Shown here in pieces: positions 1 through 64,000 of a stretch of DNA of 64,000 bases; position 1 is the stretch's first letter, and each line of letters opens with the position of its first letter. Origin of the DNA: Cyclobacteriaceae bacterium (GTDB lineage Bacteria; Bacteroidota; Bacteroidia; Cytophagales; Cyclobacteriaceae); the NCBI GenBank assembly GCA_016787725.1, contig JAEUTZ010000025.1:1-64000 (forward strand). The letters run 5' to 3'. The position numbers and the translations under genes were made by a program. Under the pieces are notes generated by a model. The model saw nothing but the letters and a program-made list of their open reading frames with translations, was not told the DNA's origin and ran no database searches.

Positions 1-41
1 TAAAAAACCTAACCCATTCATTTTTGAGTTAGGATAGTAAG

Positions 42-115
42 TGGGCCCGGAGGGATTCAAACCCCCAACCTTCTGATCCGTAGTCAGATGCTCTATTCAG
101 TTAAGCTACGGGCCC
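42..115 (-). tRNA. tRNA-Arg (anticodon ACG)
   Basis: Read on the minus strand this is a complete cloverleaf. The acceptor stem GGGCCCG pairs with CGGGCCC. The anticodon stem TCTGA/TCAGA encloses the loop CTACGGA, which gives anticodon ACG (Arg, CGU and, after A-to-I editing, other CGN codons). The T-arm contains GGTTTGAATCC. The discriminator base is A at position 42, and no CCA is encoded after it. It lies alone, downstream of the sigma factor unit on the same strand. Confidence 0.95.
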
Positions 116-201
116 AAAAAGGTTCGCAAAGGTAATTAAATCCTGATTTTCACCAAAAAATGGTGATTACCAGATCGGTAAAGGTGGAATTCCATTTGAA
201 A

Positions 202-465
202 CTAAAGGCTAGCGTAATTTCCACTACTCAATTCGCTGGAATGAGTTGCTTTGAAAGACTCCACCTGTCTTTCCTCCCAGCGGGACACAACAATGAATAT
301 AATGATCAGGGCAATGATCAAAAATAGGAACGTAAAAATCCGGGTAATCAGCTTCATTCGTTTGGCTTCACCATGCTGCTTCAAAACGGCCCCGTAGTTC
401 CGGTACCGCTCCGTTCCGCGGGCAGTCATGCGTTGTCTGCGCAGTCTGATCTCATGCTTACCCAT
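202..465 (-). CDS. Small basic single-pass membrane protein next to ECF sigma factor
   Basis: This 87-residue protein has a strongly basic N-terminal half (about residues 1-38, rich in R and K) and one hydrophobic segment (about 39-61, rich in I, L and F). A short polar tail follows. By the positive-inside rule the basic part should face the cytoplasm. Its ATG lies inside the last codons of the sigma factor gene, an 8-base overlap, so the two are probably translationally coupled. No family is recognised. The position and topology suggest a partner or membrane regulator of the sigma factor, but it has no FecR-like or zinc-finger anti-sigma features. The coding call rests on the overlap and the clean membrane segment. 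Confidence 0.6.
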   Translation of the reverse strand: MGKHEIRLRRQRMTARGTERYRNYGAVLKQHGEAKRMKLITRIFTFLFLIIALIIIFIVVSRWEERQVESFKATHSSELSSGNYASL

Positions 466-1018
466 CGTATTTTACCTTCAGGTTAAAATTTGTTCTCAAC
501 TTGTCGAGCGCCCGGTAGGTGCGCATCTTGGCCCCGCTTTCGGTCATATCCAGAATAAAGGCAATTTCCTTAAAATCTTTATCTTCAAAAAAGCGAAGTT
601 CCAATACCTGAATCATATCGGTTGGTAATTCATTCATGTACTGAATTACCTGGTTGATCAACTCCTCGTCCCAGCCCTCCGCTCCTTGTTCTACCAATTC
701 GCGCACCTTCAACTCTTCAATGCTGAAAATCTTTTTGCCTTTGTTTTTACGGTAGTGCTTGTTTACCTCATTGCCGGCAATTTTATACAACCAGGCCGAG
801 AAAGGAAATCCCCGGTACTCATACCTGGAGAGATTGTTCAGGGCATTGACAAACGTCTGCGAACAAAGGTCAGCGGTAAGGGTTTCATCATCGGTTTGAC
901 GCAGGATGTAGTTGAAGATGCGGTCAAAATATTTTTCATACAGTTCTCCAAAAGCGTTGGGGTCACTTTTGGATCGTTCTATGATCGACTCTTCCTGGCG
1001 GATTTCATCGGCCGTCAT
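458..1018 (-). CDS. ECF-type RNA polymerase sigma factor (sigma-70 family)
   Basis: This 186-residue protein has the two-domain layout of extracytoplasmic-function sigma factors. Region 2 spans about residues 20-90 (the FGELYEKYFDRIFNYI helix, then FSAWLYKIAGNEV for -10 recognition). Region 4 spans about residues 125-180 (LPTDMIQVLELRFFEDKDFKEIA and the helix-turn-helix around MTESGAKMRTYRALDKL). It would direct core RNA polymerase to a specific promoter set. No FecR-type anti-sigma gene is adjacent; only the small membrane protein overlaps its 3' end. It is divergent from the propeller kinase gene, with about 125 bases between the starts. The regulon cannot be deduced from this window. Confidence 0.93.
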   Translation of the reverse strand: MTADEIRQEESIIERSKSDPNAFGELYEKYFDRIFNYILRQTDDETLTADLCSQTFVNALNNLSRYEYRGFPFSAWLYKIAGNEVNKHYRKNKGKKIFSIEELKVRELVEQGAEGWDEELINQVIQYMNELPTDMIQVLELRFFEDKDFKEIAFILDMTESGAKMRTYRALDKLRTNFNLKVKYDG

Positions 1019-1142
1019 GCGGTTTCGATTAGTGGCAACCGTTTACTCCCTAATAATCCGAAGGTTTTGCGAAAGTCACAAGGGTATACCGCATCGGGGG
1101 GTATTCAATTTCCGTTTAAATACCCATAACTTGTTGGCTGGT

Positions 1143-4073
1143 ATGCGAATCAGGATACTCGTTTTTTTCTTGGGAGCTGTTTTCATCAGCATTCATTTGA
1201 AGGCCCAGCAATTTTCATTGCGACATTATACTGCTGTGGATGGGCTTCCCCAATCGCAGGTGAATGCTATTGTGGAAGATGAAAATGGCTACCTCTGGAT
1301 TGGAACCCAGGGGGGTGGCTTGGCTCGCTTTGATGGCAAAGAATTTAAAACTTACAATACGCTGGACGGGTTGCTGAGCAACATCATCTCCTCGTTGATG
1401 ATAGACAACCAACAAAATGTATGGGTCGTTCATCCCCATGGTGTTTCCAAGTTTGATGGTGTAACCTTCAAAACATTTCAATCACCTGTACCCAATCCCA
1501 AACGCATCCGAAGAATATATGCGTTGGGTGATTCCGTTTTATTTACGATGCAGGCAGGTACATTGGGTAAGATTTATCACGATTCGGTTTATTACTGGGA
1601 TCGTGCCATCACCCCGGGGAAGACCATCTTCTCAAGTTCACGACTACCGGATCGTAACCTATACTTTTATCTCAACGATAGCAGTTTTCTGATTCTGACG
1701 CCCCACGGCCAGCAGGAGTTGATCAGTCATAAACGTGTTTTCAATCGCGTTCATGGCTTGTTTCATTGGAAAGGCAACCTGGTGATTGAATCCGATAAAG
1801 GGTATTATTCTTTAGACGCTGCCAACAAAACATTTCAACGCGAGTCGATTACGTCACAAAAGCATATCGTAGCCTACGATACGCTTAACAAATTCTTATG
1901 GGCATTTACGGATAACGTTCTTTCGCATGAAATGGAAGATGGTAGTAATCCGGTGGAGGTTCTTAAAAACGTAATGGTTACGCAAATTCATTTTGACCGC
2001 GAAGGAAATGCCTGGATCGGTACCAATGGCCGGGGTTTGTACAAGTATGCTACCCAGGATTTTGACCGGTGTGCTTCTGAGAACCTAACCTCAGTCATGG
2101 CCATTAATCAGGATCGGGCCGGAGCAGTTTGGATTGGTTCCGGAGATAAAGGGTTGTGGCGTATACATAAGGGCAAAATCAAGAACTATACGTTTAACAA
2201 AGAAGAGGAAGTGGCCATTAATGACATCAAGATCAGCCCAGCGGGAGAATTGTGGATTGCTTCCAACTATGGCTTAGGCCGATACGATTCCATCCGCGAT
2301 ACCTTTAATTTTTTAAATCGCGAAAACGGACTCTCCAGTCAATACATTGTCAATATTGAGTTTGATCAAGCAGGAAATATTTGGTGTGGCACCGTGGGAG
2401 CCGGGTTAAATTATCATGATGGCCAACGCGTTAAGCAATTGAACTCGGAAAATGGGTTAAAAGGTCAGATTATTTACGCGCTTCGATACTTTAAAGGAAA
2501 CAACACGCTCTTTGTTGGCAGTGAATTTGGCTTAAACAAGATCCACGATCTGGAGGTTACGTATGTGTCGATACCAGAACTGAGAAACACTTCGGTTTAC
2601 TCTATTAATTCATACCAGGATTCGCATTTACTAATTGGCTCTTCCGGAGGCGGGGTGATTATATTTGAACCAGGCGCAAACCGGGTAAAGAATACGTTAA
2701 CCACCCGCGAGGGATTGCCCTCCAACCTCATCTATTTTGTGGCTGCCGATCAGGACGATCACATTTGGATCGGAACCGAGCAGGGGATTAACCGGGTTAA
2801 GCTTAATGCTGATTATGAAATTGAAGAGAATCTGCATTATGGTTATGAAAATGGATTGACGGGTGTGGAGACGAATCAAAATGCCTACTTTCTGGGAGAT
2901 GAAAAATATTTTGGATTGATTGATGGCATCTATCAATATAATCGTAATCAAAATATTCCTTCCCGATCGCACGACCTGCACCTAACGGCTGTTGACCTGT
3001 TTTATGGTGAATTTCCGGTTCAGGAGTATGCTGATAGTACCGTTGGATTTTTTAAGGTGCCTTATAATCCTACCTTTTCAGCCGGTAAAAACCACCTTAC
3101 CTTTTATTTCAATCGCGTAGACAAGCGAAACCCTAAGTCCATCCGCTACAAGTATTACCTCAAAAATTTTGACAAAGCCTGGTCCCAACCCACCTCGCTA
3201 GGTCAGGTAACCTACGGCAATCTTCCACCAGGTGATTATTCCTTGCAGGTACTGGCCACCAATAAGCAGGGTAGTTGGGATGCCGTGCCGCTGGTGTATT
3301 CATTTACCATACAAGCTCCGTTTTATGCTTCTGTTACGTTCATCAGCGTAATGGCAATTCTGATGGTTGGGCTGGCGTTGTTAGTGATGTCGATTCGGGT
3401 TCGGAGCAAAACCAAACGCGTGTTGGAAATTGAGCATATCCGGCAACAGGAGCAGGAACAACTCCGAAAAGAAATTGCCCGCGATTTTCACGATGAGATG
3501 GGCAATCAATTGACCCGCATCATCAACTACATCAGTTTAATGAAGCTTAGCCGAAATGGTCAAACTGCTGATTTGTATAATAAAGTGGAAGAATCAGCCA
3601 AGTACCTGTATGCCGGTACCCGCGATTTTATCTGGAGCATTGATCCCCTGAATGATGAACTCTCGCGTTTGTTTTTACACATCCGCGATTTTGGTGAGAA
3701 GCTCTTTGAAGAAAAGGGAATCAATTTCCGCGCCTATAATGAGATCAAGGAATCGCTTCGGTTGCCCTATGGTTTTAGCCGGGAGGCGAACCTGATTTTG
3801 AAGGAAGCCATGACGAATGTATTCAACCATGCTTGCGCTCAAAATGTGTCTTTTATTCTGCAATCCAATGGCGATCAACTGGAAATGGTGCTGGAGGACG
3901 ATGGGAAGGGATTTTCAATGGCGGAAATCTCGCATTTGAACGGAATTAAAAATATGCGCCTCCGGGCGGAACGCATCAAGGCGGTTTTACGTATTCAAAG
4001 TATTCATCCCGGCACCCGGGTCACGTTAGCATTTGTAAAATTAAAATCTAAAAAATATGTCAGTACCCTTTAA
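1143..4073 (+). CDS. Propeller-type sensor histidine kinase (HisKA_3 class)
   Basis: This 976-residue protein starts at the ATG that opens a signal peptide (MRIRILVFFLGAVF..., cleavage probably after KAQ). The open frame extends 231 bases further upstream over the antisense of the sigma gene, but that part has no signal-peptide logic. Residues about 25-650 are two-component propeller repeats, with recurrent motifs such as GYLWIGTQGGGLARFDG and NVWVVHPHGVSKFDG. A Y_Y_Y domain follows (about 660-725), then one membrane helix (about 728-752). The kinase H-box has phospho-acceptor H783 (ARDFHDEMGNQL). The ATPase has an N-box (LKEAMTNVFNHA) and DDGKGFS. It is non-hybrid. The response regulator overlaps its end by 17 bases, so the two form a cognate pair. 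The periplasmic propeller is the presumed ligand sensor; the ligand is unknown. Confidence 0.93.
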   Translation: MRIRILVFFLGAVFISIHLKAQQFSLRHYTAVDGLPQSQVNAIVEDENGYLWIGTQGGGLARFDGKEFKTYNTLDGLLSNIISSLMIDNQQNVWVVHPHGVSKFDGVTFKTFQSPVPNPKRIRRIYALGDSVLFTMQAGTLGKIYHDSVYYWDRAITPGKTIFSSSRLPDRNLYFYLNDSSFLILTPHGQQELISHKRVFNRVHGLFHWKGNLVIESDKGYYSLDAANKTFQRESITSQKHIVAYDTLNKFLWAFTDNVLSHEMEDGSNPVEVLKNVMVTQIHFDREGNAWIGTNGRGLYKYATQDFDRCASENLTSVMAINQDRAGAVWIGSGDKGLWRIHKGKIKNYTFNKEEEVAINDIKISPAGELWIASNYGLGRYDSIRDTFNFLNRENGLSSQYIVNIEFDQAGNIWCGTVGAGLNYHDGQRVKQLNSENGLKGQIIYALRYFKGNNTLFVGSEFGLNKIHDLEVTYVSIPELRNTSVYSINSYQDSHLLIGSSGGGVIIFEPGANRVKNTLTTREGLPSNLIYFVAADQDDHIWIGTEQGINRVKLNADYEIEENLHYGYENGLTGVETNQNAYFLGDEKYFGLIDGIYQYNRNQNIPSRSHDLHLTAVDLFYGEFPVQEYADSTVGFFKVPYNPTFSAGKNHLTFYFNRVDKRNPKSIRYKYYLKNFDKAWSQPTSLGQVTYGNLPPGDYSLQVLATNKQGSWDAVPLVYSFTIQAPFYASVTFISVMAILMVGLALLVMSIRVRSKTKRVLEIEHIRQQEQEQLRKEIARDFHDEMGNQLTRIINYISLMKLSRNGQTADLYNKVEESAKYLYAGTRDFIWSIDPLNDELSRLFLHIRDFGEKLFEEKGINFRAYNEIKESLRLPYGFSREANLILKEAMTNVFNHACAQNVSFILQSNGDQLEMVLEDDGKGFSMAEISHLNGIKNMRLRAERIKAVLRIQSIHPGTRVTLAFVKLKSKKYVSTL

Positions 4074-4692
4074 AAAGCGTGTTCTAATCGTAGAAGATGA
4101 TGCAGAGATACGCAATAGTTTTTCGCTGATCGTCAATAGCTCCCCCAAATTTACTGTGGTGAACACCTATGGCAGCTGCGAAGAAACCATCAAGCATTTA
4201 AATCAGGATAAACCCGATATTGTGCTGATGGATGTTGAACTCCCCGGAGGCATGAACGGGATTCAGGGGACACGCATTATTAAAGAGAAGGCTCCGCAAG
4301 CCGAGATCATTATGGTAACCGTGTATGAGGACAGCGAGTTGGTTTTTGAAGCGTTGAAGGCGGGCGCCTCTGGTTATATAACCAAGAGTGCAAATTACAT
4401 GGAGTTATTAGCAGCCCTCGAAGAAATTTCAAAAGGGGGGGCACCGATGAGCAGCAAGATTGCCCGGATGGTGATTGATAATTTCCACATTAATCCGCAC
4501 AGCCCACTTACAAAACGGGAAACGGAGATTTTGCAATTAATCTCGGAAGGCAAAACCTACACTCAGATTTCGGAGGAACTCTTTATTTCAAAAGAGACCG
4601 CTAAGACGCACATTAAGAATATCTATTCCAAACTTCAGGTACGCAGCAAGTCCGAGGCCCTGGCCAAGGCAAGCCTGGAGAAGTTGATTTAG
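4057..4692 (+). CDS. LuxR/NarL-family DNA-binding response regulator
   Basis: This 211-residue regulator has an N-terminal receiver domain (about residues 7-125) with the acidic pair D14/D15 and phospho-acceptor D59 in IVLMDVELPGG. The C-terminal LuxR-type helix-turn-helix (about 147-208) contains LTKRETEILQLISEGKT and the recognition helix ISKETAKTHIKNIYSKL. The ATG lies 17 bases inside the kinase gene, so translation is coupled. It should be phosphorylated by the propeller kinase and act as a transcription factor. A rho-independent terminator follows about 20 bases after the stop, which makes the pair a two-gene unit. The targets are unknown; the downstream protease gene is an obvious candidate only by position. 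Confidence 0.94.
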   Translation: MSVPFKKRVLIVEDDAEIRNSFSLIVNSSPKFTVVNTYGSCEETIKHLNQDKPDIVLMDVELPGGMNGIQGTRIIKEKAPQAEIIMVTVYEDSELVFEALKAGASGYITKSANYMELLAALEEISKGGAPMSSKIARMVIDNFHINPHSPLTKRETEILQLISEGKTYTQISEELFISKETAKTHIKNIYSKLQVRSKSEALAKASLEKLI

Positions 4693-4712
4693 GAATTAGT
4701 CACCGTTTGAAT

Positions 4713-4757
4713 AAAAGCCATTCGCTTTACCCCACTCGGGTTGCAATGGCTTTTTTT
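4713..4757 (+). terminator. Rho-independent terminator after the response regulator
   Basis: AAAAGCCATT (4713-4722) pairs with AATGGCTTTT (4745-4754), a 10-bp stem, and the 3' arm runs into seven T residues. It begins 20 bases after the regulator stop and ends about 34 bases before the metalloprotease ATG. It separates the two-component pair from the protease gene, unless read-through occurs. Confidence 0.8.
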
Positions 4758-4790
4758 ATTGGGTACTTTTCAACCCTAATTCCGATTCGT

Positions 4791-7262
4791 ATGAGAGTGT
4801 CTATTTTCCTGTTTCTTGTTGTCACTTCATTTAGTTCATTTGCCCAGAAGAAAAAGGATCAACCCGCTGTGCAACCAACGCCCGCTCAGCAACTGGCTGG
4901 TATCGAGGCAAAAATAGCCGGCATGAAGAAGTACCCGGGCTTCTTTGAATTTTACTACGATGAGAAACAGGACAAAGTCTTTTTACTGATTGATAAGTTT
5001 GATACAGAGTTCTTATACGTTGAATCATTAACAGCTGGCGTGGGCTCCAACGACATTGGATTGGATCGCAACCAATTGGGTCGTGAGCGGGTCGTAAAGT
5101 TTGACCGGAGAGGCCCCAAAGTTCTTTTAACCGAAATCAATTATTCGTATCGGGCATTATCCAATAACGCAGCAGAGCGCAAAGCAGTGGAGGAAGCGTT
5201 TGCCCAATCCGTACTTTGGGGTTTTACCATGGTAGCGGAAGAGGGCGGAAAGGTGTTAGTAGATGCTTCGGATTTTTTGCTGCAAGATGTTCATGATGTG
5301 ACCGGAACCTTGCGCAATACCCAACAGGGCAATTACACGCTCGACAAATCACGATCGGCCATGTATCTGCCACGGACCAAAAACTTCCCGCAGAACACAG
5401 AATTTGAGGTTACGCTTACATTTACAGGTCAGCCGACCGGAGGATACATTCGGAGCGTGGTACCCACTCCTTCCAATGTTACGGTGCGCGAACATCATTC
5501 TTTTGTACAATTGCCTGATGCCAACTACACTCCGCGTAAGTTTGATCCACGGGCCGGTTTTTTCAGCATCTCATACTATGATTATGCCACGCCCATTAGC
5601 GAGCCCATTGAGAAGCGATTCATTACACGACACCGTCTGCAAAAGAAGGATCCCTCGGCAGCCCTGAGTGAAGCGGTGGAACCCATCGTATATTATATGG
5701 ATCCCGGAGCTCCGGAGCCCATCCGGTCAGCCTTGATGGATGGAGCGCGGTGGTGGAATCAGGCTTTTGAAGCCGCAGGGTACAAAGATGCGTTTAAGGT
5801 AGACGTGCTACCCGAAGATGCGGACCCGATGGATGTACGCTACAACCTGATCAACTGGATCCATCGGTCAACACGGGGCTGGTCATATGGATCTTCGGTA
5901 ACTGATCCACGCACCGGGGAAATAATTAAAGGCCATGTGAATCTTGGATCGTTAAGGGTTCGACAGGATTATCTGATTGCGGAGGGTTTGTTGGCACCGT
6001 ATGAGGATGGAAAACCAGTATCAAAGGAAATGGAGGCCATGGCGTTGGCACGACTCCGTCAGCTGGCCGCACATGAGGTAGGGCATACCTTGGGTATTGC
6101 GCATGCCTATTCATCCAGTACCGAAGACCTGGCATCCGTCATGGATTATCCGCACCCGATTGCAAAGATACGAGATGGAAAGATTGACTTGAGCGAAGCG
6201 TATGATACCAAAATTGGTGCTTTTGACAAAGTGGTCGTTGCCTACGGGTATCAACACTTTCCTTCCGGGGTTGATGAGGAAAAAGCGTTAAGCGAGATCA
6301 TTCAAAATTCATTGAAGTCAGGATTAACCTTTTTATCGGATCAGGACGCCCGGCCGTTAGGGAGTGCACATCCTTACGCACACTTGTGGGATAACGGGAA
6401 AGATCCGGTGGAGGAATTGGATCGGGTGTTGGAGGTACGAGCGTTGGCGCTAAAGAATTTCGGAGAACGCAACATCAAACCTGGAGCACCCATGGCTACC
6501 CTGGAAGAAGTGCTGGTGCCGTTGTACTTCTTTCACCGGTATCAGACAGAAGCAGCGGCCAAAGTGTTGGGAGGATTAAACTATCGCTATGCGTTGCGTG
6601 GGGATGGTCAACCGATTGCTCAGTTATTAACACCGCAGCAAGAATTAAAAGCGATGGAATCCCTTCTCAAAACGGTTCAGCCCGTTACCCTCGCCTTGCC
6701 AGAGAGCCTGCTGAAGCAAATCCCACCACGACCACTTGGATATTCGCGCCATCGTGAATTAATGAAGGGCAAAACCGATTTAACGTTCGATCCGCTCTCG
6801 GCTGCAGAAACGGCCGCTGACATGACATTCAGCTTGATTTTACATCCCGCCCGTGCTAATCGCTTGTTCGAGCATCATTCCCGCGATGCCCGGTTACCCA
6901 GCCTGGAAAGTGTGATTGATAAATTGATAAGTGCTACGTTCAAGGCTCCTGTACGAAGTGGGTATGAAGGCGCTATTCAAATGAGTGTGAACTATGCGTT
7001 ATTCTCGAATCTGACCCGGTTGGCTTTACATAAAGATGCATCCGTTGCTACCCGGGCAATCGCTCATCTCAAGATCGATCAGTTGAAAGGCTGGCTGTCT
7101 ACCCGTACGACAGCAGACGAAGAATGGAAGGCGTATTACGCTTACCTCACGAAATTGGCTATAAAATTTCAGGAAGATCCGGATGAGTATAAACAGGAAA
7201 ATCTATTAAGTCCACCACCCGGGCAACCCATCGGGATGACCGAAGATCTGTGTGGAAATTGA
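4791..7262 (+). CDS. Exported zinc-dependent metalloprotease (DUF5117/DUF4953 type metzincin)
   Basis: This 823-residue protein starts at the ATG at 4791, which begins a signal peptide (MRVSIFLFLVVTSFSSFAQ). The open frame reaches back to 4707, but that start would lie before the terminator hairpin, so it is rejected. The zinc site is H428-E429-x-x-H432-x5-H438 (AAHEVGHTLGIAHAY). A metzincin Met-turn follows (SVMDYPHP). The N-terminal third resembles the DUF5117/DUF5118 region of Bacteroidota 'zinc-dependent metalloprotease' proteins, and the C-terminal part is helical. It is probably periplasmic or secreted. The substrate is unknown. It follows the propeller two-component pair but is separated from it by a terminator. 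Confidence 0.9.
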   Translation: MRVSIFLFLVVTSFSSFAQKKKDQPAVQPTPAQQLAGIEAKIAGMKKYPGFFEFYYDEKQDKVFLLIDKFDTEFLYVESLTAGVGSNDIGLDRNQLGRERVVKFDRRGPKVLLTEINYSYRALSNNAAERKAVEEAFAQSVLWGFTMVAEEGGKVLVDASDFLLQDVHDVTGTLRNTQQGNYTLDKSRSAMYLPRTKNFPQNTEFEVTLTFTGQPTGGYIRSVVPTPSNVTVREHHSFVQLPDANYTPRKFDPRAGFFSISYYDYATPISEPIEKRFITRHRLQKKDPSAALSEAVEPIVYYMDPGAPEPIRSALMDGARWWNQAFEAAGYKDAFKVDVLPEDADPMDVRYNLINWIHRSTRGWSYGSSVTDPRTGEIIKGHVNLGSLRVRQDYLIAEGLLAPYEDGKPVSKEMEAMALARLRQLAAHEVGHTLGIAHAYSSSTEDLASVMDYPHPIAKIRDGKIDLSEAYDTKIGAFDKVVVAYGYQHFPSGVDEEKALSEIIQNSLKSGLTFLSDQDARPLGSAHPYAHLWDNGKDPVEELDRVLEVRALALKNFGERNIKPGAPMATLEEVLVPLYFFHRYQTEAAAKVLGGLNYRYALRGDGQPIAQLLTPQQELKAMESLLKTVQPVTLALPESLLKQIPPRPLGYSRHRELMKGKTDLTFDPLSAAETAADMTFSLILHPARANRLFEHHSRDARLPSLESVIDKLISATFKAPVRSGYEGAIQMSVNYALFSNLTRLALHKDASVATRAIAHLKIDQLKGWLSTRTTADEEWKAYYAYLTKLAIKFQEDPDEYKQENLLSPPPGQPIGMTEDLCGN

Positions 7263-7294
7263 CATTGTGAAGTTGTGATTTCTTTATCGGAATT

Positions 7295-7870
7295 TCATTG
7301 GTGCTTAAAACCAATCCGCCAAAGCCCGCGCACCTGGTTGTTCTGATACCCGATGGCTTTGTCGCGCGGATAAAGTTTTCGAATCAGGGTATCTGTGCGA
7401 AAGGCAAGTTCCCGATCCGGGGTTCCATGACAGGTGAGGCAAAGCGGTTGCGTGATGATAGGCTTATAAAAGAGAATGGTATCATCTTTTAACACCAATT
7501 TCGGTGTCAGCTCTTTTCCTTCCCCCAGGTCTATACCAATGCCCTTGATCAAAAATTCTTCCATTTTGTTGGCTTCATTTCGTGGGTTTCGGTTTTTATT
7601 GCTCACGCGCCTGATGGAAACCTGATGAGCCCGGGCCAGGGAATCGGTAATGGGGTAAGCATTTTCATTACAATAGTTCAGGGCATGTTCAATGCCTCCG
7701 GCTTGCATCGCTTGTTTCAGCTCGCTGCTGATGGTTTCAAAAGCAATTTTAGCAATCACATTTCCCTGAATCACATAGGTGCTGTCGATGCGTTCCGGAA
7801 CCTGGGAGGTTTCTTTTGTACCACACGCAGCCAGAACCAAAATAAGGAGAAAATAGATCAACGTTTTCAT
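7295..7870 (-). CDS. DUF3365 (Tll0287-like) haem-binding lipoprotein
   Basis: This 191-residue protein has a lipoprotein signal peptide with acylated C16 (LVLAACG). The mature part is a Tll0287-like/DUF3365 domain. It contains the conserved YCNENAYPIT segment around C67 and a c-type haem motif C144-L-T-C147-H148. Domains of this family are PAS-like haem c sensors of redox state or gas, as stand-alone proteins or as sensor modules of kinases. It is the last gene of a minus-strand run and starts 51 bases after the LytTR regulator stop. That makes it a plausible envelope sensor or output of the LytS/LytTR system; this link is inference. Confidence 0.85.
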   Translation of the reverse strand: MKTLIYFLLILVLAACGTKETSQVPERIDSTYVIQGNVIAKIAFETISSELKQAMQAGGIEHALNYCNENAYPITDSLARAHQVSIRRVSNKNRNPRNEANKMEEFLIKGIGIDLGEGKELTPKLVLKDDTILFYKPIITQPLCLTCHGTPDRELAFRTDTLIRKLYPRDKAIGYQNNQVRGLWRIGFKHQ

Positions 7871-7921
7871 GATCTAAAGATCGAAATAAAAACAGAATCA
7901 AATTGTGATGATGGTTACAAA

Positions 7922-8707
7922 CTAATGGGCACCGTCAAACCATTCTTTAAAATCACTTACTTTTTCACGACTCACGATTATTTCCGGCTCCCATTTGATT
8001 TGTGGCGTAATCCTTAACCGGCTGTTTGAGTAGACAACCACGTCCTGCACGGCACTGATGTTGACAATGTAACTTCGGTTTACGCGATGGAATATTTTTG
8101 GGTCCAGAATCTCCTCGAGGTTCTCTAGGGTATAATCAATAATAAATTTTCGAAGTTGATTGGTGATCAGGTAAACATCCCGGCCATCGGCAAAGAAGAG
8201 ACTGATTTGATCGGAGGTAATGGATTTAATATGATCTCCCAACTTAACCATGAATCGGTTTTTATATGACTTCTGCCGGGCATCCAATGTTCGGGTAATG
8301 GTTTCGTTCCGGTCTTCATTCCAACGCAATTGGGTTCCCAGCGCTTCCACCTTTTTAAGACTGTTTGATAGATCGGTAAAGGTGATCGGTTTTAAAAGAT
8401 AATCGATACCATTTACTTTAAAGGCATCCAATGCAAACTCGTTGTAAGCGGTAATAAAAATAACCGGCTTCTGAATTTTTACTTCCTTAAAAATGTCAAA
8501 GCTAACTCCATCTTTTAACTGAATGTCCATAAAAATCAGGCCGATGGAGTCCTGATTTGCTGCGAGCCAGTTCACCGCTTCTTCCACGGATTCAACCTTG
8601 CCCTTAATTTCAATCGTGTCACTATAGCGTTTCAAGTAACGCTCCAGCTTTTCGGCAGCCGGAGTTTCATCCTCTACAATCAAGACTTTTAGGGCCAGGT
8701 TACTCAT
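7922..8707 (-). CDS. LytTR-family response regulator
   Basis: This 261-residue protein has an N-terminal receiver domain (about residues 6-125) with acidic residues E12/D13 and phospho-acceptor D61 (LIFMDIQLKDG), plus the conserved ITAYNEFALDAF segment. The C-terminal LytTR DNA-binding domain (about 150-255) includes LEEILDPKIFHRVNRSYIVN, the hallmark of the family. It overlaps the upstream pseudokinase gene by 8 bases. Its phospho-donor should be the true LytS kinase two genes upstream, with the degenerate kinase in between. Confidence 0.94.
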   Translation of the reverse strand: MSNLALKVLIVEDETPAAEKLERYLKRYSDTIEIKGKVESVEEAVNWLAANQDSIGLIFMDIQLKDGVSFDIFKEVKIQKPVIFITAYNEFALDAFKVNGIDYLLKPITFTDLSNSLKKVEALGTQLRWNEDRNETITRTLDARQKSYKNRFMVKLGDHIKSITSDQISLFFADGRDVYLITNQLRKFIIDYTLENLEEILDPKIFHRVNRSYIVNISAVQDVVVYSNSRLRITPQIKWEPEIIVSREKVSDFKEWFDGAH

Positions 8708-9758
8708 TCACGGCAGCTAGTTCAGTAGAAATACGGACTAATGGAAATTTAATATAGTTTTCTTTCCCCGCCTTTACCTGCACAAACGGATTCTCGCTGA
8801 AGAAAGAATAGGAGCGCTGTAGACGACTAAAGGCATTCAGACTATCCTGATGGAGCAAAAGCCGGTCGTTGATGGTATGTTGCAATACCAGATATTCATC
8901 ACCTTCTTCCAGGTACAACCGGATGACCAGCGGTGACTGTTTTGAAATCAGCGTATTCCGGACTATGGCATCGATGGTAACCAACAAGGAGCCGGGTATG
9001 AGTTGTATACTTTCAGTATCCCGAACGGAGTTAAGAAGGTTAAGTTGATTTTGATATTTAAAGTTCAACAACTTGATCAGGTGGTCCGCAGCCTGAAGTT
9101 CTTCTTCCATCGAAATCAGTTCTTTATGTCGATTGACCAGGCTATACCGGTAAATTCCTGCCAGATAATCGATTTGTTCTTCAGCCTGATCAACATTGTG
9201 CTGCATAGTCAGAATCAGATTCTCAAGGCTTTCATACAAAAGATCCGGATTGATTTCGTTTTTGAAAGACGTAAAATCTGCTTCCAGTTTTTCGCGCATT
9301 TTCTTTTCTTGCTGAATAAGTAAAATATTTTCGCGGTTCAGGTAAAAATTGCTAAAGAAAAGTGCATTATAGAGTAAACCAATCACACCGTAAATCGAAA
9401 GAAACAATCTTAGCTCACTCGTATTGATGGTGAATCCGATCACCCATTTGTAGTATGCCCAAATGGCGATTGCAATCAAAGCCAAGGAAACACCAAGAGT
9501 CGCCAAAATCTGCACGATAATTCTACGTCTTACTTTTTGCTTCGCTAACCATTTTTCAGAAATGGAAAGCGTAATCCGCATCGCTTCGAGTGAAATGTAG
9601 GCCAACCCGATGCACACGTACACTTCGGCACTGCTCGCTATATTTTTTAAGTCAGAGAAATTATTATTGATCAACAAAATCAAAAAATATACCATCACAC
9701 CGGCCACCGGTGGTGCGAGGATTCGAAACAAAGCGTGATGGATGAAGATTCGGTTCAT
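8700..9758 (-). CDS. Degenerate LytS-type sensor kinase (probable pseudokinase)
   Basis: This 352-residue protein has about four membrane segments in residues 10-140, a coiled linker, and a region that aligns with the LytS kinase domain of the next gene upstream. The motif that carries the phospho-acceptor reads INPDLLYESLEN, with D172 where the partner has H172 (ISPHYLFNCLN). The N-box reads IDAIVRNTLISK where the partner has VENAVKHNKISK, so the Mg-binding Asn is lost. The glycine-rich ATP lid is not recognisable. It should not autophosphorylate. It overlaps its neighbours by 4 and 8 bases, so it is co-translated with the active kinase and the regulator. A role as heterodimer partner or modulator is inference. 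Confidence 0.85.
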   Translation of the reverse strand: MNRIFIHHALFRILAPPVAGVMVYFLILLINNNFSDLKNIASSAEVYVCIGLAYISLEAMRITLSISEKWLAKQKVRRRIIVQILATLGVSLALIAIAIWAYYKWVIGFTINTSELRLFLSIYGVIGLLYNALFFSNFYLNRENILLIQQEKKMREKLEADFTSFKNEINPDLLYESLENLILTMQHNVDQAEEQIDYLAGIYRYSLVNRHKELISMEEELQAADHLIKLLNFKYQNQLNLLNSVRDTESIQLIPGSLLVTIDAIVRNTLISKQSPLVIRLYLEEGDEYLVLQHTINDRLLLHQDSLNAFSRLQRSYSFFSENPFVQVKAGKENYIKFPLVRISTELAAVNE

Positions 9759-10819
9759 GCCAACGAATAGGATGGATGTGTAGATGCTTTTTCCTGCTCC
9801 TTGATTACCGGTAAAACAACAGTAAAGTGGGCTTCGTTTTTAATCAATACTTTTTCATTGGTAAAAAACTGGTACCGACTGATGATGTTGTTTAGACCAA
9901 TATGAAAGCTTTCCGTTTTTTCGGATGTGGTTTTGGAGTTACTGACCAAAAGATGTGTATTGTCCTGAGCTGAAATGTAGATTAATAACGGTTGTTCTTT
10001 TGAAATTTTATTATGCTTAACCGCATTCTCTACCAGGAGTTGTAAAGTCATCGGGGGAATCTGTGTAGTGTAGAGGCTTTTCGGTAAATTAATTTCCAGG
10101 GTGAGGTGTTGTTCGTAGCGAACCTGTAACAGGTAATAATAGGCTTTAACAAAGTCAATTTCATCGCGTACAGTTACCAGTTTTTGCTTTTGATTGTCGA
10201 TTACATACCGGAATGTATCGGCCATGCGTCTGATAAACTGCTCAGCCATGAATGTATCTTTAAACAGGAGCGAGGATACCGTATTGAGGCAGTTGAACAG
10301 ATAGTGCGGACTGATTTGTGTTTTCAACGATTGGAACTGCAATTCCAGTTGAAGCCTGTCCAATCGCATTTCTTCCACTTGATTTTTAGCGTAGTACCGA
10401 TAGGAATAGAAAAGTCCATAAAAGATTTCATAAATGAATAACGTTATGATGAGCAGGACGGCCAACTTGATCGCATCATCATTGCGGGTTTCAAGCAGGA
10501 GTAAACTGGCAGAAATCATAAAAATGATGACCAGGGTTCCGTTCAGGAAAAATCCGGAAACGAATCGAAGCAGGAATTGAGTACGCCAAGTAATCCATCG
10601 ATCAAGCAGTTTATCAACTTGCCAGGCCAGGAAGCCGGCCAGGTTGGTTATAATCGTACTGATCAGAAATTCATAGGCCTCAAACTGAAGAGACGGAAAA
10701 CGACCCTGTAAGCTATAAAATAGATAAACAAAGTAGAGCACCCCCAATGTGGTGCAGATGAGCGCCAGCAATCCATATTTCTTCATGACTCGGCTTTGTA
10801 GAAGGGTAGGAAGAGCCAT
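9755..10819 (-). CDS. LytS-family sensor histidine kinase
   Basis: This 354-residue protein has four to five membrane helices (about residues 14-140) and a linker coiled coil (145-165). The His_kinase domain has phospho-acceptor H172 in QISPHYLFNCLN. The ATPase part has the N-box LLVENAVKHNKISK and the glycine-containing HIGLNNIISRY. All residues needed for catalysis are present, unlike its neighbour. An alternative start at Met12 (MKKYGLLALI) would remove a short N-terminal stretch. Its stop overlaps the next gene by 4 bases (ATGA). It follows the S-D-H-Y repeat protein by 54 bases, so the two may be cotranscribed. The signal sensed is unknown. Confidence 0.92.
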   Translation of the reverse strand: MALPTLLQSRVMKKYGLLALICTTLGVLYFVYLFYSLQGRFPSLQFEAYEFLISTIITNLAGFLAWQVDKLLDRWITWRTQFLLRFVSGFFLNGTLVIIFMISASLLLLETRNDDAIKLAVLLIITLFIYEIFYGLFYSYRYYAKNQVEEMRLDRLQLELQFQSLKTQISPHYLFNCLNTVSSLLFKDTFMAEQFIRRMADTFRYVIDNQKQKLVTVRDEIDFVKAYYYLLQVRYEQHLTLEINLPKSLYTTQIPPMTLQLLVENAVKHNKISKEQPLLIYISAQDNTHLLVSNSKTTSEKTESFHIGLNNIISRYQFFTNEKVLIKNEAHFTVVLPVIKEQEKASTHPSYSLA

Positions 10820-10873
10820 AACTCTCTTAAACTACTCAAAATCTTAGAAATCATCAGTTATTAGCTGCCTAAC

Positions 10874-12289
10874 TCAATTTTCAATGGCGCGCAATGCCCG
10901 TCCGTAATAAGTTTCTGAACGGATCTCCCTGGCAACCGCGCGATAAGCATCTTTCACGGTAGCACTGCTCTTCTTCACGGTAGGTGCAGCATCGACCAAC
11001 ACTTCGGTGATGTAATGGTCGGAGTCTATCTCAGCTGCTGCCTGAAGTACAGCCAGTAACTTTCCATCCGTCAGGTTCGATACCGAAAGGGCAGTTTGCA
11101 AGGTTTGTGATTTATAGTGATCACTCTCCATGGTATTACAATACGCTACCAGTTTCTTATAATGTTCCTCTTTCAGGTCTTGCTTTTTTAACAGGGTTGT
11201 TAACACCTCGGTACGGTAATGATCCGAATCAATGGAGGAAGAAATTGACAGAAGACTTGAAAGCACCTCACTGTCGATGGGCTTGTCCAGCATATCTTTG
11301 ATTACCTGGGTGATGTAATGATCCGATTCAATTCCTTTTACAGATTCCACAACTTTTTGGTAGGAGGCAGCCGAAAGTTCATGGTTCAGTGCTTTGGTTA
11401 ATACCACAGTCCGGTAATGATCGGAGTCGATCGATTGTGTGGTTTTGATCATTTCAGTCATGACGGCATCATCGAGATTGGGTTGGCGCAACAAGGCAGT
11501 GAGTACTTCAGTTTTGTAATGATCGGATTCCATTTTGGAAGTTGAAGCAAGAACAATTTTTACACTTTCCAAAGAAGCAGGTTGAGCCCGTAACGCTTCC
11601 TTTATGATTTGAGTTTTGTAATGATCGGAATCCATTTTATTGGTAGCAGCAAAGACAGCTTCAATGGCCTCCTTATTTTTCATGAACAGAGCCATATTAT
11701 CATCAAAAAACTCGGTGAGGTAGTGATCAGAATCCATTCCCGCTGCAACCCGGCTGATAATTAACGGATAGTCTTTTGTCTGAATGGGTAATTTCATCAG
11801 AAGTCGGGCATAATGTGATTTCATATAGCTGCCGTTCAAGGCATTAATTTCATTGAGCACACCTTGCACGCCACCCTTCCGGTAAAACCGGTTAACACGA
11901 CTTTCGGCAGCTACGGAAGTGGTGCGCACCACTTCCGGGAGAATTTCCGAAAGCCATTTGCGACCTTCCGGTTCATAAGCAACCTGGGTTCTTCCTTCGT
12001 AATATTCACGCTTGATGGTATTTCCCTCCGCACTGAGCTTAATGGTGCGTCTGCTGCCAAAGGTGGTTTTGGTAATCTCCAGGTACCCATCCGGTGATAA
12101 ACTCTTAATATCACGGTCATCATCGGTAACCTCGATTTTACCTCGGACTTCAATATTGAAGCTATTGAACCCATCGGAATTTTTAAAGGTCATTTTGGCG
12201 CTGCTTCCGGAGGCATAAATTTGGGTAGAAGACTGTCCAAAGGCCGCGGTACCCATCAACAGGATAAAATAGATGTAGCTCAACTTCAT
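10874..12289 (-). CDS. Exported alpha-solenoid protein with eight S-D-H-Y repeats
   Basis: This 471-residue protein starts at the ATG that opens a signal peptide (MKLSYIYFILLMGTAAFGQ). The open frame extends 48 codons upstream without any such signal. Residues about 20-165 form a beta-rich domain with EVRGKIEVTDDDRDIKSLSP. From about residue 183 the protein consists of eight copies of a 33-34-residue helical repeat, each opening with (M/I)(D/E)SDHY. A similar head domain and SDY-type repeats occur, as far as I recall, in uncharacterised extracytoplasmic proteins and in tails of M56-type peptidases. The regularity suggests a HEAT-like solenoid for protein binding. It lies directly upstream of the LytS/LytTR genes on the same strand. 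The function is unknown. Confidence 0.88.
   Translation of the reverse strand: MKLSYIYFILLMGTAAFGQSSTQIYASGSSAKMTFKNSDGFNSFNIEVRGKIEVTDDDRDIKSLSPDGYLEITKTTFGSRRTIKLSAEGNTIKREYYEGRTQVAYEPEGRKWLSEILPEVVRTTSVAAESRVNRFYRKGGVQGVLNEINALNGSYMKSHYARLLMKLPIQTKDYPLIISRVAAGMDSDHYLTEFFDDNMALFMKNKEAIEAVFAATNKMDSDHYKTQIIKEALRAQPASLESVKIVLASTSKMESDHYKTEVLTALLRQPNLDDAVMTEMIKTTQSIDSDHYRTVVLTKALNHELSAASYQKVVESVKGIESDHYITQVIKDMLDKPIDSEVLSSLLSISSSIDSDHYRTEVLTTLLKKQDLKEEHYKKLVAYCNTMESDHYKSQTLQTALSVSNLTDGKLLAVLQAAAEIDSDHYITEVLVDAAPTVKKSSATVKDAYRAVAREIRSETYYGRALRAIEN
10990..11737 (-). repeat. Eight tandem coding repeats of about 100 bp (S-D-H-Y motif)
   Basis: Within the solenoid gene the motif codons for SDHY recur eight times. 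Spacing in residues is 34, 34, 34, 33, 33, 34 and 34. The nucleotide sequence is diverged outside the motif, so this is an old protein repeat rather than a recent DNA amplification. On the plus strand the copies appear as (a/g)taatg(g/a)tc-type blocks. Confidence 0.85.
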
Positions 12290-12392
12290 ACGTATACTTT
12301 TTACTTCTTTAACGGTACAAAGGTGGGGTAGGGATGCCTTGACCACAACCCTAATGAAATGAACTGCAGGATTGATGTATTGAGTTGTAATT

Positions 12393-13193
12393 TCAACCCG
12401 GTTTGGAAAATCCGCGCTGTCTGCGGGCCTCAAAGACCACTACAGCAGCCGCATTGGATACGTTCAGAGAATCGATTTGACCTTGCATGGGAATGATGAT
12501 ATTGGCGGTACTGTTTTTTACCCAAAGATCTGAAAGCCCTGTGGCTTCCGTACCCATGACAATGGCAGTGGGCTTGGTAAAGTCAGTTTCGTGATAAGGC
12601 TTGGAAGCCTTTAAGTAGGTACAATATATGGCAACAAGATTCTTTTTCAACCAGGCAATGGTTTGCTCGCTGGTTGCGGATGCAATCTGTTTTGTAAAAA
12701 GGCACCCAACGCTGGATCGAATCACATTGGGGTTATAAAAGTCAGTTTGCGGATCACAAATAATCACCGCATCTACTCCCGCAGCATCCGCGGTGCGAAG
12801 AATGGCACCCAGGTTCCCCGGCTTTTCAACTGCTTCTACGATCAGCACGAGCGGATTCTTGCTCAACTGGATATCTTCCAAACGATGGGTTTTCTGTTCC
12901 GCCACCGCCAGGATGCCACCCGTACTTTCACGGATGGCGATTTTATCAAAAACTTCTTTTGATACAGGAACCAACAATTTGTCATCGCTCAGCAGGTCGC
13001 CCGATATTTCCTTATCCAGAATTTCTTCACAGAAAAAGATGTTCCCGATCCGGTACCCGGCTTGCAAGGCCATTTTTACTTCCTTTGCGCCTTCAATGAT
13101 GAACAGTTGTTGTTTTCTCCGTTCGCGTGGCTTTTCCAACGCGAGCAAACTCTTAATCTTCGGGTTTTGGGTACTGGTGATCAGGAAGTGCAT
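12393..13193 (-). CDS. TrmH/SpoU-family RNA 2'-O-methyltransferase
   Basis: This 266-residue protein (from Met6 of the longest frame, MHFLITSTQNPKIKSL, the usual N-terminus in this family) transfers a methyl group from SAM to a ribose 2'-OH of tRNA or rRNA. The N-terminal substrate-binding domain covers residues 1-95. The SpoU catalytic domain shows the three family motifs: EKPGNLGAILRTADAAGVD (motif 1), IVMGTEATGLSD (motif 2) and IIPMQGQIDSLNVSNAAAV (motif 3, the SAM-binding knot). The exact RNA target cannot be told from sequence alone. It is divergent from another methyltransferase gene at 13278. Confidence 0.92.
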   Translation of the reverse strand: MHFLITSTQNPKIKSLLALEKPRERRKQQLFIIEGAKEVKMALQAGYRIGNIFFCEEILDKEISGDLLSDDKLLVPVSKEVFDKIAIRESTGGILAVAEQKTHRLEDIQLSKNPLVLIVEAVEKPGNLGAILRTADAAGVDAVIICDPQTDFYNPNVIRSSVGCLFTKQIASATSEQTIAWLKKNLVAIYCTYLKASKPYHETDFTKPTAIVMGTEATGLSDLWVKNSTANIIIPMQGQIDSLNVSNAAAVVVFEARRQRGFSKPG

Positions 13194-13251
13194 AGAATCA
13201 AAATTCAAGATTCAAATGGCAAGATCAAAGAGCCAGCTGCCGGTTATTTCT

Positions 13252-13259
13252 TAATTTTG
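13252..13259 (+). promoter_or_regulatory. Bacteroidota -7 element TAATTTTG
   Basis: The sequence matches the TAnnTTTG consensus exactly. A start of transcription about 7 bases later leaves a leader of roughly 12 bases before the TTG start at 13278. No clear TTG -33 element is visible at the usual spacing. Confidence 0.45.
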
Positions 13260-13277
13260 TATTTCAATTTTTAAATT

Positions 13278-14168
13278 TTGAATCTAATCCATCCTTCTTC
13301 CTGGTCCGAGTATGAACTGATGGACAGCGGAAATTTTGAAAAGCTGGAACGCTTTGGCAAAATAATCCTCATCCGACCGGAACCTCAAGCCATTTGGGAA
13401 GCAGTGCTTTCGGAAAGTGAGTGGAATCAAAAAGCCCATGCCCACTTTACCCGCGAACAGAAAGACAACTTTCGATTTGGAGAAGAGGTAAAAGGTGGCT
13501 GGAATAAGCTCAAGCCCATGGAGGATAGTTGGCAGATCAAGTATCAATATCAATCGCTGCAACTAACCTTGCGTCTTGCGTTGACGGGTTTTGGTCATGT
13601 GGGGCTATTTCCTGAACAGGGTTCCAATTGGAATTTTATTTATGATAGGATATCATCCTGGCCTCAGAAGGGGAAAGTGTTGAATCTTTTTGCCTACACA
13701 GGGGCGGCTTCGGTAGTGGCCCGGGCTGCTGGTGCTGAGGTAACCCATGTGGATGCTTCGCGACCGGGATTGAATTGGGCAAATCAGAATATGACCTTAA
13801 ACCAACTCAAGGATATACGTTGGGTGTATGAAGATGCGCTCAAGTTTGTAAAGCGGGAAGTGAAGCGCGGCCACCATTATAATGGTATTATTATGGACCC
13901 GCCACCGTATGGCCGCGGGCCCGAAGGTGAGAAGTGGACATTGCAGGAAAAGTTAAACGAGTTGGTATACCTTAGCAGTCAGCTTCTGGAACCCACCTCT
14001 GCATTCTTTATTCTTTCCATGTATGCAGTTGGTTTATCACCGCTGGTTGGATTAAATGTCGTGAAAACACATTTTCCCGGTGTAACCCCAGAGTACGGAG
14101 AATTTTTTCTGAAATCAAAAACAGAACGCGATTTACCGATGGGAACATTTTTACGCTTCACCCGGTAG
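13278..14168 (+). CDS. Class I SAM-dependent methyltransferase (Methyltrans_SAM, RlmI-like)
   Basis: This 296-residue protein has a SAM-binding Rossmann fold: motif I VLNLFAYTGAASVVARAAGA (about residues 134-153), the acidic HVDASRPGL, and the catalytic-loop motif MDPPPYGRGPEGEKW (about 211-225). This is the pattern of the RlmI/PF10672 family, which methylates cytosine C5 in 23S rRNA, although the PUA domain of RlmI is missing. The start is TTG. The segment before the first internal Met (SSWSEYELMDSGNFEKLERFG) belongs to the conserved family N-terminus, so the TTG start is preferred over a later ATG. Confidence 0.85.
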   Translation: MNLIHPSSWSEYELMDSGNFEKLERFGKIILIRPEPQAIWEAVLSESEWNQKAHAHFTREQKDNFRFGEEVKGGWNKLKPMEDSWQIKYQYQSLQLTLRLALTGFGHVGLFPEQGSNWNFIYDRISSWPQKGKVLNLFAYTGAASVVARAAGAEVTHVDASRPGLNWANQNMTLNQLKDIRWVYEDALKFVKREVKRGHHYNGIIMDPPPYGRGPEGEKWTLQEKLNELVYLSSQLLEPTSAFFILSMYAVGLSPLVGLNVVKTHFPGVTPEYGEFFLKSKTERDLPMGTFLRFTR

Positions 14169-14219
14169 AACTCATTCAACTTTTTATTCTACATACGCAT
14201 CTTATTTAAAATCTGAAGG

Positions 14220-14885
14220 TTGGTTCGAATTCTATTTTTTGGGGGATTGCTCATCGGTTCCATTACCTTAAGCGCACAAACCCTCTATCGTGGTATTGTT
14301 GTAGATTCGGCATCGCTAGCCAGTTTGGTGGATGTGCATATTTCCATAAAGCGCGGAAACCGGGGTACTGTTACCAATACATCCGGTAGCTTTTTGATGT
14401 CGGCAAAACCATCGGACACACTTTTATTTTCGGCTATCGGGTATCACACGGTGGAGGTACCCTTGATGTTTGAAGAAGATGCATTATTTATTTTGCTGCG
14501 GGAAGATCGCCTCTTGCTTAGTGAAATAACCATTCGGTCCACCCGGCTTTATCCCAATCAAATTGCCGACCGAACAAAAGCTCCACCAAGAACATTGAGT
14601 TTAGTAAGCGCATTTGGATCGCCATTCGATTATTTCTGGAAACTGGAACGTGAAAAGAGAAAACTTTCCCGGGTTATTGAAGAGAACAACCGAACCCAAA
14701 CCTTCCGGCAGGTCATTACCGATCCGGATGTAAAAGCAATCATGATGGATGATCATGAGGTGGATGAGGAAACGTATTACAAGTTGATTGAGCAATTTAA
14801 CCTTAAGCATCCAGCGGTCCATTATTTCACTGACCCCGATGCAATTATGGAGGCGTTGCACGGGTTCTTTGAAAAGTTCAAATAG
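14220..14885 (+). CDS. Exported protein with carboxypeptidase-like regulatory domain
   Basis: This 221-residue protein starts at a TTG, preceded by a gaagg-like stretch. No in-frame ATG lies near. A signal peptide (residues 1-19, ending TLSAQ) is followed by a CarboxypepD_reg-like beta-sandwich (about 22-95: YRGIVVDSASLASLVDVHISI, then GTVTNTSGSF and LLFSAIGYHTVEV). This module is common at the N-terminus of TonB-dependent receptors but here stands alone. The C-terminal half is charged and helical without known motifs. Role unknown; it is probably periplasmic. It lies upstream of typA, with 126 bases between the genes. Confidence 0.82.
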   Translation: MVRILFFGGLLIGSITLSAQTLYRGIVVDSASLASLVDVHISIKRGNRGTVTNTSGSFLMSAKPSDTLLFSAIGYHTVEVPLMFEEDALFILLREDRLLLSEITIRSTRLYPNQIADRTKAPPRTLSLVSAFGSPFDYFWKLEREKRKLSRVIEENNRTQTFRQVITDPDVKAIMMDDHEVDEETYYKLIEQFNLKHPAVHYFTDPDAIMEALHGFFEKFK

Positions 14886-14964
14886 CCTCAGATTCAACCC
14901 CTTTTCTAGCCGACTTACCGGGAGGAATAATCCATTCGTCCCCGGTAAAATCCGCAAATAACCG

Positions 14965-14972
14965 TATCTTTG
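14965..14972 (+). promoter_or_regulatory. typA: Bacteroidota -7 element TATCTTTG before typA
   Basis: The sequence is an exact TAnnTTTG match, about 40 bases before the typA ATG. The usual TTG at -33 is not clear. It probably drives typA and the overlapping TPR gene. Confidence 0.5.
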
Positions 14973-15011
14973 CGCCCTTAAAGTTGAAAAAAGCAGCGGA
15001 AAACAAGAGTT

Positions 15012-16835
15012 ATGGAAGTTAGTAAAATCAGGAATATTGCCATTATTGCCCACGTTGACCATGGAAAAACCACCCTGGTTGATAAATTATTGCATGCCGG
15101 TCATCTGTTTAAAGACCACGAAAACCCCGGAGAGCTCATCATGGATAGCAACGACCTGGAGCGGGAGCGGGGCATTACCATTTTGGCCAAGAACGTTTCG
15201 GTACGCTATAAAGATTATAAGATCAATGTAATTGACACCCCCGGTCACAGCGACTTTGGTGGTGAAGTGGAACGTGTACTCAATATGGCCGATGGCTGTC
15301 TGCTGTTGGTAGATGCGTTTGAGGGCCCGATGCCGCAAACCCGGTTTGTACTTCAAAAGGCTTTGCACTTGGGGCTAAAGCCGATTGTTGTCGTTAATAA
15401 AGTAGACAAAAAGAACTGTACTCCCGATGAAGTGCACGAGGCTGTGTTTGATCTCATGTATGCGTTGGATGCAACCGAAGATCAGCTCAACTTTCCAACC
15501 TTTTACGGTTCTGCCAAGCAGGGTTGGATGAGTACCGATTGGAAAAACCCAACCACGGATATCACGGCATTACTTGAGGGCATCATTCAATACATTCCAG
15601 CACCCAAGGTGGATGCCGGAACAACTCAAATGTTGATTACCTCCCTTGAGTATTCTTCTTTCATTGGCCGGATTGCCATTGGCCGGGTTCAACGCGGATC
15701 CGTGAAAGCAGGACAGCAAATCGCCTTGGTCAAGCGCGATGTTAGTGCAGTCGTTAAGACGCGCATCAAGGAAGTATATGTATTTGAAGGTTTTGAAAAG
15801 AAGAAAACGGAGGAAGTGAAGGCCGGTGAGATCTGTGCCCTGGTTGGCCTGGAAGGATTTGAAATTGGAGATACCGTAGCCGATGTTGAAAAGCCCGAAG
15901 CATTAAAATCAATCGCCATAGATGAGCCAACGATGAGTATGCTCTTCACGATTAACAATTCACCATTCTATGGAAAAGAAGGGAAGTATGTTACTTCGCG
16001 CCACATTAAAGATCGGTTGGACCGTGAGCTTGAAAAAAATCTTGCTTTGCGAGTGGGGGATACCGGTTCTGCCGATAGTTTTATGGTCTTTGGCCGTGGC
16101 GTGCTTCACCTTTCCGTGTTGATCGAAACGATGCGGAGGGAAGGGTATGAACTTCAGATCGGGCAGCCTCAGGTAATTTTTAAAGAGATTGATGGGGTGA
16201 AATGTGAACCGATTGAAGAGTTGACCATCGATTTACCGGAGACGGATGCAGGCAAAGCGATCGAAACCGTGTCCATGCGCAAAGGTGAAATGATCAACAT
16301 GGAGCCGAAGAGCGACCGAATGATATTGAAGTTCATGATCCCATCCCGTGGTATTATCGGATTGAGGAATTATTTATTGAACGTGACAGCGGGGGAGGCC
16401 ATTGTTACCCACCGGTTTAAGGAATATCAACCTTATAAAGGAGAAATTCCGGGTCGAATCAACGGCTCTTTAATCGTGATGGAACAAGGTGAGGCCATTC
16501 CTTACAGTTTGCACAACCTCCAGGATCGTGGAAAATTTTTCATTGAACCGGGAGAACCCGTTTATGAGGGCCAGGTCATTGGCGAACATAGCCGCAGTGG
16601 AGATTTGGTTGTCAACGTAACCAAAACGAAAAAACTTACCAACATCCGCGCTTCGGGTTCGGATGAAAAGATGCGGATTGCGCCTGCCATCAAACACACG
16701 TTGGAGGAAGCGTTGGAATACATTCAGGCCGATGAGTATGTGGAAGTAACACCAAAGTCCATTCGTCTTCGCAAGATCTACCTGAACGAGACCGACCGCA
16801 AGCGTGAGCGTAACAAGGCTTTATCGAATGCATAG
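15012..16835 (+). CDS. typA: Ribosome-associated GTPase TypA/BipA
   Basis: This 607-residue translational GTPase has the expected family length. The G domain shows the P-loop AHVDHGKTT (residues about 13-21), switch I with [23 protein letters not shown], and NKVDKKNC as NKxD. The EF-G-like domains II, III and V follow, with the TypA-specific C-terminal domain ([12 protein letters not shown] and [10 protein letters not shown]). BipA binds ribosomes and assists 50S assembly and stress adaptation. Its last 8 bases overlap the start of the TPR gene, so the two are coupled. Confidence 0.97.
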
Positions 16836-17664
16836 ACCATTTCTCATTATATTTTTCCTGCTGAATGTCGGTGTGGGGTTTGGGCAAAATCCAAAATGGG
16901 CCACCTGGGAAACCGAAGCGGATACTTTAATGAGTCAGGAAGATTTTGCCGGAGCCATTAAGTTGTATTCCAAGATCGTTGATGAGTCCAAACTGAAAGA
17001 TCGCACAGCCTACCGGGCGTTGTATAAGCGATCGGTAGCCTATTACAGCTCCGGAGATTTTCAGAGGTCCATTCAGGATATGAATAAATTTATTCCTGAA
17101 TTTCCACAAAGTCATCAGGCCCATATACTTCGTGCTCTTGCTTATCGTGAATTGAACGATATAGACAATCAATTAATTGATCTTGAGGCTGCGCTTGAGT
17201 TAAGCGGAGGAGATCCCCAGTTAATTAAGTGGCGTGCCGGATTGTTGATGGAGAAAAATGAATACGCCCTGGCGAAAGCCGATTTATTACTGGTTCGAGC
17301 AGTTCAAGATGATCCGGAAGTGGAAATGAATCTGGCTTTTACGTATTACTCGTTGCAGCAACCCGATAGTGCCATTATCGCCATCAACAAATCCATTGAA
17401 TTGGATGCTACCTTTGCACCGGCCTACTTGTACGGGGGCTCTTTTTCATTGGAAGAGGAAAATTATGAATTGGCATTGAAGTATCTGGAGGTGGCCCTGC
17501 GGTTGGATCCGGAAAATCTCACGGCCGTTTTTTATAAAGGTATAGCCCTGGTGGAGCTGAAACGGATTTCGGAAGGTTGCCGTTGTTTGAACAAGGCATT
17601 TTATGCCGGGCAAGACGATGCTGCCGATTACCTGAAGCAGTATTGTTACGAAGTATACAAGTAA
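16828..17664 (+). CDS. Exported TPR-repeat protein
   Basis: This 278-residue protein starts at the ATG overlapping the typA stop, because that Met opens a signal peptide ([20 protein letters not shown]). The longer frame has no such signal. The mature protein is a string of about six tetratricopeptide repeats (for example ALYKRSVAYYSSGDFQRSIQ and AFAPAYLYGGSFSLEEENYE-like units). It should be a periplasmic scaffold. No partner is evident; it sits between typA and guaA on the same strand. Confidence 0.85.
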   Translation: MHRPFLIIFFLLNVGVGFGQNPKWATWETEADTLMSQEDFAGAIKLYSKIVDESKLKDRTAYRALYKRSVAYYSSGDFQRSIQDMNKFIPEFPQSHQAHILRALAYRELNDIDNQLIDLEAALELSGGDPQLIKWRAGLLMEKNEYALAKADLLLVRAVQDDPEVEMNLAFTYYSLQQPDSAIIAINKSIELDATFAPAYLYGGSFSLEEENYELALKYLEVALRLDPENLTAVFYKGIALVELKRISEGCRCLNKAFYAGQDDAADYLKQYCYEVYK

Positions 17665-17698
17665 CGGTTACACCCCTGGGTTGTAAATATTGATTTCT

Positions 17699-19225
17699 AT
17701 GGCAGAGCAAATTCTCATCCTTGATTTTGGTTCGCAGTATACCCAGTTAATTGCAAGAAGGGTACGGGAGTTAAACGTTTATTGCGAAATACATCCATAT
17801 AATCATGTTCCGACAATTACTTCAAACATAAAGGGAGTGATTCTTTCCGGCAGTCCCTGTTCCGTGCGAGACGAAGGCGCCCCAGACGTTGACCTAGAGC
17901 GGTTTGGTAAAATTCCGGTTCTTGGTGTTTGCTATGGAGCCCAGTTGATCGCTCAGAAAAGTGGCGGGTCGGTGGCACCTTCTCAAATCCGGGAATATGG
18001 CCGGGCACGACTTACTACGGTGGATCATCACAGTGAACTTTTAAAGGAGATCTCACTCGATTCGCAAGTATGGATGTCGCATGCCGATACGATTACCGCA
18101 ATCCCGGAACAGTTTGAAATCATTGCCAGTACACCTTCCGTCAAGGTAGCTGCCTTTCATTTAAAGGGAGAACAGGTGTTTGGAATTCAGTTTCATCCTG
18201 AAGTAACACATTCACTGGAAGGCAAAAATCTCCTGCGCAATTTTGTTGTTCACATCTGTGGTTGTGCCCAGGATTGGACCCCTGACCAATTTGTAGAGGC
18301 TACGGTGACAGAACTGAAGAAGATATTGAGTAGTGATAAGGTAGTCATGGCGCTTTCAGGCGGAGTGGACTCAACCGTGGCGGCCATGTTAATCCATCGG
18401 GCCATTGGTAAAAACTTATATTGCATTTTTGTTGATAACGGACTCTTGCGCAAGGGAGAATTTGAGCAAGTGCTTCATTCGTACCAGGGCATGGGATTGA
18501 ACATCAAAGGGGTTGATGCAAAAGATAAATTCTACCAGGCACTGAAAGGTCTGAGTGATCCGGAATCCAAGCGGAAGGCCATTGGTAAAACGTTCATTGA
18601 TGTTTTTGATGGGGAGGCACACCGGATTACCGATGTGAAATGGCTTGGGCAGGGAACCATCTATCCAGATGTGATTGAGTCAGTTTCCGTGAAAGGTCCC
18701 TCGGCCACCATTAAGTCGCACCACAATGTAGGCGGACTGCCTGACAAGATGAAAATGAAAGTGGTGGAGCCACTGAATACCTTATTTAAAGATGAAGTGC
18801 GCCTGGTCGGAAAGACACTGGGTATTGATCCGCTCATTTTAGGGCGGCATCCATTTCCTGGACCCGGGTTAGGCATCCGGATTTTGGGAGAGATTAATTC
18901 TGAGAAAGTCAGGATCTTACAGGAGGTTGATGCTATTTTTATCAGCGGCCTTCGGTCGCATGGTCTGTATGAAAAAGTATGGCAGGCCGGTGCCATGCTC
19001 TTGCCGGTTTATTCGGTGGGAGTCATGGGCGATGAACGAACTTACGAGCAAGTAGCTGCCTTGCGTGCCGTAGTGAGTGTGGACGGAATGACGGCAGACT
19101 GGGCTCATTTACCGCATGATTTTTTAAGCGAGGTATCTTCTGATATTATAAATAAGGTGAAAGGAGTCAATCGGGTGGTGTATGACATTAGCTCCAAGCC
19201 ACCGGCAACCATCGAATGGGAATAG
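17699..19225 (+). CDS. guaA: GMP synthase (glutamine-hydrolysing)
   Basis: This 508-residue enzyme converts XMP, glutamine and ATP to GMP. The class I amidotransferase domain (residues 1-190) has the nucleophile Cys in [12 protein letters not shown] and the His/Glu pair in [12 protein letters not shown]. The ATP-pyrophosphatase domain has the P-loop [12 protein letters not shown]. The C-terminal dimerisation domain contains [12 protein letters not shown] and ends at the canonical PPATIEWE. The start at 17699 ([11 protein letters not shown]) is preferred over the TTG three codons upstream. It is followed by the binding-protein-like gene, an association I recall from other Bacteroidota. Confidence 0.97.
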
Positions 19226-19286
19226 CGGCTTAATTTTTGATTGATTATATTGGCTTTTGCTAAAAGGTATCTCAAGAATCAGCTGC

Positions 19287-20999
19287 ATGAATAAGACTTC
19301 CCTTTTCTCGATACTCATCTTATTGTTTTTTCATCAGGCCTATAGTCAGGATTTTCGAAGACAATACAAGCAGGCCAAGGATTACTTTGAAGTGGGAAAG
19401 TACAGCGAAGCGATGGACGCTTTTAAGCCCTTAATGGTATATGATCAGGAAAATCCCTACCCCGAGTACGCTTCCTTTTATTATGCATTATCTGCACATC
19501 GGTTAGGATACACCTCGGTCGCCAAGGAGACTTTTTTGCAATTGAAGAAATTGTATCCCAATTGGGGCCAATTGCCCGAAGTGAATTATTGGTTGTGTAA
19601 AATCTATTTTGATTTAGGGGAGTACTTCCAGGGACTGTTGGTTGCGAGCTATATAACAGATCCTGCTTTTCAAAGTGGGCTTACGGATTTAAAGCGCACC
19701 TACCTGGCTCGAATCGATGATGTAGAAACCTTGAAGATGGTATTGGAAGATTATCCTAACGATCCCGAAGCTGCCCGGGCTTTAGTTCGCTTATTGGGAA
19801 AGCAACCGGCTCATCTGCAGGAATCCTATTTGATTGACTCCTTGTGTTTTAAATATTCCTTATCGCGCGAAGCCTTGGTTACGGTGGAAGCCCCCAAACC
19901 CATTTTTAAAGAAAAATATCGGATAGCGTTGATCCTGCCCTTTCTGGCGGAAACACTTGACCCGACACCCGTTAAGAAACGAAATCAATTTGTTTTGGAT
20001 TTATACGAGGGGATGAAACTGGCAGCTGATTCGCTTGCCAATTCGGGCATCCAACTTGAATTGCTCGCCTATGACAATCAACGAAACAAGGAAGTCACGA
20101 AAGACTTACTTCAAAAAGAGGAGCTTAAGACGGCCGACTTGATAGTAGGACCACTGTTTCAGGAAGAATCGGTGTCGGTACAGGAATTTTCGCTAGCCAA
20201 TCAAATCAATTTGGTTATTAATCCCATATCGAACAATGCTGATCTGGCTAACAAGAGTCCATTCACTTTCCTTTTTCAACCCAGTCACGAAACGCTGGGC
20301 ATGCGATCAGCCGAGTGGGCGGCAACTCATGTAAAGCGTGAGCACTGCCTGGTTTATTATGGTGAGGCAGTGAAGGATTCAGTGATGGCATTTAATTTTA
20401 TCAAGCGGGCGCTGGAGTTAGGAATCAAGATCGTGTATGCCGAAGAAGTTCGAAATGACGCATCCGGTCGGATCTTGGAAACCTTAGCTTCCGCCACAGA
20501 ATTTGATGAATGGAAAAATCCAATCCAGTTTAAGCTCAAGAAGGATAGCATTGGAAGCATCTATGTTGCCTCTGACAGTGAGTTGATTTATTCGAAAGTG
20601 ATCAATAGTGTTGAAACCCGGGGCGATTCAATTATCATTATCGGTCAGGAAGGTTGGCTTCAGGATACCTCGGTCGATTTTTCCAAGTTCGAGCGAACGC
20701 GAGTTACCATGGCGGCACCTAACTTCAGATCGATGACCAGTCCGGCCTATACTGTGTTTAGAAAGAATTATTTGCAAAAGCATGGCACCCTGCCGGTTGA
20801 ATATGCTTGCGTGGGGTATGAATTTATAATGACTGTTGGAACAATATTAAGTCGATTCGGGGCCAACTTCTCGCAAACCATGCCCGATGGTACTTTTATT
20901 CCCGGCACACTCGGGTCGGGGTATACGTTACTTCCCACCGATGACAATGGCACGGTGCCTTTTATAACCTTTCGCGGTGGCCGACTTGTGACGTACTAG
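19287..20999 (+). CDS. Exported TPR plus periplasmic-binding-protein-like protein
   Basis: This 570-residue protein starts at the ATG at 19287 that opens a signal peptide (MNKTSLFSILILLFFHQAYSQ). Residues 22-175 are TPR-like helices. From residue 211 (YRIALILPFLAE) it resembles a type 1 periplasmic binding protein, with the characteristic VGPLFQEES and INPISNNAD segments and a second lobe carrying HCLVYYG. Such proteins are often annotated as amino-acid ABC-transporter substrate-binding or LpoA-like, but no ABC genes are near and no LysM repeat is seen. Its position after guaA suggests a conserved but poorly understood link. A role in cell-envelope assembly is possible. Confidence 0.82.
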   Translation: MNKTSLFSILILLFFHQAYSQDFRRQYKQAKDYFEVGKYSEAMDAFKPLMVYDQENPYPEYASFYYALSAHRLGYTSVAKETFLQLKKLYPNWGQLPEVNYWLCKIYFDLGEYFQGLLVASYITDPAFQSGLTDLKRTYLARIDDVETLKMVLEDYPNDPEAARALVRLLGKQPAHLQESYLIDSLCFKYSLSREALVTVEAPKPIFKEKYRIALILPFLAETLDPTPVKKRNQFVLDLYEGMKLAADSLANSGIQLELLAYDNQRNKEVTKDLLQKEELKTADLIVGPLFQEESVSVQEFSLANQINLVINPISNNADLANKSPFTFLFQPSHETLGMRSAEWAATHVKREHCLVYYGEAVKDSVMAFNFIKRALELGIKIVYAEEVRNDASGRILETLASATEFDEWKNPIQFKLKKDSIGSIYVASDSELIYSKVINSVETRGDSIIIIGQEGWLQDTSVDFSKFERTRVTMAAPNFRSMTSPAYTVFRKNYLQKHGTLPVEYACVGYEFIMTVGTILSRFGANFSQTMPDGTFIPGTLGSGYTLLPTDDNGTVPFITFRGGRLVTY

Positions 21000-21128
21000 G
21001 CGGTAAGGGCGATATTTGAAAGTAATAATCCGGGAAATACTTACATGCAAAACCCGAAAACGAGAGGTTTTACTACATTTCTTCCTGTTAACCGGCTCAT
21101 TTTTACTATTTTTAGGGGATTAACAGCT

Positions 21129-22142
21129 ATGAGTGTTTACCGGGTTGGCTTAGGATTATGTCTCATTTTTTGGTGGGCCAATGCAATGGCCCAGGAAACC
21201 GAAGAGAAAGCTTCTGTCGTTTTTGATGAGCTTTATGATGAGCCGTATTCCATCAATAAATTATTTATTGGTGTTCAACCTTTTTACGGTGAGTTGTTTG
21301 CCACCAACGTAAATGCCGGCTTTGGGGCCGATGTGCAATACTTACACAAAAATAAGTTTGACGTAAAGGCTCATTTTCGCAAGACGTACAGCAGTCAGTT
21401 TTTTGATTTTAATCGTCAGCTTGCGAAGCAAAACAGTTCTGTATCCAACAAACCGGAAATATTTAATTATTACGAATTGGGCGGCACCTACCACATCAAG
21501 GATTTTGACGTTTCCTCTACAACAAAAATTTTTTTACACCGAAAAAGTTTTTCTCGTGCCCGGTGGGCAGCCACAGTGCCTTTGTATGCTGAGGTTCCCA
21601 GTAAATTGAGAAAGATATACGGAGCGCGGTTGGGAACGGTTATTTGGAACAGCACGGTTGATTTAAACCGTACGTTAGAAAGTCAGGGCCTAAGCAAATC
21701 TGATTTAGTTAATGATGAAGGCATTGGGCTGCCTAACAATGACGATTTTAATGTGTTCAGCAACATCTATGCAACGAATATCTATGTGGGAGCATCCATG
21801 TCCTGGATTCGGAATATTGCAGTGAGTTTTGATAAGTATGATGAAGGCATAGACGATGGCATTCTCACAGTCTTTTTGGATTTGATGTTTGCTCCGGCCC
21901 TCACGCTGGACCCGGTTGTTTACAATAATGAAGAGTATTCAACCGATGCGGTAAAGACCAATAAAATTGGTTTTCGTGCCGGGTTGGAGGGGAAATTTAA
22001 TCGCACACTAAGTTGGGCGTATGGCGGTGAAATTGGGTATCGTCCTTCACTGGATGGAAGCGGTTTTTTTGCCATGTTTAAAGTGTCCTTCCCGGTATTC
22101 AGTTCCAACCTGGAAAATAAGGTCGAAGCTTTCGAAAAATAG
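21129..22142 (+). CDS. Exported beta-rich protein, probable outer-membrane barrel
   Basis: This 337-residue protein starts at the ATG before a signal peptide (MSVYRVGLGLCLIFWWANAMAQ). The open frame reaches 28 codons further back without a signal. The mature part alternates polar and hydrophobic residues in the pattern of antiparallel barrel strands (for example VNAGFGADVQYLHKNKFDVK), and ends in the strand-like FFAMFKVSFPVF before a polar tail. No family is recognised. It lies 4 bases upstream of hutI, so it may share a transcript with it, but there is no functional hint. Confidence 0.72.
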   Translation: MSVYRVGLGLCLIFWWANAMAQETEEKASVVFDELYDEPYSINKLFIGVQPFYGELFATNVNAGFGADVQYLHKNKFDVKAHFRKTYSSQFFDFNRQLAKQNSSVSNKPEIFNYYELGGTYHIKDFDVSSTTKIFLHRKSFSRARWAATVPLYAEVPSKLRKIYGARLGTVIWNSTVDLNRTLESQGLSKSDLVNDEGIGLPNNDDFNVFSNIYATNIYVGASMSWIRNIAVSFDKYDEGIDDGILTVFLDLMFAPALTLDPVVYNNEEYSTDAVKTNKIGFRAGLEGKFNRTLSWAYGGEIGYRPSLDGSGFFAMFKVSFPVFSSNLENKVEAFEK

Positions 22143-22146
22143 TTTC

Positions 22147-23391
22147 ATGGTTTGTGATATCCTGGTCACTCACATAAAAGGTTTGGTGCAGGTGAGGGAT
22201 CAACCCGTAATGATGGTGCGGGGCAAGGAGATGTCCTACCTACCCGTGCTGTCGGATGCTTTTCTGATGATTACCGATGGCAAAATCCAATCCTACGGAG
22301 CCATGCAAGATCTTGCCAGTGAAATTACTGCCAAGGTAACGTACAACGCGCAGGGCCGATTTGTGTTTCCATCCTTTGTTGATTCACACACCCACCTGGT
22401 ATTTGCCGCCACCCGCGAGGAAGAGTTTGTAATGAAATTAAGAGGGGCAAGCTATGAAGAGATTGCAGCTAACGGTGGCGGGATTTTGAACTCAGCCCGT
22501 GTCCTTCAAAGATTAACGGAGGATGAATTATTTGAATGCTCGTTGCCAAGAGCGTGGGAAGTGATCCGTACAGGAACCGGAGCGATCGAAATAAAAAGCG
22601 GGTATGGACTTACTACCCATGATGAACTTAAGATGTTGCGGGTAGCGAAGCGAATTGGAAAAGAAACTCCGCTGCGGGTGAAGACTACATTTTTAGGAGC
22701 TCATGCAGTGCCTAAGGAAAAGACAAAAGATCAATACATTTCAGAAGTAATTAACGAAATGATTCCTGCGGTGGCGGATGAGCAATTGGCAGAGTACATT
22801 GATGTTTTTTGCGAGCAAGGTTTTTTTTCTCCTTCAGAAACAGAGCGCATCGTTGCGGCTGGATTACGCGTTGGGCTACGACCACGAATACATGCGAATC
22901 AGTTGGCTCGTTCGGGTGGTGTACAAGTTGGAGTGAAGTTGGGGGCCATCAGTGTCGATCACCTTGAGCAGATTGGAGACGAGGAAGTGGAATCCCTGAA
23001 GTCAGGCAGTACCATGCCTGTTTCCCTGCCAGGAGCCGCCTTTTTCTTGAATCTCCCTTTTACACCGGCCCGTACCCTGATTGATTGTGGGTTGCCGTTG
23101 GCTATTGCCTCCGATTACAATCCCGGAAGCGCACCCAGTGGTAACATGCCGTTCATGGTTGCATTGGCCTGCCTTAAAATGAGAATGACACCCGAAGAAG
23201 CGATTAATGCCACTACCATCAATACGGCCTATACATTGGGCCTTGAAAATGCATGTGGTTCCATTTCGGTGGGAAAGATGGCTAATCTTTTTATCACTCA
23301 ACCGATGGCTTCGGTTGCCTCTGTGCCGTACCATTTTGGTTCTAATCTGGTAGCGGAAGTAATATTAAATGGTAAATTCATCCCGAAATGA
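22147..23391 (+). CDS. hutI: Imidazolonepropionase
   Basis: This 414-residue enzyme of histidine degradation hydrolyses imidazolone-5-propionate to N-formimino-glutamate. It is an amidohydrolase-fold protein: metal ligands H81 and H83 (FVDSHTHLVFAA), the substrate segment GGGILNSAR, the later metal His in RIHANQL, HLEQ and the metal Asp in AIASDYNPGSAP. The start is the ATG at 22147 (MVCDILVTHIKGL); the longer frame lies inside the previous gene. No other hut gene is in the window. The stop overlaps the apt start by 4 bases. Confidence 0.94.
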   Translation: MVCDILVTHIKGLVQVRDQPVMMVRGKEMSYLPVLSDAFLMITDGKIQSYGAMQDLASEITAKVTYNAQGRFVFPSFVDSHTHLVFAATREEEFVMKLRGASYEEIAANGGGILNSARVLQRLTEDELFECSLPRAWEVIRTGTGAIEIKSGYGLTTHDELKMLRVAKRIGKETPLRVKTTFLGAHAVPKEKTKDQYISEVINEMIPAVADEQLAEYIDVFCEQGFFSPSETERIVAAGLRVGLRPRIHANQLARSGGVQVGVKLGAISVDHLEQIGDEEVESLKSGSTMPVSLPGAAFFLNLPFTPARTLIDCGLPLAIASDYNPGSAPSGNMPFMVALACLKMRMTPEEAINATTINTAYTLGLENACGSISVGKMANLFITQPMASVASVPYHFGSNLVAEVILNGKFIPK

Positions 23392-23933
23392 GAGGCATGG
23401 TAAAAGACCTTCAGCTACAAACCTATTTGCGCGATGTTCCTGACTTTCCTAAGCCAGGAATAATTTTTAAAGACATAACACCGTTATTGGCCGAACCGGC
23501 TGCCCGAAGAAAGGTGGTAGATGATATAGCCGATCATTTTCAAAGAGAGAATATTGAAGCGATTGCAGCTATCGAAGCCCGGGGATTCATTTTTGGAACC
23601 TTGTTGGCTGAAGCCATGGGCATCCCGTTCATACCCGTACGAAAATCAGGAAAGTTGCCATATCATAAAATCAAGGAAGAATATTCACTTGAATATGGCA
23701 AAGCCGAAATCGAAATGCATGTTGATGCAATTCCGGAAGGATGCCGGGTTTTGGTGCATGACGATTTACTGGCCACGGGTGGAACCGCCTCTGCTGCTGC
23801 TTCCATGATTCGCAGGTTGGGGGGTGAGGTGGCCGGGTTTTCATTTTTGATCAACCTTGCTTTTTTACCGGGTGAAAAAGTTTTACAGGATAAGTTTGGG
23901 ATAAAACCTCACTATTTGGTTAGTTATTCGTAG
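23388..23933 (+). CDS. apt: Adenine phosphoribosyltransferase
   Basis: This 181-residue purine-salvage enzyme makes AMP from adenine and PRPP. The PRPP-binding motif is VLVHDDLLATGGTASAA. The adenine-side segments are DFPKPGIIFKDITPLL near the N-terminus and EARGFIFG. The length is typical. It overlaps hutI by 4 bases (ATGA); Met4 is an alternative start. Confidence 0.96.
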   Translation: MRGMVKDLQLQTYLRDVPDFPKPGIIFKDITPLLAEPAARRKVVDDIADHFQRENIEAIAAIEARGFIFGTLLAEAMGIPFIPVRKSGKLPYHKIKEEYSLEYGKAEIEMHVDAIPEGCRVLVHDDLLATGGTASAAASMIRRLGGEVAGFSFLINLAFLPGEKVLQDKFGIKPHYLVSYS

Positions 23934-23987
23934 TCTTTTGATCACTTTTTGCGATAACTTTCGGCTTGAAATGCTGTTAAAAGGGTG

Positions 23988-24575
23988 ATGAACGAAGTTA
24001 TTAAAATACCGATGTTTCCCCTTTCCATTTTCCCCTTACCGGGTGAATTGATTCCGCTTCATATTTTTGAGCCTCGGTACCGGCAGTTATTGGAAGATGC
24101 AGAAACGAAGGATATTGCCTTTGGCATTTACTTCAATCATGTTTCCAATCAGGAAAAGATGGGGTCGTTGGTAAAGCTGGAAAGTGTAATCAAGCGCTAT
24201 AAAACCGGTGAATCGGACATTATCGTACGGTGTGTTGATTTATTATCCATGAGCAAATTATTCAGAACCTATCGTGATAAGCTTTATCCGGGGGGCGAAG
24301 TAGAGCTGTGGCATGTGGACATCACCCAGCCTATGGGAGGAACGCTGCGAAAATATTTTACCCAATACCAAAGTCTGATCCGATTAAACCATACCGATAA
24401 GACCGTTTCATTGTATGATGCGGCCAATGAACTTAATCTTGGGTTTGACGAACGGTTGAAGTTGGTGGGATTGACGGATGACCGGAAGGAATCGTTTCTC
24501 ATCGCCCGGTTGAAGTACCAGATTCAATTATTAAGAGAAGTTGAAAAGGCAAAGGATGTTTATCACCTCAACTAG
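23988..24575 (+). CDS. LON peptidase substrate-binding domain protein
   Basis: This 195-residue protein consists only of a Lon N-terminal (PUA-like) domain. It opens with PMFPLSIFPLPGELIPLHIFEPRYRQLL, a pattern shared with the N-terminus of Lon, and carries no AAA or protease part. The GTG one codon upstream is a less likely start. Stand-alone members occur widely in bacteria and their function is not known; binding of unfolded proteins is a reasonable guess. It lies 54 bases after apt. Confidence 0.85.
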   Translation: MNEVIKIPMFPLSIFPLPGELIPLHIFEPRYRQLLEDAETKDIAFGIYFNHVSNQEKMGSLVKLESVIKRYKTGESDIIVRCVDLLSMSKLFRTYRDKLYPGGEVELWHVDITQPMGGTLRKYFTQYQSLIRLNHTDKTVSLYDAANELNLGFDERLKLVGLTDDRKESFLIARLKYQIQLLREVEKAKDVYHLN

Positions 24576-24740
24576 GTGAGGGCCTGAAATATTTTTCCAT
24601 TTTTTTCATCCATCTTCCTTTTGGTTACGTTAAGGGCAACTTTCCCTTGATGCACAGTTCATATTTTATTTAATAATCTTTAACGTTACACATGCAACAA
24701 TTCCTTTGCTATGAGCGTCATAAGACTATAAAAAATATTT

Positions 24741-25313
24741 ATGAAAGCATTCAGTTTACTTTTGGTGGGTGTACTAATTAGTACACTAGCGTTCGCAAAT
24801 GGGACAGATGAGCCTAATGAGACGTCATCTGTGGCAGTAACAAATTCATTAGGCAGTTCTCTGGTAAAAGTATACTACAAGGCTGACCAGGCTGGTAATG
24901 TGAAGATTTCTATTCTGAAGAATGGGAAACTTCTTTTCACTGAAACACTAACCAAGGTTGCGGGATTTGTGCGACCCTATAATTTTTCAGGATTGCAGGC
25001 GGGTGAGTATACGGTTCAAATTGAAGACAAGCAAGGGAAGAAAACCGAGAAGGTAGACTACCTGGCGGGCCGAATTGAAAAATACATCAGCATTGTTAAG
25101 CTGGCGGAAGAAGGGAAATATCTCTTATCGGTAAATTCGAGATCCCGCGACAAAATCAACGTGAGCGTGTACAACGATAAGAACGAGATACTCCACAGTC
25201 AAGATAAAACGGTAAGCAATGCTTTTGCCGAAGTTCTAAATCTGAAGGACATCAATCGGTTTACAATTGAAGTAAGTGATAGCCAGGGAGTAATTAAGAC
25301 TTTAAAGAATTAA
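24741..25313 (+). CDS. Secreted two-module beta protein, paralogue A
   Basis: This 190-residue protein has a signal peptide (MKAFSLLLVGVLISTLAFA) and a mature region of two beta-sandwich-like halves. The first half carries GFVRPYNFSGLQAGEYTVQI, a secretion-tail-like fold. It is clearly paralogous to the next gene, with the same order of motifs (VKVYYK, FTET, RPYNF, AGEYT, KYLLSV, INVSVYND). It ends at a strong terminator. The expression level may be high, given its own transcription unit. Function unknown. Confidence 0.82.
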   Translation: MKAFSLLLVGVLISTLAFANGTDEPNETSSVAVTNSLGSSLVKVYYKADQAGNVKISILKNGKLLFTETLTKVAGFVRPYNFSGLQAGEYTVQIEDKQGKKTEKVDYLAGRIEKYISIVKLAEEGKYLLSVNSRSRDKINVSVYNDKNEILHSQDKTVSNAFAEVLNLKDINRFTIEVSDSQGVIKTLKN

Positions 25314-25335
25314 GACAGATTAGTGCAAAACGGAG

Positions 25336-25367
25336 AACCTCATTCGTAGATGAATGAGGTTTTTTTA
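25336..25367 (+). terminator. Rho-independent terminator after paralogue A
   Basis: AACCTCATTC (25336-25345) pairs perfectly with GAATGAGGTT (25352-25361) over a 6-base loop, followed by a run of T. Confidence 0.92.
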
Positions 25368-25546
25368 CTTATATCAATGCAATCGATTTAGATCATTAAA
25401 ATAAATGCCACCTTCATTTTTTGCTGGATTTACCAATTTTTATCTGGATCCATTCTAAAAAAGTCGCTACAAAAAACCCGCAAACGATTTTTCATTTCAA
25501 AAATCAAGTTTACTTACAACTTTCAGACTCGCGGCTGGGTTGCCCG

Positions 25547-25554
25547 TACATTTG
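25547..25554 (+). promoter_or_regulatory. Bacteroidota -7 element TACATTTG before paralogue B
   Basis: The sequence is an exact TAnnTTTG match, about 27 bases before the ATG at 25581. It gives this gene its own promoter after the terminator of paralogue A. The -33 element is weak (TTTC about 22 bases upstream). Confidence 0.55.
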
Positions 25555-25580
25555 TATTGAAAACAAAAAGTAAAAAAACT

Positions 25581-26147
25581 ATGAAAACAAAATCAATTCT
25601 AGTTGCGCTTGTAATGGCGGTGTCAGTGGCAGCCGTAGCGGCTGATCCTGTTGGACCCAAGGTGGTTGTTGTAAATCAGAAGGAGTCGGGGATTTTCAAG
25701 GTGATCTACGAAGGATTGCAAACCGGAAAGGTGACTTTAAAAATTTACAATAAAGAGAACAAAGTAGTATTCGCTGAAACGATCAATGGAATAGATGGAT
25801 TTATCCGTCCGGTAAATTTCGCTGGCATGGAAGCCGGTGAATACACCATTGAGGTGGCCGATGCTTCTGGTAAGCAGATTCAAAAGGTTGAATACAATAT
25901 GGAAAATCGGATTAATTCAGTTCACGTTGCTAAACTTGGTATAGAAAGCAAGTATTTGTTGGCAGTGGCGAACAAGGACGCTGAAGAAATCAACGTTCGG
26001 ATATTCGATGGCAACAATAATCTGGTTCATAACGAAGACCTGGTTATCAACGGTGATTTCGGATTGGTATACAATCTGAAGAATGTAACCGGTGTACCCA
26101 CCTTTGAAGTTACCAGTAAAATGGGCGGTACAAAAGTCATTAAGTAG
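25581..26147 (+). CDS. Secreted two-module beta protein, paralogue B
   Basis: This 188-residue protein starts at the ATG at 25581 with a signal peptide (MKTKSILVALVMAVSVAAVAA). An in-frame TTG eight codons upstream is too close to the -7 element. It has the same architecture as paralogue A: FKVIYEGLQTGKVTLKIYN, GFIRPVNFAGMEAGEYTIEV, SKYLLAV, then EINVRIFDGNNNLVH. The two genes are an old tandem duplication, each with its own terminator. Function unknown. Confidence 0.83.
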   Translation: MKTKSILVALVMAVSVAAVAADPVGPKVVVVNQKESGIFKVIYEGLQTGKVTLKIYNKENKVVFAETINGIDGFIRPVNFAGMEAGEYTIEVADASGKQIQKVEYNMENRINSVHVAKLGIESKYLLAVANKDAEEINVRIFDGNNNLVHNEDLVINGDFGLVYNLKNVTGVPTFEVTSKMGGTKVIK

Positions 26148-26167
26148 TACTCAAACAATTAACACCA

Positions 26168-26197
26168 GGAAGGCTTGCCCGGCAAGCCTTCCTTTTT
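26168..26197 (+). terminator. Strong terminator hairpin between convergent genes
   Basis: GGAAGGCTTGCC (26168-26179) and GGCAAGCCTTCC (26181-26192) form a perfect 12-bp inverted repeat, followed by TTTTT. It terminates paralogue B. It lies next to the mlaD stop on the other strand. Confidence 0.92.
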
Positions 26198-27179
26198 AAT
26201 TTTTGGGAGTACTCTTCTTAGCCTCTTTCTCTTGTTCTTTAAAGTACTTTCGGGTCAGGAAGCTGTGTTTCATCGCTTCCATGTTTTCATCAAACTTTTG
26301 AGTGCCCTGATTCAGGTTTTTGAGCGTACTACGCAAGTCATTAACCAGGGTTGTATCTTGCCACAAGGTGGGGATAGCACCTTTTCCTGTATTTAATTTT
26401 TGGATGAAAATCTGCAGGCTATCGGTACTCTTATTTATTTCTAACGCAGCACTCTGCAGATTATGCATTGTTCTTTCAAGTTGCATGATCGTGGAGGAAT
26501 CGCGTAGCAGATAGCCGGCCAGGCCCTTTCCGGCATTGATATCGGCAGTCATAAGTTGCACATCCGATAATAGGGAATTTGTTTTTTCGGTTGCTAAACG
26601 AAGATTTCTTATGGATTGATAGAGTTGCATACGAAGTGTTGTATCGTATACCAGGTAAGAAAGAGTTCCTTTTCCATGTTGAATTTCTTCTGTAATGTCA
26701 AGCAAACTTCGGGTTAGCATGGCTGCATTCTCGTTGGTCATGTTAAGTGTTTTAAGAATGTCGTCTGTTTTTATCCTGCTAAATGAATTCAATAAATCAT
26801 TATCATCGATGATGTCGGCATGGCTGGCTCCCGGGGTGATATTGACAAGCATGTTTCCCATTAATCCATCCGTTCCAATGGTTACCAAGGCATCTTTGCG
26901 AATGAATTTTCGAACATCTTCCCGGATCCGCAAAGTCACTTCCACAGTAGAGTCATTTTGTATATCGACTGCCATCACCGAACCGACATTAATTCCCGAA
27001 AACCGGACATTATTCCCCCGCTGCAATCCATTTACATTGTTAAACACAGCCCGGATGGTAAATGTGTTTCTGAACATATCCTGTTTCTGTCCGATAAGAT
27101 AGACCGCCACAGTGAAAATAAGTGTACCGGTTAGCACGAGGATGCCCAACCGGATGGTTCTACTTGTTGATTTTTCCAT
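26196..27179 (-). CDS. mlaD: MlaD-like MCE-domain lipid-transport protein
   Basis: This 327-residue protein has an N-terminal membrane anchor (about residues 9-30) and a single MCE domain (about 38-115: FTIRAVFNNVNGLQRGNNVRFSGINVGSV). A long helical C-terminal region follows, usual for Bacteroidota members. In the Mla pathway, MCE proteins form a hexameric ring that passes phospholipids across the periplasm. It is the last gene of the mlaE-mlaF-mlaD unit, 25 bases after mlaF. Confidence 0.9.
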   Translation of the reverse strand: MEKSTSRTIRLGILVLTGTLIFTVAVYLIGQKQDMFRNTFTIRAVFNNVNGLQRGNNVRFSGINVGSVMAVDIQNDSTVEVTLRIREDVRKFIRKDALVTIGTDGLMGNMLVNITPGASHADIIDDNDLLNSFSRIKTDDILKTLNMTNENAAMLTRSLLDITEEIQHGKGTLSYLVYDTTLRMQLYQSIRNLRLATEKTNSLLSDVQLMTADINAGKGLAGYLLRDSSTIMQLERTMHNLQSAALEINKSTDSLQIFIQKLNTGKGAIPTLWQDTTLVNDLRSTLKNLNQGTQKFDENMEAMKHSFLTRKYFKEQEKEAKKSTPKN

Positions 27180-27204
27180 AGTTCAAGCCCATTGCATGGT
27201 TCAT

Positions 27205-27972
27205 TTAAACAAAGAATGCCTGTATTACTCCATCTTTCATCGTACCCAACTGAGTATAGGTTGCTTCTGCATAATTGATTCCGTTATGCAAAATGATCAT
27301 TCGATTGCTGCTGATTCGGGCACAAGCCAGATCGTGGGTAATAATGATGGATGCGGTATGAAATCTATTTTGAACTTCATTGATGAGTAAACTGATTTCC
27401 TTCGCGGTTACAGGATCCAATCCGCTGGTAGGCTCATCATAGAGGATAATTTTTGGTTGCATAATAAGGGTTCTTGCTAGCGCAATTCGTTTCTTCATGC
27501 CGCCTGAAAGTTCGGAAGGCATCATGTTGATGGCGTTAAGTAAACCAACCGCCTCCAATGCCTCGGTCACCAACAGTTCAAGTTCTTTTTCCGTTACCTG
27601 CTTCAGGGGATGTCGTTTTAAAGGAAATTCAAGATTCTCCCGCACGGTCATTGAATCGTAGAGTGCACTACCTTGAAATTGAAATCCAATCTGTGACCGC
27701 AGCCGGTCAAGCTCCCTTAGGTTAAGCTGGTCAACGGCCTGATCTAAAACAAGCAATTTCCCCTGATCTATCCGCACTAAACCGATAATGCATTTAATCA
27801 ATACGGATTTCCCCGACCCGGACTTGCCCATGACTGCCAGGTTTTCACCAGCCCACAATTTTAAATTGAAACCTTGCAATACCCTGTTCGACCCAAAGGC
27901 TTTATACAAACCTTCAATGTCAATTACCGGAGCCGTCTTGTAATCAATACTATGTTGCATGTCATAGCTCAT
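27205..27972 (-). CDS. mlaF: MlaF-like ABC transporter ATP-binding protein
   Basis: This 255-residue ATPase has Walker A MGKSGSGKSVLIK, the Q-loop in QIGFQFQG, signature LSGGMKKRIALARTL, Walker B IILYDEPTSGLDP and the H-loop His in IIITHDLACA. It powers lipid transport by the MlaE permease. It overlaps mlaE by 11 bases. Confidence 0.93.
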   Translation of the reverse strand: MSYDMQHSIDYKTAPVIDIEGLYKAFGSNRVLQGFNLKLWAGENLAVMGKSGSGKSVLIKCIIGLVRIDQGKLLVLDQAVDQLNLRELDRLRSQIGFQFQGSALYDSMTVRENLEFPLKRHPLKQVTEKELELLVTEALEAVGLLNAINMMPSELSGGMKKRIALARTLIMQPKIILYDEPTSGLDPVTAKEISLLINEVQNRFHTASIIITHDLACARISSNRMIILHNGINYAEATYTQLGTMKDGVIQAFFV

Positions 27973-28723
27973 AAAATATATCGCTGACTAATACTGCGAT
28001 AAAATCAAGAATGAACACCAGCATCGAAGCAATTACCACAGCTTCATTAGCGGTTCTGCCAACACCTTCCGTTCCACGCGTTGAGGTGTATCCTTTATAA
28101 CACCCAATGATTCCGATGGCAAACCCGAAGAAGAAGGATTTGATAACGGAGGGTAAGAGGTCTCCAAATTGAAGATATTCGAACACCTTGCTAAAGTAGA
28201 GTTCAAAGGATACTCCGCCCTTTAAATATTCAACAAGAGCCGATCCAGACAGTGAAATAATATCTGATAATACTACCAGTATCGGTATCATAATGGTCGT
28301 GGCTGTTACCCGTGTAATAACGAGGTATTTAAATGGATTAGCCCCGGAGACCTCCATTGCATCAATTTGTTCTGTGACTTTCATGGATGCCAACTCAGCA
28401 CCAATCCCAGAACCGATTTTTCCGGCACAAATCAATGCGGTTAAGACGGGCCCTATTTCGCGCACGATGGCGATGCCAACCATTGAGGGCATCATGGATA
28501 CCGCTCCGAATTCAATCAGGGTAGGACGAGTTTGCAGAGTCAATACAATACCCATTATCAATCCGGTGATGCTGACCAGGGCAAATGACTTGTTTCCGAT
28601 CAGGAAACATTGTTTTAGTAATTCCTGAATTTCATAGGGTGGAAACCAAGCCTCACGAAAGTATCGCCCGGCAAACTCACTGATTTCGCCCGTTGTAAGA
28701 AAGAACCTGGTAAGCTTTTTCAC
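27962..28723 (-). CDS. mlaE: MlaE-like ABC transporter permease
   Basis: This 253-residue inner-membrane protein has five to six hydrophobic segments and the conserved MlaE core (MVGIAIVREIGPVLTALICAG, then GAELASMKVTEQIDAMEV). It is the membrane subunit of the lipid transporter and the first gene of the unit. The window contains no mlaB or mlaC homologue, as is usual in this phylum. Confidence 0.92.
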   Translation of the reverse strand: MKKLTRFFLTTGEISEFAGRYFREAWFPPYEIQELLKQCFLIGNKSFALVSITGLIMGIVLTLQTRPTLIEFGAVSMMPSMVGIAIVREIGPVLTALICAGKIGSGIGAELASMKVTEQIDAMEVSGANPFKYLVITRVTATTIMIPILVVLSDIISLSGSALVEYLKGGVSFELYFSKVFEYLQFGDLLPSVIKSFFFGFAIGIIGCYKGYTSTRGTEGVGRTANEAVVIASMLVFILDFIAVLVSDIFYEL

Positions 28724-28823
28724 AGTGTTTGATCACTGAGAAAAGGTATTGAATATGCCCCTTTTAGAGTATGATATTTATCATGTACTCACCCTATATC
28801 CATCACGGAATACGGTAACATTT

Positions 28824-31800
28824 TTACATATTTCTACGGTATTGTCCGCCAACTTCAAATAATGCCCGGGTTAGCTGCCCGAGTGAGCACACTTTGGTTG
28901 CTTCCATCAGTTCATGAAAGATATTCTTATTTTGAATGGCAGCCAGTTGAACCCGCTCAATCATGGCCGACACTTTTTCATGCTGCACGGCATGGAGATT
29001 TCGCAGCATTTTGATTTGGTACTCTTTTTCTTCGGTTGTGGCCCGGATCACTTCTTGCGGAATCAATGTAGGTGAACCTTTCGAGCTCAAAAATGTATTC
29101 ACCCCGATAATGGGATATTCTCCAGTATGTTTTAACGTTTCATAATACAAGCTTTCTTCCTGTATTTTTCCCCGCTGATACATCGTTTCCATCGCCCCTA
29201 AAACTCCCCCACGTTCGGTAATCCGATCAAATTCTGTAAGCACTGCTGCTTCCACCAATTCGGTTAACGCTTCAATGATAAAAGAGCCCTGCAAGGGATT
29301 TTCGTTTTTTGCCAATCCTAACTCTTTATTAATAATTAATTGTATGGCCATGGCTCTGCGAACACTCTCTTCGGTAGGAGTGGTGATTGCTTCATCATAC
29401 GCATTGGTATGTAACGAATTACAATTGTCATAAATGGCATACAATGCCTGCAGCGTAGTTCGAATATCATTAAAATCAATTTCCTGGGCATGCAACGAAC
29501 GACCTGATGTTTGAATATGGTACTTCAACATCTGACTCCGATCATTGGCACCGTACTTGTTTCTCAGGGCTTTGGCCCAGATCCTGCGCGCCACCCTCCC
29601 GATCACGGAATATTCAGGGTCGATTCCATTGCTGAAGAAAAAGGAAAGATTAGGGGCAAACTCATTGATATCCATTCCCCGGCTCAAATAGTACTCAACA
29701 TAAGTAAATCCATTGGCGAGGGTAAACGCCAACTGGGTAATCGGGTTGGCACCTGCTTCGGCAATATGGTAGCCCGATATCGAGACGGAATAAAAGTTTC
29801 TGATGTTATGATCAATGAAGTATTGTTGAACATCTCCCATCAGCCGTAATGCGAACTCCGTAGAGAAAATACAGGTATTCTGAGCCTGATCTTCTTTGAG
29901 TATGTCGGCCTGTACGGTACCCCGCACCTGGGCCACGGTATCGGCTTTAATTTTTTCATAAACTTCCGCGGGTAAAACCTGATCGCCCGTTACGCCTAAC
30001 AACATTAAGCCCAAACCATCATTTCCTTTCGGAAGAGACCCTTGATACCTCGGAATTTCGCTTTCATGATTTTTATAAAGGTCTTTGATTTTTTGCGTTA
30101 CGGTCTCTTCCAAACCGTTCTTCCGAATATAGATTTCGCATTGCTGATCAATGGCGGTATTCATGAAATAACCGAGCAACATCGGAGCAGGACCATTGAT
30201 CGTCATGGACACCGAGGTTTTCGGATCAGCAAGATTGAATCCGCTATACAATTTCTTGGCATCATCCAGGCAGCAGATACTTACTCCGGAGTTTCCTATT
30301 TTTCCATAGATATCCGGCCGATAATCAGGGTCATTGCCATAAAGTGTGACGGAGTCAAACGCAGTTGATAATCGTTTGGCGGGCATGGTTAAGCTCACGT
30401 AATGAAACCGGTGATTGGTTCGTTCCGGCCCGCCCTCCCCGGCAAACATGCGTGTAGGATCTTCTCCTTCGCGCTTGAATGGATAAATCCCTGCTGTAAA
30501 CGGAAATTCACCCGGTACGTTTTCCTGTAAACACCATCGTAAAATATCCCCCCAGTTTGAATAGCGCGGCAAAGCTATTTTTGGTATGGCAATGTGAGAC
30601 AAGGATTCGGTATGAGTCTTGATGCCGATTTCTTTGTCCCGAACTTTGAACGAAAAGAGAGGACCCTTGTAACGATCTACTTTTGCATTCCACCCCTCAA
30701 TTAATTTCCAGTTTTTAGGATCAAGATTGAGTTTTACTTTATCAAATTCTGCTTCGAGTACTTTTTTAAGATCATTCTGAGCGTCAGGAAGAGCCTTGAT
30801 GGTTTTAGACAGCGCAAATAACGTTTCGGCAACGTTAGCCTGATCATTTGCCCAACGGTCATACGTGCGATTGTTTTCTGAGATTTCACTAAGATATCGG
30901 GTACGGTGCGGAGGAATGACAAATATCTTCTCCGACATTTCGCGGGTTATGCGGAACGATGAGTTTAGCGGAGCTTTGGTTTTCTCCACTACTTTATCAA
31001 TCAGATATTTATAAAGTTGATTGGTACCGGGATCATTGAATTGAGAAGCAATGGTTCCAAAAACCGGCATGTCTTCCACATTTTTGTCCCAAAGCTGATG
31101 ATTTCGTTGGTATTGCTTTTTCACATCCCGCAAGGCATCGAGCGCTCCCCGTTTATCAAACTTGTTCAAGGCAATTACATCCGCAAAATCAAGCATGTCA
31201 ATTTTTTCAAGCTGAGTGGCTGCACCATATTCGGGTGTCATCACATACAGTGAAACATTGCTGTGGTCCAGAATTTCTGTATCGCTCTGCCCAATGCCTG
31301 ATGTTTCCAGGATAATCAAATCAAATTCAGCGGCTTTTAAAATGGAAATAGCCTCCTTGACGTAAGCGGATAAGGCTAAATTCGATTGGCGTGTTGCGAG
31401 GGAACGCATATACACCCGGGAATTATTGATGGCATTCATCCGGATCCGATCTCCAAGAAGGGCTCCGCCTGTTTTTCGTTTAGACGGATCGACTGAAATC
31501 AATCCAATTTTTTTGTCTTTGAAATCAACCAAGAATCTCCGAACAATTTCATCAACCATAGAAGATTTACCAGCGCCACCCGTTCCCGTAATGCCGAGTA
31601 CAGGAATCTTCGCGTTAGCGGCTTTTGTGTTGATCTCCTCAAATGCGGTTTGATGTCGATCATAGAAATTCTCCGCAGCGGATATGAGTTGAGCGATTTT
31701 GAGATGATTATCCGAAGTTAATTCTCCCTTTTCAATGAATTCACCAGTTGCATAATCACTCTTCTCAATCAGATCATTGATCATGCCTTGCAGTCCCATG

Positions 31801-32237
31801 GCACGTCCGTCATCGGGGGAATAGATTCGGGTGATGCCATAGTTCATCAATTCCTTAATTTCATCTGGCAGAATGACACCACCACCACCACCAAAAATAC
31901 GGATGTGTCCAGCTCCTTTTTCATGCAATAAATCATGCATGTATTTGAAATACTCAATGTGCCCTCCCTGGTAACTGGTCATTGCAATTGCCTGGGCATC
32001 TTCCTGAATGGCGGTGTTCACAACTTCTTCCACGCTACGGTCATGACCCAGGTGAATTACTTCAACCCCGGTTGCCTGAATAATCCTGCGCATAATGTTG
32101 ATGGCAGCATCATGTCCATCAAAAAGACTGGCTGCGGTAACAATTCGAACTTTGTTTTTGGGTTTATAAGGTGCTGGTGCCTGATGACCGGCCAGGTTTG
32201 GCTTCTGTGATTTTTCTGTTGCAGTTTGGGTGCTCAT
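28824..32237 (-). CDS. icmF: Fused isobutyryl-CoA mutase IcmF (B12, G-protein chaperone and mutase)
   Basis: This 1137-residue protein combines three parts. The B12-binding domain (about residues 28-160) has the cobalt-ligand segment D40-G-H42 ([12 protein letters not shown]) and FGGGGGV. The MeaB-like GTPase (about 205-430) has the P-loop G218-S225 (GTGGAGKSS). The mutase TIM barrel (about 560-1137) contains [20 protein letters not shown], which is of the IcmF rather than the methylmalonyl-CoA mutase type. IcmF interconverts isobutyryl-CoA and n-butyryl-CoA, with some activity on isovaleryl-CoA, using adenosylcobalamin. It links branched-chain amino-acid and fatty-acid metabolism. It is divergent from the histidine kinase gene. 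Confidence 0.93.
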
Positions 32238-32254
32238 GAACTTGAGTTGAATCT

Positions 32255-32262
32255 CAAAAATA
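32255..32262 (-). promoter_or_regulatory. icmF: Possible -7 element TATTTTTG for icmF
   Basis: On the minus strand the sequence matches TAnnTTTG, about 18 bases before the icmF ATG, implying a very short leader. No clear -33 element is seen. Confidence 0.4.
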
Positions 32263-32300
32263 CGGATAAGAAAAAGATTAAGCTAACGGGCGGTAGGTGT

Positions 32301-32329
32301 TTTGACTGGAGCGGAAAATCTTAATTTTG
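32301..32329 (+). promoter_or_regulatory. Bacteroidota promoter TTTG-N17-TAATTTTG
   Basis: TTTG (32301-32304) and TAATTTTG (32322-32329) are 17 bases apart, a full match to the -33/-7 consensus. Transcription would start near 32336. The kinase ATG is at 32348, and the in-frame TTG at 32327 lies inside the -7 box, so it cannot be the start. Confidence 0.7.
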
Positions 32330-32347
32330 TTCTCCAAACCGCACCGG

Positions 32348-34321
32348 ATGCAGAACGTTTATCGATTCTTTTCCCCTTCGAATGAAGTTCCGGAATCACT
32401 GTACCGAAGCGTCTTCATCACCAATATTTTAACGGTAATATTTTCAGTTCTCACTTTCAGCCTGTTCATCATTCTGCATTTGTTATTTGGGTGGACTGCC
32501 ACCTCCATTTACATCATATCCGTATCCATCATCTTTCTGATCATTGTTTTAGTCAATCGTTCATTTTACAATTTCGGTCGGTTATTGTTTTGTCTGGGCC
32601 CCATCTATCTCTCGTTAATAATTTCCCTTTATGGTAAGTACTCAGAACCTCGACACACCTACATCACCTATTTTGACAGTCGTTATTTCATATTGGTAAC
32701 TACCATTTTACCGGTACTGATCTTTTCGTTGAAGGAGAAAGTAAAGTTGACGGTTTGTATGGGCTCGACCCTGTTGATTCTGATTTTATTCGATCCTATT
32801 CATAACCTCTTCCACGTAGGATTCTTCCAACGTGGCTTTACCGCAGCGTCTTATTATTACATTAATTATGTTACACTCATTTCTTTCTTTGTTTTGGCTT
32901 TTGGTGGCATTACATTAAAGATCATTACCGAACGGGCGGAGCAAACCGTCTTAAAATCAATTGAAGAGTTGAATCTCGCCAACTCTAAATTGTTGTTTCA
33001 CAATCAGGAGCTTACACAGTTAAACCATTCCATTACCCTCCAGAGCGAGGAATTGCTCCGTCAAAAGAAAGAAATCCAGGAAAGCCGGGAGCTGCTGGCC
33101 GAGGCTAATTTGTTAATCAGTAAACAGCAGGAAAAGTTATTCACTACAAATCAGGAATTATCTCACCTGGTAAAACAGAAGAGTGCTGACTTGGTAAAAA
33201 TGAATGAGGAGTTAGTTCGGCATAATAACGAGCTGCGTCAATTTTCATATACGATTTCACATAATCTGCGTGGTCCGGTAGCGCGGTTGCTAGGACTAAC
33301 GGATTTATTTGACAAACTTGATGAAGGGAAAGAAAAAGGAGAGGTGAGTTCCATGATTCAGAAATCCGGTTTGGAACTGGATGCAATCCTGAAAGACCTG
33401 AGTTTAATAATTGATTTACGCAATGACCTCTACCTGGTTCGCGAAAAGATTCAATTGAAGGATGAATGGAGAAGGACGGTTTCAATCCTTCAGGATCAAA
33501 TCCGTCCCGGGTACAAAGTATCCGTAAATTTTGAAGATGCTCCCATTGTTTATTCGATACGGGCCATGATTCAGAGTATTCTTTATAATCTTGTAAGCAA
33601 CGCCATTAAGTATCGAAATCCGGAAAAGGACCTGAATGTGGAGATTACCACCCAATTGCTTCCCGATCAGTCGTTTCAATTGGTGGTAAAGGACAATGGA
33701 TTAGGGATGAATCTGGAAGGTGAAAAGAAGGAAGATCTCTTTAAGTTATACAGGCGTTTTCACACCCATGTGGATGGCAAGGGGTTGGGATTGTATCTCG
33801 TAAAAACACAAGTTGATACACTCGGTGGCACGATTGAAATCGAAAGTGAAATTAATCGGGGAACCACTTTTACCATTTCCTTACCGCACCCGAAGGATGT
33901 CAGTAAGCAGATATTTTACGAGAGCGAAGCTGCCAGAATCTATTATGATGCTGACATAAATAATACAGTTATCGTTTGGAAACGAAACATCACCAGTCCC
34001 GAATATCGGAGGGCCTTTCTGGCGGTATTGCACACCTTGAAGACCTATCATACTCCTGGCTGGATTGCTGATTTGCGATTACAGGGTGTCGTTGGGGACG
34101 AAGATCAACTTTGGTTTATCAATACCATTATACCGGAAGTAGTGCGGTGCGGGTTGAAGCGGATTGCAGCGGTAGGATTTACGGATCCCATCCGAAAGGA
34201 TTACTATGAGCGTATGATCACAAAAACGGCCTCATTGGGTATTACTCTTAAAGTTTTTGATTCGGTTGAAGATGCCAATCACTGGATGGAAACATTTATT
34301 AAACAATCTGCAGTGGTATGA
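32348..34321 (+). CDS. Membrane histidine kinase with C-terminal STAS-like domain
   Basis: This 657-residue protein has about six membrane helices in residues 20-205 and a long coiled coil (about 210-300). The HisKA domain has phospho-acceptor H305 (YTISHNLRGPVARLLG). The HATPase domain has N-box LYNLVSNAIKYRNP, G1 KDNGLGMNL and G2 GKGLGLYLV. After the kinase, residues about 530-657 form an extra domain with NTVIVWKRNITSPEYRRAF and FDSVEDANHWMETF. It resembles the SpoIIAA/STAS-like stand-alone proteins of Bacteroidota. No receiver is fused and no regulator gene is adjacent. The start is fixed by the promoter. A DUF952 gene follows after 229 bases. Confidence 0.88.
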   Translation: MQNVYRFFSPSNEVPESLYRSVFITNILTVIFSVLTFSLFIILHLLFGWTATSIYIISVSIIFLIIVLVNRSFYNFGRLLFCLGPIYLSLIISLYGKYSEPRHTYITYFDSRYFILVTTILPVLIFSLKEKVKLTVCMGSTLLILILFDPIHNLFHVGFFQRGFTAASYYYINYVTLISFFVLAFGGITLKIITERAEQTVLKSIEELNLANSKLLFHNQELTQLNHSITLQSEELLRQKKEIQESRELLAEANLLISKQQEKLFTTNQELSHLVKQKSADLVKMNEELVRHNNELRQFSYTISHNLRGPVARLLGLTDLFDKLDEGKEKGEVSSMIQKSGLELDAILKDLSLIIDLRNDLYLVREKIQLKDEWRRTVSILQDQIRPGYKVSVNFEDAPIVYSIRAMIQSILYNLVSNAIKYRNPEKDLNVEITTQLLPDQSFQLVVKDNGLGMNLEGEKKEDLFKLYRRFHTHVDGKGLGLYLVKTQVDTLGGTIEIESEINRGTTFTISLPHPKDVSKQIFYESEAARIYYDADINNTVIVWKRNITSPEYRRAFLAVLHTLKTYHTPGWIADLRLQGVVGDEDQLWFINTIIPEVVRCGLKRIAAVGFTDPIRKDYYERMITKTASLGITLKVFDSVEDANHWMETFIKQSAVV

Positions 34322-34550
34322 GCCAGTCGTTTATACCGGAGGGCAATGAGCAAAGCCTGTCGGACATGCCTCCAACCCTGAATACGGAGGTAAATTATCG
34401 CACCGCGAAAATAATGGAGTGCGGGTGTACGAACGTACGGATAGTATAAATGATCAGAGAACATCTATTCACCGCATGGGTAATAGATTGACTTGTCTCA
34501 GAATAGGCGGAAAATGACAGCAGTATTCAGGCTCATAATCTTTTTTTGAT

Positions 34551-34841
34551 ATGCTCTATCATGTTGTTACTGAGGCTGATTGGAATTCGCAGTTGCACCT
34601 GGACCAATATGCACCACCCGGTTTAAAGCAAGCGGGATTTATTCATTGTTGTACCGAAATACAACTGGAGGGTGTACTTCAACGCTATTTCAGCGGTCAA
34701 TCGAATCTGCTAGTGATCTCGATCGATGAGTATAAACTGAGGGCAGCGGTGAAATATGAACCAGGCACTGATAATGAATTATTTCCACATGTTTATGGCT
34801 CCTTCAATAAGGATGCGGTGCTTAAGGTTGAGAGCATCTGA
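34551..34841 (+). CDS. DUF952 family protein
   Basis: This 96-residue cytosolic protein matches the DUF952 pattern: YHVVTEADWN at the N-terminus, then GFIHCCTEIQLEGV and FPHVYGSFNKDAV near the end. Members have no established function and are related in fold to ADP-ribosyl-binding or transferase-like proteins. The preceding 229 bases hold no gene or clear signal. Confidence 0.88.
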   Translation: MLYHVVTEADWNSQLHLDQYAPPGLKQAGFIHCCTEIQLEGVLQRYFSGQSNLLVISIDEYKLRAAVKYEPGTDNELFPHVYGSFNKDAVLKVESI

Positions 34842-34896
34842 TTGCAATCTGTCGTTCAAAGCGCTATATTTCGCTGGCAGATGCCGCTAAAATGAT

Positions 34897-35436
34897 ATGA
34901 CCAGTTCATTAAATAAGTTTGGGATTGTTGGTTTTATTCTTTTGCTTGGGGTTGGAGTTGTTTATTTCACTTTGAGAGAGGAACTTCCGGAACTATATAT
35001 AAATGAATTACTTGCCGGAAGCACATCGTGCTGTCCGGATCTTTCATCAGGCACCGCTGAATATGATGATTGGATCGAAGTATTTAATGCCGGTTCTAGA
35101 CCCGTGAATGTTGGCGGTATGTATTTTTCTGAAAACAAGAAGAAACCTTTGGAATTTCAGATCCCCAATTCAACGCCTGAACTCACCACCATTCCACCGG
35201 GTGGATATTTACTTTTTTGGGCAGATGGCTCGCCTGAACAAGGTCCACTTCATTTAAATTTCAAACTGGATATGGATGGAGAATACCTGGGGTTATTCAA
35301 TAAGGATGGGCGAAAGATTAATGATCTGAGATTTGAAAAGCAATCAGAAAATCAGTCCTATGGTAGGGTGCAGGATGGTACAAAAGATTGGAAAATCTAT
35401 TCGAATCCAACCCCAAGTAAGCCGAATCAGGAGTAA
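34897..35436 (+). CDS. Membrane-anchored lamin-tail-domain (LTD) protein
   Basis: This 179-residue protein has an N-terminal hydrophobic segment (about residues 7-27), either a signal anchor or an uncleaved signal. One lamin-tail domain follows (about 30-170): LYINELLAGS, YDDWIEVFNAGSRPVNVGG, IPPGGYLLFWADG and HLNFKLDMDGEYLGLF. LTDs occur in secreted nucleases and adhesins of this phylum; here the domain is alone. Location would be periplasmic. Function unknown. Confidence 0.85.
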   Translation: MTSSLNKFGIVGFILLLGVGVVYFTLREELPELYINELLAGSTSCCPDLSSGTAEYDDWIEVFNAGSRPVNVGGMYFSENKKKPLEFQIPNSTPELTTIPPGGYLLFWADGSPEQGPLHLNFKLDMDGEYLGLFNKDGRKINDLRFEKQSENQSYGRVQDGTKDWKIYSNPTPSKPNQE

Positions 35437-35522
35437 TTTCCTTGCACCTGACCAGGTGTTTGATCGCTATCATTGGTTCCGTACTATTTTTCTTATAACT
35501 TGATTTTATAAATTTCTTGACT

Positions 35523-37673
35523 ATGAAAAAGAAAGTCTTAGCGTTGTTTTTTGTCTTTGTTGTCGGCTTTGCCCGTGCCGATGAGGGCATGTGGCTGATG
35601 TACCTGTTAGGCGACCCCGTATACAATGAGATGGTAAAGCGGGGTTTAAAACTAAGTAAAGAACAACTCTATAGTTTGAATAAATCTTCGCTTAAGGATG
35701 CTATTATTATTTTTGGTGGTGGGTGCACGGGTGAGATTGTCAGCAAGGAAGGTTTGATTTTTACAAATCATCATTGTGGTTATGGTGCCATTGCAGCAGC
35801 AAGCTCGGTTGAGAAAAACTATCTAAAGAATGGATTCTGGGCAAAGAGTAAGAGTGAAGAGATTCCGGCACCGGGCTTATCCGTTCAGTTTCTCGTGCGG
35901 ATTGATGATGTAACCAAGGACGTAGAAACAGCTTTACAGGGACTTGGCGGAGCAGATCGCGCTGCGAAATTGCAATCTACTTCGACAGAAATTGCCAGAA
36001 AGGCAACCGAGGGAACTAATCTGGAAGCACGGGTAATGCCTTTTTTCAGGAATAATCAATACCTGCTCTTTGTTTACGAACGCTATCGGGATATCCGATT
36101 GGTAGGTACCCCCCCTGAAAGCATAGGAAAGTTTGGTGGAGATACGGATAACTGGGAGTGGCCGCGGCATACCGGTGATTTTTCTGTGTTCCGTGTCTAT
36201 ACAAATAAAGAGGGCAAGGCGGCAGAGTACGCAGCTGACAATGTCCCTTTAAAGCCCAAGTACTATTTGAATGTATCAACCAAAGGCGTAAAGGATGGTG
36301 ATTTCTCCATGATTCTTGGATATCCGGGAAGTACCAGTCGGTATGAAACATCCTATGGTGTACAAATTAAAACGGAAATAGAAAATCCAGCGATTGTTTA
36401 CCTGCGTGATGTTCGCCTTCGGATGATGCTCGTAGAAATGAAGAAGAGTGATGCCGTGCGCTTGCAGCTTTCATCCAGTTACGCAGGCATTGCCAATTAT
36501 TGGAAGTTCTTTGATGGCGAGCGCAAGCAATTGTTGAAATACGATGTGTATGGTCAGAAAAAGACCGAAGAAGAAAAATTTGCTAAATGGGCAATCGGAA
36601 AACCAGAGTACGAGGGTTTGTTTGAGAAGTTTGATGCAACCTACAAGGCCTGGTGGCCCTATGCAAAGCATCGCACGTACATCAATGAGGGGATCATGGG
36701 CTCGCCACTGATTTCATATGCCGTTTCCTTGCAGGCATTAGAGCGTGCGCTGACGAAGAAGACCCCGTCTGAAGACGAGATAAAGAAAGTTCTTGAAAGC
36801 GCCACCAGGACCCGCGGAATCTTTCTCACCAATGAGAACAAGCCTTCGGATCAGAATATTCTGGCTGCTACGTGCAAGATGTTTTACCATGGTATTGATC
36901 CATCACAACATCCCACCGAATTTTATACAAAACTGAAGGCCACCTATGGTGATTTGCATGAAGATGCTCCGTATCTGAAGTACGCAGCAGATGTTTTTTC
37001 TAAGACCATGATTTTTGATGATGCCCGCTGGAACGCGTTTGTGAGTAGACCAGACTCCACTACTCTGCAGAATGACCCGGCCTATCAATATGCGACTGCC
37101 TTCATTAAGAACTACATGAAGTACCAGCCCAAGTCGATTGAATTTACTAATCAAAATAATGAACTAAGTCGTATCTATATGAAAGGCATCCTGGAGATGA
37201 ATAAGGGGAAGGCGCTGTACCCGGACGCCAATTTCACGATGCGCTTGAGTTATGGAAATGTTAAATCCTATCGCCCGCGGGATGCTGTTTCGTATGATTT
37301 TGTATGTACCATGCGTGGTGTGATGGAAAAATACGTTCCGGGTGACTATGAATTTGATTTACCAAAAGATTTGATTGAGGCAGTGAACAAGAAGGATTAT
37401 GGTGTCTATAAGGATGCACGTACGAATGATTTAGTGGTGGGATTCATCACCACCAATGATATCACCGGGGGGAATTCCGGATCACCTGTTCTGAACGCCA
37501 ATGGTGAATTGATCGGGTTGGCTTTTGATGGAAATTATGAAGCGTTGAGTCATAAGATTGCCTTTGATAAAGACCTGAATCGGACGATTTGTGTGGATAT
37601 CCGTTATGTGTTGTGGTGCATTGATAAGTTAGGTGGGGCGAAGAATATTATTGCTGAACTTACTCTTAAATAA
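35523..37673 (+). CDS. dpp7: Peptidase S46, DPP7-type dipeptidyl-peptidase
   Basis: This 716-residue exported protease starts at the ATG at 35523 (MKKKVLALFFVFVVGFARA signal peptide). The chymotrypsin-like triad is visible: His in TNHHCGYGAI (H83/H84), D219 in RHTGDFSVFR and S652 in GGNSGSPVLN. Eighteen residues after the Ser is Gly670 (AFDGNYEA). In Porphyromonas enzymes this place is Gly in DPP7 (hydrophobic P1) and Arg673 in DPP11 (acidic P1), so a DPP7-like preference is inferred. It releases dipeptides from peptide N-termini in the periplasm. A terminator follows. Confidence 0.93.
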   Translation: MKKKVLALFFVFVVGFARADEGMWLMYLLGDPVYNEMVKRGLKLSKEQLYSLNKSSLKDAIIIFGGGCTGEIVSKEGLIFTNHHCGYGAIAAASSVEKNYLKNGFWAKSKSEEIPAPGLSVQFLVRIDDVTKDVETALQGLGGADRAAKLQSTSTEIARKATEGTNLEARVMPFFRNNQYLLFVYERYRDIRLVGTPPESIGKFGGDTDNWEWPRHTGDFSVFRVYTNKEGKAAEYAADNVPLKPKYYLNVSTKGVKDGDFSMILGYPGSTSRYETSYGVQIKTEIENPAIVYLRDVRLRMMLVEMKKSDAVRLQLSSSYAGIANYWKFFDGERKQLLKYDVYGQKKTEEEKFAKWAIGKPEYEGLFEKFDATYKAWWPYAKHRTYINEGIMGSPLISYAVSLQALERALTKKTPSEDEIKKVLESATRTRGIFLTNENKPSDQNILAATCKMFYHGIDPSQHPTEFYTKLKATYGDLHEDAPYLKYAADVFSKTMIFDDARWNAFVSRPDSTTLQNDPAYQYATAFIKNYMKYQPKSIEFTNQNNELSRIYMKGILEMNKGKALYPDANFTMRLSYGNVKSYRPRDAVSYDFVCTMRGVMEKYVPGDYEFDLPKDLIEAVNKKDYGVYKDARTNDLVVGFITTNDITGGNSGSPVLNANGELIGLAFDGNYEALSHKIAFDKDLNRTICVDIRYVLWCIDKLGGAKNIIAELTLK

Positions 37674-37702
37674 CCAGGTACTATTGTTGAATTAAATTCC
37701 TT

Positions 37703-37728
37703 AAGGCCTGCTATGCAGGCTTTTTTTT
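37703..37728 (+). terminator. Rho-independent terminator after the S46 peptidase
   Basis: GCCTGC (37706-37711) and GCAGGC (37715-37720) enclose TAT. The flanking AAG also pairs with the start of the following T-run, which has eight T. Confidence 0.85.
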
Positions 37729-37802
37729 ACCAATCCCAATGCCCTTCCATTCGGTACTGGATATTGATTTTTTCTTAGTGTCTTGATAAATTTAATATTG
37801 GA

Positions 37803-38534
37803 ATGAGAATATTCAATGCGATTGTTCTGGTATCCTTCGTGCTTCTTTGTGGGGCATGTAAGGTAATGTATCTGCCTACAATGCAGAATGTTCCAATGTT
37901 TAGAGAGAAGGGAGAGTTTCAGGCATCCATTGCAGCTCAGAATCTGCAAGTCGCATATTCTGCTACCGAGCAAGTTGGCGTAATTATCAATGGCTATAAG
38001 CGTAAAAATAAAGTGCCGACCCTAGATGATGAGGAAAACTATAACTATATGGCTGATTCCTATGGAATTGATTTTGGTATTGGATATTTGAAGAATGGAG
38101 ATGAGGGAAATGAAATGGAAGTGTATGGCGGGTATGGGTTTGGAAGGGCTTCACTATCGTATGAGAATGATGCACCTATATCTTCGGGTGGTGGTCCCAG
38201 AGGGGGTTCTTCTCATTATAATAAATTCTTTTTTCAACCTGTGTTTATTAACCGGAACGATGATTTGGATTTTGGGTTTTCAGTAAGGGTTTCGATGCTT
38301 GATTTTTATGATTTTCAGGATGAACTTGATGAGCCCCTGGAAGTTGATAAGCCCATATTTTTAGAGCCAGCATTAACCCTGTCCAAACACTTATCAGCAA
38401 TTAGTTTAAGAGCACAGTTTCAATATTCATTTGCTTCAGGCTCAGCTGGGAATAACTTTGGAACTTATAACCCCTATAAAAACAAAACTCTCTTGAATTT
38501 TGGTGTGACTATAAATATGGAAAAGTTGAATTAG
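37803..38534 (+). CDS. Lipoprotein of unknown function, beta-rich
   Basis: This 243-residue protein has a lipoprotein signal peptide with a C-terminal LLCGAC lipobox (acylated Cys about residue 19). The mature part is rich in aromatic residues and glycine, with alternating strand-like segments (YGIDFGIGYL, LDFGFSVRVSML, LLNFGVTINM). This is consistent with an outer-membrane barrel or a lipocalin-like fold. No family is recognised. It is a single gene, convergent with the lut genes. Confidence 0.75.
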   Translation: MRIFNAIVLVSFVLLCGACKVMYLPTMQNVPMFREKGEFQASIAAQNLQVAYSATEQVGVIINGYKRKNKVPTLDDEENYNYMADSYGIDFGIGYLKNGDEGNEMEVYGGYGFGRASLSYENDAPISSGGGPRGGSSHYNKFFFQPVFINRNDDLDFGFSVRVSMLDFYDFQDELDEPLEVDKPIFLEPALTLSKHLSAISLRAQFQYSFASGSAGNNFGTYNPYKNKTLLNFGVTINMEKLN

Positions 38535-38579
38535 TCAGAAATCCATTACGTTAGATAATTAGTAGAGCTTCAATGAAGA

Positions 38580-39164
38580 TTAGCTGGTTATCATAAATAC
38601 CAGTAAACTCTTCGGTCCATGAGCACCCAGCACCAACGATTGTTCAATATCCGCAGTTTTGGACGGTCCGGCCAGAAATGTTCCTAGTGTATAGGTTGAA
38701 TTTCCTATTCGCTCATACGCTTCATGAAGAGTGGGTATGATGTTTTCTGCATTGATAACCAAGACCAGGTGTTCGCAGATATAGGGCAGTACTTGATTTC
38801 CCATCGCCTCATCGGTTAACCAAATGGCACCGTTCTCAGCTACCCCGAAATCACCTTTCATGATAGCCACCGTTACCTCCTTGAGATCGTGAGGATTTGA
38901 TGGTCGTTGGAAACTTCCGAAGTCAGCACTCAGTTCTTGTATTGTATTAACAACCTGGGATGTCGTTGAATAAGTTGCTTTGATGTTGTCAACAATTTCA
39001 TTCCAACTAGTTACGTCCATAACACGCCCACCAATAGCAGTCAGTGTTCTTATAAATGTATCTTTTAAGTTAACAGAAGTAAAAGGAAAATTCAACTCAG
39101 GTAATTCACTCTCGACTGGTTGGTTTTTCTTAACAGCGGATAGTATCGCTTCCCGGCTACTCAT
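38580..39164 (-). CDS. lutC: LUD-domain protein LutC (lactate oxidation)
   Basis: This 194-residue protein is a LutC/YkgG-type LUD domain, the third component of the LutABC iron-sulfur L-lactate dehydrogenase. Visible features are FGVAENGAIWLTDEAMGNQ and the C-terminal LVLGAHGPKSLLVFM. It overlaps lutB by 4 bases and ends the rhamnose-lactate run. LutABC oxidises L-lactate to pyruvate and substitutes for LldD or other lactate dehydrogenases. Confidence 0.93.
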   Translation of the reverse strand: MSSREAILSAVKKNQPVESELPELNFPFTSVNLKDTFIRTLTAIGGRVMDVTSWNEIVDNIKATYSTTSQVVNTIQELSADFGSFQRPSNPHDLKEVTVAIMKGDFGVAENGAIWLTDEAMGNQVLPYICEHLVLVINAENIIPTLHEAYERIGNSTYTLGTFLAGPSKTADIEQSLVLGAHGPKSLLVFMITS

Positions 39165-40537
39165 ACCCTCTTGTTTTGTTTATACCACGAATTGAACGAC
39201 TGTTTAGGTGCAGGGGGCATTTCCCGTTGCTTGTACCAAGTATTCAATCTAGTGTTGGTTATGACCGGCAGGTTGCGGAGCACCCATCTGCCAAGGGTGC
39301 CTGATAATTTATAAATTAAGGGATGCGATAGCACAAATCCGGTAAACTTGAGCACCACTTTTTTTGAGAGATCCACATGCCCTTCTTTCACAACAGCCTG
39401 TCGCCATTTAAAGAGTTGCTGGTGAATGTCAATCTTCACCGGACACACATTGGTGCACGAACCACATAATGTTGATGCGAACGGTAAATCTGAATTTTTC
39501 TTCAAATCAAAACCGGGTGCCAGAATGGAACCGATCGGGCCGGCAATGGCCGTGTGATAGCTATGCCCGCCACTTCTTCGATAGACCGGGCAGGTATTAA
39601 AACATGCGCCACAACGGATGCACTTTAATGCATTTCTGAAATCATCACTGGCCAATCGTTTGCTTCGTCCGTTATCCACCAACACCATGTGCATTTCCTG
39701 ACCTGCACGCGGTTTTTGAAAATGACTGGAGTAGGTGGTGATCGGTTGACCGGTGGCACTTCGGGCAAGCAACCTTAGAAAAACTCCCAGATGCTTTCGT
39801 TGTGGAATGATTTTTTCAATCCCCATACATGCAATGTGCACATCGGCCAGTTGAACGCCCAGATCGGCATTGCCTTCGTTAGTGCACACCACAAACTCAC
39901 CGGTTTCTGCAACAGCAAAGTTTACACCGGTAATAGCTACCCGGCCTTTAAGAAAGTGCTCCCGCAGGTGCGTTCTCGCAGCCGCAGTCAAGAATTGCGG
40001 ATCTGCATTGCCGTGGGGTGTGCCCAGGTGTTGATGAAACAATTGTCCAATTTCTTCTTTCTTCCAGTGAATGCAGGGCAACACAATATGACTGGGTGAT
40101 TCATGCGCTAATTGTACAATTCGCTCACCAAGATCGGTGTCTATAACTTCAATGCCTTGGTTCTCGAGGTATTCATTCAAGCCACACTCCTCAGTAAGCA
40201 TCGACTTACTCTTGATGATATGATTGATCGCATGTTTTTTTATGATCGCATGAACAATTTCATTGTGCTCTTTGGCGTCTGCTGCCCAATGAATGCGAAT
40301 TCCGTTAGCTTGAGCATTCTTTTCGAACTGGACCAGATAGTTATGGAGATTACCCAGTACGTTGTTTTTTATCTGAGAAGCAGCCTCCCGTAGTTGCTCC
40401 CATACAGGAATTTGCAGAGCAGCCTTATCGCGCTTAACGCGAACAAACCACAAGGTTTCATCATGCCACTCCACCCGCTTTTTATCACGGTTGAATTTAT
40501 CAGCTAGTTCACTATGGGTGTTGCCCGTTTTGATCAT
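39161..40537 (-). CDS. lutB: Iron-sulfur protein LutB (lactate oxidation)
   Basis: This 458-residue protein has an N-terminal LUD domain (about residues 60-290) and a ferredoxin-like part with two 4Fe-4S motifs, CIRCGACFNTCP (about 306) and CGSCTNVCP (about 356). The C-terminal domain (DUF3390 type) follows. It is the electron-transfer core of LutABC. It overlaps lutA and lutC by 4 bases each, so the three are translated together. Confidence 0.95.
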   Translation of the reverse strand: MIKTGNTHSELADKFNRDKKRVEWHDETLWFVRVKRDKAALQIPVWEQLREAASQIKNNVLGNLHNYLVQFEKNAQANGIRIHWAADAKEHNEIVHAIIKKHAINHIIKSKSMLTEECGLNEYLENQGIEVIDTDLGERIVQLAHESPSHIVLPCIHWKKEEIGQLFHQHLGTPHGNADPQFLTAAARTHLREHFLKGRVAITGVNFAVAETGEFVVCTNEGNADLGVQLADVHIACMGIEKIIPQRKHLGVFLRLLARSATGQPITTYSSHFQKPRAGQEMHMVLVDNGRSKRLASDDFRNALKCIRCGACFNTCPVYRRSGGHSYHTAIAGPIGSILAPGFDLKKNSDLPFASTLCGSCTNVCPVKIDIHQQLFKWRQAVVKEGHVDLSKKVVLKFTGFVLSHPLIYKLSGTLGRWVLRNLPVITNTRLNTWYKQREMPPAPKQSFNSWYKQNKRV

Positions 40538-41271
40538 TTATCAGCGTTAAGTATTTCTGCAATATGAATTACTTTCACCGGACTCTTTTGTCTATTCAAA
40601 ATTCCCTGAAGGTGCATGAGGCAACTCATGTCTACACCGGTGATGTACTCGGCTTGATGGTTTAAGTGGTCGGCCACCCGATCCTGGCCCATCTTCACAC
40701 TTACGGCTTCTTCAAAAATTGAAAATGTTCCGCCAAAACCACAACACTCGTCATGGCGATCAAGAGAAATCAACTCGATCCCTTTCACCATAGAAAGTAG
40801 ATGTTCTGGTTTAGAGAATGGAGCTGCAACTAATTCAGACATTTGAGCCAGATGTAGGCCACGAAGCCCATGACAACTTTGGTGGAGCCCGACTTTGTAC
40901 GGAAAACTGGCATTCAGTGCTTTCAGGTTAATCACATCCGTAAGGAATTCGGTTAGTTCATAGATTTTATTACGAATCTGTGTTGCCTGTGCTTTCCTAT
41001 TTGCAACATACAAATGTTCTTTTACATGCAGCGTGCAACTTCCGGAAGGACAAACAATATAATCGAAATCTGCAAAGGTTCTGATAAAGTTTTTATTGGA
41101 AGTATGTGTGTAGTGTTCAAAACCTGAATTAGCCATCGGCTGACCACAACAGGTTTGATTGGCCGGATAGGTAACATTCAGTCCTTGTTTTTCAAGCAAC
41201 TCTAATGTCGCAATGCCTACTTGCGGATACAACTGGTCGATATAGCAAGGAATGAATAAACCGATGTTCAT
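40534..41271 (-). CDS. lutA: Fe-S oxidoreductase LutA (lactate oxidation)
   Basis: This 245-residue protein carries two CCG domains, with cysteine motifs NQTCCGQPMAN and DECCGFGGTF, which bind non-cubane or 4Fe-4S clusters as in LutA/GlpC/HdrB. It forms the LutABC complex with the two following genes. It begins one base after the rhaB stop, so the lut genes are in the same transcript as the rhamnose genes. Confidence 0.94.
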   Translation of the reverse strand: MNIGLFIPCYIDQLYPQVGIATLELLEKQGLNVTYPANQTCCGQPMANSGFEHYTHTSNKNFIRTFADFDYIVCPSGSCTLHVKEHLYVANRKAQATQIRNKIYELTEFLTDVINLKALNASFPYKVGLHQSCHGLRGLHLAQMSELVAAPFSKPEHLLSMVKGIELISLDRHDECCGFGGTFSIFEEAVSVKMGQDRVADHLNHQAEYITGVDMSCLMHLQGILNRQKSPVKVIHIAEILNADK

Positions 41272-41272
41272 G

Positions 41273-42598
41273 TCATTGCTCTGAATAGTTGATTTGTTGG
41301 ATCAGGTTCGGATTGATGGGTTTTCGGTTCCATTGTTTGTGAATGGCCATAGCAGCTCCCATTGCCGTTGCCTGGGCTACCGAAGCTGCAAATATTTTTA
41401 AGTTTGGAAGGGCGTTGGCAAGAAGTTTCATGAATAACTCATTTTGACTAAATCCGCCATCAACAAAAATACGGGATGCTACGCAATTCTTTAGGATCAG
41501 GTGCAGGGAAGTTTCTTGTTGTTTAACCAATTGCATCATCAGGTGAGTATAAGCTTCATCAACAGATTGGTAAGTTGAGATGGAATCGGATTGAAATGAA
41601 GTTGGCGATAGCGTGTTTACGAGGTCTGGTTGATACCGAATGTGTTTGTAGAAGTCATCCGACACATGAAAATGTTCCGCGATCCGCTTCGTTTCCTGTT
41701 CGTGTTTATAACCGGCAAACAAACGTGATGCTTTCACGGCTTTTCCTTCATAGGTCAGATAGCAGAGACAGTCTTGCTTCAATTCTTCTTCCGTAAGTAT
41801 TGAATGATTGAAAGGATGAAGGGCAATACACCAGGTGCCGGTTGAGAGCAAAATGAAGGGGTTGTGGAAGCAAGCCAGATAGGGGATGAGTGCCGCGGAA
41901 CTATCGTGCAAACCGATCCCTACATTCATGCTATGCTCATGAATGTCAATTCGGGTGGTCTCAGAACTTGAATGAAGCGGTGCAAGTTTCGCCAGGATAC
42001 CTTCTTTCGCTACCCAATCGTGATACTGATTGGTAGTAAAGTTCCACAGGTTAGTGTGACAACCAATGCTGGTGATGCCCGATACGGGGATGTGTGTAAA
42101 CAGGTAACTGATGTATTCCGGTAAATGCAATGAGTACTTGATCTTGCTGAACGCTTCCGGGCGATGATGCTTCAGCCAATACAATTGCATACCGGAATTT
42201 AAGTTCCCCAGCACCGGTGAGGCGGTAATGCGGGCGAATTGAGTTTCGCCTCCGTAGGTCTTGTAAAATAAATTTTTAAGGTTTTCTGGATAGGTTTTAA
42301 GGTAATTGTAAAGTGGAGCAACAGGATTGCCGGCAGCATCAACGTGTACAAAACTGGCCCCGTGTGCTGAAATGTTCAGAGCCTGAATGTCAAATTCCTG
42401 CCATAATAAAAGCTCCTGAAAGGACTCTTTCACCCATTCTGTGAGTGCTTGAACATCTTCGCATGGAAACCCGTCTTCGTCTGTTATTTCAGGCAGTTGT
42501 ACGGATTTCTCAAAACAGATCTGGTAGTCCTCATTAACGAGAAATACCTTTTTGTTGGTTTTGCCGATGTCAAAAATGGCGATTACGGGTGTAGACAT
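41273..42598 (-). CDS. rhaB: Rhamnulokinase (FGGY carbohydrate kinase)
   Basis: This 441-residue kinase (start at MSTPVIAIFDIGKTNKK; the longer frame begins inside rhaI) has the ASKHA phosphate-1 loop FDIGKTNKKV near residue 10, the GFPCEDVQALTEW segment, LLSTGTWCIALHPF and the adenosine segment IFVDGGFSQNELFMKLLAN. It should phosphorylate L-rhamnulose at O1. The substrate is inferred from its place between rhaI and the lut genes, because FGGY kinases are hard to separate by sequence alone. There are 25 bases between rhaI and rhaB. Confidence 0.9.
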   Translation of the reverse strand: MSTPVIAIFDIGKTNKKVFLVNEDYQICFEKSVQLPEITDEDGFPCEDVQALTEWVKESFQELLLWQEFDIQALNISAHGASFVHVDAAGNPVAPLYNYLKTYPENLKNLFYKTYGGETQFARITASPVLGNLNSGMQLYWLKHHRPEAFSKIKYSLHLPEYISYLFTHIPVSGITSIGCHTNLWNFTTNQYHDWVAKEGILAKLAPLHSSSETTRIDIHEHSMNVGIGLHDSSAALIPYLACFHNPFILLSTGTWCIALHPFNHSILTEEELKQDCLCYLTYEGKAVKASRLFAGYKHEQETKRIAEHFHVSDDFYKHIRYQPDLVNTLSPTSFQSDSISTYQSVDEAYTHLMMQLVKQQETSLHLILKNCVASRIFVDGGFSQNELFMKLLANALPNLKIFAASVAQATAMGAAMAIHKQWNRKPINPNLIQQINYSEQ

Positions 42599-42623
42599 AT
42601 TAAAGCTAGACGTAAGAGACCGG

Positions 42624-43898
42624 CTACAATCCAGTGGCAACCGTTTTTATTCCACGCTCGGAAACCAATTGTTTGCGTACGTTCAACTCCCTGTACAACT
42701 GAATCGGTTTCAGTGCGCCACCTGATTTTATTCGGGCTTCTGCCACCAACGGCCTAACATCGGTACGATAGGCTTGTTGCAAGATCTCCTGGGCTTTTGC
42801 TACATCGTTAGCTTCCTGTGCGCGACTCAATTCTTTTCGGTCTACTAACAACGCTTGTGCATAGGCAATCTTGATTGCTTCCACCGACTGCAATAAATCT
42901 TCGAGTGGGTCTTTCACATTGTGGGAAGCGTCAATCATCCATCCCAAATCTCTAGCATGATCCATGTGACGTGCGTCCATTCCTTCCACCAACTCATTGA
43001 AAATCAAAAAGAGTTGGTAAGGATTGATGCTGCCTACGGTGAGGTCGTCATCTCCATATTTGGAATCATTAAAGTGAAAGCCGCCCAGTTTACCTTCCAT
43101 CAGCAACAAGGATACGATTTGTTCAATATTTGCATGGGGCAGGTGATGACCAAGATCAACCAGTGTGAAGGCTTTCGGCCCAAGTTTGCTTGCATAGAGA
43201 TAGGATTGGCCCCAATCGCCAACGGTCATCGAGTAGAAATTAGGCTCAAAGGCTTTATATTCAACAAACATTCTCCAGTTAGGTGGCAGTGCGGAATAAA
43301 TCTCCCGTAACCCTTCCAGGGTACGTTGAAATGCTTTTCTGAAATTCAATTGGCCAGGAAATGACGACCCATCTGACAACCAAACAGTTATTGAATTTGA
43401 TCCAAGGGCTTTACCATACTTAATAACATCAATATTATGATCGATGGCTTGTTGACGAACTTTTGTATTCACATGTTGCAACGAACCAAACTTATAGCTG
43501 TGTTTCTGATTGGGTTGATCCTGGAAAGTGTTTGAATTGACGGCATCAAACGTTAATCCATATTCAGCAGCCAGTGCCTTAATTTTACGGTTGCTGGCCG
43601 GAATATCCCATGGAATATGCAAGGAGATAGCGCCACTGGATTTGTTGAGAGCATGCAATAAACCCACATCTTCAATCTTTTCTTCTAGTGTACGAGGTTC
43701 GCCTCCACCGGAAAACCGACCAAAACGAGTACCCCCGGTACCTAATGCCCAACTGGGGATCGCAATTTGAAAGTCTACTAATTTGTTGATTACTTTTTTT
43801 GCGGAAGGAAATTCATTTACAAGTGGCTTTACTTTCCGCTGATGAGCAGTGTAAAGTTTGTCGTTATGTTTTTGAATTTGAGTTTTATCGATTTTCAT
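42624..43898 (-). CDS. rhaI: L-rhamnose isomerase (RhaI type)
   Basis: This 424-residue TIM-barrel isomerase is of the Pseudomonas stutzeri RhaI type rather than the E. coli RhaA type. Metal-binding and catalytic segments are recognisable: MFVEYKAFEPNFY (Glu ligand), TLVDLGHHLPHANIE (Asp and His), GGFHFNDSKYGDDDL (His, Asp and Lys) and a C-terminal RELNVRKQLV. It converts L-rhamnose to L-rhamnulose, the second step of the pathway encoded by this operon. Confidence 0.93.
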   Translation of the reverse strand: MKIDKTQIQKHNDKLYTAHQRKVKPLVNEFPSAKKVINKLVDFQIAIPSWALGTGGTRFGRFSGGGEPRTLEEKIEDVGLLHALNKSSGAISLHIPWDIPASNRKIKALAAEYGLTFDAVNSNTFQDQPNQKHSYKFGSLQHVNTKVRQQAIDHNIDVIKYGKALGSNSITVWLSDGSSFPGQLNFRKAFQRTLEGLREIYSALPPNWRMFVEYKAFEPNFYSMTVGDWGQSYLYASKLGPKAFTLVDLGHHLPHANIEQIVSLLLMEGKLGGFHFNDSKYGDDDLTVGSINPYQLFLIFNELVEGMDARHMDHARDLGWMIDASHNVKDPLEDLLQSVEAIKIAYAQALLVDRKELSRAQEANDVAKAQEILQQAYRTDVRPLVAEARIKSGGALKPIQLYRELNVRKQLVSERGIKTVATGL

Positions 43899-43980
43899 AG
43901 AATAGGTTTAGTTAACCAATGAGTCACGTAAAGCACAGTGTCTCCCTGGTGAACTTAGTACTTTCGTGGTTCAAATTTGT

Positions 43981-44295
43981 TCACTCAAGATAAAAAACTT
44001 CTGTCAAGGGAGTACTCACCGGAGAATTGTCCGGATTAGCATCCATGATATCTTTCATATACTCCCACCACTTTTTCATTACCGGATTTTTTGGTAAATC
44101 TTCTATTGCCTTGGGATTGTCGATTTTAAAAACTCCGAATAGATAATTTGTCTCTTTATCTAAGAAAATAGAATAGTCTTCGATACCGGTTTGCTTCAAT
44201 AGTTGTTTTAGCTCCGGCCATAGTTGATCATGCCTGCGTTTGTATTCTTCTTCCATTCCTTCATGAAGCTTCATCTTAAAAGCGAGTCGTTGCAT
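43981..44295 (-). CDS. rhaM: L-rhamnose mutarotase
   Basis: This 104-residue protein has the same length as E. coli RhaM. It has the ferredoxin-like fold motifs RLAFKMKLHEGMEEEYKRRH, LWPEL and FKIDNP, and the paired Trp KKWWEYM near the end. It interconverts alpha and beta L-rhamnose. The start is the ATG at 44295; a TTG two codons earlier is less likely. It is followed by rhaI after 82 bases. Confidence 0.94.
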   Translation of the reverse strand: MQRLAFKMKLHEGMEEEYKRRHDQLWPELKQLLKQTGIEDYSIFLDKETNYLFGVFKIDNPKAIEDLPKNPVMKKWWEYMKDIMDANPDNSPVSTPLTEVFYLE

Positions 44296-44334
44296 GGACA
44301 AATATTTTATAAAAAATTCCTTTGATACTCCATG

Positions 44335-46446
44335 CTATCTTACAAACGCCATGGCCACACCACCATCTACGTTCAGTACATTGCCGGTAGATTTATGGAG
44401 TAACCCCCCGACAAAAGCAAAGCATGCATTCGCAATGTCTTCGGGTAAAATAATTTCATTCAGCAGTGTGCGCTTTGCATAGTAGGCCGCAAGATCTTCG
44501 ACTTTTACGCCATATGCCTTTGCGCGCCCCTCAGCCCAGGCACCTTCCCAGATTTTACTATCGCTGATGACCGCATCAGGATTCACGACATTCACCCGGA
44601 TTTTATCCGGTCCAAGCTCTGCTGCATTTAATCGGCTTAAATGTAGTTGAGCTGCCTTGGCGGAACCATAGGCCGCATTATTAGGGCCGCTCACCAATGC
44701 ATTCTTACTTACAATGTTAATCACATCTCCGCCAAGGTCCTGCTTTCGCATCACTTCCACCCCCGCTTGGGTAACCATAAACTGACCTTTCACTAAAATG
44801 TCGTATAGTAAATCCCAATCTTGCTCGGTGTGATCTTCGAGTGGTTTTGATATGGAAATGCCTGCGCAGTTTACTACAATGTCTACTCCTCCAAATGCGA
44901 GAGCAGTTTTATGAAGAGCACTATTAATTTGTTCACCCTTTAACACATCCATTACCGCGGTGGCATGAACATCTTTTCCATACTTGTTTTTGAATTCGGC
45001 ATCTGTTTTGGCAAGGCGGTCGCCATCGTTATCACTGATCAATACACAGGCACCTTCCTCGATGAACTTTTTGGCGATTCCTTTCCCGATCCCTCCGGCA
45101 CTTCCGGTAACCAAGGCCACCTTTCCCGTTAATGGTTTCGGCTTGGGCATCCGTTGCAACTTGGCTTCTTCCAGCAGCCAGTATTCTATATTGAATGCCT
45201 CTTGCCTTGGGAGTGATGTATATTCAGAAACCGCCTCAGCGCCTTTCATTACATTGATGGCGTTGATGTAAAATTCTGCTGCTACCCGGGCCGTCTGCTT
45301 GTCTTTTGCAAAAGTGAACATGCCCACACCCGGATAAAGGATTACAACGGGGTTTGCATCGCGCATGGCCGGACTGTTCGGATGTTTGCAGGTGTTGTAA
45401 TAGGCTGCATACATCTGGCGGTAAGTTTCAAATGCGGGTAACAGTTTTTCTTTGATTGCCTTGCCATTCGAAAGATCTTCGTCTGTGGATAGATTCAATA
45501 CCAAGGGACTGATCTTGGTTCTCAGAAAATGATCGGGGCAGCTGGTACCGAGTGGCGCCAGTCTCGCCAGGTCGTGCGCGTTGGTGAACTCCAGTACGCG
45601 CTCATCGTCTGTAAAGTGACCAATCATTCGGGTTGTACCCGAACACAAGCCACGAAGAATGGGTGCAAGGGTGGCGGCTTGTTTTAGCCGGTCTTCTTTT
45701 GGCAACGATTTGATCACCATCCCGCCAAACACCGGACGTTTCTTGCCGAAATTAGTTTCCAGGTACTCAGCACATGTTTCGATTACTTCCAGGGTGTTCA
45801 CATAACTTTCATAGGCGGTATCTCCCCAGGTAAAAAGGCCATGCGAACCCAGCATGATGCCCCGGATGCCAGGATTTTCATCCAGACATTGTTTGAGTTT
45901 CAATCCTAAATCAAAGCCGGGGCGTTGCCATTCTATCCATCCTACTTTTCCTCCAAATAATTCCCGGGTGATTTTCTTCCCGTCTTTAGCAGCCGCAATA
46001 GCAATCGCTGCATCCGGATGCAAATGGTCGATGTGTTTGAATGGAAGGAACCCATGCAATGGGGTATCTATCGAAGGAGCCTTCGAAGCCAGATCATAGA
46101 TACAATGGTTGAACAGTTCCACCATCTCATCTTCGAATTCGATGCCCCGGTACACACGGGTGAGGCTTCGCAGTCGGTCTACGTACAACGCGGCCAGTCC
46201 GCTTTTCTTTAATGTTCCAATGTCGCCACCGGATCCCTTTACCCACATCACTTCGGTTTCGTTTCCGGTAAGCGGATCTTTGGCCATGGCTTTGCAGGAG
46301 GTATTGCCGCCCCCGTAGTTGGTAAGACGTAAATCTGCTCCCAATAAATTTGAGCGGTAAATCAGTAGGTCTACTTCATTACCTGCCAGGGAAGCGGCCA
46401 TGGTCTCATCCCACAAATAGCTTACGTGTTTGAATGTTGTTGTCAT
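44335..46446 (-). CDS. rhaEW: Bifunctional rhamnulose-1-phosphate aldolase/lactaldehyde dehydrogenase
   Basis: This 703-residue fusion has two parts. The N-terminal class II aldolase domain (about residues 20-400) contains GNTSCKAM, DTPLHGFLPFKHIDHLHPDA (zinc His) and LGSHGLFTWGD. The C-terminal short-chain dehydrogenase (about 440-703) has the Rossmann motif VTGSAGGIGKG and catalytic Y-x3-K in AAYGSAKAAQ. The aldolase splits L-rhamnulose-1-phosphate to DHAP and L-lactaldehyde. The dehydrogenase part is known in related RhaEW enzymes to oxidise L-lactaldehyde to L-lactate. The lutABC genes in the same run fit lactate as the product. Confidence 0.94.
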   Translation of the reverse strand: MTTTFKHVSYLWDETMAASLAGNEVDLLIYRSNLLGADLRLTNYGGGNTSCKAMAKDPLTGNETEVMWVKGSGGDIGTLKKSGLAALYVDRLRSLTRVYRGIEFEDEMVELFNHCIYDLASKAPSIDTPLHGFLPFKHIDHLHPDAAIAIAAAKDGKKITRELFGGKVGWIEWQRPGFDLGLKLKQCLDENPGIRGIMLGSHGLFTWGDTAYESYVNTLEVIETCAEYLETNFGKKRPVFGGMVIKSLPKEDRLKQAATLAPILRGLCSGTTRMIGHFTDDERVLEFTNAHDLARLAPLGTSCPDHFLRTKISPLVLNLSTDEDLSNGKAIKEKLLPAFETYRQMYAAYYNTCKHPNSPAMRDANPVVILYPGVGMFTFAKDKQTARVAAEFYINAINVMKGAEAVSEYTSLPRQEAFNIEYWLLEEAKLQRMPKPKPLTGKVALVTGSAGGIGKGIAKKFIEEGACVLISDNDGDRLAKTDAEFKNKYGKDVHATAVMDVLKGEQINSALHKTALAFGGVDIVVNCAGISISKPLEDHTEQDWDLLYDILVKGQFMVTQAGVEVMRKQDLGGDVINIVSKNALVSGPNNAAYGSAKAAQLHLSRLNAAELGPDKIRVNVVNPDAVISDSKIWEGAWAEGRAKAYGVKVEDLAAYYAKRTLLNEIILPEDIANACFAFVGGLLHKSTGNVLNVDGGVAMAFVR

Positions 46447-46495
46447 GTTTAATTTATTTTCAGCCTCACCGCCTCAGGGACATAGTTGAGTCTTC

Positions 46496-47551
46496 TTATT
46501 TTATTGCATTTCCATATCCCACCACCAGTACCGAAAGCATAATGGTTGCAATGCCAATGATGATGGTAGTTTTTGTTTTCTTACTTACTCCCGTCCACTC
46601 CTTCAGCAGGATTCCCCAAACGTTAGCAATCAAAATGATGAAGGCCATGTGCAAAATCCAGGAACTTGCTCCGTTACCCAGTTTACTTTCCCCCATGCCA
46701 TAAAAGAAGAATTGCATAAACCAGGTTGTGCCCGCCAGGGCAGAAAAAAAATAATTTTTAGAAAGGGGAGTTTTACGATTGGTATAATCACCATACGTGC
46801 CATTGCGGGCATTGAGAATCATCGTCCAGATGAAGTTGGTAGCCAACCCCCCCCAAAGAAGTACGACATACGTAACGTTGTTTTGAAAGAGCGGATTTAA
46901 CCCCATGTTCACGGCCGCTTCGGCCATCGGTTTGCCGGCTTCAATACCAAAATTGAAACAGGAACTCAGTATACCCGAGGTGATCGCAACGAAGAGACCT
47001 TTCGTTAGATTGAATTCTGCAACACTTTTTTTCTTATCTTCTTCATTGAGGTCATTCTCTTTCATCATTCCGGCACGACCGCAGATGTATATCCCGACAA
47101 GGCAAATCACCACTCCGGCAAGCACAATAAGTCCCCAGGTGGTACTAAACATATCAACGATGCTGGTCTTACCGGTTGTTGGCACGAGGGCATAATAGAG
47201 AGACGGAACGATGGCTCCAAAGGCTGAACAGAAGCCCAATACAACAGAGTTACCCAGCGACATACCGAGATAGCGTACCCCCAGTCCGTACGTGAGCCCA
47301 CCAATACCCCAAAGTACGCCAAACAAGATGGTGTATTGGATAGTGGAAGCAGGGGCATTGCGAATGATTTCGGAGAACCCCGGCAGGGTAAACCACGCTG
47401 CCAGCGGGGGAACAATCAGCCATGAAAAAAGTCCACCGATAATCCAATAACTCTCCCAGGCCCACCCTTGTACCCGCTTGAATGGCATGTAAAAACTACC
47501 GGATGCAAAACCTCCGATAAAATGGAAAATGGTGCCGAGAATAACTTGCAT
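46496..47551 (-). CDS. rhaT: L-rhamnose/H+ symporter RhaT
   Basis: This 351-residue inner-membrane transporter has about ten helices and the family segments IFHFIGGFASGSFYMPFKRV, WESYWIIGGLFSWLIVP and LWGIGGLTYGLGVRYLGMSLG. E. coli RhaT has 344 residues. It is the first gene of the rhaT-rhaEW-rhaM-rhaI-rhaB-lutABC run. A terminator of the upstream TIM-barrel gene and a candidate operator lie between 47601 and 47655, so the operon should start from a promoter just upstream of rhaT. Confidence 0.95.
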   Translation of the reverse strand: MQVILGTIFHFIGGFASGSFYMPFKRVQGWAWESYWIIGGLFSWLIVPPLAAWFTLPGFSEIIRNAPASTIQYTILFGVLWGIGGLTYGLGVRYLGMSLGNSVVLGFCSAFGAIVPSLYYALVPTTGKTSIVDMFSTTWGLIVLAGVVICLVGIYICGRAGMMKENDLNEEDKKKSVAEFNLTKGLFVAITSGILSSCFNFGIEAGKPMAEAAVNMGLNPLFQNNVTYVVLLWGGLATNFIWTMILNARNGTYGDYTNRKTPLSKNYFFSALAGTTWFMQFFFYGMGESKLGNGASSWILHMAFIILIANVWGILLKEWTGVSKKTKTTIIIGIATIMLSVLVVGYGNAIK

Positions 47552-47600
47552 TCGGTAGAATTTAACTTTGAATTAAAGATAAGTAGATGCGGCAGGTAAG

Positions 47601-47620
47601 CCATCCTGTACTATCATGAA
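47601..47620 (-). promoter_or_regulatory. Candidate regulator site A (two TC(A/C)TG half-sites) before rhaT
   Basis: On the plus strand TCCTG (47604-47608) and TCATG (47614-47618) are 10 bases apart. Fifteen of nineteen aligned bases equal site B at 53858. The site lies 53 bases upstream of the rhaT ATG, and 23 bases upstream of a -7-like TATCTTTA (minus strand, 47581-47574), where a -33 element is expected. Confidence 0.55.
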
Positions 47621-47625
47621 CGGAG

Positions 47626-47655
47626 AAAAAAATGCCGGCTTTTAACCGGCATTTT
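47626..47655 (-). terminator. Rho-independent terminator of the TIM-barrel gene
   Basis: AAAATGCCGG (47629-47638) and CCGGCATTTT (47646-47655) form a perfect 10-bp stem with a 7-base loop. On the minus strand the stem is followed by about seven T. It lies 30 bases after the stop of the gene at 47685 and separates it from the rhaT operon. Confidence 0.88.
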
Positions 47656-47684
47656 GATGATTGATAGAATGATTTTTATACGAA

Positions 47685-48722
47685 TCAGCCCAGCGCTGCC
47701 TTGCAGAACTCCAGGCATTTCTTCACTTCATCGATGGGAGTAGAGCCTTCCGGTATTTTATACTCCAACTCAATGGTAGCCGGGAAGGTGTATTTATTGT
47801 CGCGCATTAAACGCAGCGCATCGGCAAGGGGTGTCTCTGCGGTACCCCAGGGTAAATTGTCACCACCATTGGCTTTTGTTTTGCGATCCTTCATGTGCAT
47901 ACTAACAATGCGGTCATGTTTCTGCTTGATAATGTCGAGTGGGTTGGTATTGCCAGCCGCTACGTAGTGCCCCAAATCAAGATTGAGTGCATTGGCCGGT
48001 GATTGGGACAGAGCGGTATCCCAGAACGTTGGCGTTTGTTGCTCATGACCGTGGTACCCCACCTTCAATCCATACTTTTCGGCAGCCTTTCCAAGTTTCA
48101 ACGTATGGGCATCGTTGCTGGGATGTTCCAAGGTTACGTGGGATGCGCCCAGAGCTTTGGCGGCACGCAATCCATAATCAATATCGGTATCGGTATTTTG
48201 CATGCCAAATGCGTCCGGTTTAAACGCGTAGATTTCGATGTCGGCTTTCTTATACATTTTGCTGAATTCCTCGAACTTGGACATGGGTGCATTCAATCTC
48301 CATTTTGCCATTTCTTCACGATACATTTTACCTTTTGCTTCCACATCGGCCAGTGTTTTCTTTTCTTCTTCGGTAAGTTCTTGCTTTTGCTGCCGTTTGC
48401 GCCAAAGGGGCATCAGGGTACGAAAATCAACCGGGTTTTTCGGAGCACCGGCAAATGACTCCGCAGGACCGCCCATTAGTTCAATGTTGGTGATGCCGCA
48501 CTGACGGATATAATCCAGGGTTGCTTCTGCACTTTGATCGGGCAGGTCGCGGAAGGAGTATGTTATTAAACCCAATCGCACGCCTTTAATAGTTGACCCC
48601 GACTTGCCCAGGTTGTTAATGAAATTAGGTACACCAAAACTGTCATAACTTGCCATCATCGATCCTGCGATGAGGGTGGAAGCAGCTCCGATAAATTGAC
48701 GTCTGGAAGTTTTGTTTTTCAT
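47685..48722 (-). CDS. Tat-exported sugar phosphate isomerase/epimerase-like TIM-barrel protein
   Basis: This 345-residue protein begins with a twin-arginine signal (KTSRRQFIGAASTLIAG). It continues as an AP-endonuclease-2-type TIM barrel: LGLITYSFRDLP, VTLEHPSND, KVGYHGHEQQ, LNLDLGHYVAAG, VSMHMKDRK, and a C-terminal IELEYKIPEG. Metal ligands Glu, His and Asp are apparent in these segments. Proteins of this type act in the periplasm of Bacteroidota sugar-degradation loci, often with unknown substrate, sometimes as 3-keto-glycoside enzymes. It is separated from rhaT by a terminator and follows GH3 by 50 bases, so it likely shares the GH3 transcript. Confidence 0.87.
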   Translation of the reverse strand: MKNKTSRRQFIGAASTLIAGSMMASYDSFGVPNFINNLGKSGSTIKGVRLGLITYSFRDLPDQSAEATLDYIRQCGITNIELMGGPAESFAGAPKNPVDFRTLMPLWRKRQQKQELTEEEKKTLADVEAKGKMYREEMAKWRLNAPMSKFEEFSKMYKKADIEIYAFKPDAFGMQNTDTDIDYGLRAAKALGASHVTLEHPSNDAHTLKLGKAAEKYGLKVGYHGHEQQTPTFWDTALSQSPANALNLDLGHYVAAGNTNPLDIIKQKHDRIVSMHMKDRKTKANGGDNLPWGTAETPLADALRLMRDNKYTFPATIELEYKIPEGSTPIDEVKKCLEFCKAALG

Positions 48723-48772
48723 GGGTTAATGATTTTAAATTCTAACTGGTTTTATGAACATACAATTTCGTC

Positions 48773-51094
48773 TTATTTTTTATACTTCGCTGTCCGCTCA
48801 TCATTAATTACACCCTTCCAGTTCAAACCAAAAGCAAAATCATATTTGTTACCCTGATCGTCTGTATGACATTCCATATCGTGGGGAACATCTTCGGCTT
48901 GTTTTTCCACCACCTGCATACTCGCAGGCATTTGAATCGGCAACAGGGCCGAGGGTTCAGCAGCACCGGTTATCATATCCAGCAGCGCCTGATCCTGTAC
49001 CGAAAAGTGAACCAAGATTGCATCGGCATTCTTTTCAAACTCTGAGAATACCATGGGATGACTCATTTTGATGGAAACAATGACCGGCTTGCCTTTCATT
49101 TTTTTGTAGGTATCATTAATCATGCCCAGGTCTGTGGTATTGGTAGCGGTACTCTTTTTGTTTTTGTAAGTGCGATTCGTAAAACTCTCAAGCGGATCGC
49201 CACCGGCTAAGCTCGTTTCACGGGCCTCCTTTGCGGTGTATTCCCCATATTGTAAAGAGACGGGTACGTAACCAGTACCCCCTTTTTTAACATCGGCTTG
49301 ATTATACCCAATGCCAGAATAAGGACTGTTAACGAATACCAGTGCCAAATCTGCCTCTTCGGGTTTGTCGGTTACGTTGAAATACTTTTTCACCACCTCA
49401 ATGTTCACCGGATATTCCAGCGTTTCCGGAGTCTCCATTCCTAAAAAGTTTCTGCCGGCCGGAGTAAACTTCTTGGGGATATATACAGTCTTATTTTTTG
49501 TTAACGGAAGCGCGTTGGCTTTATTCTTCAGCAGGACGATGGATTTCAATTGGGCCTCGTACCCCGCCTTCATGTATTCGGGTTTACCCACGATGGTCTT
49601 TGATTCTTCAGGATTCAGATAAGGGTTTTCGAAAAGTCCGGTGCGGAAAATATTCATCAGCAACCGAACTCCTGATTGCTCCATCCGGGCACGCATAAAT
49701 TCCTCACCATGTTCTTTCACGCCCATGTTGTAGGCTTCCAACACAGGTCCTTTCTCGTTATTGCCTCCAAATTGATCCACCCCCGCCATCAACAATTTAT
49801 AGTGTCGCTCGGCTACGGTAAGCTTTTCAACCCCCCAGGGCTTACCCCCAATGAACATATCTAATACCGTTTCATCTCCGGTCACACCCCAGTCCGTACA
49901 CACCACACCTTCATACTGATATTTGTCACGGAGCAAATCCTGAATGATATATTTGTTATAAGCATTGCCTACGTTTTCATTATTCTTGGTATCCTGATTA
50001 TAGGAGATGGTATAGTACGGCATTACCGCGGAAGCCATTTTTGTTTTTCCATTTAATTTGAAGGCACCTTCCGTAAACGGGATCATGTGCATGTCGAAAT
50101 TATTACCGGGATAAACGGCATACTTTCCGATGGCATAATGGGCATCGCGTCCGGCTTCACCGGAACCACCCCCAGGCCAATGCTTCACCATGGCATTTAC
50201 GCTTTCATACCCCCAACCATCGCTGATCTCTTTATCACCCGATGACGTCTGAAAACCATCGATATAAGCCCGGCCCATATCGGCCGATAGTTGAGGGTTT
50301 TCACCGAAAGTACCATCGACCCGTAACCAGCGAGGTTCCGTAGCAATATCTACTTGAGGCGAAAGTGCGGTTGCAATGCCCAACGCCCGATATTCTTTCG
50401 CAGCAATCTTTCCAAAGGTTTCTATCAAGCCCGGATCGAAGGTAGCGGCCATTCCCATCGAACTAGGCCACATCGAAATTCTGCCGCCAGCACCTTCATT
50501 GTATTCCGTATTGGCAACGGTGCCGTGCCGTGGGTCCGAGCTGGTGTTGCTGGGGATTCCCAGACCGATGCCTTCCACCAGGGCCTGCATATTGTTATTC
50601 CATTGTGCTGCCACTTCTGGGCTTTCCACCGATGTTATCAATACATGTCGCAGATCATCTTTGGTTAAAAATTCTTTTTGCTGATCAGAAAGATCAGAAG
50701 CTGCCGCCCCGCTTTCGCTAAAGGATTTTCCATTATAGGTAGCAGCAAAGAAGCCCCGATTTTGTGCCGGTATAGATTGGTGCCGGCTATACAACATGAG
50801 CCCGGCAATTTGTTCTACGCTCATTTTTGAGGCGAGATCTTTTGCGCGATCCACCGCGGGTAAGCGCCAGTCCTCATACGGGTCCAGCTGATTGTTTTTG
50901 TTCAGGTCTTTAAACCCGAATCGGTCTACCGTCAGAATTGTGATGCCGGAGGAAGTTGAGTAGCCCAAGGTTTTGCCACCTTCATTTGTTACGATTTTTA
51001 TGCCATTCGATTCTGTCTCTGTCCATTTGGGTCCACAACCAACGGCAATCATCAGCAGTAGACTGGACAATGAAATTTGTACAACGTGCTTCAT
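48773..51094 (-). CDS. Glycoside hydrolase family 3 lipoprotein
   Basis: This 773-residue enzyme has a lipoprotein signal (C20 in MIAVGCG). The GH3 N-terminal barrel follows, with KHWPGGG (K304/H305) and the nucleophile D401 in VVCTDWGVTG. The C-terminal alpha/beta domain holds IVLLKNKANALPL, the usual GH3 segment, and LVFVNSPYSG. GH3 enzymes are retaining beta-glucosidases, beta-xylosidases or related exo-enzymes. In this locus it may remove a terminal sugar linked to rhamnose, such as glucose in flavonoid or plant glycosides. It is an outer-membrane or periplasmic lipoprotein. Confidence 0.92.
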   Translation of the reverse strand: MKHVVQISLSSLLLMIAVGCGPKWTETESNGIKIVTNEGGKTLGYSTSSGITILTVDRFGFKDLNKNNQLDPYEDWRLPAVDRAKDLASKMSVEQIAGLMLYSRHQSIPAQNRGFFAATYNGKSFSESGAAASDLSDQQKEFLTKDDLRHVLITSVESPEVAAQWNNNMQALVEGIGLGIPSNTSSDPRHGTVANTEYNEGAGGRISMWPSSMGMAATFDPGLIETFGKIAAKEYRALGIATALSPQVDIATEPRWLRVDGTFGENPQLSADMGRAYIDGFQTSSGDKEISDGWGYESVNAMVKHWPGGGSGEAGRDAHYAIGKYAVYPGNNFDMHMIPFTEGAFKLNGKTKMASAVMPYYTISYNQDTKNNENVGNAYNKYIIQDLLRDKYQYEGVVCTDWGVTGDETVLDMFIGGKPWGVEKLTVAERHYKLLMAGVDQFGGNNEKGPVLEAYNMGVKEHGEEFMRARMEQSGVRLLMNIFRTGLFENPYLNPEESKTIVGKPEYMKAGYEAQLKSIVLLKNKANALPLTKNKTVYIPKKFTPAGRNFLGMETPETLEYPVNIEVVKKYFNVTDKPEEADLALVFVNSPYSGIGYNQADVKKGGTGYVPVSLQYGEYTAKEARETSLAGGDPLESFTNRTYKNKKSTATNTTDLGMINDTYKKMKGKPVIVSIKMSHPMVFSEFEKNADAILVHFSVQDQALLDMITGAAEPSALLPIQMPASMQVVEKQAEDVPHDMECHTDDQGNKYDFAFGLNWKGVINDERTAKYKK

Positions 51095-51184
51095 TTTGGT
51101 AGAGGTTTATTTTTTTAGGTTAATTGTAAACAGGAAGCTGCAGTTCATCCTTAACAACAGACCTGTGTATAATTAGCACAACGT

Positions 51185-51223
51185 TCGATAAATTCCAATG
51201 AGATTTGATGTCGAATCTATCGA
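51185..51223. repeat. Inverted repeat between esterase and GH3 genes
   Basis: TCGATAAATTC (51185-51195) and GAATCTATCGA (51213-51223) are an inverted repeat of 11 bases with one mismatch and a 17-base spacer. There is no T-run on either side, so it is not a standard terminator. It lies about 90-130 bases upstream of the GH3 start and 61 bases after the esterase stop. It may be a regulator site or an RNA hairpin. Confidence 0.5.
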
Positions 51224-51283
51224 TTGGCAGGAATACTCGACCAATCCTGAATTTTGGGACTTCGACTCAAGTATTCACATCAG

Positions 51284-52879
51284 TTATTTTTGTTTCAATG
51301 CCTCCGAAATAGCTTTCTCCACCAACGGAGCCATCACTTTATAACCTTCCAAGGTTGGATGCACACCATCGTATCCCAGTTCTTTTTTGAGTCCGTTGCG
51401 CTCATCCTTCATGGTGGTATGATAATCGAGGTACACGAGTTTGTTTTTATCCGCATACGCTTTAATCATTTTATTCAGTGCAACTACTTTATTAGCCGGC
51501 TCCATGCCGGGTCGCCAAGGAAAATCGTAAGCCGGAATTATTGAACACAACACAGCCTTAATGCCGTTGGCTGTTGCCAGTTGCGCCATCGTAACAATGT
51601 TATCGCGGGTTTGCTCCAACGTCATCGGCCCGGTATTCCCTGCGATGTCGTTAATGCCCGCCAGGATTACCACTACTTTTGGTTTTAAATCAATCACATC
51701 TTGTTTGAAGCGCAACACCATCTGGGGTGTGGTTTGACCGCTAATACCGCGGTTGATATAAGGTTTGCCTTCAAAAAATGAAGGATCTGCTTTACTCCAG
51801 CCCTCGGTAATGGAGTTGCCCATGAACACCACCCGGTTTTCATTTGCCTTCGGTAACCCCACTTTTTTATTGTCTTCCTGGAATCGTTTCAGGTTGGCCC
51901 AGTCCATAGGGGGTTGATTAAAATTTTTCTTTATCCAGCGCAGGCAGGCATCCATCCACTGCTCTTTGGCAGCCGGGTTGTTCATGCCAAACCCGTGTTT
52001 TCCACTTGCATAGATAAAGGTTTCTACCGGCACGTTGTTTTGTTGCAAGGCGGCAACAAAGGCAAAGGTATTACCCACGGGCACCACCTGATCTGTTAAT
52101 GGTGCTGTTATAAAAGTAGGTGGAGTTTTTGACGTTACCTGCAGTTCGTTTGAGAAGTTGGCAATGTCGGCATCCGTCATGCCAAGTTCCTTGTACTTTT
52201 TAGAATCTTTAATTACGGGGGAAGACGTAACACCACCAATCAGGTTGATGCGCGAACCATTGTGCGTAAGGCTGTCGGAAAAACTGATCACCGGGTAATT
52301 TAAAATCATGAAATCCGGACGAAGACTGGTATTGTTTGGATTATCGATATACGATTTCTGAAAATGCGTGCCGGCTGTAGAAGCCAGATGACCGCCTGCG
52401 GAGGAGCCCATGATGCCAATTTTGTTGGGGTGGATATTCCATTGCTTTGCGTTTTCACGCACTACCAGAATGGCGCGTTGTGCATCCTGCAATGGACCGA
52501 TACTTTTGTCTTTCATCGTCTCCTTGCGGGGAAGGCGATACTTCAAAACAAACGCAGCGATGCCATCTTCATTCAATCGCTTCGCCACATCTCTTCCTTC
52601 ATGACTCATCGCAAGAATGCTATAACCACCACCCGGGCAAATTATTACTGCAGAGCCGGTAGCTTTTGCCGGATCCGGCAGAAATACAGTAAGAGTGGGC
52701 CGCACCACACCGCGAAGTATTTCAATCTTATTATCACCCGTTCCGTAATAGGTGGTGGCTGTATCAATGGGGGTGGATGCTTTCAATGAATTCGGGATCT
52801 CACCTTTATAGAGTGGAATTTCCTGTTGTGCAATTGCAATTCTTGAAATAAGAAGAAGGAGAATGATTATTTTTTTCAT
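51284..52879 (-). CDS. Two-domain esterase: alpha/beta hydrolase fused to SGNH hydrolase
   Basis: This 531-residue exported protein starts at the ATG of a signal peptide (MKKIIILLLLISRIAIA); 37 codons of open frame upstream are ignored. The first half is an alpha/beta hydrolase (BD-FAE/xylanase-esterase type): oxyanion ICPGGGYS, nucleophile elbow GIMGSSAGGH, His near GKHGFGMN. The second half (about residues 330-531) is an SGNH/GDSL hydrolase: block I VFMGNSITEGW, block III AGINDIAGN, block V DGVHPTLEGY. Both halves probably remove acetyl or other acyl groups from plant polysaccharide or glycosides, helping the rhamnosidases. The next gene upstream encodes a relative of the first half only. 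Confidence 0.9.
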   Translation of the reverse strand: MKKIIILLLLISRIAIAQQEIPLYKGEIPNSLKASTPIDTATTYYGTGDNKIEILRGVVRPTLTVFLPDPAKATGSAVIICPGGGYSILAMSHEGRDVAKRLNEDGIAAFVLKYRLPRKETMKDKSIGPLQDAQRAILVVRENAKQWNIHPNKIGIMGSSAGGHLASTAGTHFQKSYIDNPNNTSLRPDFMILNYPVISFSDSLTHNGSRINLIGGVTSSPVIKDSKKYKELGMTDADIANFSNELQVTSKTPPTFITAPLTDQVVPVGNTFAFVAALQQNNVPVETFIYASGKHGFGMNNPAAKEQWMDACLRWIKKNFNQPPMDWANLKRFQEDNKKVGLPKANENRVVFMGNSITEGWSKADPSFFEGKPYINRGISGQTTPQMVLRFKQDVIDLKPKVVVILAGINDIAGNTGPMTLEQTRDNIVTMAQLATANGIKAVLCSIIPAYDFPWRPGMEPANKVVALNKMIKAYADKNKLVYLDYHTTMKDERNGLKKELGYDGVHPTLEGYKVMAPLVEKAISEALKQK

Positions 52880-52944
52880 GACAATGCTTGCATTAAATAT
52901 ATATGGTTGAACAATCCGTTCTGAATGTGAATTAGAATCAAAAA

Positions 52945-53807
52945 TCAGAATCCATGCATACTTAACCAATCTGTAAACCGGTCTATCCATGTATCTGTGG
53001 GCAGATTCTTTTTGTTCATTCCAAATCCATGTCCACCTCTTTCATATATGTGCAGTTCAGCCTGTTGATTTGCTTCAAACCATTTGGAGTACACATTCAC
53101 ACTATGGCTTGCGAGCCCCAATTCATCATCACTGGCGGCTACAATGAAAATGGGTGTTTTCGCAGTGGGCACAGCGGATCCAATTACAGCTTTTTCATAA
53201 AGGTAAATGGGCGCTACAAAATTCGGACGGTTTCATCAGTAGCACTATACACTACAGACATAGTTACGGTGCCACCGGCAGAGAACCCCATGAATCCGAT
53301 TTTGCTGGGATTAATTTTATACTCCTTTGCATGCTCGCGCACGTATTTCATAGCCGTTAATCCATCCTGTAGAGCAAGTTTTACCACAGGCGCATTAATC
53401 GAATCCAGCTTTATGAAGTTGCGTGTGGCCATCAAAGTCATCAAGCTATTCTCTGGTTTGGATGGATCGCTGTGGACTAGTCTGTATTTCAAAACAAAGA
53501 CTGTGATTCCTTTTTCATTTAGTTTCTTTGCCACCTGGTTTCCTTCACTTTCAATCGATAAAATATGAAAAGCTCCACCCGGTGCAACAATAATGGCTGT
53601 GCCATTGGGGTTGTCAGGAATGAAAGGAGTGAGGGATGGTTTTGAAACATCTACTACCAACACATTTCCATTGGCATTGATGGTTTGTTCTGACCAGGTC
53701 CAGTTTTCAGAACCCGGTGCAACACTCGGATATAAGGCAATCTCCTTTGGTTGCGCGGTGCAATTGAATCCAATAACTAATCCTGCAAGGGTCAATAGCT
53801 TTTTCAT
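52945..53807 (-). pseudogene. Alpha/beta hydrolase gene with a single-base frameshift
   Basis: Two frames together make one hydrolase. Residues 1-197 (53807-53214) have a signal peptide (MKKLLTLAGLVIGF...), oxyanion VAPGGAFH and nucleophile GFMGFSAGG. They run into a stop right after ATDETVRIL. One base earlier in phase, the frame continues RPNFVAPIYLYEKAVIGSAV and then PTAKTPIFIVAASDDELG and GGHGFGMN, with the catalytic Asp and His. The full span is 863 bases, one short of a multiple of three. The paralogue at 51284 reads RPDFMILNYPV at this place, which fixes the break at about 53220-53240. It is either a real inactivating deletion or an assembly error. The codons are otherwise intact. Confidence 0.85.
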
Positions 53808-53854
53808 GGCGGTTTGGTAATACTATTCTCAAATCTCGTTAGTTAAGTCATAAA

Positions 53855-53877
53855 ACTATCATGTACTGTCCTGTAAC
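53855..53877 (-). promoter_or_regulatory. Candidate regulator site B (TCATG-N5-TCCTG)
   Basis: On the plus strand TCATG (53859-53863) and TCCTG (53869-53873) are 10 bases apart, with flanks AAACT before and TAAC after. It lies 52 bases upstream of the frameshifted hydrolase ATG (minus) and 57 bases upstream of the CehA-like gene (plus). A -7-like GAGATTTG on the minus strand (53837-53830) lies 22 bases away. Confidence 0.55.
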
Positions 53878-53933
53878 TCAAATCGGGGGTTATAAGCGGT
53901 TATTATTATCTTTCGAAGTTTTATGGGTAAATC

Positions 53934-55142
53934 ATGACAACGATAATGTTTCAATTTGTACTTCTCCTGATTGGATCATTTCTGATGGCTTGCAATTCCT
54001 CCGAGACAATGCAACCGACCTGGTACAAAGGCAATCTGCACACCCACACCTACTGGAGCGATGGCGATGAGTTTCCGGAACTGGTGCTGGAGTGGTACAA
54101 ATCCAGCGGCTATCATTTCGTTGCCTTATCGGACCACAACACCCTGGCGCAGACTGAGAAGTGGAAACTCATTGCGAAAAGCCCGCTTTACGAAGCAAGT
54201 TTCCAGAGGTATCTGGAGAAGTTCGGAAAGGAGTGGGTTGAATACAAAACCGATACGGGTCGCATTCAGGTGAAATTGAAGACCTACCAGGAATACAAAA
54301 GTAAAATGGAAGAGGCGGGTTTTCTGATCATTCCAGCGGAAGAGATTACGAACAATGTGAACAATATGCCCGTGCATATCAATGCCACCAACTTGCAGGA
54401 GTTAATTACCCCACCCAATTCGACTACAGTAGCCGAGACGATGCAACTATCGGTTGATGCGGTATTGCAACAACGAGAAAAGACCGGTGTGCCCATGTTT
54501 CCGCACATCAATCATCCCAATTTTTATTGGGCGATTACCCTCGATGACATGATTAGTTTAAGAGGTGAACAATTCTTTGAGGTATATAATGGTCATCCAC
54601 TGGTACGGAATTATGGCGATTCCCTCCATCTGGATACAGAGAGAATGTGGGACTTGATCAATATGGCTTATGCCAGACGCAAACAACCTTTGATGTATGG
54701 ATTGGCCACGGATGACAGTCATAATTATCATCAATTTGGCGAGGCCTTCAGCAATGCAGGCAGGGGTTGGGTGATGGTAAGAGCCGAGAAATTGGATGCG
54801 GCTGCGCTGATTGCCGCTATGGAAGCGGGTGACTTTTATGCCTCTACCGGAGTAACCCTGCGTGAAGTTTCGTTTGAAAATGATGAGTTGAAAGTTGAAA
54901 TAGCCACAGCTGAAGGCGTGAACTACAAGATTGAATTCATTGGTGTTTTGAAAAATGAAAATGAGTCGCGCGTGTTGAAGTCAATAGAGGGTGTTGAGGG
55001 AAGTTTCAATGTAACCGATGAATATCTTTTTGTGCGTGCCAAAATAACCTCCAGTAAACTTCAGACAAATCCTTTTCAGGAAGGTGATTTTGAAAGCGCG
55101 TGGACGCAGCCCGTCTTTAAAAAAGTAGGCAACAGGCAGTAG
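53934..55142 (+). CDS. CehA/McbA-type PHP-domain metallohydrolase, lipoprotein
   Basis: This 402-residue protein has a lipoprotein signal (C20 in SFLMACN). The PHP-like metal site includes H36 and H38 (GNLHTHTYWSDGDE), D67-H68 (VALSDHNTLAQ), a later His in MFPHINHPNF and LATDDSHNYHQF. Members of the CehA/McbA group hydrolyse ester, carbamate or phosphoester bonds, and many are uncharacterised. It is the only plus-strand enzyme gene inside the rhamnoside cluster. It is divergent from the frameshifted hydrolase, with site B in the 126 bases between them. It converges with GH78. Confidence 0.87.
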   Translation: MTTIMFQFVLLLIGSFLMACNSSETMQPTWYKGNLHTHTYWSDGDEFPELVLEWYKSSGYHFVALSDHNTLAQTEKWKLIAKSPLYEASFQRYLEKFGKEWVEYKTDTGRIQVKLKTYQEYKSKMEEAGFLIIPAEEITNNVNNMPVHINATNLQELITPPNSTTVAETMQLSVDAVLQQREKTGVPMFPHINHPNFYWAITLDDMISLRGEQFFEVYNGHPLVRNYGDSLHLDTERMWDLINMAYARRKQPLMYGLATDDSHNYHQFGEAFSNAGRGWVMVRAEKLDAAALIAAMEAGDFYASTGVTLREVSFENDELKVEIATAEGVNYKIEFIGVLKNENESRVLKSIEGVEGSFNVTDEYLFVRAKITSSKLQTNPFQEGDFESAWTQPVFKKVGNRQ

Positions 55143-55156
55143 TACTCGGCAGTAGT

Positions 55157-57865
55157 TTATTTCTTCACTACAAAACTATACTTGCCCGAGCCCACCTCCA
55201 ACCGGATATAGTTCCCTTCCTTTCCTTTCACCATAATTTCTTTCACGACAGATAAGGCTTTACCCGATTCAGAAATAGTATCAGCAGCAGAGGCAGGAAC
55301 ATAAATCGTTGCCTTGGTATTCGCTGGAATTTCCACATCAAAATCAACGGTTTGTTCATTTGTCTTCCATGCAGATTTTACTAAACCATATCCGGTTTTG
55401 TATTCGGATGCGGCCTGCGTCAACCGGGTATCCAGGTGGGGTTTAATCACAATGGATTTATAACCCGGAGCAGCCTCTTCCGTATCGATGCCGGTGGCTA
55501 CACGATACATCCAATCGCCAATCGCGCCATAGGCATAGTGATTAAAGGAGTTCATGCCCGGAGTCTGAAAAGAACCATCGGGTTTAATGCCGTCCCAGCG
55601 TTCCCAGATGGTGGTGGCGCCCATCTTCACCGGGTATAACCAGGATGGATATGTTTCTTGCAGTAATAAGGTATAGGCAACATCCGTATAGCCAAACCGG
55701 GTAAGCACATGACACAAATAAGGTGTGCCCAGAAAACCTGTGGTAAGGTGATTGCCATAGCTTTTTATATTCTCAACCAATTTCTCCGCGGCATAGGCCC
55801 GAAGATTATCAGGGAGCATATCAAAATTCAATGCCAATACATAGGCGGTTTGCGTACTACTCACAAGTCTCCCATTGGCAGTCATGTATTCTTTCATGAA
55901 TGCATCCTTAATATTTTTTAACAGAGCAGCGTACTTTGCTGCATCGTCTTGCTTGCCCAACACGTTCGCAGTCTTGATCACCAACTCGGTGGAATGGGCG
56001 AAGAAACACTGCGCAATCAAATACTTGTCCGTCACTGCGGAGCGACCATCGTTATCATCAAAAGGCCTATAGAATAACCAATCGCCAAAGTGAAATCCTT
56101 TGTTCCATAAATAATTGGTGCTGTTGCGTTCCATAAAGCCGACCCAGGCTTTCATGCTGTTGTATTGATCTTCCAGAATTCGCTTGTCACCATAGGCGAG
56201 ATACATGTTCCAGGGAATGATGGTAGCCGCATCGGCCCAACCGGCAGAACCTGCGGCCCGGGCACCAAGTACATTGGGTACTACAAACGGAACGCTGCCA
56301 TCAAGTTGATCGGCCTCTACATCTTTCAACCATTTTGCAAAGAAGTTGTGCACATCAAAATTGAAGGTAGCGGTTCGGGCAAAAGCCTGCGCATCCCCTG
56401 TCCAGCCCAGCCGCTCATCGCGTTGTGGGCAATCGGTAGGTACATCCAAAAAGTTACCACGCTGCCCCCATTGAATGTTGTGCTGCAGTTGATTGATGAG
56501 GGGATGGGAGCTCACGAAGGTTCCGGTAGGTTGCATATCCGAGTATAATGCCACTGCAGTGAAGTTCTCAGGCTTGATTTCGCCCGGATAGTCTTCAATC
56601 TTAATGTAACGGAATCCCTGAAAGGTGAAGTGGGGTTCAAAAAACTCTTCACCGTTTCCTTTCAGGATGTATTCGTTTTTCTGTTTGGCCGGACGAAGGT
56701 TTTCTGTGTAAAAGTTCCCCTCTTTATCCAACACCTCAGCATGGTAAAGCGTGATCTTATCTCCTGCTTTACCGGAGATTTTCACCTGCACCCAACCTAC
56801 GAGGTTCTGGCCGAAGTCCAGGACTCGCTCGCCTTTTGGTGTGGTGATGGACTTAATCACCTTGAACGTTTCTTTCTTGCGAATGGGCTCGTTGTAGGTG
56901 GCGATGAGTGGGGGCGTGCCGCTTGACTTTATTTTTACACCTTGCCAGTCTCCATCGTTGAAGGAAGCAGTATTCCAGCCAATTTTCTCTTTACGGGCAT
57001 CGATGGTTTCGCCATGGTAGATTTCAGAACTCACGATGGAGCCGGTGCTTGATTTCCAGGATTCATCAGTAATAAGGGTTTCTTTCGTACCATCCGCATA
57101 TTGAATTTCAATCTGAGCGAGCAACGCGAGTTCCTTTCCGTAATAATTCTTCTGGCCGGAGAAGCCAATGAAACCGCGATACCAACCACTTCCCAAGGCA
57201 ACACCAATCGCATTGGTGCCTGAAGTCAAAAGCGCAGTAACATCATAGAGTTGATACTGCAGTCGTTTATTGTAACTGGTCCAGCCCGGGGTAAGGTAAG
57301 CATCACCTATGCGTTTGCCATTGATAAATGCTTCGTATAAACCGAGGGAAGTAATGAAAGCGGTGGCGGAAGCAATCTTCTTCGTAGTACTAAATGTTTT
57401 TCTAAAGTAAGGACTTGGCTGATTGATTGTGTCCTCTTTGAAGCCGGGTTGAATCCATTTTGCTTTCCAGTCGGAAGGATTTAACAATCCCATTTGCCAG
57501 AAATTTGCTTCGGTCCACGCTGAAGCTTTTCCTGTATTATCCCAGACGCGCACCTGCCAGAAATATTTCTTTCCGGATTGAAGAGGCGCACCGGCAAAAC
57601 TAACATATTGCGACTGATCGGAGGTAACCTTTCCACTGGCCCACACATTCGCTTTAGAAAGTGCTGCCTGCGAATTGCTTACCCGGATTTCATAGGCGGT
57701 TTGCATCACATTTCGCTTTTCAGAAACCAGTTGCCAGCTGAAGCGAGGTTGTACATCCACCCCCAACGGGTTCTTTTGATTCTCGGTAAGCGGATTTTTT
57801 ACACTCACCTGCGCCCATACGATTGAAGCATGCAGCAATAGCGAAAGAAGGAGGAGCTTTTTCAT
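55157..57865 (-). CDS. Alpha-L-rhamnosidase, GH78
   Basis: This 902-residue exported enzyme (signal peptide MKKLLLLSLLLHASIVWAQ) has a fibronectin-like N-domain (about residues 25-130) and the Bac_rhamnosid_N domain (about 160-330, GDAYLTPGWTSYNKRLQYQL). A beta-sandwich domain precedes the (alpha/alpha)6 catalytic barrel (about 440-800). The barrel carries the acidic signature DCPQRDERLGWTGDAQAF, and the aromatic and acid residues NKGFHFGDWL and GATTIWERWDGI. It is an inverting enzyme that releases terminal L-rhamnose from flavonoids, saponins or rhamnogalacturonan. The product feeds the rhaT operon next door. Confidence 0.94.
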   Translation of the reverse strand: MKKLLLLSLLLHASIVWAQVSVKNPLTENQKNPLGVDVQPRFSWQLVSEKRNVMQTAYEIRVSNSQAALSKANVWASGKVTSDQSQYVSFAGAPLQSGKKYFWQVRVWDNTGKASAWTEANFWQMGLLNPSDWKAKWIQPGFKEDTINQPSPYFRKTFSTTKKIASATAFITSLGLYEAFINGKRIGDAYLTPGWTSYNKRLQYQLYDVTALLTSGTNAIGVALGSGWYRGFIGFSGQKNYYGKELALLAQIEIQYADGTKETLITDESWKSSTGSIVSSEIYHGETIDARKEKIGWNTASFNDGDWQGVKIKSSGTPPLIATYNEPIRKKETFKVIKSITTPKGERVLDFGQNLVGWVQVKISGKAGDKITLYHAEVLDKEGNFYTENLRPAKQKNEYILKGNGEEFFEPHFTFQGFRYIKIEDYPGEIKPENFTAVALYSDMQPTGTFVSSHPLINQLQHNIQWGQRGNFLDVPTDCPQRDERLGWTGDAQAFARTATFNFDVHNFFAKWLKDVEADQLDGSVPFVVPNVLGARAAGSAGWADAATIIPWNMYLAYGDKRILEDQYNSMKAWVGFMERNSTNYLWNKGFHFGDWLFYRPFDDNDGRSAVTDKYLIAQCFFAHSTELVIKTANVLGKQDDAAKYAALLKNIKDAFMKEYMTANGRLVSSTQTAYVLALNFDMLPDNLRAYAAEKLVENIKSYGNHLTTGFLGTPYLCHVLTRFGYTDVAYTLLLQETYPSWLYPVKMGATTIWERWDGIKPDGSFQTPGMNSFNHYAYGAIGDWMYRVATGIDTEEAAPGYKSIVIKPHLDTRLTQAASEYKTGYGLVKSAWKTNEQTVDFDVEIPANTKATIYVPASAADTISESGKALSVVKEIMVKGKEGNYIRLEVGSGKYSFVVKK

Positions 57866-58019
57866 GGGTGAAATTATTAATACGTATAGAACCTGATTTA
57901 TTAACAGTCAGCTTATGTTGCGCAAAATATCCACGCACCTGTCTGACAGATCGAAGGCGATTAGATAGTAGTATGGTTTCCGACAGCGCTCAATTGAAAA
58001 TTTATTTGGTTTGCGTACA

Positions 58020-59297
58020 TCAATTATTAAGGGCCTGGTACACCTGTACCTTAAAGGTTTGGTCAACATCTGCCCCGTGTTCGCCCCACATTTGGCGATA
58101 GAGTAAAACCACCATTTTTTCTTTCGGGTCAACCCAATAGGTGGTTGCGAAAGCTCCGCCCCAGGAGTACGTACCCACATTGTGCGGAAACTTACTGCTC
58201 CCTTCTTCCGTCACCACAAGAAATCCAAGCCCAAATTTGTTTTCACCTAAACTTAAATCCCCAATTTGGTTCATGGTCATCATCCGAACCGTGTTTGGTG
58301 CCAACAATCGGGTGCCATTAAGTTCACCTCCATTCAAAAGCATTTGCAGGAACAAGGCATAATCATAGATCGTTGAAGATAGCCCGCCACCGCCTGAAAA
58401 GTATTCTTTCTTTTTTACAGGATAAATCATTTCCAATTCTCCGAATGCTTTATCCTGAATCTTCAATCCAGTAGAATCTTCTTGATAGAAGTTAACCAAC
58501 CGGCTGGCTTTCTCTTCTGGCACATTAAAGTAAGTGTCCTGCATACCCAACGGTTGAAAAATTCGTTGAGCAAAGAATTCATCAAGGGACATCCCTGACC
58601 AGATTTCCACCAGGTATCCCAGCAAGTCGGTATTCAATCCGTACGTCCATTTTTCTCCCGGGTGATGAAGCAAGGGCAACCTTCCTAATCGATTCATCGC
58701 TTCCGATAATTTATGGTCATGCACATCGAGGCCACCCGTGACGTTATTTTTGGCATAAATGGCAGTAGCTTCCGGACTTCCTATCGTAGCATAATCGATA
58801 CCCGAAGTGTGGGTGAGCAAATCACGGATGGTGATGGCCCGTTTGGCAGGAAGGGTTGTGTACGTAGTATCCTTTGAATTAAACTTGTCCAGGACCCGGG
58901 CGTTTTCAAATGCCGGGATATATTTTGAAACCGGTTCATCGAGCAGAAATTTCCCTTCTTCCCATAACATCATCACGGCTACACTCGTGATTGCCTTTGT
59001 CTGTGAGGCAATCCGGAAGATTCCATCTTCCCTCAGGGCCTCTTTGGTTTCCAGATTGTTAAAGCCTACTGCTTTATGGTACACGATTTTTCCCTCGCGG
59101 GCGATAAATCCGGCTGCGCCATTAATCCAACCCTGCTTAACCCAGTTATTCAGGGTGCTATCCAACCGAGCCAGGCGCACACTGGAAAAACCGGCCGCTT
59201 CGGGTTTAACAATCTTTAAGCCTTGTTCAGTCTGGGCGATTTCGCCTGTGCAGGATACAAGAAGTACGATGAGTACAAGGGACACAAATCGATTCAT
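58020..59297 (-). CDS. Serine hydrolase, class C beta-lactamase/esterase family, lipoprotein
   Basis: This 425-residue protein starts at the ATG of a lipoprotein signal (MNRFVSLVLIVLLVSC, C16). The serine beta-lactamase-like fold shows S98-x-x-K101 (RIASQTKAIT), the Y-x-N motif in WTYGLNTDLLGY and the H-x-G segment NVGTYSWGGAF in place of KTG. The family includes esterases (EstB type), D-aminopeptidases and penicillin-binding relatives. In this locus an esterase acting on acylated rhamnosides is more likely than a beta-lactamase. It starts 31 bases after the GH106 stop, so the two are cotranscribed. Confidence 0.88.
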   Translation of the reverse strand: MNRFVSLVLIVLLVSCTGEIAQTEQGLKIVKPEAAGFSSVRLARLDSTLNNWVKQGWINGAAGFIAREGKIVYHKAVGFNNLETKEALREDGIFRIASQTKAITSVAVMMLWEEGKFLLDEPVSKYIPAFENARVLDKFNSKDTTYTTLPAKRAITIRDLLTHTSGIDYATIGSPEATAIYAKNNVTGGLDVHDHKLSEAMNRLGRLPLLHHPGEKWTYGLNTDLLGYLVEIWSGMSLDEFFAQRIFQPLGMQDTYFNVPEEKASRLVNFYQEDSTGLKIQDKAFGELEMIYPVKKKEYFSGGGGLSSTIYDYALFLQMLLNGGELNGTRLLAPNTVRMMTMNQIGDLSLGENKFGLGFLVVTEEGSSKFPHNVGTYSWGGAFATTYWVDPKEKMVVLLYRQMWGEHGADVDQTFKVQVYQALNN

Positions 59298-59328
59298 AGG
59301 AAAAGGTAGTTTGTACAAGATACTCTTT

Positions 59329-62300
59329 TTATTGTTTTGGGCTTACTTGATTTAGGGTAACCGGACCGATAAGTCCGGATTCAATCAATTTTGAGCTGCC
59401 ACCTCCAAAGCGCAGGCCTGCACCCGATAGGATTTTGCTATTCGGATTGGCCATGTCGCCCGTTATCCGGTTGGTCCATTGATTGGTTACTTTCACGTCA
59501 ATTTTGTTCACACCTTGTTTCAAGGCCGAAGTGATGTTGATCTGATACGGCAGCTTCCAAAGGGTGCCAATTGATTTTCCGTTAATACTGATTTCGGCCA
59601 GGTCTTTTACAATGCCAAGATCAAGCATGAATTTTGAACCCGGTTTTGAAAACCATTCTTTGCCCACCGTGAATTCTTTCGTGTAGGTAGCGGTGCCTCC
59701 GAAATATTTAACACCCTCATCAGCATGTTCACTGAGAGAAATCAATTTGTCCAGCGTAATCTTTTCAGGAGCACCGAGCTGGGGCGGAAAGGTCACATTC
59801 CAGCCTTCATTCAATACTGTAACTTGATTGGTTGCCGAGGTTGCCTTCTTGAAGGAAAGAATGGTAGTTGGTTTAGAAAATACAATAAATACGGATTCCT
59901 CCGGATTAAACTCGTAAGGAACAGTCGTGATTCCATTTTCGATGGTATAATCAGCCGGCTCAATCAACCCGCTGTCCGCATGCCAGAGTTCAGGAGTTCT
60001 GCCGTTAATGCGGAATTCGAGGTTTACATTTTCTTTCTGGTTGCGCAGGTTGGAAATGAAATAAATGTCGGCATCCGAAGTCTTGCGATGAATCCAACTC
60101 AAGTACGTATTGGTGTTAGGTTTCGTGTAATCAACATCCTTCCTTACGTTCAATTCTGCAAGTATGGAAACCAAAGGGATGCCCCAATAGACATGCCCTT
60201 TTCCGTAGGGATGGTGGTACACCAGCTGACCGTCCGCATCCCCCCATACTTCATTGGCTAGGGTCTCTATTTCCGAGTCTACGGTGGGATAGCCGGAAAG
60301 GCTTGGTGATTTCATTGGTTTTGGACCTACTATGGTGGCTCCTTCTGCAACAAGTGCTTTTACCTTTTTCAGAACTGCGGGTGTCATTTCTGGCACTTCA
60401 GGAAGTACAAGCACGCGATACTGCATCCCACTCTGCAGAACGACATTTCCATTGACTACGGTTGCATCTTCCAGCAGAATATCCGTACCTAGAAAATCAT
60501 AATCATAGCCAGCCGGTGGTTCGGGTTTAATCTTTTTCCAATATGGAACAGCCGATGGAATGCCTTCGCCCAGGTAATAGGCAATATCCGCAACGAAAGT
60601 GCCTTGTTGCAATAAATAGCTGTTGCGTGAAAGATAGGTAGTGAATGGAAGCGCCTGTTCGGCCCAGGTAATATTGCGATGAATATGCGTGCCCACCATC
60701 GCGTTGCCGGGTTTGGTATCCAGCGGTTGATGAGTAGACGTATGAAAGATGAATCGGTTCACGCCTTGCGTGTTCCAGTAATCACCAATTAGTTTCATGG
60801 AAGCCGGTGACTCAAAAGCTCCACCCGTCCAGGATTCGGTAGCCACGAATTTCTTTCCATAGATGTGGGCGGCTGATGCAGCTTCGCGAATGTCAGACTG
60901 ATGCGCATGCAGGCGATCACCCGCACCGCGGTAGGCGTGATCATCATCTAAATCTTTTGGCGATTTCCAGCTACTGCCTTCGGCCGAACCTAACCCTTGG
61001 GTCATCCCAAATTCACCCATCGGTATGTCCAGGTATTTTTTGTTCAGCATGGCATCCTGCATAATGGGCAAGGAGATGCCAGCCGACTCGCCATAGAGTT
61101 TAATACCTTCGGCTCGTGCCAGATCGCCCAACGCTTTGTAATGGTTCTCCGCAAGCAGGTCTGCAATCGTTCGTCTGAAGTCCCAGAGAAAACGATCGCT
61201 GACTTCAGCGCTTTTCACGATGCGTCCACTGAGCACGGGCAAATACGGAGTCAGGTCATACCCTCTTCGCTTTAAGAATTCAGCGGGAAGGTCTTCGGTC
61301 CAGTTTTGTGCATCAGCTTCAAAACTGTCGGTGAGCCAGTATTGCATGCGTTTGCCATACAGGGAACCCAGCGCCTTCGCGATGGGAGTAGTGTACCCTT
61401 TATAATACGATTCCAGATGTTTTTTACTCAGTTTATCTACCTCATAGCCCACTCCGGCCGGTACAGCCGGGCTGTTCTTTGAACCGGTTAGAGAATACCC
61501 CATTCTGACAATAGTCCAGTTGCCGGCAGGTACATCCCACGTCAGTATGCCATCGGCTTTCATCTTTTCGGTAACATCTATTACATCGGTTATCGCTGAG
61601 CTTTCAGGTACACGTGTTGTGGCCAGTGCTTCCAATTCAAACATGGGGGCAAAGTGGGCTTTGTCTTCCCATCGATTCACACGGGCGTCACTGTAAAATT
61701 TTGCTTCCGTGACTGTATACGTAGTAGGCGCTGGTCCGAAGTACCCGGGCGTTCCAAAATTTCCAACGGTGGTAAGTCCGGAGCCACCGGTGAACGTGAT
61801 GCGGAAGTAACGCGCACGTACTTCCGGAAAGGTATAGGTGCGCACGGGCAAGGCACGGATGTCGTGTTGTGGGCCGGGCAGCGATAAAATGGTTCTAAAG
61901 GTTACACCATCGTCACTCACCTGAACATACCCGGTAGTAACATCTTTGCTGCCAAAACCTTGTGTTAATTCAGTGGCCAAGGCAAAGGATTGAGCCTTGA
62001 ACGGTTGGTTAAATTCAAATTGTATCCAGCTGTGCGATTCTGGTTTTGGAAGAGATAGTGTGATGCCACTGGTAAGATCATCATCGAGCAGCGCGCTTGC
62101 ATCAATGGCTCCGGCACTGGAGGATACGCTGGGTTTCAGATCCATCATGTTCACTTCGTCTTTCGGGGTACGAAAGGCAAGCACTTTATAGTCGGCATAC
62201 AGGGTAGGCTCAGGGTTGGCAACGGATAAAAATCCTCCCGGCCGGCTCAGGTTGCGAATCGGCCCATTGTTGGATGGTGGAGCAGGAAGTTTACCGGTAA

Positions 62301-62742
62301 ACTTTTTTCCACCTGTAATTTTCAATTCACTCCACACTACTTTCTTGATGGCTTCTTCGGGCTTCACCCAGGGGCCCCCGGTTTCACTCCAGCCCGCTGA
62401 AGTCACCATGGTCATTTCCAGTCCGAGCCGCTCTGCTTCCGCAGCTGTATGGCGAATGGCATCCAACCACTCGGGTGTCATGAATACGATTTTTTTTTCA
62501 ACGGTTTGTCCCATTCCAAGGCTCACATCAAAAGCCTGAAAGCCACCAATCCCAGCCCGTTTCATCCACTCCAGATCTTTGGTGATTCCTTCTTTGGTGA
62601 TGTTGCTACCGATCCAATGCCACCAGGTGCGGGGCTTGGCTTCGTCCGGTGGATTTAGGAAACCGGTTTTGAGATCATCGGTCGGTTGGGCAAGTGCGGC
62701 TAGACTGAAAAACACAAACGAACAGATACTTGCTAGTTTCAT
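59329..62742 (-). CDS. Alpha-L-rhamnosidase, GH106
   Basis: This 1137-residue exported enzyme starts at the ATG of a signal peptide (MKLASICSFVFFSLAALAQ); a 17-codon extension is discarded. The N-terminal segment PPDEAKPRTWWHWIGSNIT and TKDLEWMKRAGIGGFQAFDV are GH106 hallmarks. A long TIM barrel with inserted beta-sandwich (about residues 210-330, a discoidin-like module with HSWIQFEF) and C-terminal beta domains follow. GH106 enzymes cleave alpha-1,2 or other rhamnosyl linkages in rhamnogalacturonan II, rutinosides or ulvan-like glycans. It is the first gene of a unit with the serine hydrolase. Its start is 48 bases downstream of candidate site C. Confidence 0.93.
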   Translation of the reverse strand: MKLASICSFVFFSLAALAQPTDDLKTGFLNPPDEAKPRTWWHWIGSNITKEGITKDLEWMKRAGIGGFQAFDVSLGMGQTVEKKIVFMTPEWLDAIRHTAAEAERLGLEMTMVTSAGWSETGGPWVKPEEAIKKVVWSELKITGGKKFTGKLPAPPSNNGPIRNLSRPGGFLSVANPEPTLYADYKVLAFRTPKDEVNMMDLKPSVSSSAGAIDASALLDDDLTSGITLSLPKPESHSWIQFEFNQPFKAQSFALATELTQGFGSKDVTTGYVQVSDDGVTFRTILSLPGPQHDIRALPVRTYTFPEVRARYFRITFTGGSGLTTVGNFGTPGYFGPAPTTYTVTEAKFYSDARVNRWEDKAHFAPMFELEALATTRVPESSAITDVIDVTEKMKADGILTWDVPAGNWTIVRMGYSLTGSKNSPAVPAGVGYEVDKLSKKHLESYYKGYTTPIAKALGSLYGKRMQYWLTDSFEADAQNWTEDLPAEFLKRRGYDLTPYLPVLSGRIVKSAEVSDRFLWDFRRTIADLLAENHYKALGDLARAEGIKLYGESAGISLPIMQDAMLNKKYLDIPMGEFGMTQGLGSAEGSSWKSPKDLDDDHAYRGAGDRLHAHQSDIREAASAAHIYGKKFVATESWTGGAFESPASMKLIGDYWNTQGVNRFIFHTSTHQPLDTKPGNAMVGTHIHRNITWAEQALPFTTYLSRNSYLLQQGTFVADIAYYLGEGIPSAVPYWKKIKPEPPAGYDYDFLGTDILLEDATVVNGNVVLQSGMQYRVLVLPEVPEMTPAVLKKVKALVAEGATIVGPKPMKSPSLSGYPTVDSEIETLANEVWGDADGQLVYHHPYGKGHVYWGIPLVSILAELNVRKDVDYTKPNTNTYLSWIHRKTSDADIYFISNLRNQKENVNLEFRINGRTPELWHADSGLIEPADYTIENGITTVPYEFNPEESVFIVFSKPTTILSFKKATSATNQVTVLNEGWNVTFPPQLGAPEKITLDKLISLSEHADEGVKYFGGTATYTKEFTVGKEWFSKPGSKFMLDLGIVKDLAEISINGKSIGTLWKLPYQINITSALKQGVNKIDVKVTNQWTNRITGDMANPNSKILSGAGLRFGGGSSKLIESGLIGPVTLNQVSPKQ

Positions 62743-62784
62743 GGAGGTGGTATTTTGAAACAAGGTAAATGCCGTGCTTGGGGA

Positions 62785-62808
62785 AACTGTCATGCTCCAT
62801 CCTGTGAG
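62785..62808 (-). promoter_or_regulatory. Candidate regulator site C (TCATG-N5-TCCTG)
   Basis: On the plus strand TCATG (62790-62794) and TCCTG (62800-62804) are 10 bases apart. The flank AAACT and the following TGT match site B, as does the C in the middle of the spacer. It lies 48 bases upstream of GH106 (minus) and 93 bases upstream of the GntR-type gene (plus). A -7-like TACCTTG (minus, from 62767) lies 23 bases away. Confidence 0.55.
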
Positions 62809-62845
62809 GTTGCTTTTTTTGATGAATGGTTGACCGGATTGCCCG

Positions 62846-62876
62846 TTTGATCACAGGCTCTGTTTTTGTAGGTTTG
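62846..62876 (+). promoter_or_regulatory. Bacteroidota promoter TTTG-N19-TAGGTTTG
   Basis: TTTG (62846-62849) and TAGGTTTG (62869-62876) are separated by 19 bases, a full consensus match. The expected transcription start, about 6-8 bases after the box, falls on or next to the ATG at 62883, so the message may be leaderless. Confidence 0.6.
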
Positions 62877-62882
62877 ATTCGC

Positions 62883-63914
62883 ATGAAACTGATTGATTTT
62901 CAGAAAATAATTACCATCGATTATCAATCGGCCACCCCGAAATACCGGCAATTGGCAAACTCCATCACCCACGCTATCAAGGATGGCAGGTTGCAACTGG
63001 ACGATGTGTTGCCATCGATCAATGAATTGAGTTTTACGTTCGAGATTTCCAGAGATACGGCCGAAAAAGGATATAAGTACCTGAAGGAAATTGGCGTACT
63101 GGCATCCGTGCCCGGAAAGGGATACTACATCGCCTCAACAACCCTGGAACAACCGTTGAAAATATTTTTGTTGTTCAATAAGCTCAGTGCTCATAAAAAA
63201 ATTATTTATGATGCTTTTATCGCTTCCCTTCCCGAAACGGCCTGGGTTGACTTTTATATCTACAACAACGATGTATCCTTCTTTAAGAAATTGATTGAAT
63301 CCCGCAAGGAAGAATACTCTCATTATGTGATCATCCCGCACTTTATTGAAGGGGAGGAGCGGGCCTGTGAAGTCATAAACGCAATCGACAAATCGAAACT
63401 GATTTTGCTGGATAAATTAGTGCCCGGAATCAGTGGGAAATTTGGTGCTGTGTATGAGAATTTTGAAAAGGATATTGGCGATGCATTATCACAAGCATTG
63501 CCGCACCTCATCAAGTATCATACACTCAACCTTGTTTTTCCGGATCACTCCTACTTTCCACAGGAAATCGTGCGGGGATTTTCAACATTTTGTATGCAAC
63601 ATCATTTCAAAAGCAGGGTGATACCGGAAATTGAAACGGCATCCATTGGGAAAGGCGAAGTATTCATTAGCTTGATGGAAAATGACCTGGTGACGTTGAT
63701 TGAACGGATCCTGTTACAGAAGCTGGACGTGGGCAAGGATGTGGGTGTAATCTCGTACAATGAAACGGCACTCAAAAAAATCATTCTGCAAGGCATCACC
63801 ACTATCTCAACGGATTTTCAACTGATGGGTCGCAAGGCTGCAGAAATAATCCTCAACCGATCAAACGAGCACGTGGAGATTCCTTTTTACCTGATGCTAC
63901 GGAATTCTGTTTAG
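62883..63914 (+). CDS. GntR-family regulator with LacI-type effector domain
   Basis: This 343-residue protein has an N-terminal GntR winged helix (about residues 12-80: PKYRQLANSITHAIKDG, LPSINELSFTFEISRDTAEKGY, VPGKGYYI). A type 1 periplasmic-binding-like sugar-binding domain follows (about 92-343), as in LacI/GalR. The start at 62883 is preferred; a 19-codon extension would place the start before the promoter box. It is divergent from GH106 and is the only regulator in the rhamnose locus, so it probably controls these genes with rhamnose or a derivative as effector. That role is inference. Confidence 0.9.
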   Translation: MKLIDFQKIITIDYQSATPKYRQLANSITHAIKDGRLQLDDVLPSINELSFTFEISRDTAEKGYKYLKEIGVLASVPGKGYYIASTTLEQPLKIFLLFNKLSAHKKIIYDAFIASLPETAWVDFYIYNNDVSFFKKLIESRKEEYSHYVIIPHFIEGEERACEVINAIDKSKLILLDKLVPGISGKFGAVYENFEKDIGDALSQALPHLIKYHTLNLVFPDHSYFPQEIVRGFSTFCMQHHFKSRVIPEIETASIGKGEVFISLMENDLVTLIERILLQKLDVGKDVGVISYNETALKKIILQGITTISTDFQLMGRKAAEIILNRSNEHVEIPFYLMLRNSV

Positions 63915-64000
63915 TTTTTATTCTTATTGACCGGACTAAATCCCAGTAAGGTTTGCCGTAATTGACCAGAATTTCTTCTCCTTTTTCGATATCCCGTGTT
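63853..64000 (-). CDS. SET-domain protein, C-terminal fragment (cut by window edge)
   Basis: An open frame enters from the right edge and ends at a TGA at 63855-63853. It encodes TRDIEKGEEILVNYGKPYW followed by about 29 polar residues. The segment matches the end of SET domains (xDIxxGEEIxxxYGxxYW), which bind SAM and methylate lysine. The gene start is outside the window. Its 3' end overlaps the convergent GntR-type gene by 62 bases, so one of the two tails may be slightly mis-sized. Bacterial SET proteins are common but their targets are mostly unknown. Confidence 0.65.
   Translation of the reverse strand, partial: TRDIEKGEEILVNYGKPYWDLVRSIRIKTKQNSVASGKKESPRARLIG

Follow-up and report, generated by a model that had tools for sequence, protein, structure and literature searches.

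Tandem repeats upstream of three units of a Cyclobacteriaceae rhamnose locus as putative operators of a GntR/LacI-sensor activator

Three copies of a tandem repeat in the rhamnose locus of a Cyclobacteriaceae bacterium, here called sites A, B and C, are probably (about 0.73, judged from sequence) operators of the GntR/LacI-sensor protein encoded at 62883, which would act as a rhamnose-responsive activator of three gene units. The window, the whole stretch of DNA that was analysed, is 64 kb long. The initial annotation had reported three sites with paired TC(A/C)TG half-sites, and all were found as described on the plus strand: TCCTGTACTATCATG at 47604-47618 (site A), TCATGTACTGTCCTG at 53859-53873 (site B), and TCATGCTCCATCCTG at 62790-62804 (site C). 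The pattern TC(A/C)TG-N5-TC(A/C)TG has four matches in the window, the fourth at 18910 on the opposite strand. The repeat unit is longer than first reported and reads CAKGAYRG-NN-CAKGAYRG on the minus (gene) strand, with the two boxes head to tail at a 10-bp period. Pattern and matrix scans place the minus-strand repeat of site A (CATGATAGTACAGGATGG) at 47601..47618 upstream of rhaT, where it is conserved before rhaT orthologs, that of site B (CAGGACAGTACATGATAG) at 53856..53873 upstream of a frameshifted hydrolase gene, and that of site C (CAGGATGGAGCATGACAG) at 62787..62804 between the GH106 gene and the divergent GntR gene.

Perfect matches to the 18-mer number exactly three in the 4.2-Mb genome, all at sites A, B, and C, while the reversed pattern used as a control has none in the whole genome; the many equally good matches that the initial annotation had named as evidence against its sites are therefore absent. 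With up to two mismatches there are 68 matches in the genome compared with 31 for the reversed control, so the 65 near-matches (one or two mismatches) carry little weight alone. Thirty of the 68 were inspected, comprising the three sites and 27 near-matches; none of the 27 has TAnnTT at 17-21 nt, and all lie within open frames of at least 150 codons. Site C was itself flagged as in-frame, since the open frame of GH106 extends through it; the likely GH106 start is 62742, with a signal-peptide-like N-terminus judged by eye. The number of near-matches would suit a chance similarity or a non-regulatory repeat, an explanation that is almost negligible in view of the position of those inspected within open frames lacking a -7 box, the permuted patterns, and the fixed distance to the -7 box described below. 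In a scan of the window with a matrix trained on relatives' sites and sites A, B, and C, the three sites scored 23.9-27.8 and the next best place 5.8. A weaker variant of the site had also been claimed before the GH3 gene (51132-51146); it was rejected, the best matrix score in that stretch being -15.5.

All genes of the three units are on the minus strand and were assigned by profile matches. Site A precedes rhaT (46496..47551), encoding an L-rhamnose/proton symporter, and 49 bp after rhaT lies the gene for a rhaD-type bifunctional rhamnulose-1-phosphate aldolase/dehydrogenase (44335..46446); the two would form one unit, unit A. An L-rhamnose isomerase-like gene (42624..43898, match below the curated cut-off) is an uncertain member, given the 436-bp gap to rhaD, and is followed by a gene for a sugar kinase of the rhamnulokinase/xylulokinase kind (41273..42640, matches below curated cut-offs). 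The first gene after site B (53214..53807) is interrupted by a frameshift and covers the N-terminal portion of an alpha/beta hydrolase. Unit B would continue with an esterase (BD-FAE and GDSL lipase; 51284..52879), a GH3 glycosidase (48773..51094) without a site of its own in the matrix scan of the window, and, as the last gene, a xylose-isomerase-like TIM-barrel protein (47685..48722). Between unit B and site A, folding indicates a terminator-like hairpin followed by a T-run (47629..47655, minus strand; -15.6 kcal/mol, z -6.0), which is not among the results of a consensus scan. Site C precedes the gene for a GH106 alpha-L-rhamnosidase (59329..62742); unit C would also include the gene for a beta-lactamase-fold protein (PF00144; 58020..59318), which lies 10 bp beyond GH106, and that for a GH78 alpha-L-rhamnosidase 154 bp beyond the PF00144 gene (55157..57865).

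The repeat is conserved among related bacteria. In 80 ortholog loci with an adjacent GntR/LacI-sensor gene (59-70% identity) it was found 48 times, in 45 loci, while the reversed pattern and 30 permuted-unit patterns were found 0 times, which argues against chance. The initial annotation had expected conservation before rhaT and GH106 orthologs, and 45 of the 48 rhaT starts in these loci carry the repeat. The genes after 51 sites are rhaT (38), rhaD (2), GH78 (2), GH106 relatives (2), the hydrolase (1), and genes without a match to the proteins of the window (6); in several species the sites are thus upstream of rhamnose transport and catabolism genes, as in a rhamnose regulon. Matrix matches of at least 12 are absent from 22 of the 80 loci, and in 21 of these the fetched flanks contain no rhaT start. 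In 34 of 45 cases no more than 250 bp separate the site from the GntR gene. This adjacency is partly selection, since GntR served to find the 80 loci; the family and class scans involved no such selection.

In the family sample the motif has 99 places, compared with 5 for the reversed pattern. Among genomes with a long GntR match, 45 of 94 have it, including all 11 with the closest GntR orthologs, compared with 8 of 103 genomes without such a match (Fisher p 1e-10). Among 97 of the 99 places, those outside genes make up 73 of 89 in GntR genomes and 1 of 8 in the others. In the class sample, 13 of 42 GntR-bearing genomes and 23 of 353 lacking GntR have the motif (p 1.4e-5). Class rhaT promoters score at least 9 in 16 of the 24 genomes whose GntR protein has at least 40% identity and in none of 6 with a weaker one or none (p 0.005); the 8 of 24 that score below 9 count against the link. 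In the Cyclobacteriaceae sample such scores were reached in 6 of 8 genomes with a GntR protein at least 59% identical and in 4 of 16 with a best GntR 35-46% identical, which also counts against it, and conservation at rhaT is patchy outside the closest GntR orthologs.

An unlinked regulator of DeoR, AraC, or OmpR/PhoB type might recognise the repeat, with the GntR gene a mere neighbour; this is improbable, since the presence of the motif goes with that of the GntR gene, both in the family sample and across the rhaT promoters of the class, and the sites adjoin that gene. Such regulators do have comparable sites. The pho box of PhoB consists of tandem boxes about one turn apart that replace the -35 element of the activated promoter; PhoB differs in being a response regulator, with an 11-bp period and a proteobacterial -35/-10 promoter. 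DeoR-family RhaR proteins are described with imperfect direct repeats of 10-11 bp period, the tested ones being repressors (PMC3870299); the rhamnose regulon and the direct repeats are in common, while the protein is of the DeoR family and the repeat has a different sequence. The 23 class genomes with the motif and without GntR would also fit an unlinked regulator.

Promoter geometry suggests how the GntR protein would act. The initial annotation had placed a -7-like box after each site, which holds for site A (TATCTTTA, 47574..47581) and site C (TACCTTGT, 62760..62767), both on the minus strand 19 nt after the repeat, but not fully for site B, where the minus-strand box 18 nt after the repeat is weak (GAGATTTG, 53830..53837) and no TAnnTT occurs at 17-21 nt downstream, a point against the activator proposal. 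TAnnTT begins 18-20 nt after the repeat in all 45 rhaT promoters (18 nt in 7, 19 nt in 37, and 20 nt in 1), with 80% identity in the site and 32% in the spacer, and the peak is unchanged in 35 dereplicated promoters (31 at 19 nt). The -33 element is the upstream promoter element of Bacteroidota, and TTG at a -33-like distance occurs in 4 of the 45 (a count with no control run), as would suit an activator site. In F. psychrophilum, the sigma-A -7 box is reported to span -12 to -5 (PMC9723704); with the observed spacing the repeat would thus occupy about -49 to -32 and cover the position of the -33 element. A site at a fixed distance over the -35/-33 region is the layout of class II-type activated promoters, and because the repeat covers the place of the -33 element the geometry points to an activator, as the initial annotation had suggested.

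An agnostic search of 40 GntR-homolog loci, which accepted tandem repeats of any sequence with TAnnTT 18-20 nt downstream, gave, at 6 or more of 8 matching positions, 62 overlapping matches for period 10 and 10-18 for periods 9 and 11-15. At 7 or more of 8 the counts were 18 and 0-4, and at 8 of 8 they were 0 and 0-1. A large share of these 62 matches represent one CAGGA-type repeat in shifted register, some are AT-rich noise, and those in three loci proved to be palindromes (CYRGTA-NN-TACYRG) next to galactose-type genes. An alternative sigma factor is not favoured, the downstream box being of the ordinary TAnnTT kind, and the consensus scan, a sigma-70 promoter scan, is uninformative here because Bacteroidota promoters differ.

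In the proposed mechanism, the sensor would take rhamnose or a pathway intermediate as its ligand, and two DNA-binding domains would bind head to tail, one on each CAKGAYRG box, at a separation of one helical turn. The ligand-bound protein would then recruit RNA polymerase at promoters with a -7 box and without an evident -33 box. Site C would switch on the GH106-esterase-like-GH78 unit, site B the hydrolase-esterase-GH3-TIM barrel unit, and site A rhaT-rhaD and perhaps the following genes.

The same operator and protein might instead serve repression, with polymerase blocked over the -33 region and released by rhamnose. The related GntR/LacI-sensor proteins AraR and FucR are described as repressors, which counts against the activator reading; AraR of Bacillus subtilis, a GntR/LacI hybrid with the same two-domain layout, represses on inverted repeats. 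FucR (BT1272) of Bacteroides is likewise a GntR-family sugar regulator in Bacteroidota, of the fucose operon (PMC3878776); the comparison with it is at the level of the protein family. Solved relatives of the protein at 62883 in a sequence search include domains named YvoA repressor and arabinose repressor. Blocking needs no exact spacing, yet all 45 promoters keep 18-20 nt across an unconserved spacer, and the scarcity of TTG at a -33-like distance also speaks against it. Repression is retained because of the habit of the family and lowered because the spacing is fixed, and is considered unlikely.

The proposed activator (62883..63914, plus strand, 343 aa) is the best candidate binder of the repeat. 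Profile matches identify a GntR winged helix (PF00392; 38.5 bits, cut-off 27) and a LacI-type sensor (PF13377; 29.2 bits, cut-off 26.5), and the predicted fold has two domains (mean pLDDT 88.7) in the AraR-like layout of an N-terminal winged helix and a C-terminal periplasmic-binding-protein-like domain. GntR proteins are said to bind inverted repeats generally (PMC5320631), which counts against a direct-repeat operator. An inverted-repeat operator, usual and not universal for the family, was not found at the 45 sites, assuming that the GntR protein binds them: direct-repeat identity is 0.86, compared with 0.29 (centre) or 0.52 (best axis) for an inverted repeat. Since the predicted interdomain linker is short (residues 84-92), head-to-tail binding would, on the model, need real rearrangement. 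Of the 150 GntR loci read, 136 have Glu-Lys at residues 61-62, which lie in the recognition helix (57-69 in the predicted fold). The three loci with Leu-Gln, Leu-Thr, or Met-Leu at these positions adjoin galactose-type genes and have the palindromic site, which was seen in 2 of the 136 Glu-Lys loci; the tandem layout is therefore not universal in the family. This change of site type with the recognition helix, in only three loci, argues further against an unlinked regulator.

The MocR subfamily (GabR, PdxR, and TauR) shares the GntR winged helix with the protein at 62883, and many of its members are described as binding direct repeats, several as activators (PMC5320631). By that account MocR proteins differ in having an aminotransferase-like sensor with PLP, other genes, and repeats two or three turns apart rather than one; this sensor is absent here, MocR models matching about the first 90 residues only, far below the cut-off. 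RhaR of Bacteroides thetaiotaomicron, from the same phylum, activates rhamnose catabolic genes (PMC3870299, PMC3878776), like the role proposed here, but is of the AraC family, whose predicted motifs have a direct repeat of 21-bp rather than 10-bp period. Published rhamnose regulators are of AraC, DeoR, and LacI types, and no GntR-type one was found in searches of open-access literature; nor did the literature searched describe, for GntR proteins, head-to-tail boxes one turn apart replacing the -33 element.

The chances are somewhat better than even that a branch of Bacteroidota GntR/LacI-sensor regulators are activators on such boxes, and that many Cytophagales, Chitinophagales, and Sphingobacteriales rely on them for their rhamnose and rhamnogalacturonan regulons. 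Plant and algal polysaccharides are degraded to a large extent by Bacteroidota, yet sites are known for few sugar regulators of this phylum. The result gives a precise predicted operator, regulator, sign, and promoter distance for rhamnose use in three orders, and points to a compact layout for rhamnose-inducible promoters in these bacteria. The same signal recurs at the same promoter distance in many related bacteria, and, if the proposal is true, a protein from a winged-helix family known chiefly for repressors at palindromes would activate transcription from a tandem site.

Two TC(A/C)TG half-sites, 10 bp apart, had been proposed before three units of the rhamnose locus in the initial annotation, and a direct check of the window sequence finds all three sites present as described; only their extent is revised, the unit on the gene strand (minus) being longer and simpler than noted. 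Each site consists of two CAKGAYRG boxes arranged head to tail, 10 bp apart: CATGATAGTA and CAGGATGG at site A (47601..47618, before rhaT), CAGGACAGTA and CATGATAG at site B (53856..53873, before a frameshifted hydrolase), and CAGGATGGAG and CATGACAG at site C (62787..62804, before GH106). The 18-mer CAKGAYRG-NN-CAKGAYRG has three perfect matches in the 4.2-Mb genome, every one in the window, and the reversed pattern has none in the same genome. With up to two mismatches there are 68 genome matches, versus 31 for the reversed control.

The gene adjoining site C (62883..63914, plus strand) encodes a GntR winged helix fused to a LacI-type sensor. Carriers of an ortholog of this gene (59-70% identity) provided 80 loci totaling 1.40 Mb, including members of Cytophagales, Chitinophagales, and Sphingobacteriales. 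The 18-mer occurs 48 times, in 45 of the 80 loci; the reversed pattern and each of 30 permuted-unit patterns occur 0 times. These counts do not depend on the matrix, yet the pattern itself was derived from the three sites of the window. Training of the matrix used 51 perfect sites, the window's three among them, so the matrix counts on the ortholog loci are not independent of that training: scores of at least 12 are found in 58 of the 80 loci (83 matches versus 22 in reversed sequence), and 67 matches versus 4 reversed score at least 16. The pattern was found at 99 places in 197 Cyclobacteriaceae genomes (the family sample) versus 5 for the reversed pattern, and at 43 places versus 7 in 395 genomes of the wider class.

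The genes after the 51 sites are rhaT (38), rhaD (2), GH78 (2), GH106 relatives (2), and the window's hydrolase (1), with the remaining six lacking a match to window proteins. In the 80 ortholog loci, 45 of 48 rhaT starts have a site scoring at least 9. The three exceptions are L143, where a perfect site is present at 9897 but the rhaT start had been misplaced; L198, with a weak variant of the site and a box at 19 nt; and L131, where the site stands before GH78 rather than rhaT. One family genome, G101, has six sites within 37 kb of its GntR ortholog (G101:C41:149384-186562). Downstream of five of these are genes encoding a GH88-family hydrolase, an RGL11 rhamnogalacturonan lyase, a GH31 enzyme, and a pair of SusC-like receptors, which brings rhamnogalacturonan into the regulon. 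Sites can also be doubled or overlap: a SusC-like gene in L091 is preceded by two 18-mers at a distance of 23 bp (1501-1541), and rhaT in L305 by three 10-bp boxes in a run (163-190). In L371, L374, L378, and L044 (GntR about 40-46% identical), a site precedes a gene whose product has the shared stretch GMYAGEH(A/T)AGTEFVIGPLF; in L371 and L044 this gene adjoins rhaD. The two copies tested against Pfam (L371, L378) had no match; the product is perhaps an alternative rhamnose transporter.

When 45 rhaT promoters were aligned on their sites, ignoring the promoter, 37 had the -7 box TAnnTT starting 19 nt beyond the repeat, seven at 18 nt, and one at 20 nt. Identity among them is 80% in the site, 61% in the -7 box, and 32% in the 19-nt spacer, and 31 of the 35 promoters left after similar spacers were dropped have the box at 19 nt. 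For 74 pattern matches outside genes in the family genomes, TAnnTT lies at 19 nt in 24 and at 20 nt in 8, with 0 to 4 at each other offset from 10 to 29 nt. The sigma-A box of F. psychrophilum is placed at -12 to -5 in PMC9723704, which puts the repeat at about -49 to -32 and its center near -40. The place of the -33 element is occupied by the second box, and TTG was found 15-25 nt upstream of TA in only 4 of the 45 rhaT promoters, a raw, control-free count. In the window, sites A and C have the -7 box at 19 nt, and site B has only GAGATTTG as a box, at 18 nt.

In the family sample, a long GntR match goes with the motif in 45 of 94 genomes, versus 8 of 103 lacking such a match (p = 1e-10), and the count is 11 of 11 for genomes with the closest orthologs. 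Seven matches in the eight exceptions are intragenic and none of their matches has TAnnTT at 18-20 nt; 73 of 89 matches read in GntR-carrying genomes fall outside genes. The class sample gave 13 of 42 genomes with GntR versus 23 of 353 without (p = 1.4e-5). Among class rhaT promoters (30 of 38 places read), a score of at least 9 is reached by 16 of 24 genomes whose GntR is at least 40% identical, versus 0 of 6 with no GntR or only a 35-37% match (p = 0.005). Three of the eight low scorers (L238, L248, L249) have, by eye, a diverged repeat followed by TAnnTT at 19 nt. In the family survey (29 of 39 places read), the site is present at 6 of 8 rhaT promoters with GntR of at least 59% identity, the two without it scoring 6.1 and 3.4 with a box at 20 nt, and at 0 of 3 without a long match and 0 of 2 with a 32% match. 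Discordant with the link is the group with a best GntR of 35-46% identity, with sites at 4 of 16; in two of its genomes (G016, G090) a site lies close to rhaT, before a gene judged SusC-like by eye. At below 50% identity, some rhaT relatives in this survey may not be rhaT.

GntR residues 61-62, within a predicted helix (57-69), are Glu-Lys in 136 of 150 loci read, some genomes being counted twice. In three loci with homologs of 36-37% identity (L361, L363, L364) they are Leu-Gln, Leu-Thr, or Met-Leu, and the neighbors encode a GalE-like epimerase, aldose 1-epimerase, and galactokinase. The palindrome CYRGT-N4-ACYRG is found in 3 of 3 of these loci versus 2 of 136 Glu-Lys loci; in its longer form, CYRGTA-NN-TACYRG, it adjoins the GntR homolog. 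These loci look like a separate GntR galactose regulon. Among the 136 Glu-Lys loci, just 66 have a loose direct repeat within 1.5 kb; L364 has one as well, besides the palindrome. Although the cases are few, this change of site type with residues 61-62 is consistent with GntR recognizing the site, and it suggests that the tandem layout belongs to one GntR branch.

We infer GntR binding, a head-to-tail arrangement, activation, an inducer, and the operon extents as follows. The GntR protein is probably bound as a dimer whose winged helices lie head to tail at a distance of one helical turn; because only a short linker (about residues 84-92) is predicted to join the domains, this needs some rearrangement. 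Bound beside the -7 box and replacing the -33 element, it would contact polymerase directly, and rhamnose or an intermediate on the sensor would switch on three units. Unit C would comprise GH106, a beta-lactamase-fold protein, and GH78; unit B the broken hydrolase, an esterase, GH3, and a TIM barrel; and unit A rhaT, rhaD, and perhaps the genes for isomerase, kinase, and lactate oxidation. Between units B and A lies a hairpin with a T-run. The alpha/beta hydrolase (52900-53807, minus strand), first after site B, is broken by a frameshift: its first 197 residues share a frame, and the remainder of the fold is encoded in a different one. Genes matching LutA/LutB-type lactate-oxidation models follow the rhamnose genes (38580-41271, minus strand) and would fit use of lactaldehyde or lactate from rhamnose.

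Published rhamnose regulators are of the AraC, DeoR, or LacI type (PMC3870299), and RhaR of Bacteroides is AraC-type (PMC3870299, PMC3878776). GntR binding sites are generally inverted repeats (PMC5320631), but in the MocR subfamily direct repeats with a spacing of two or three turns are often the target, and several members are activators. Searches of an open-access library found neither a GntR rhamnose regulator nor the present motif described. Within that scope, therefore, the system is of an ordinary kind, a sugar regulon, but its type of regulator is new for the rhamnose pathway and its operator is unusual.
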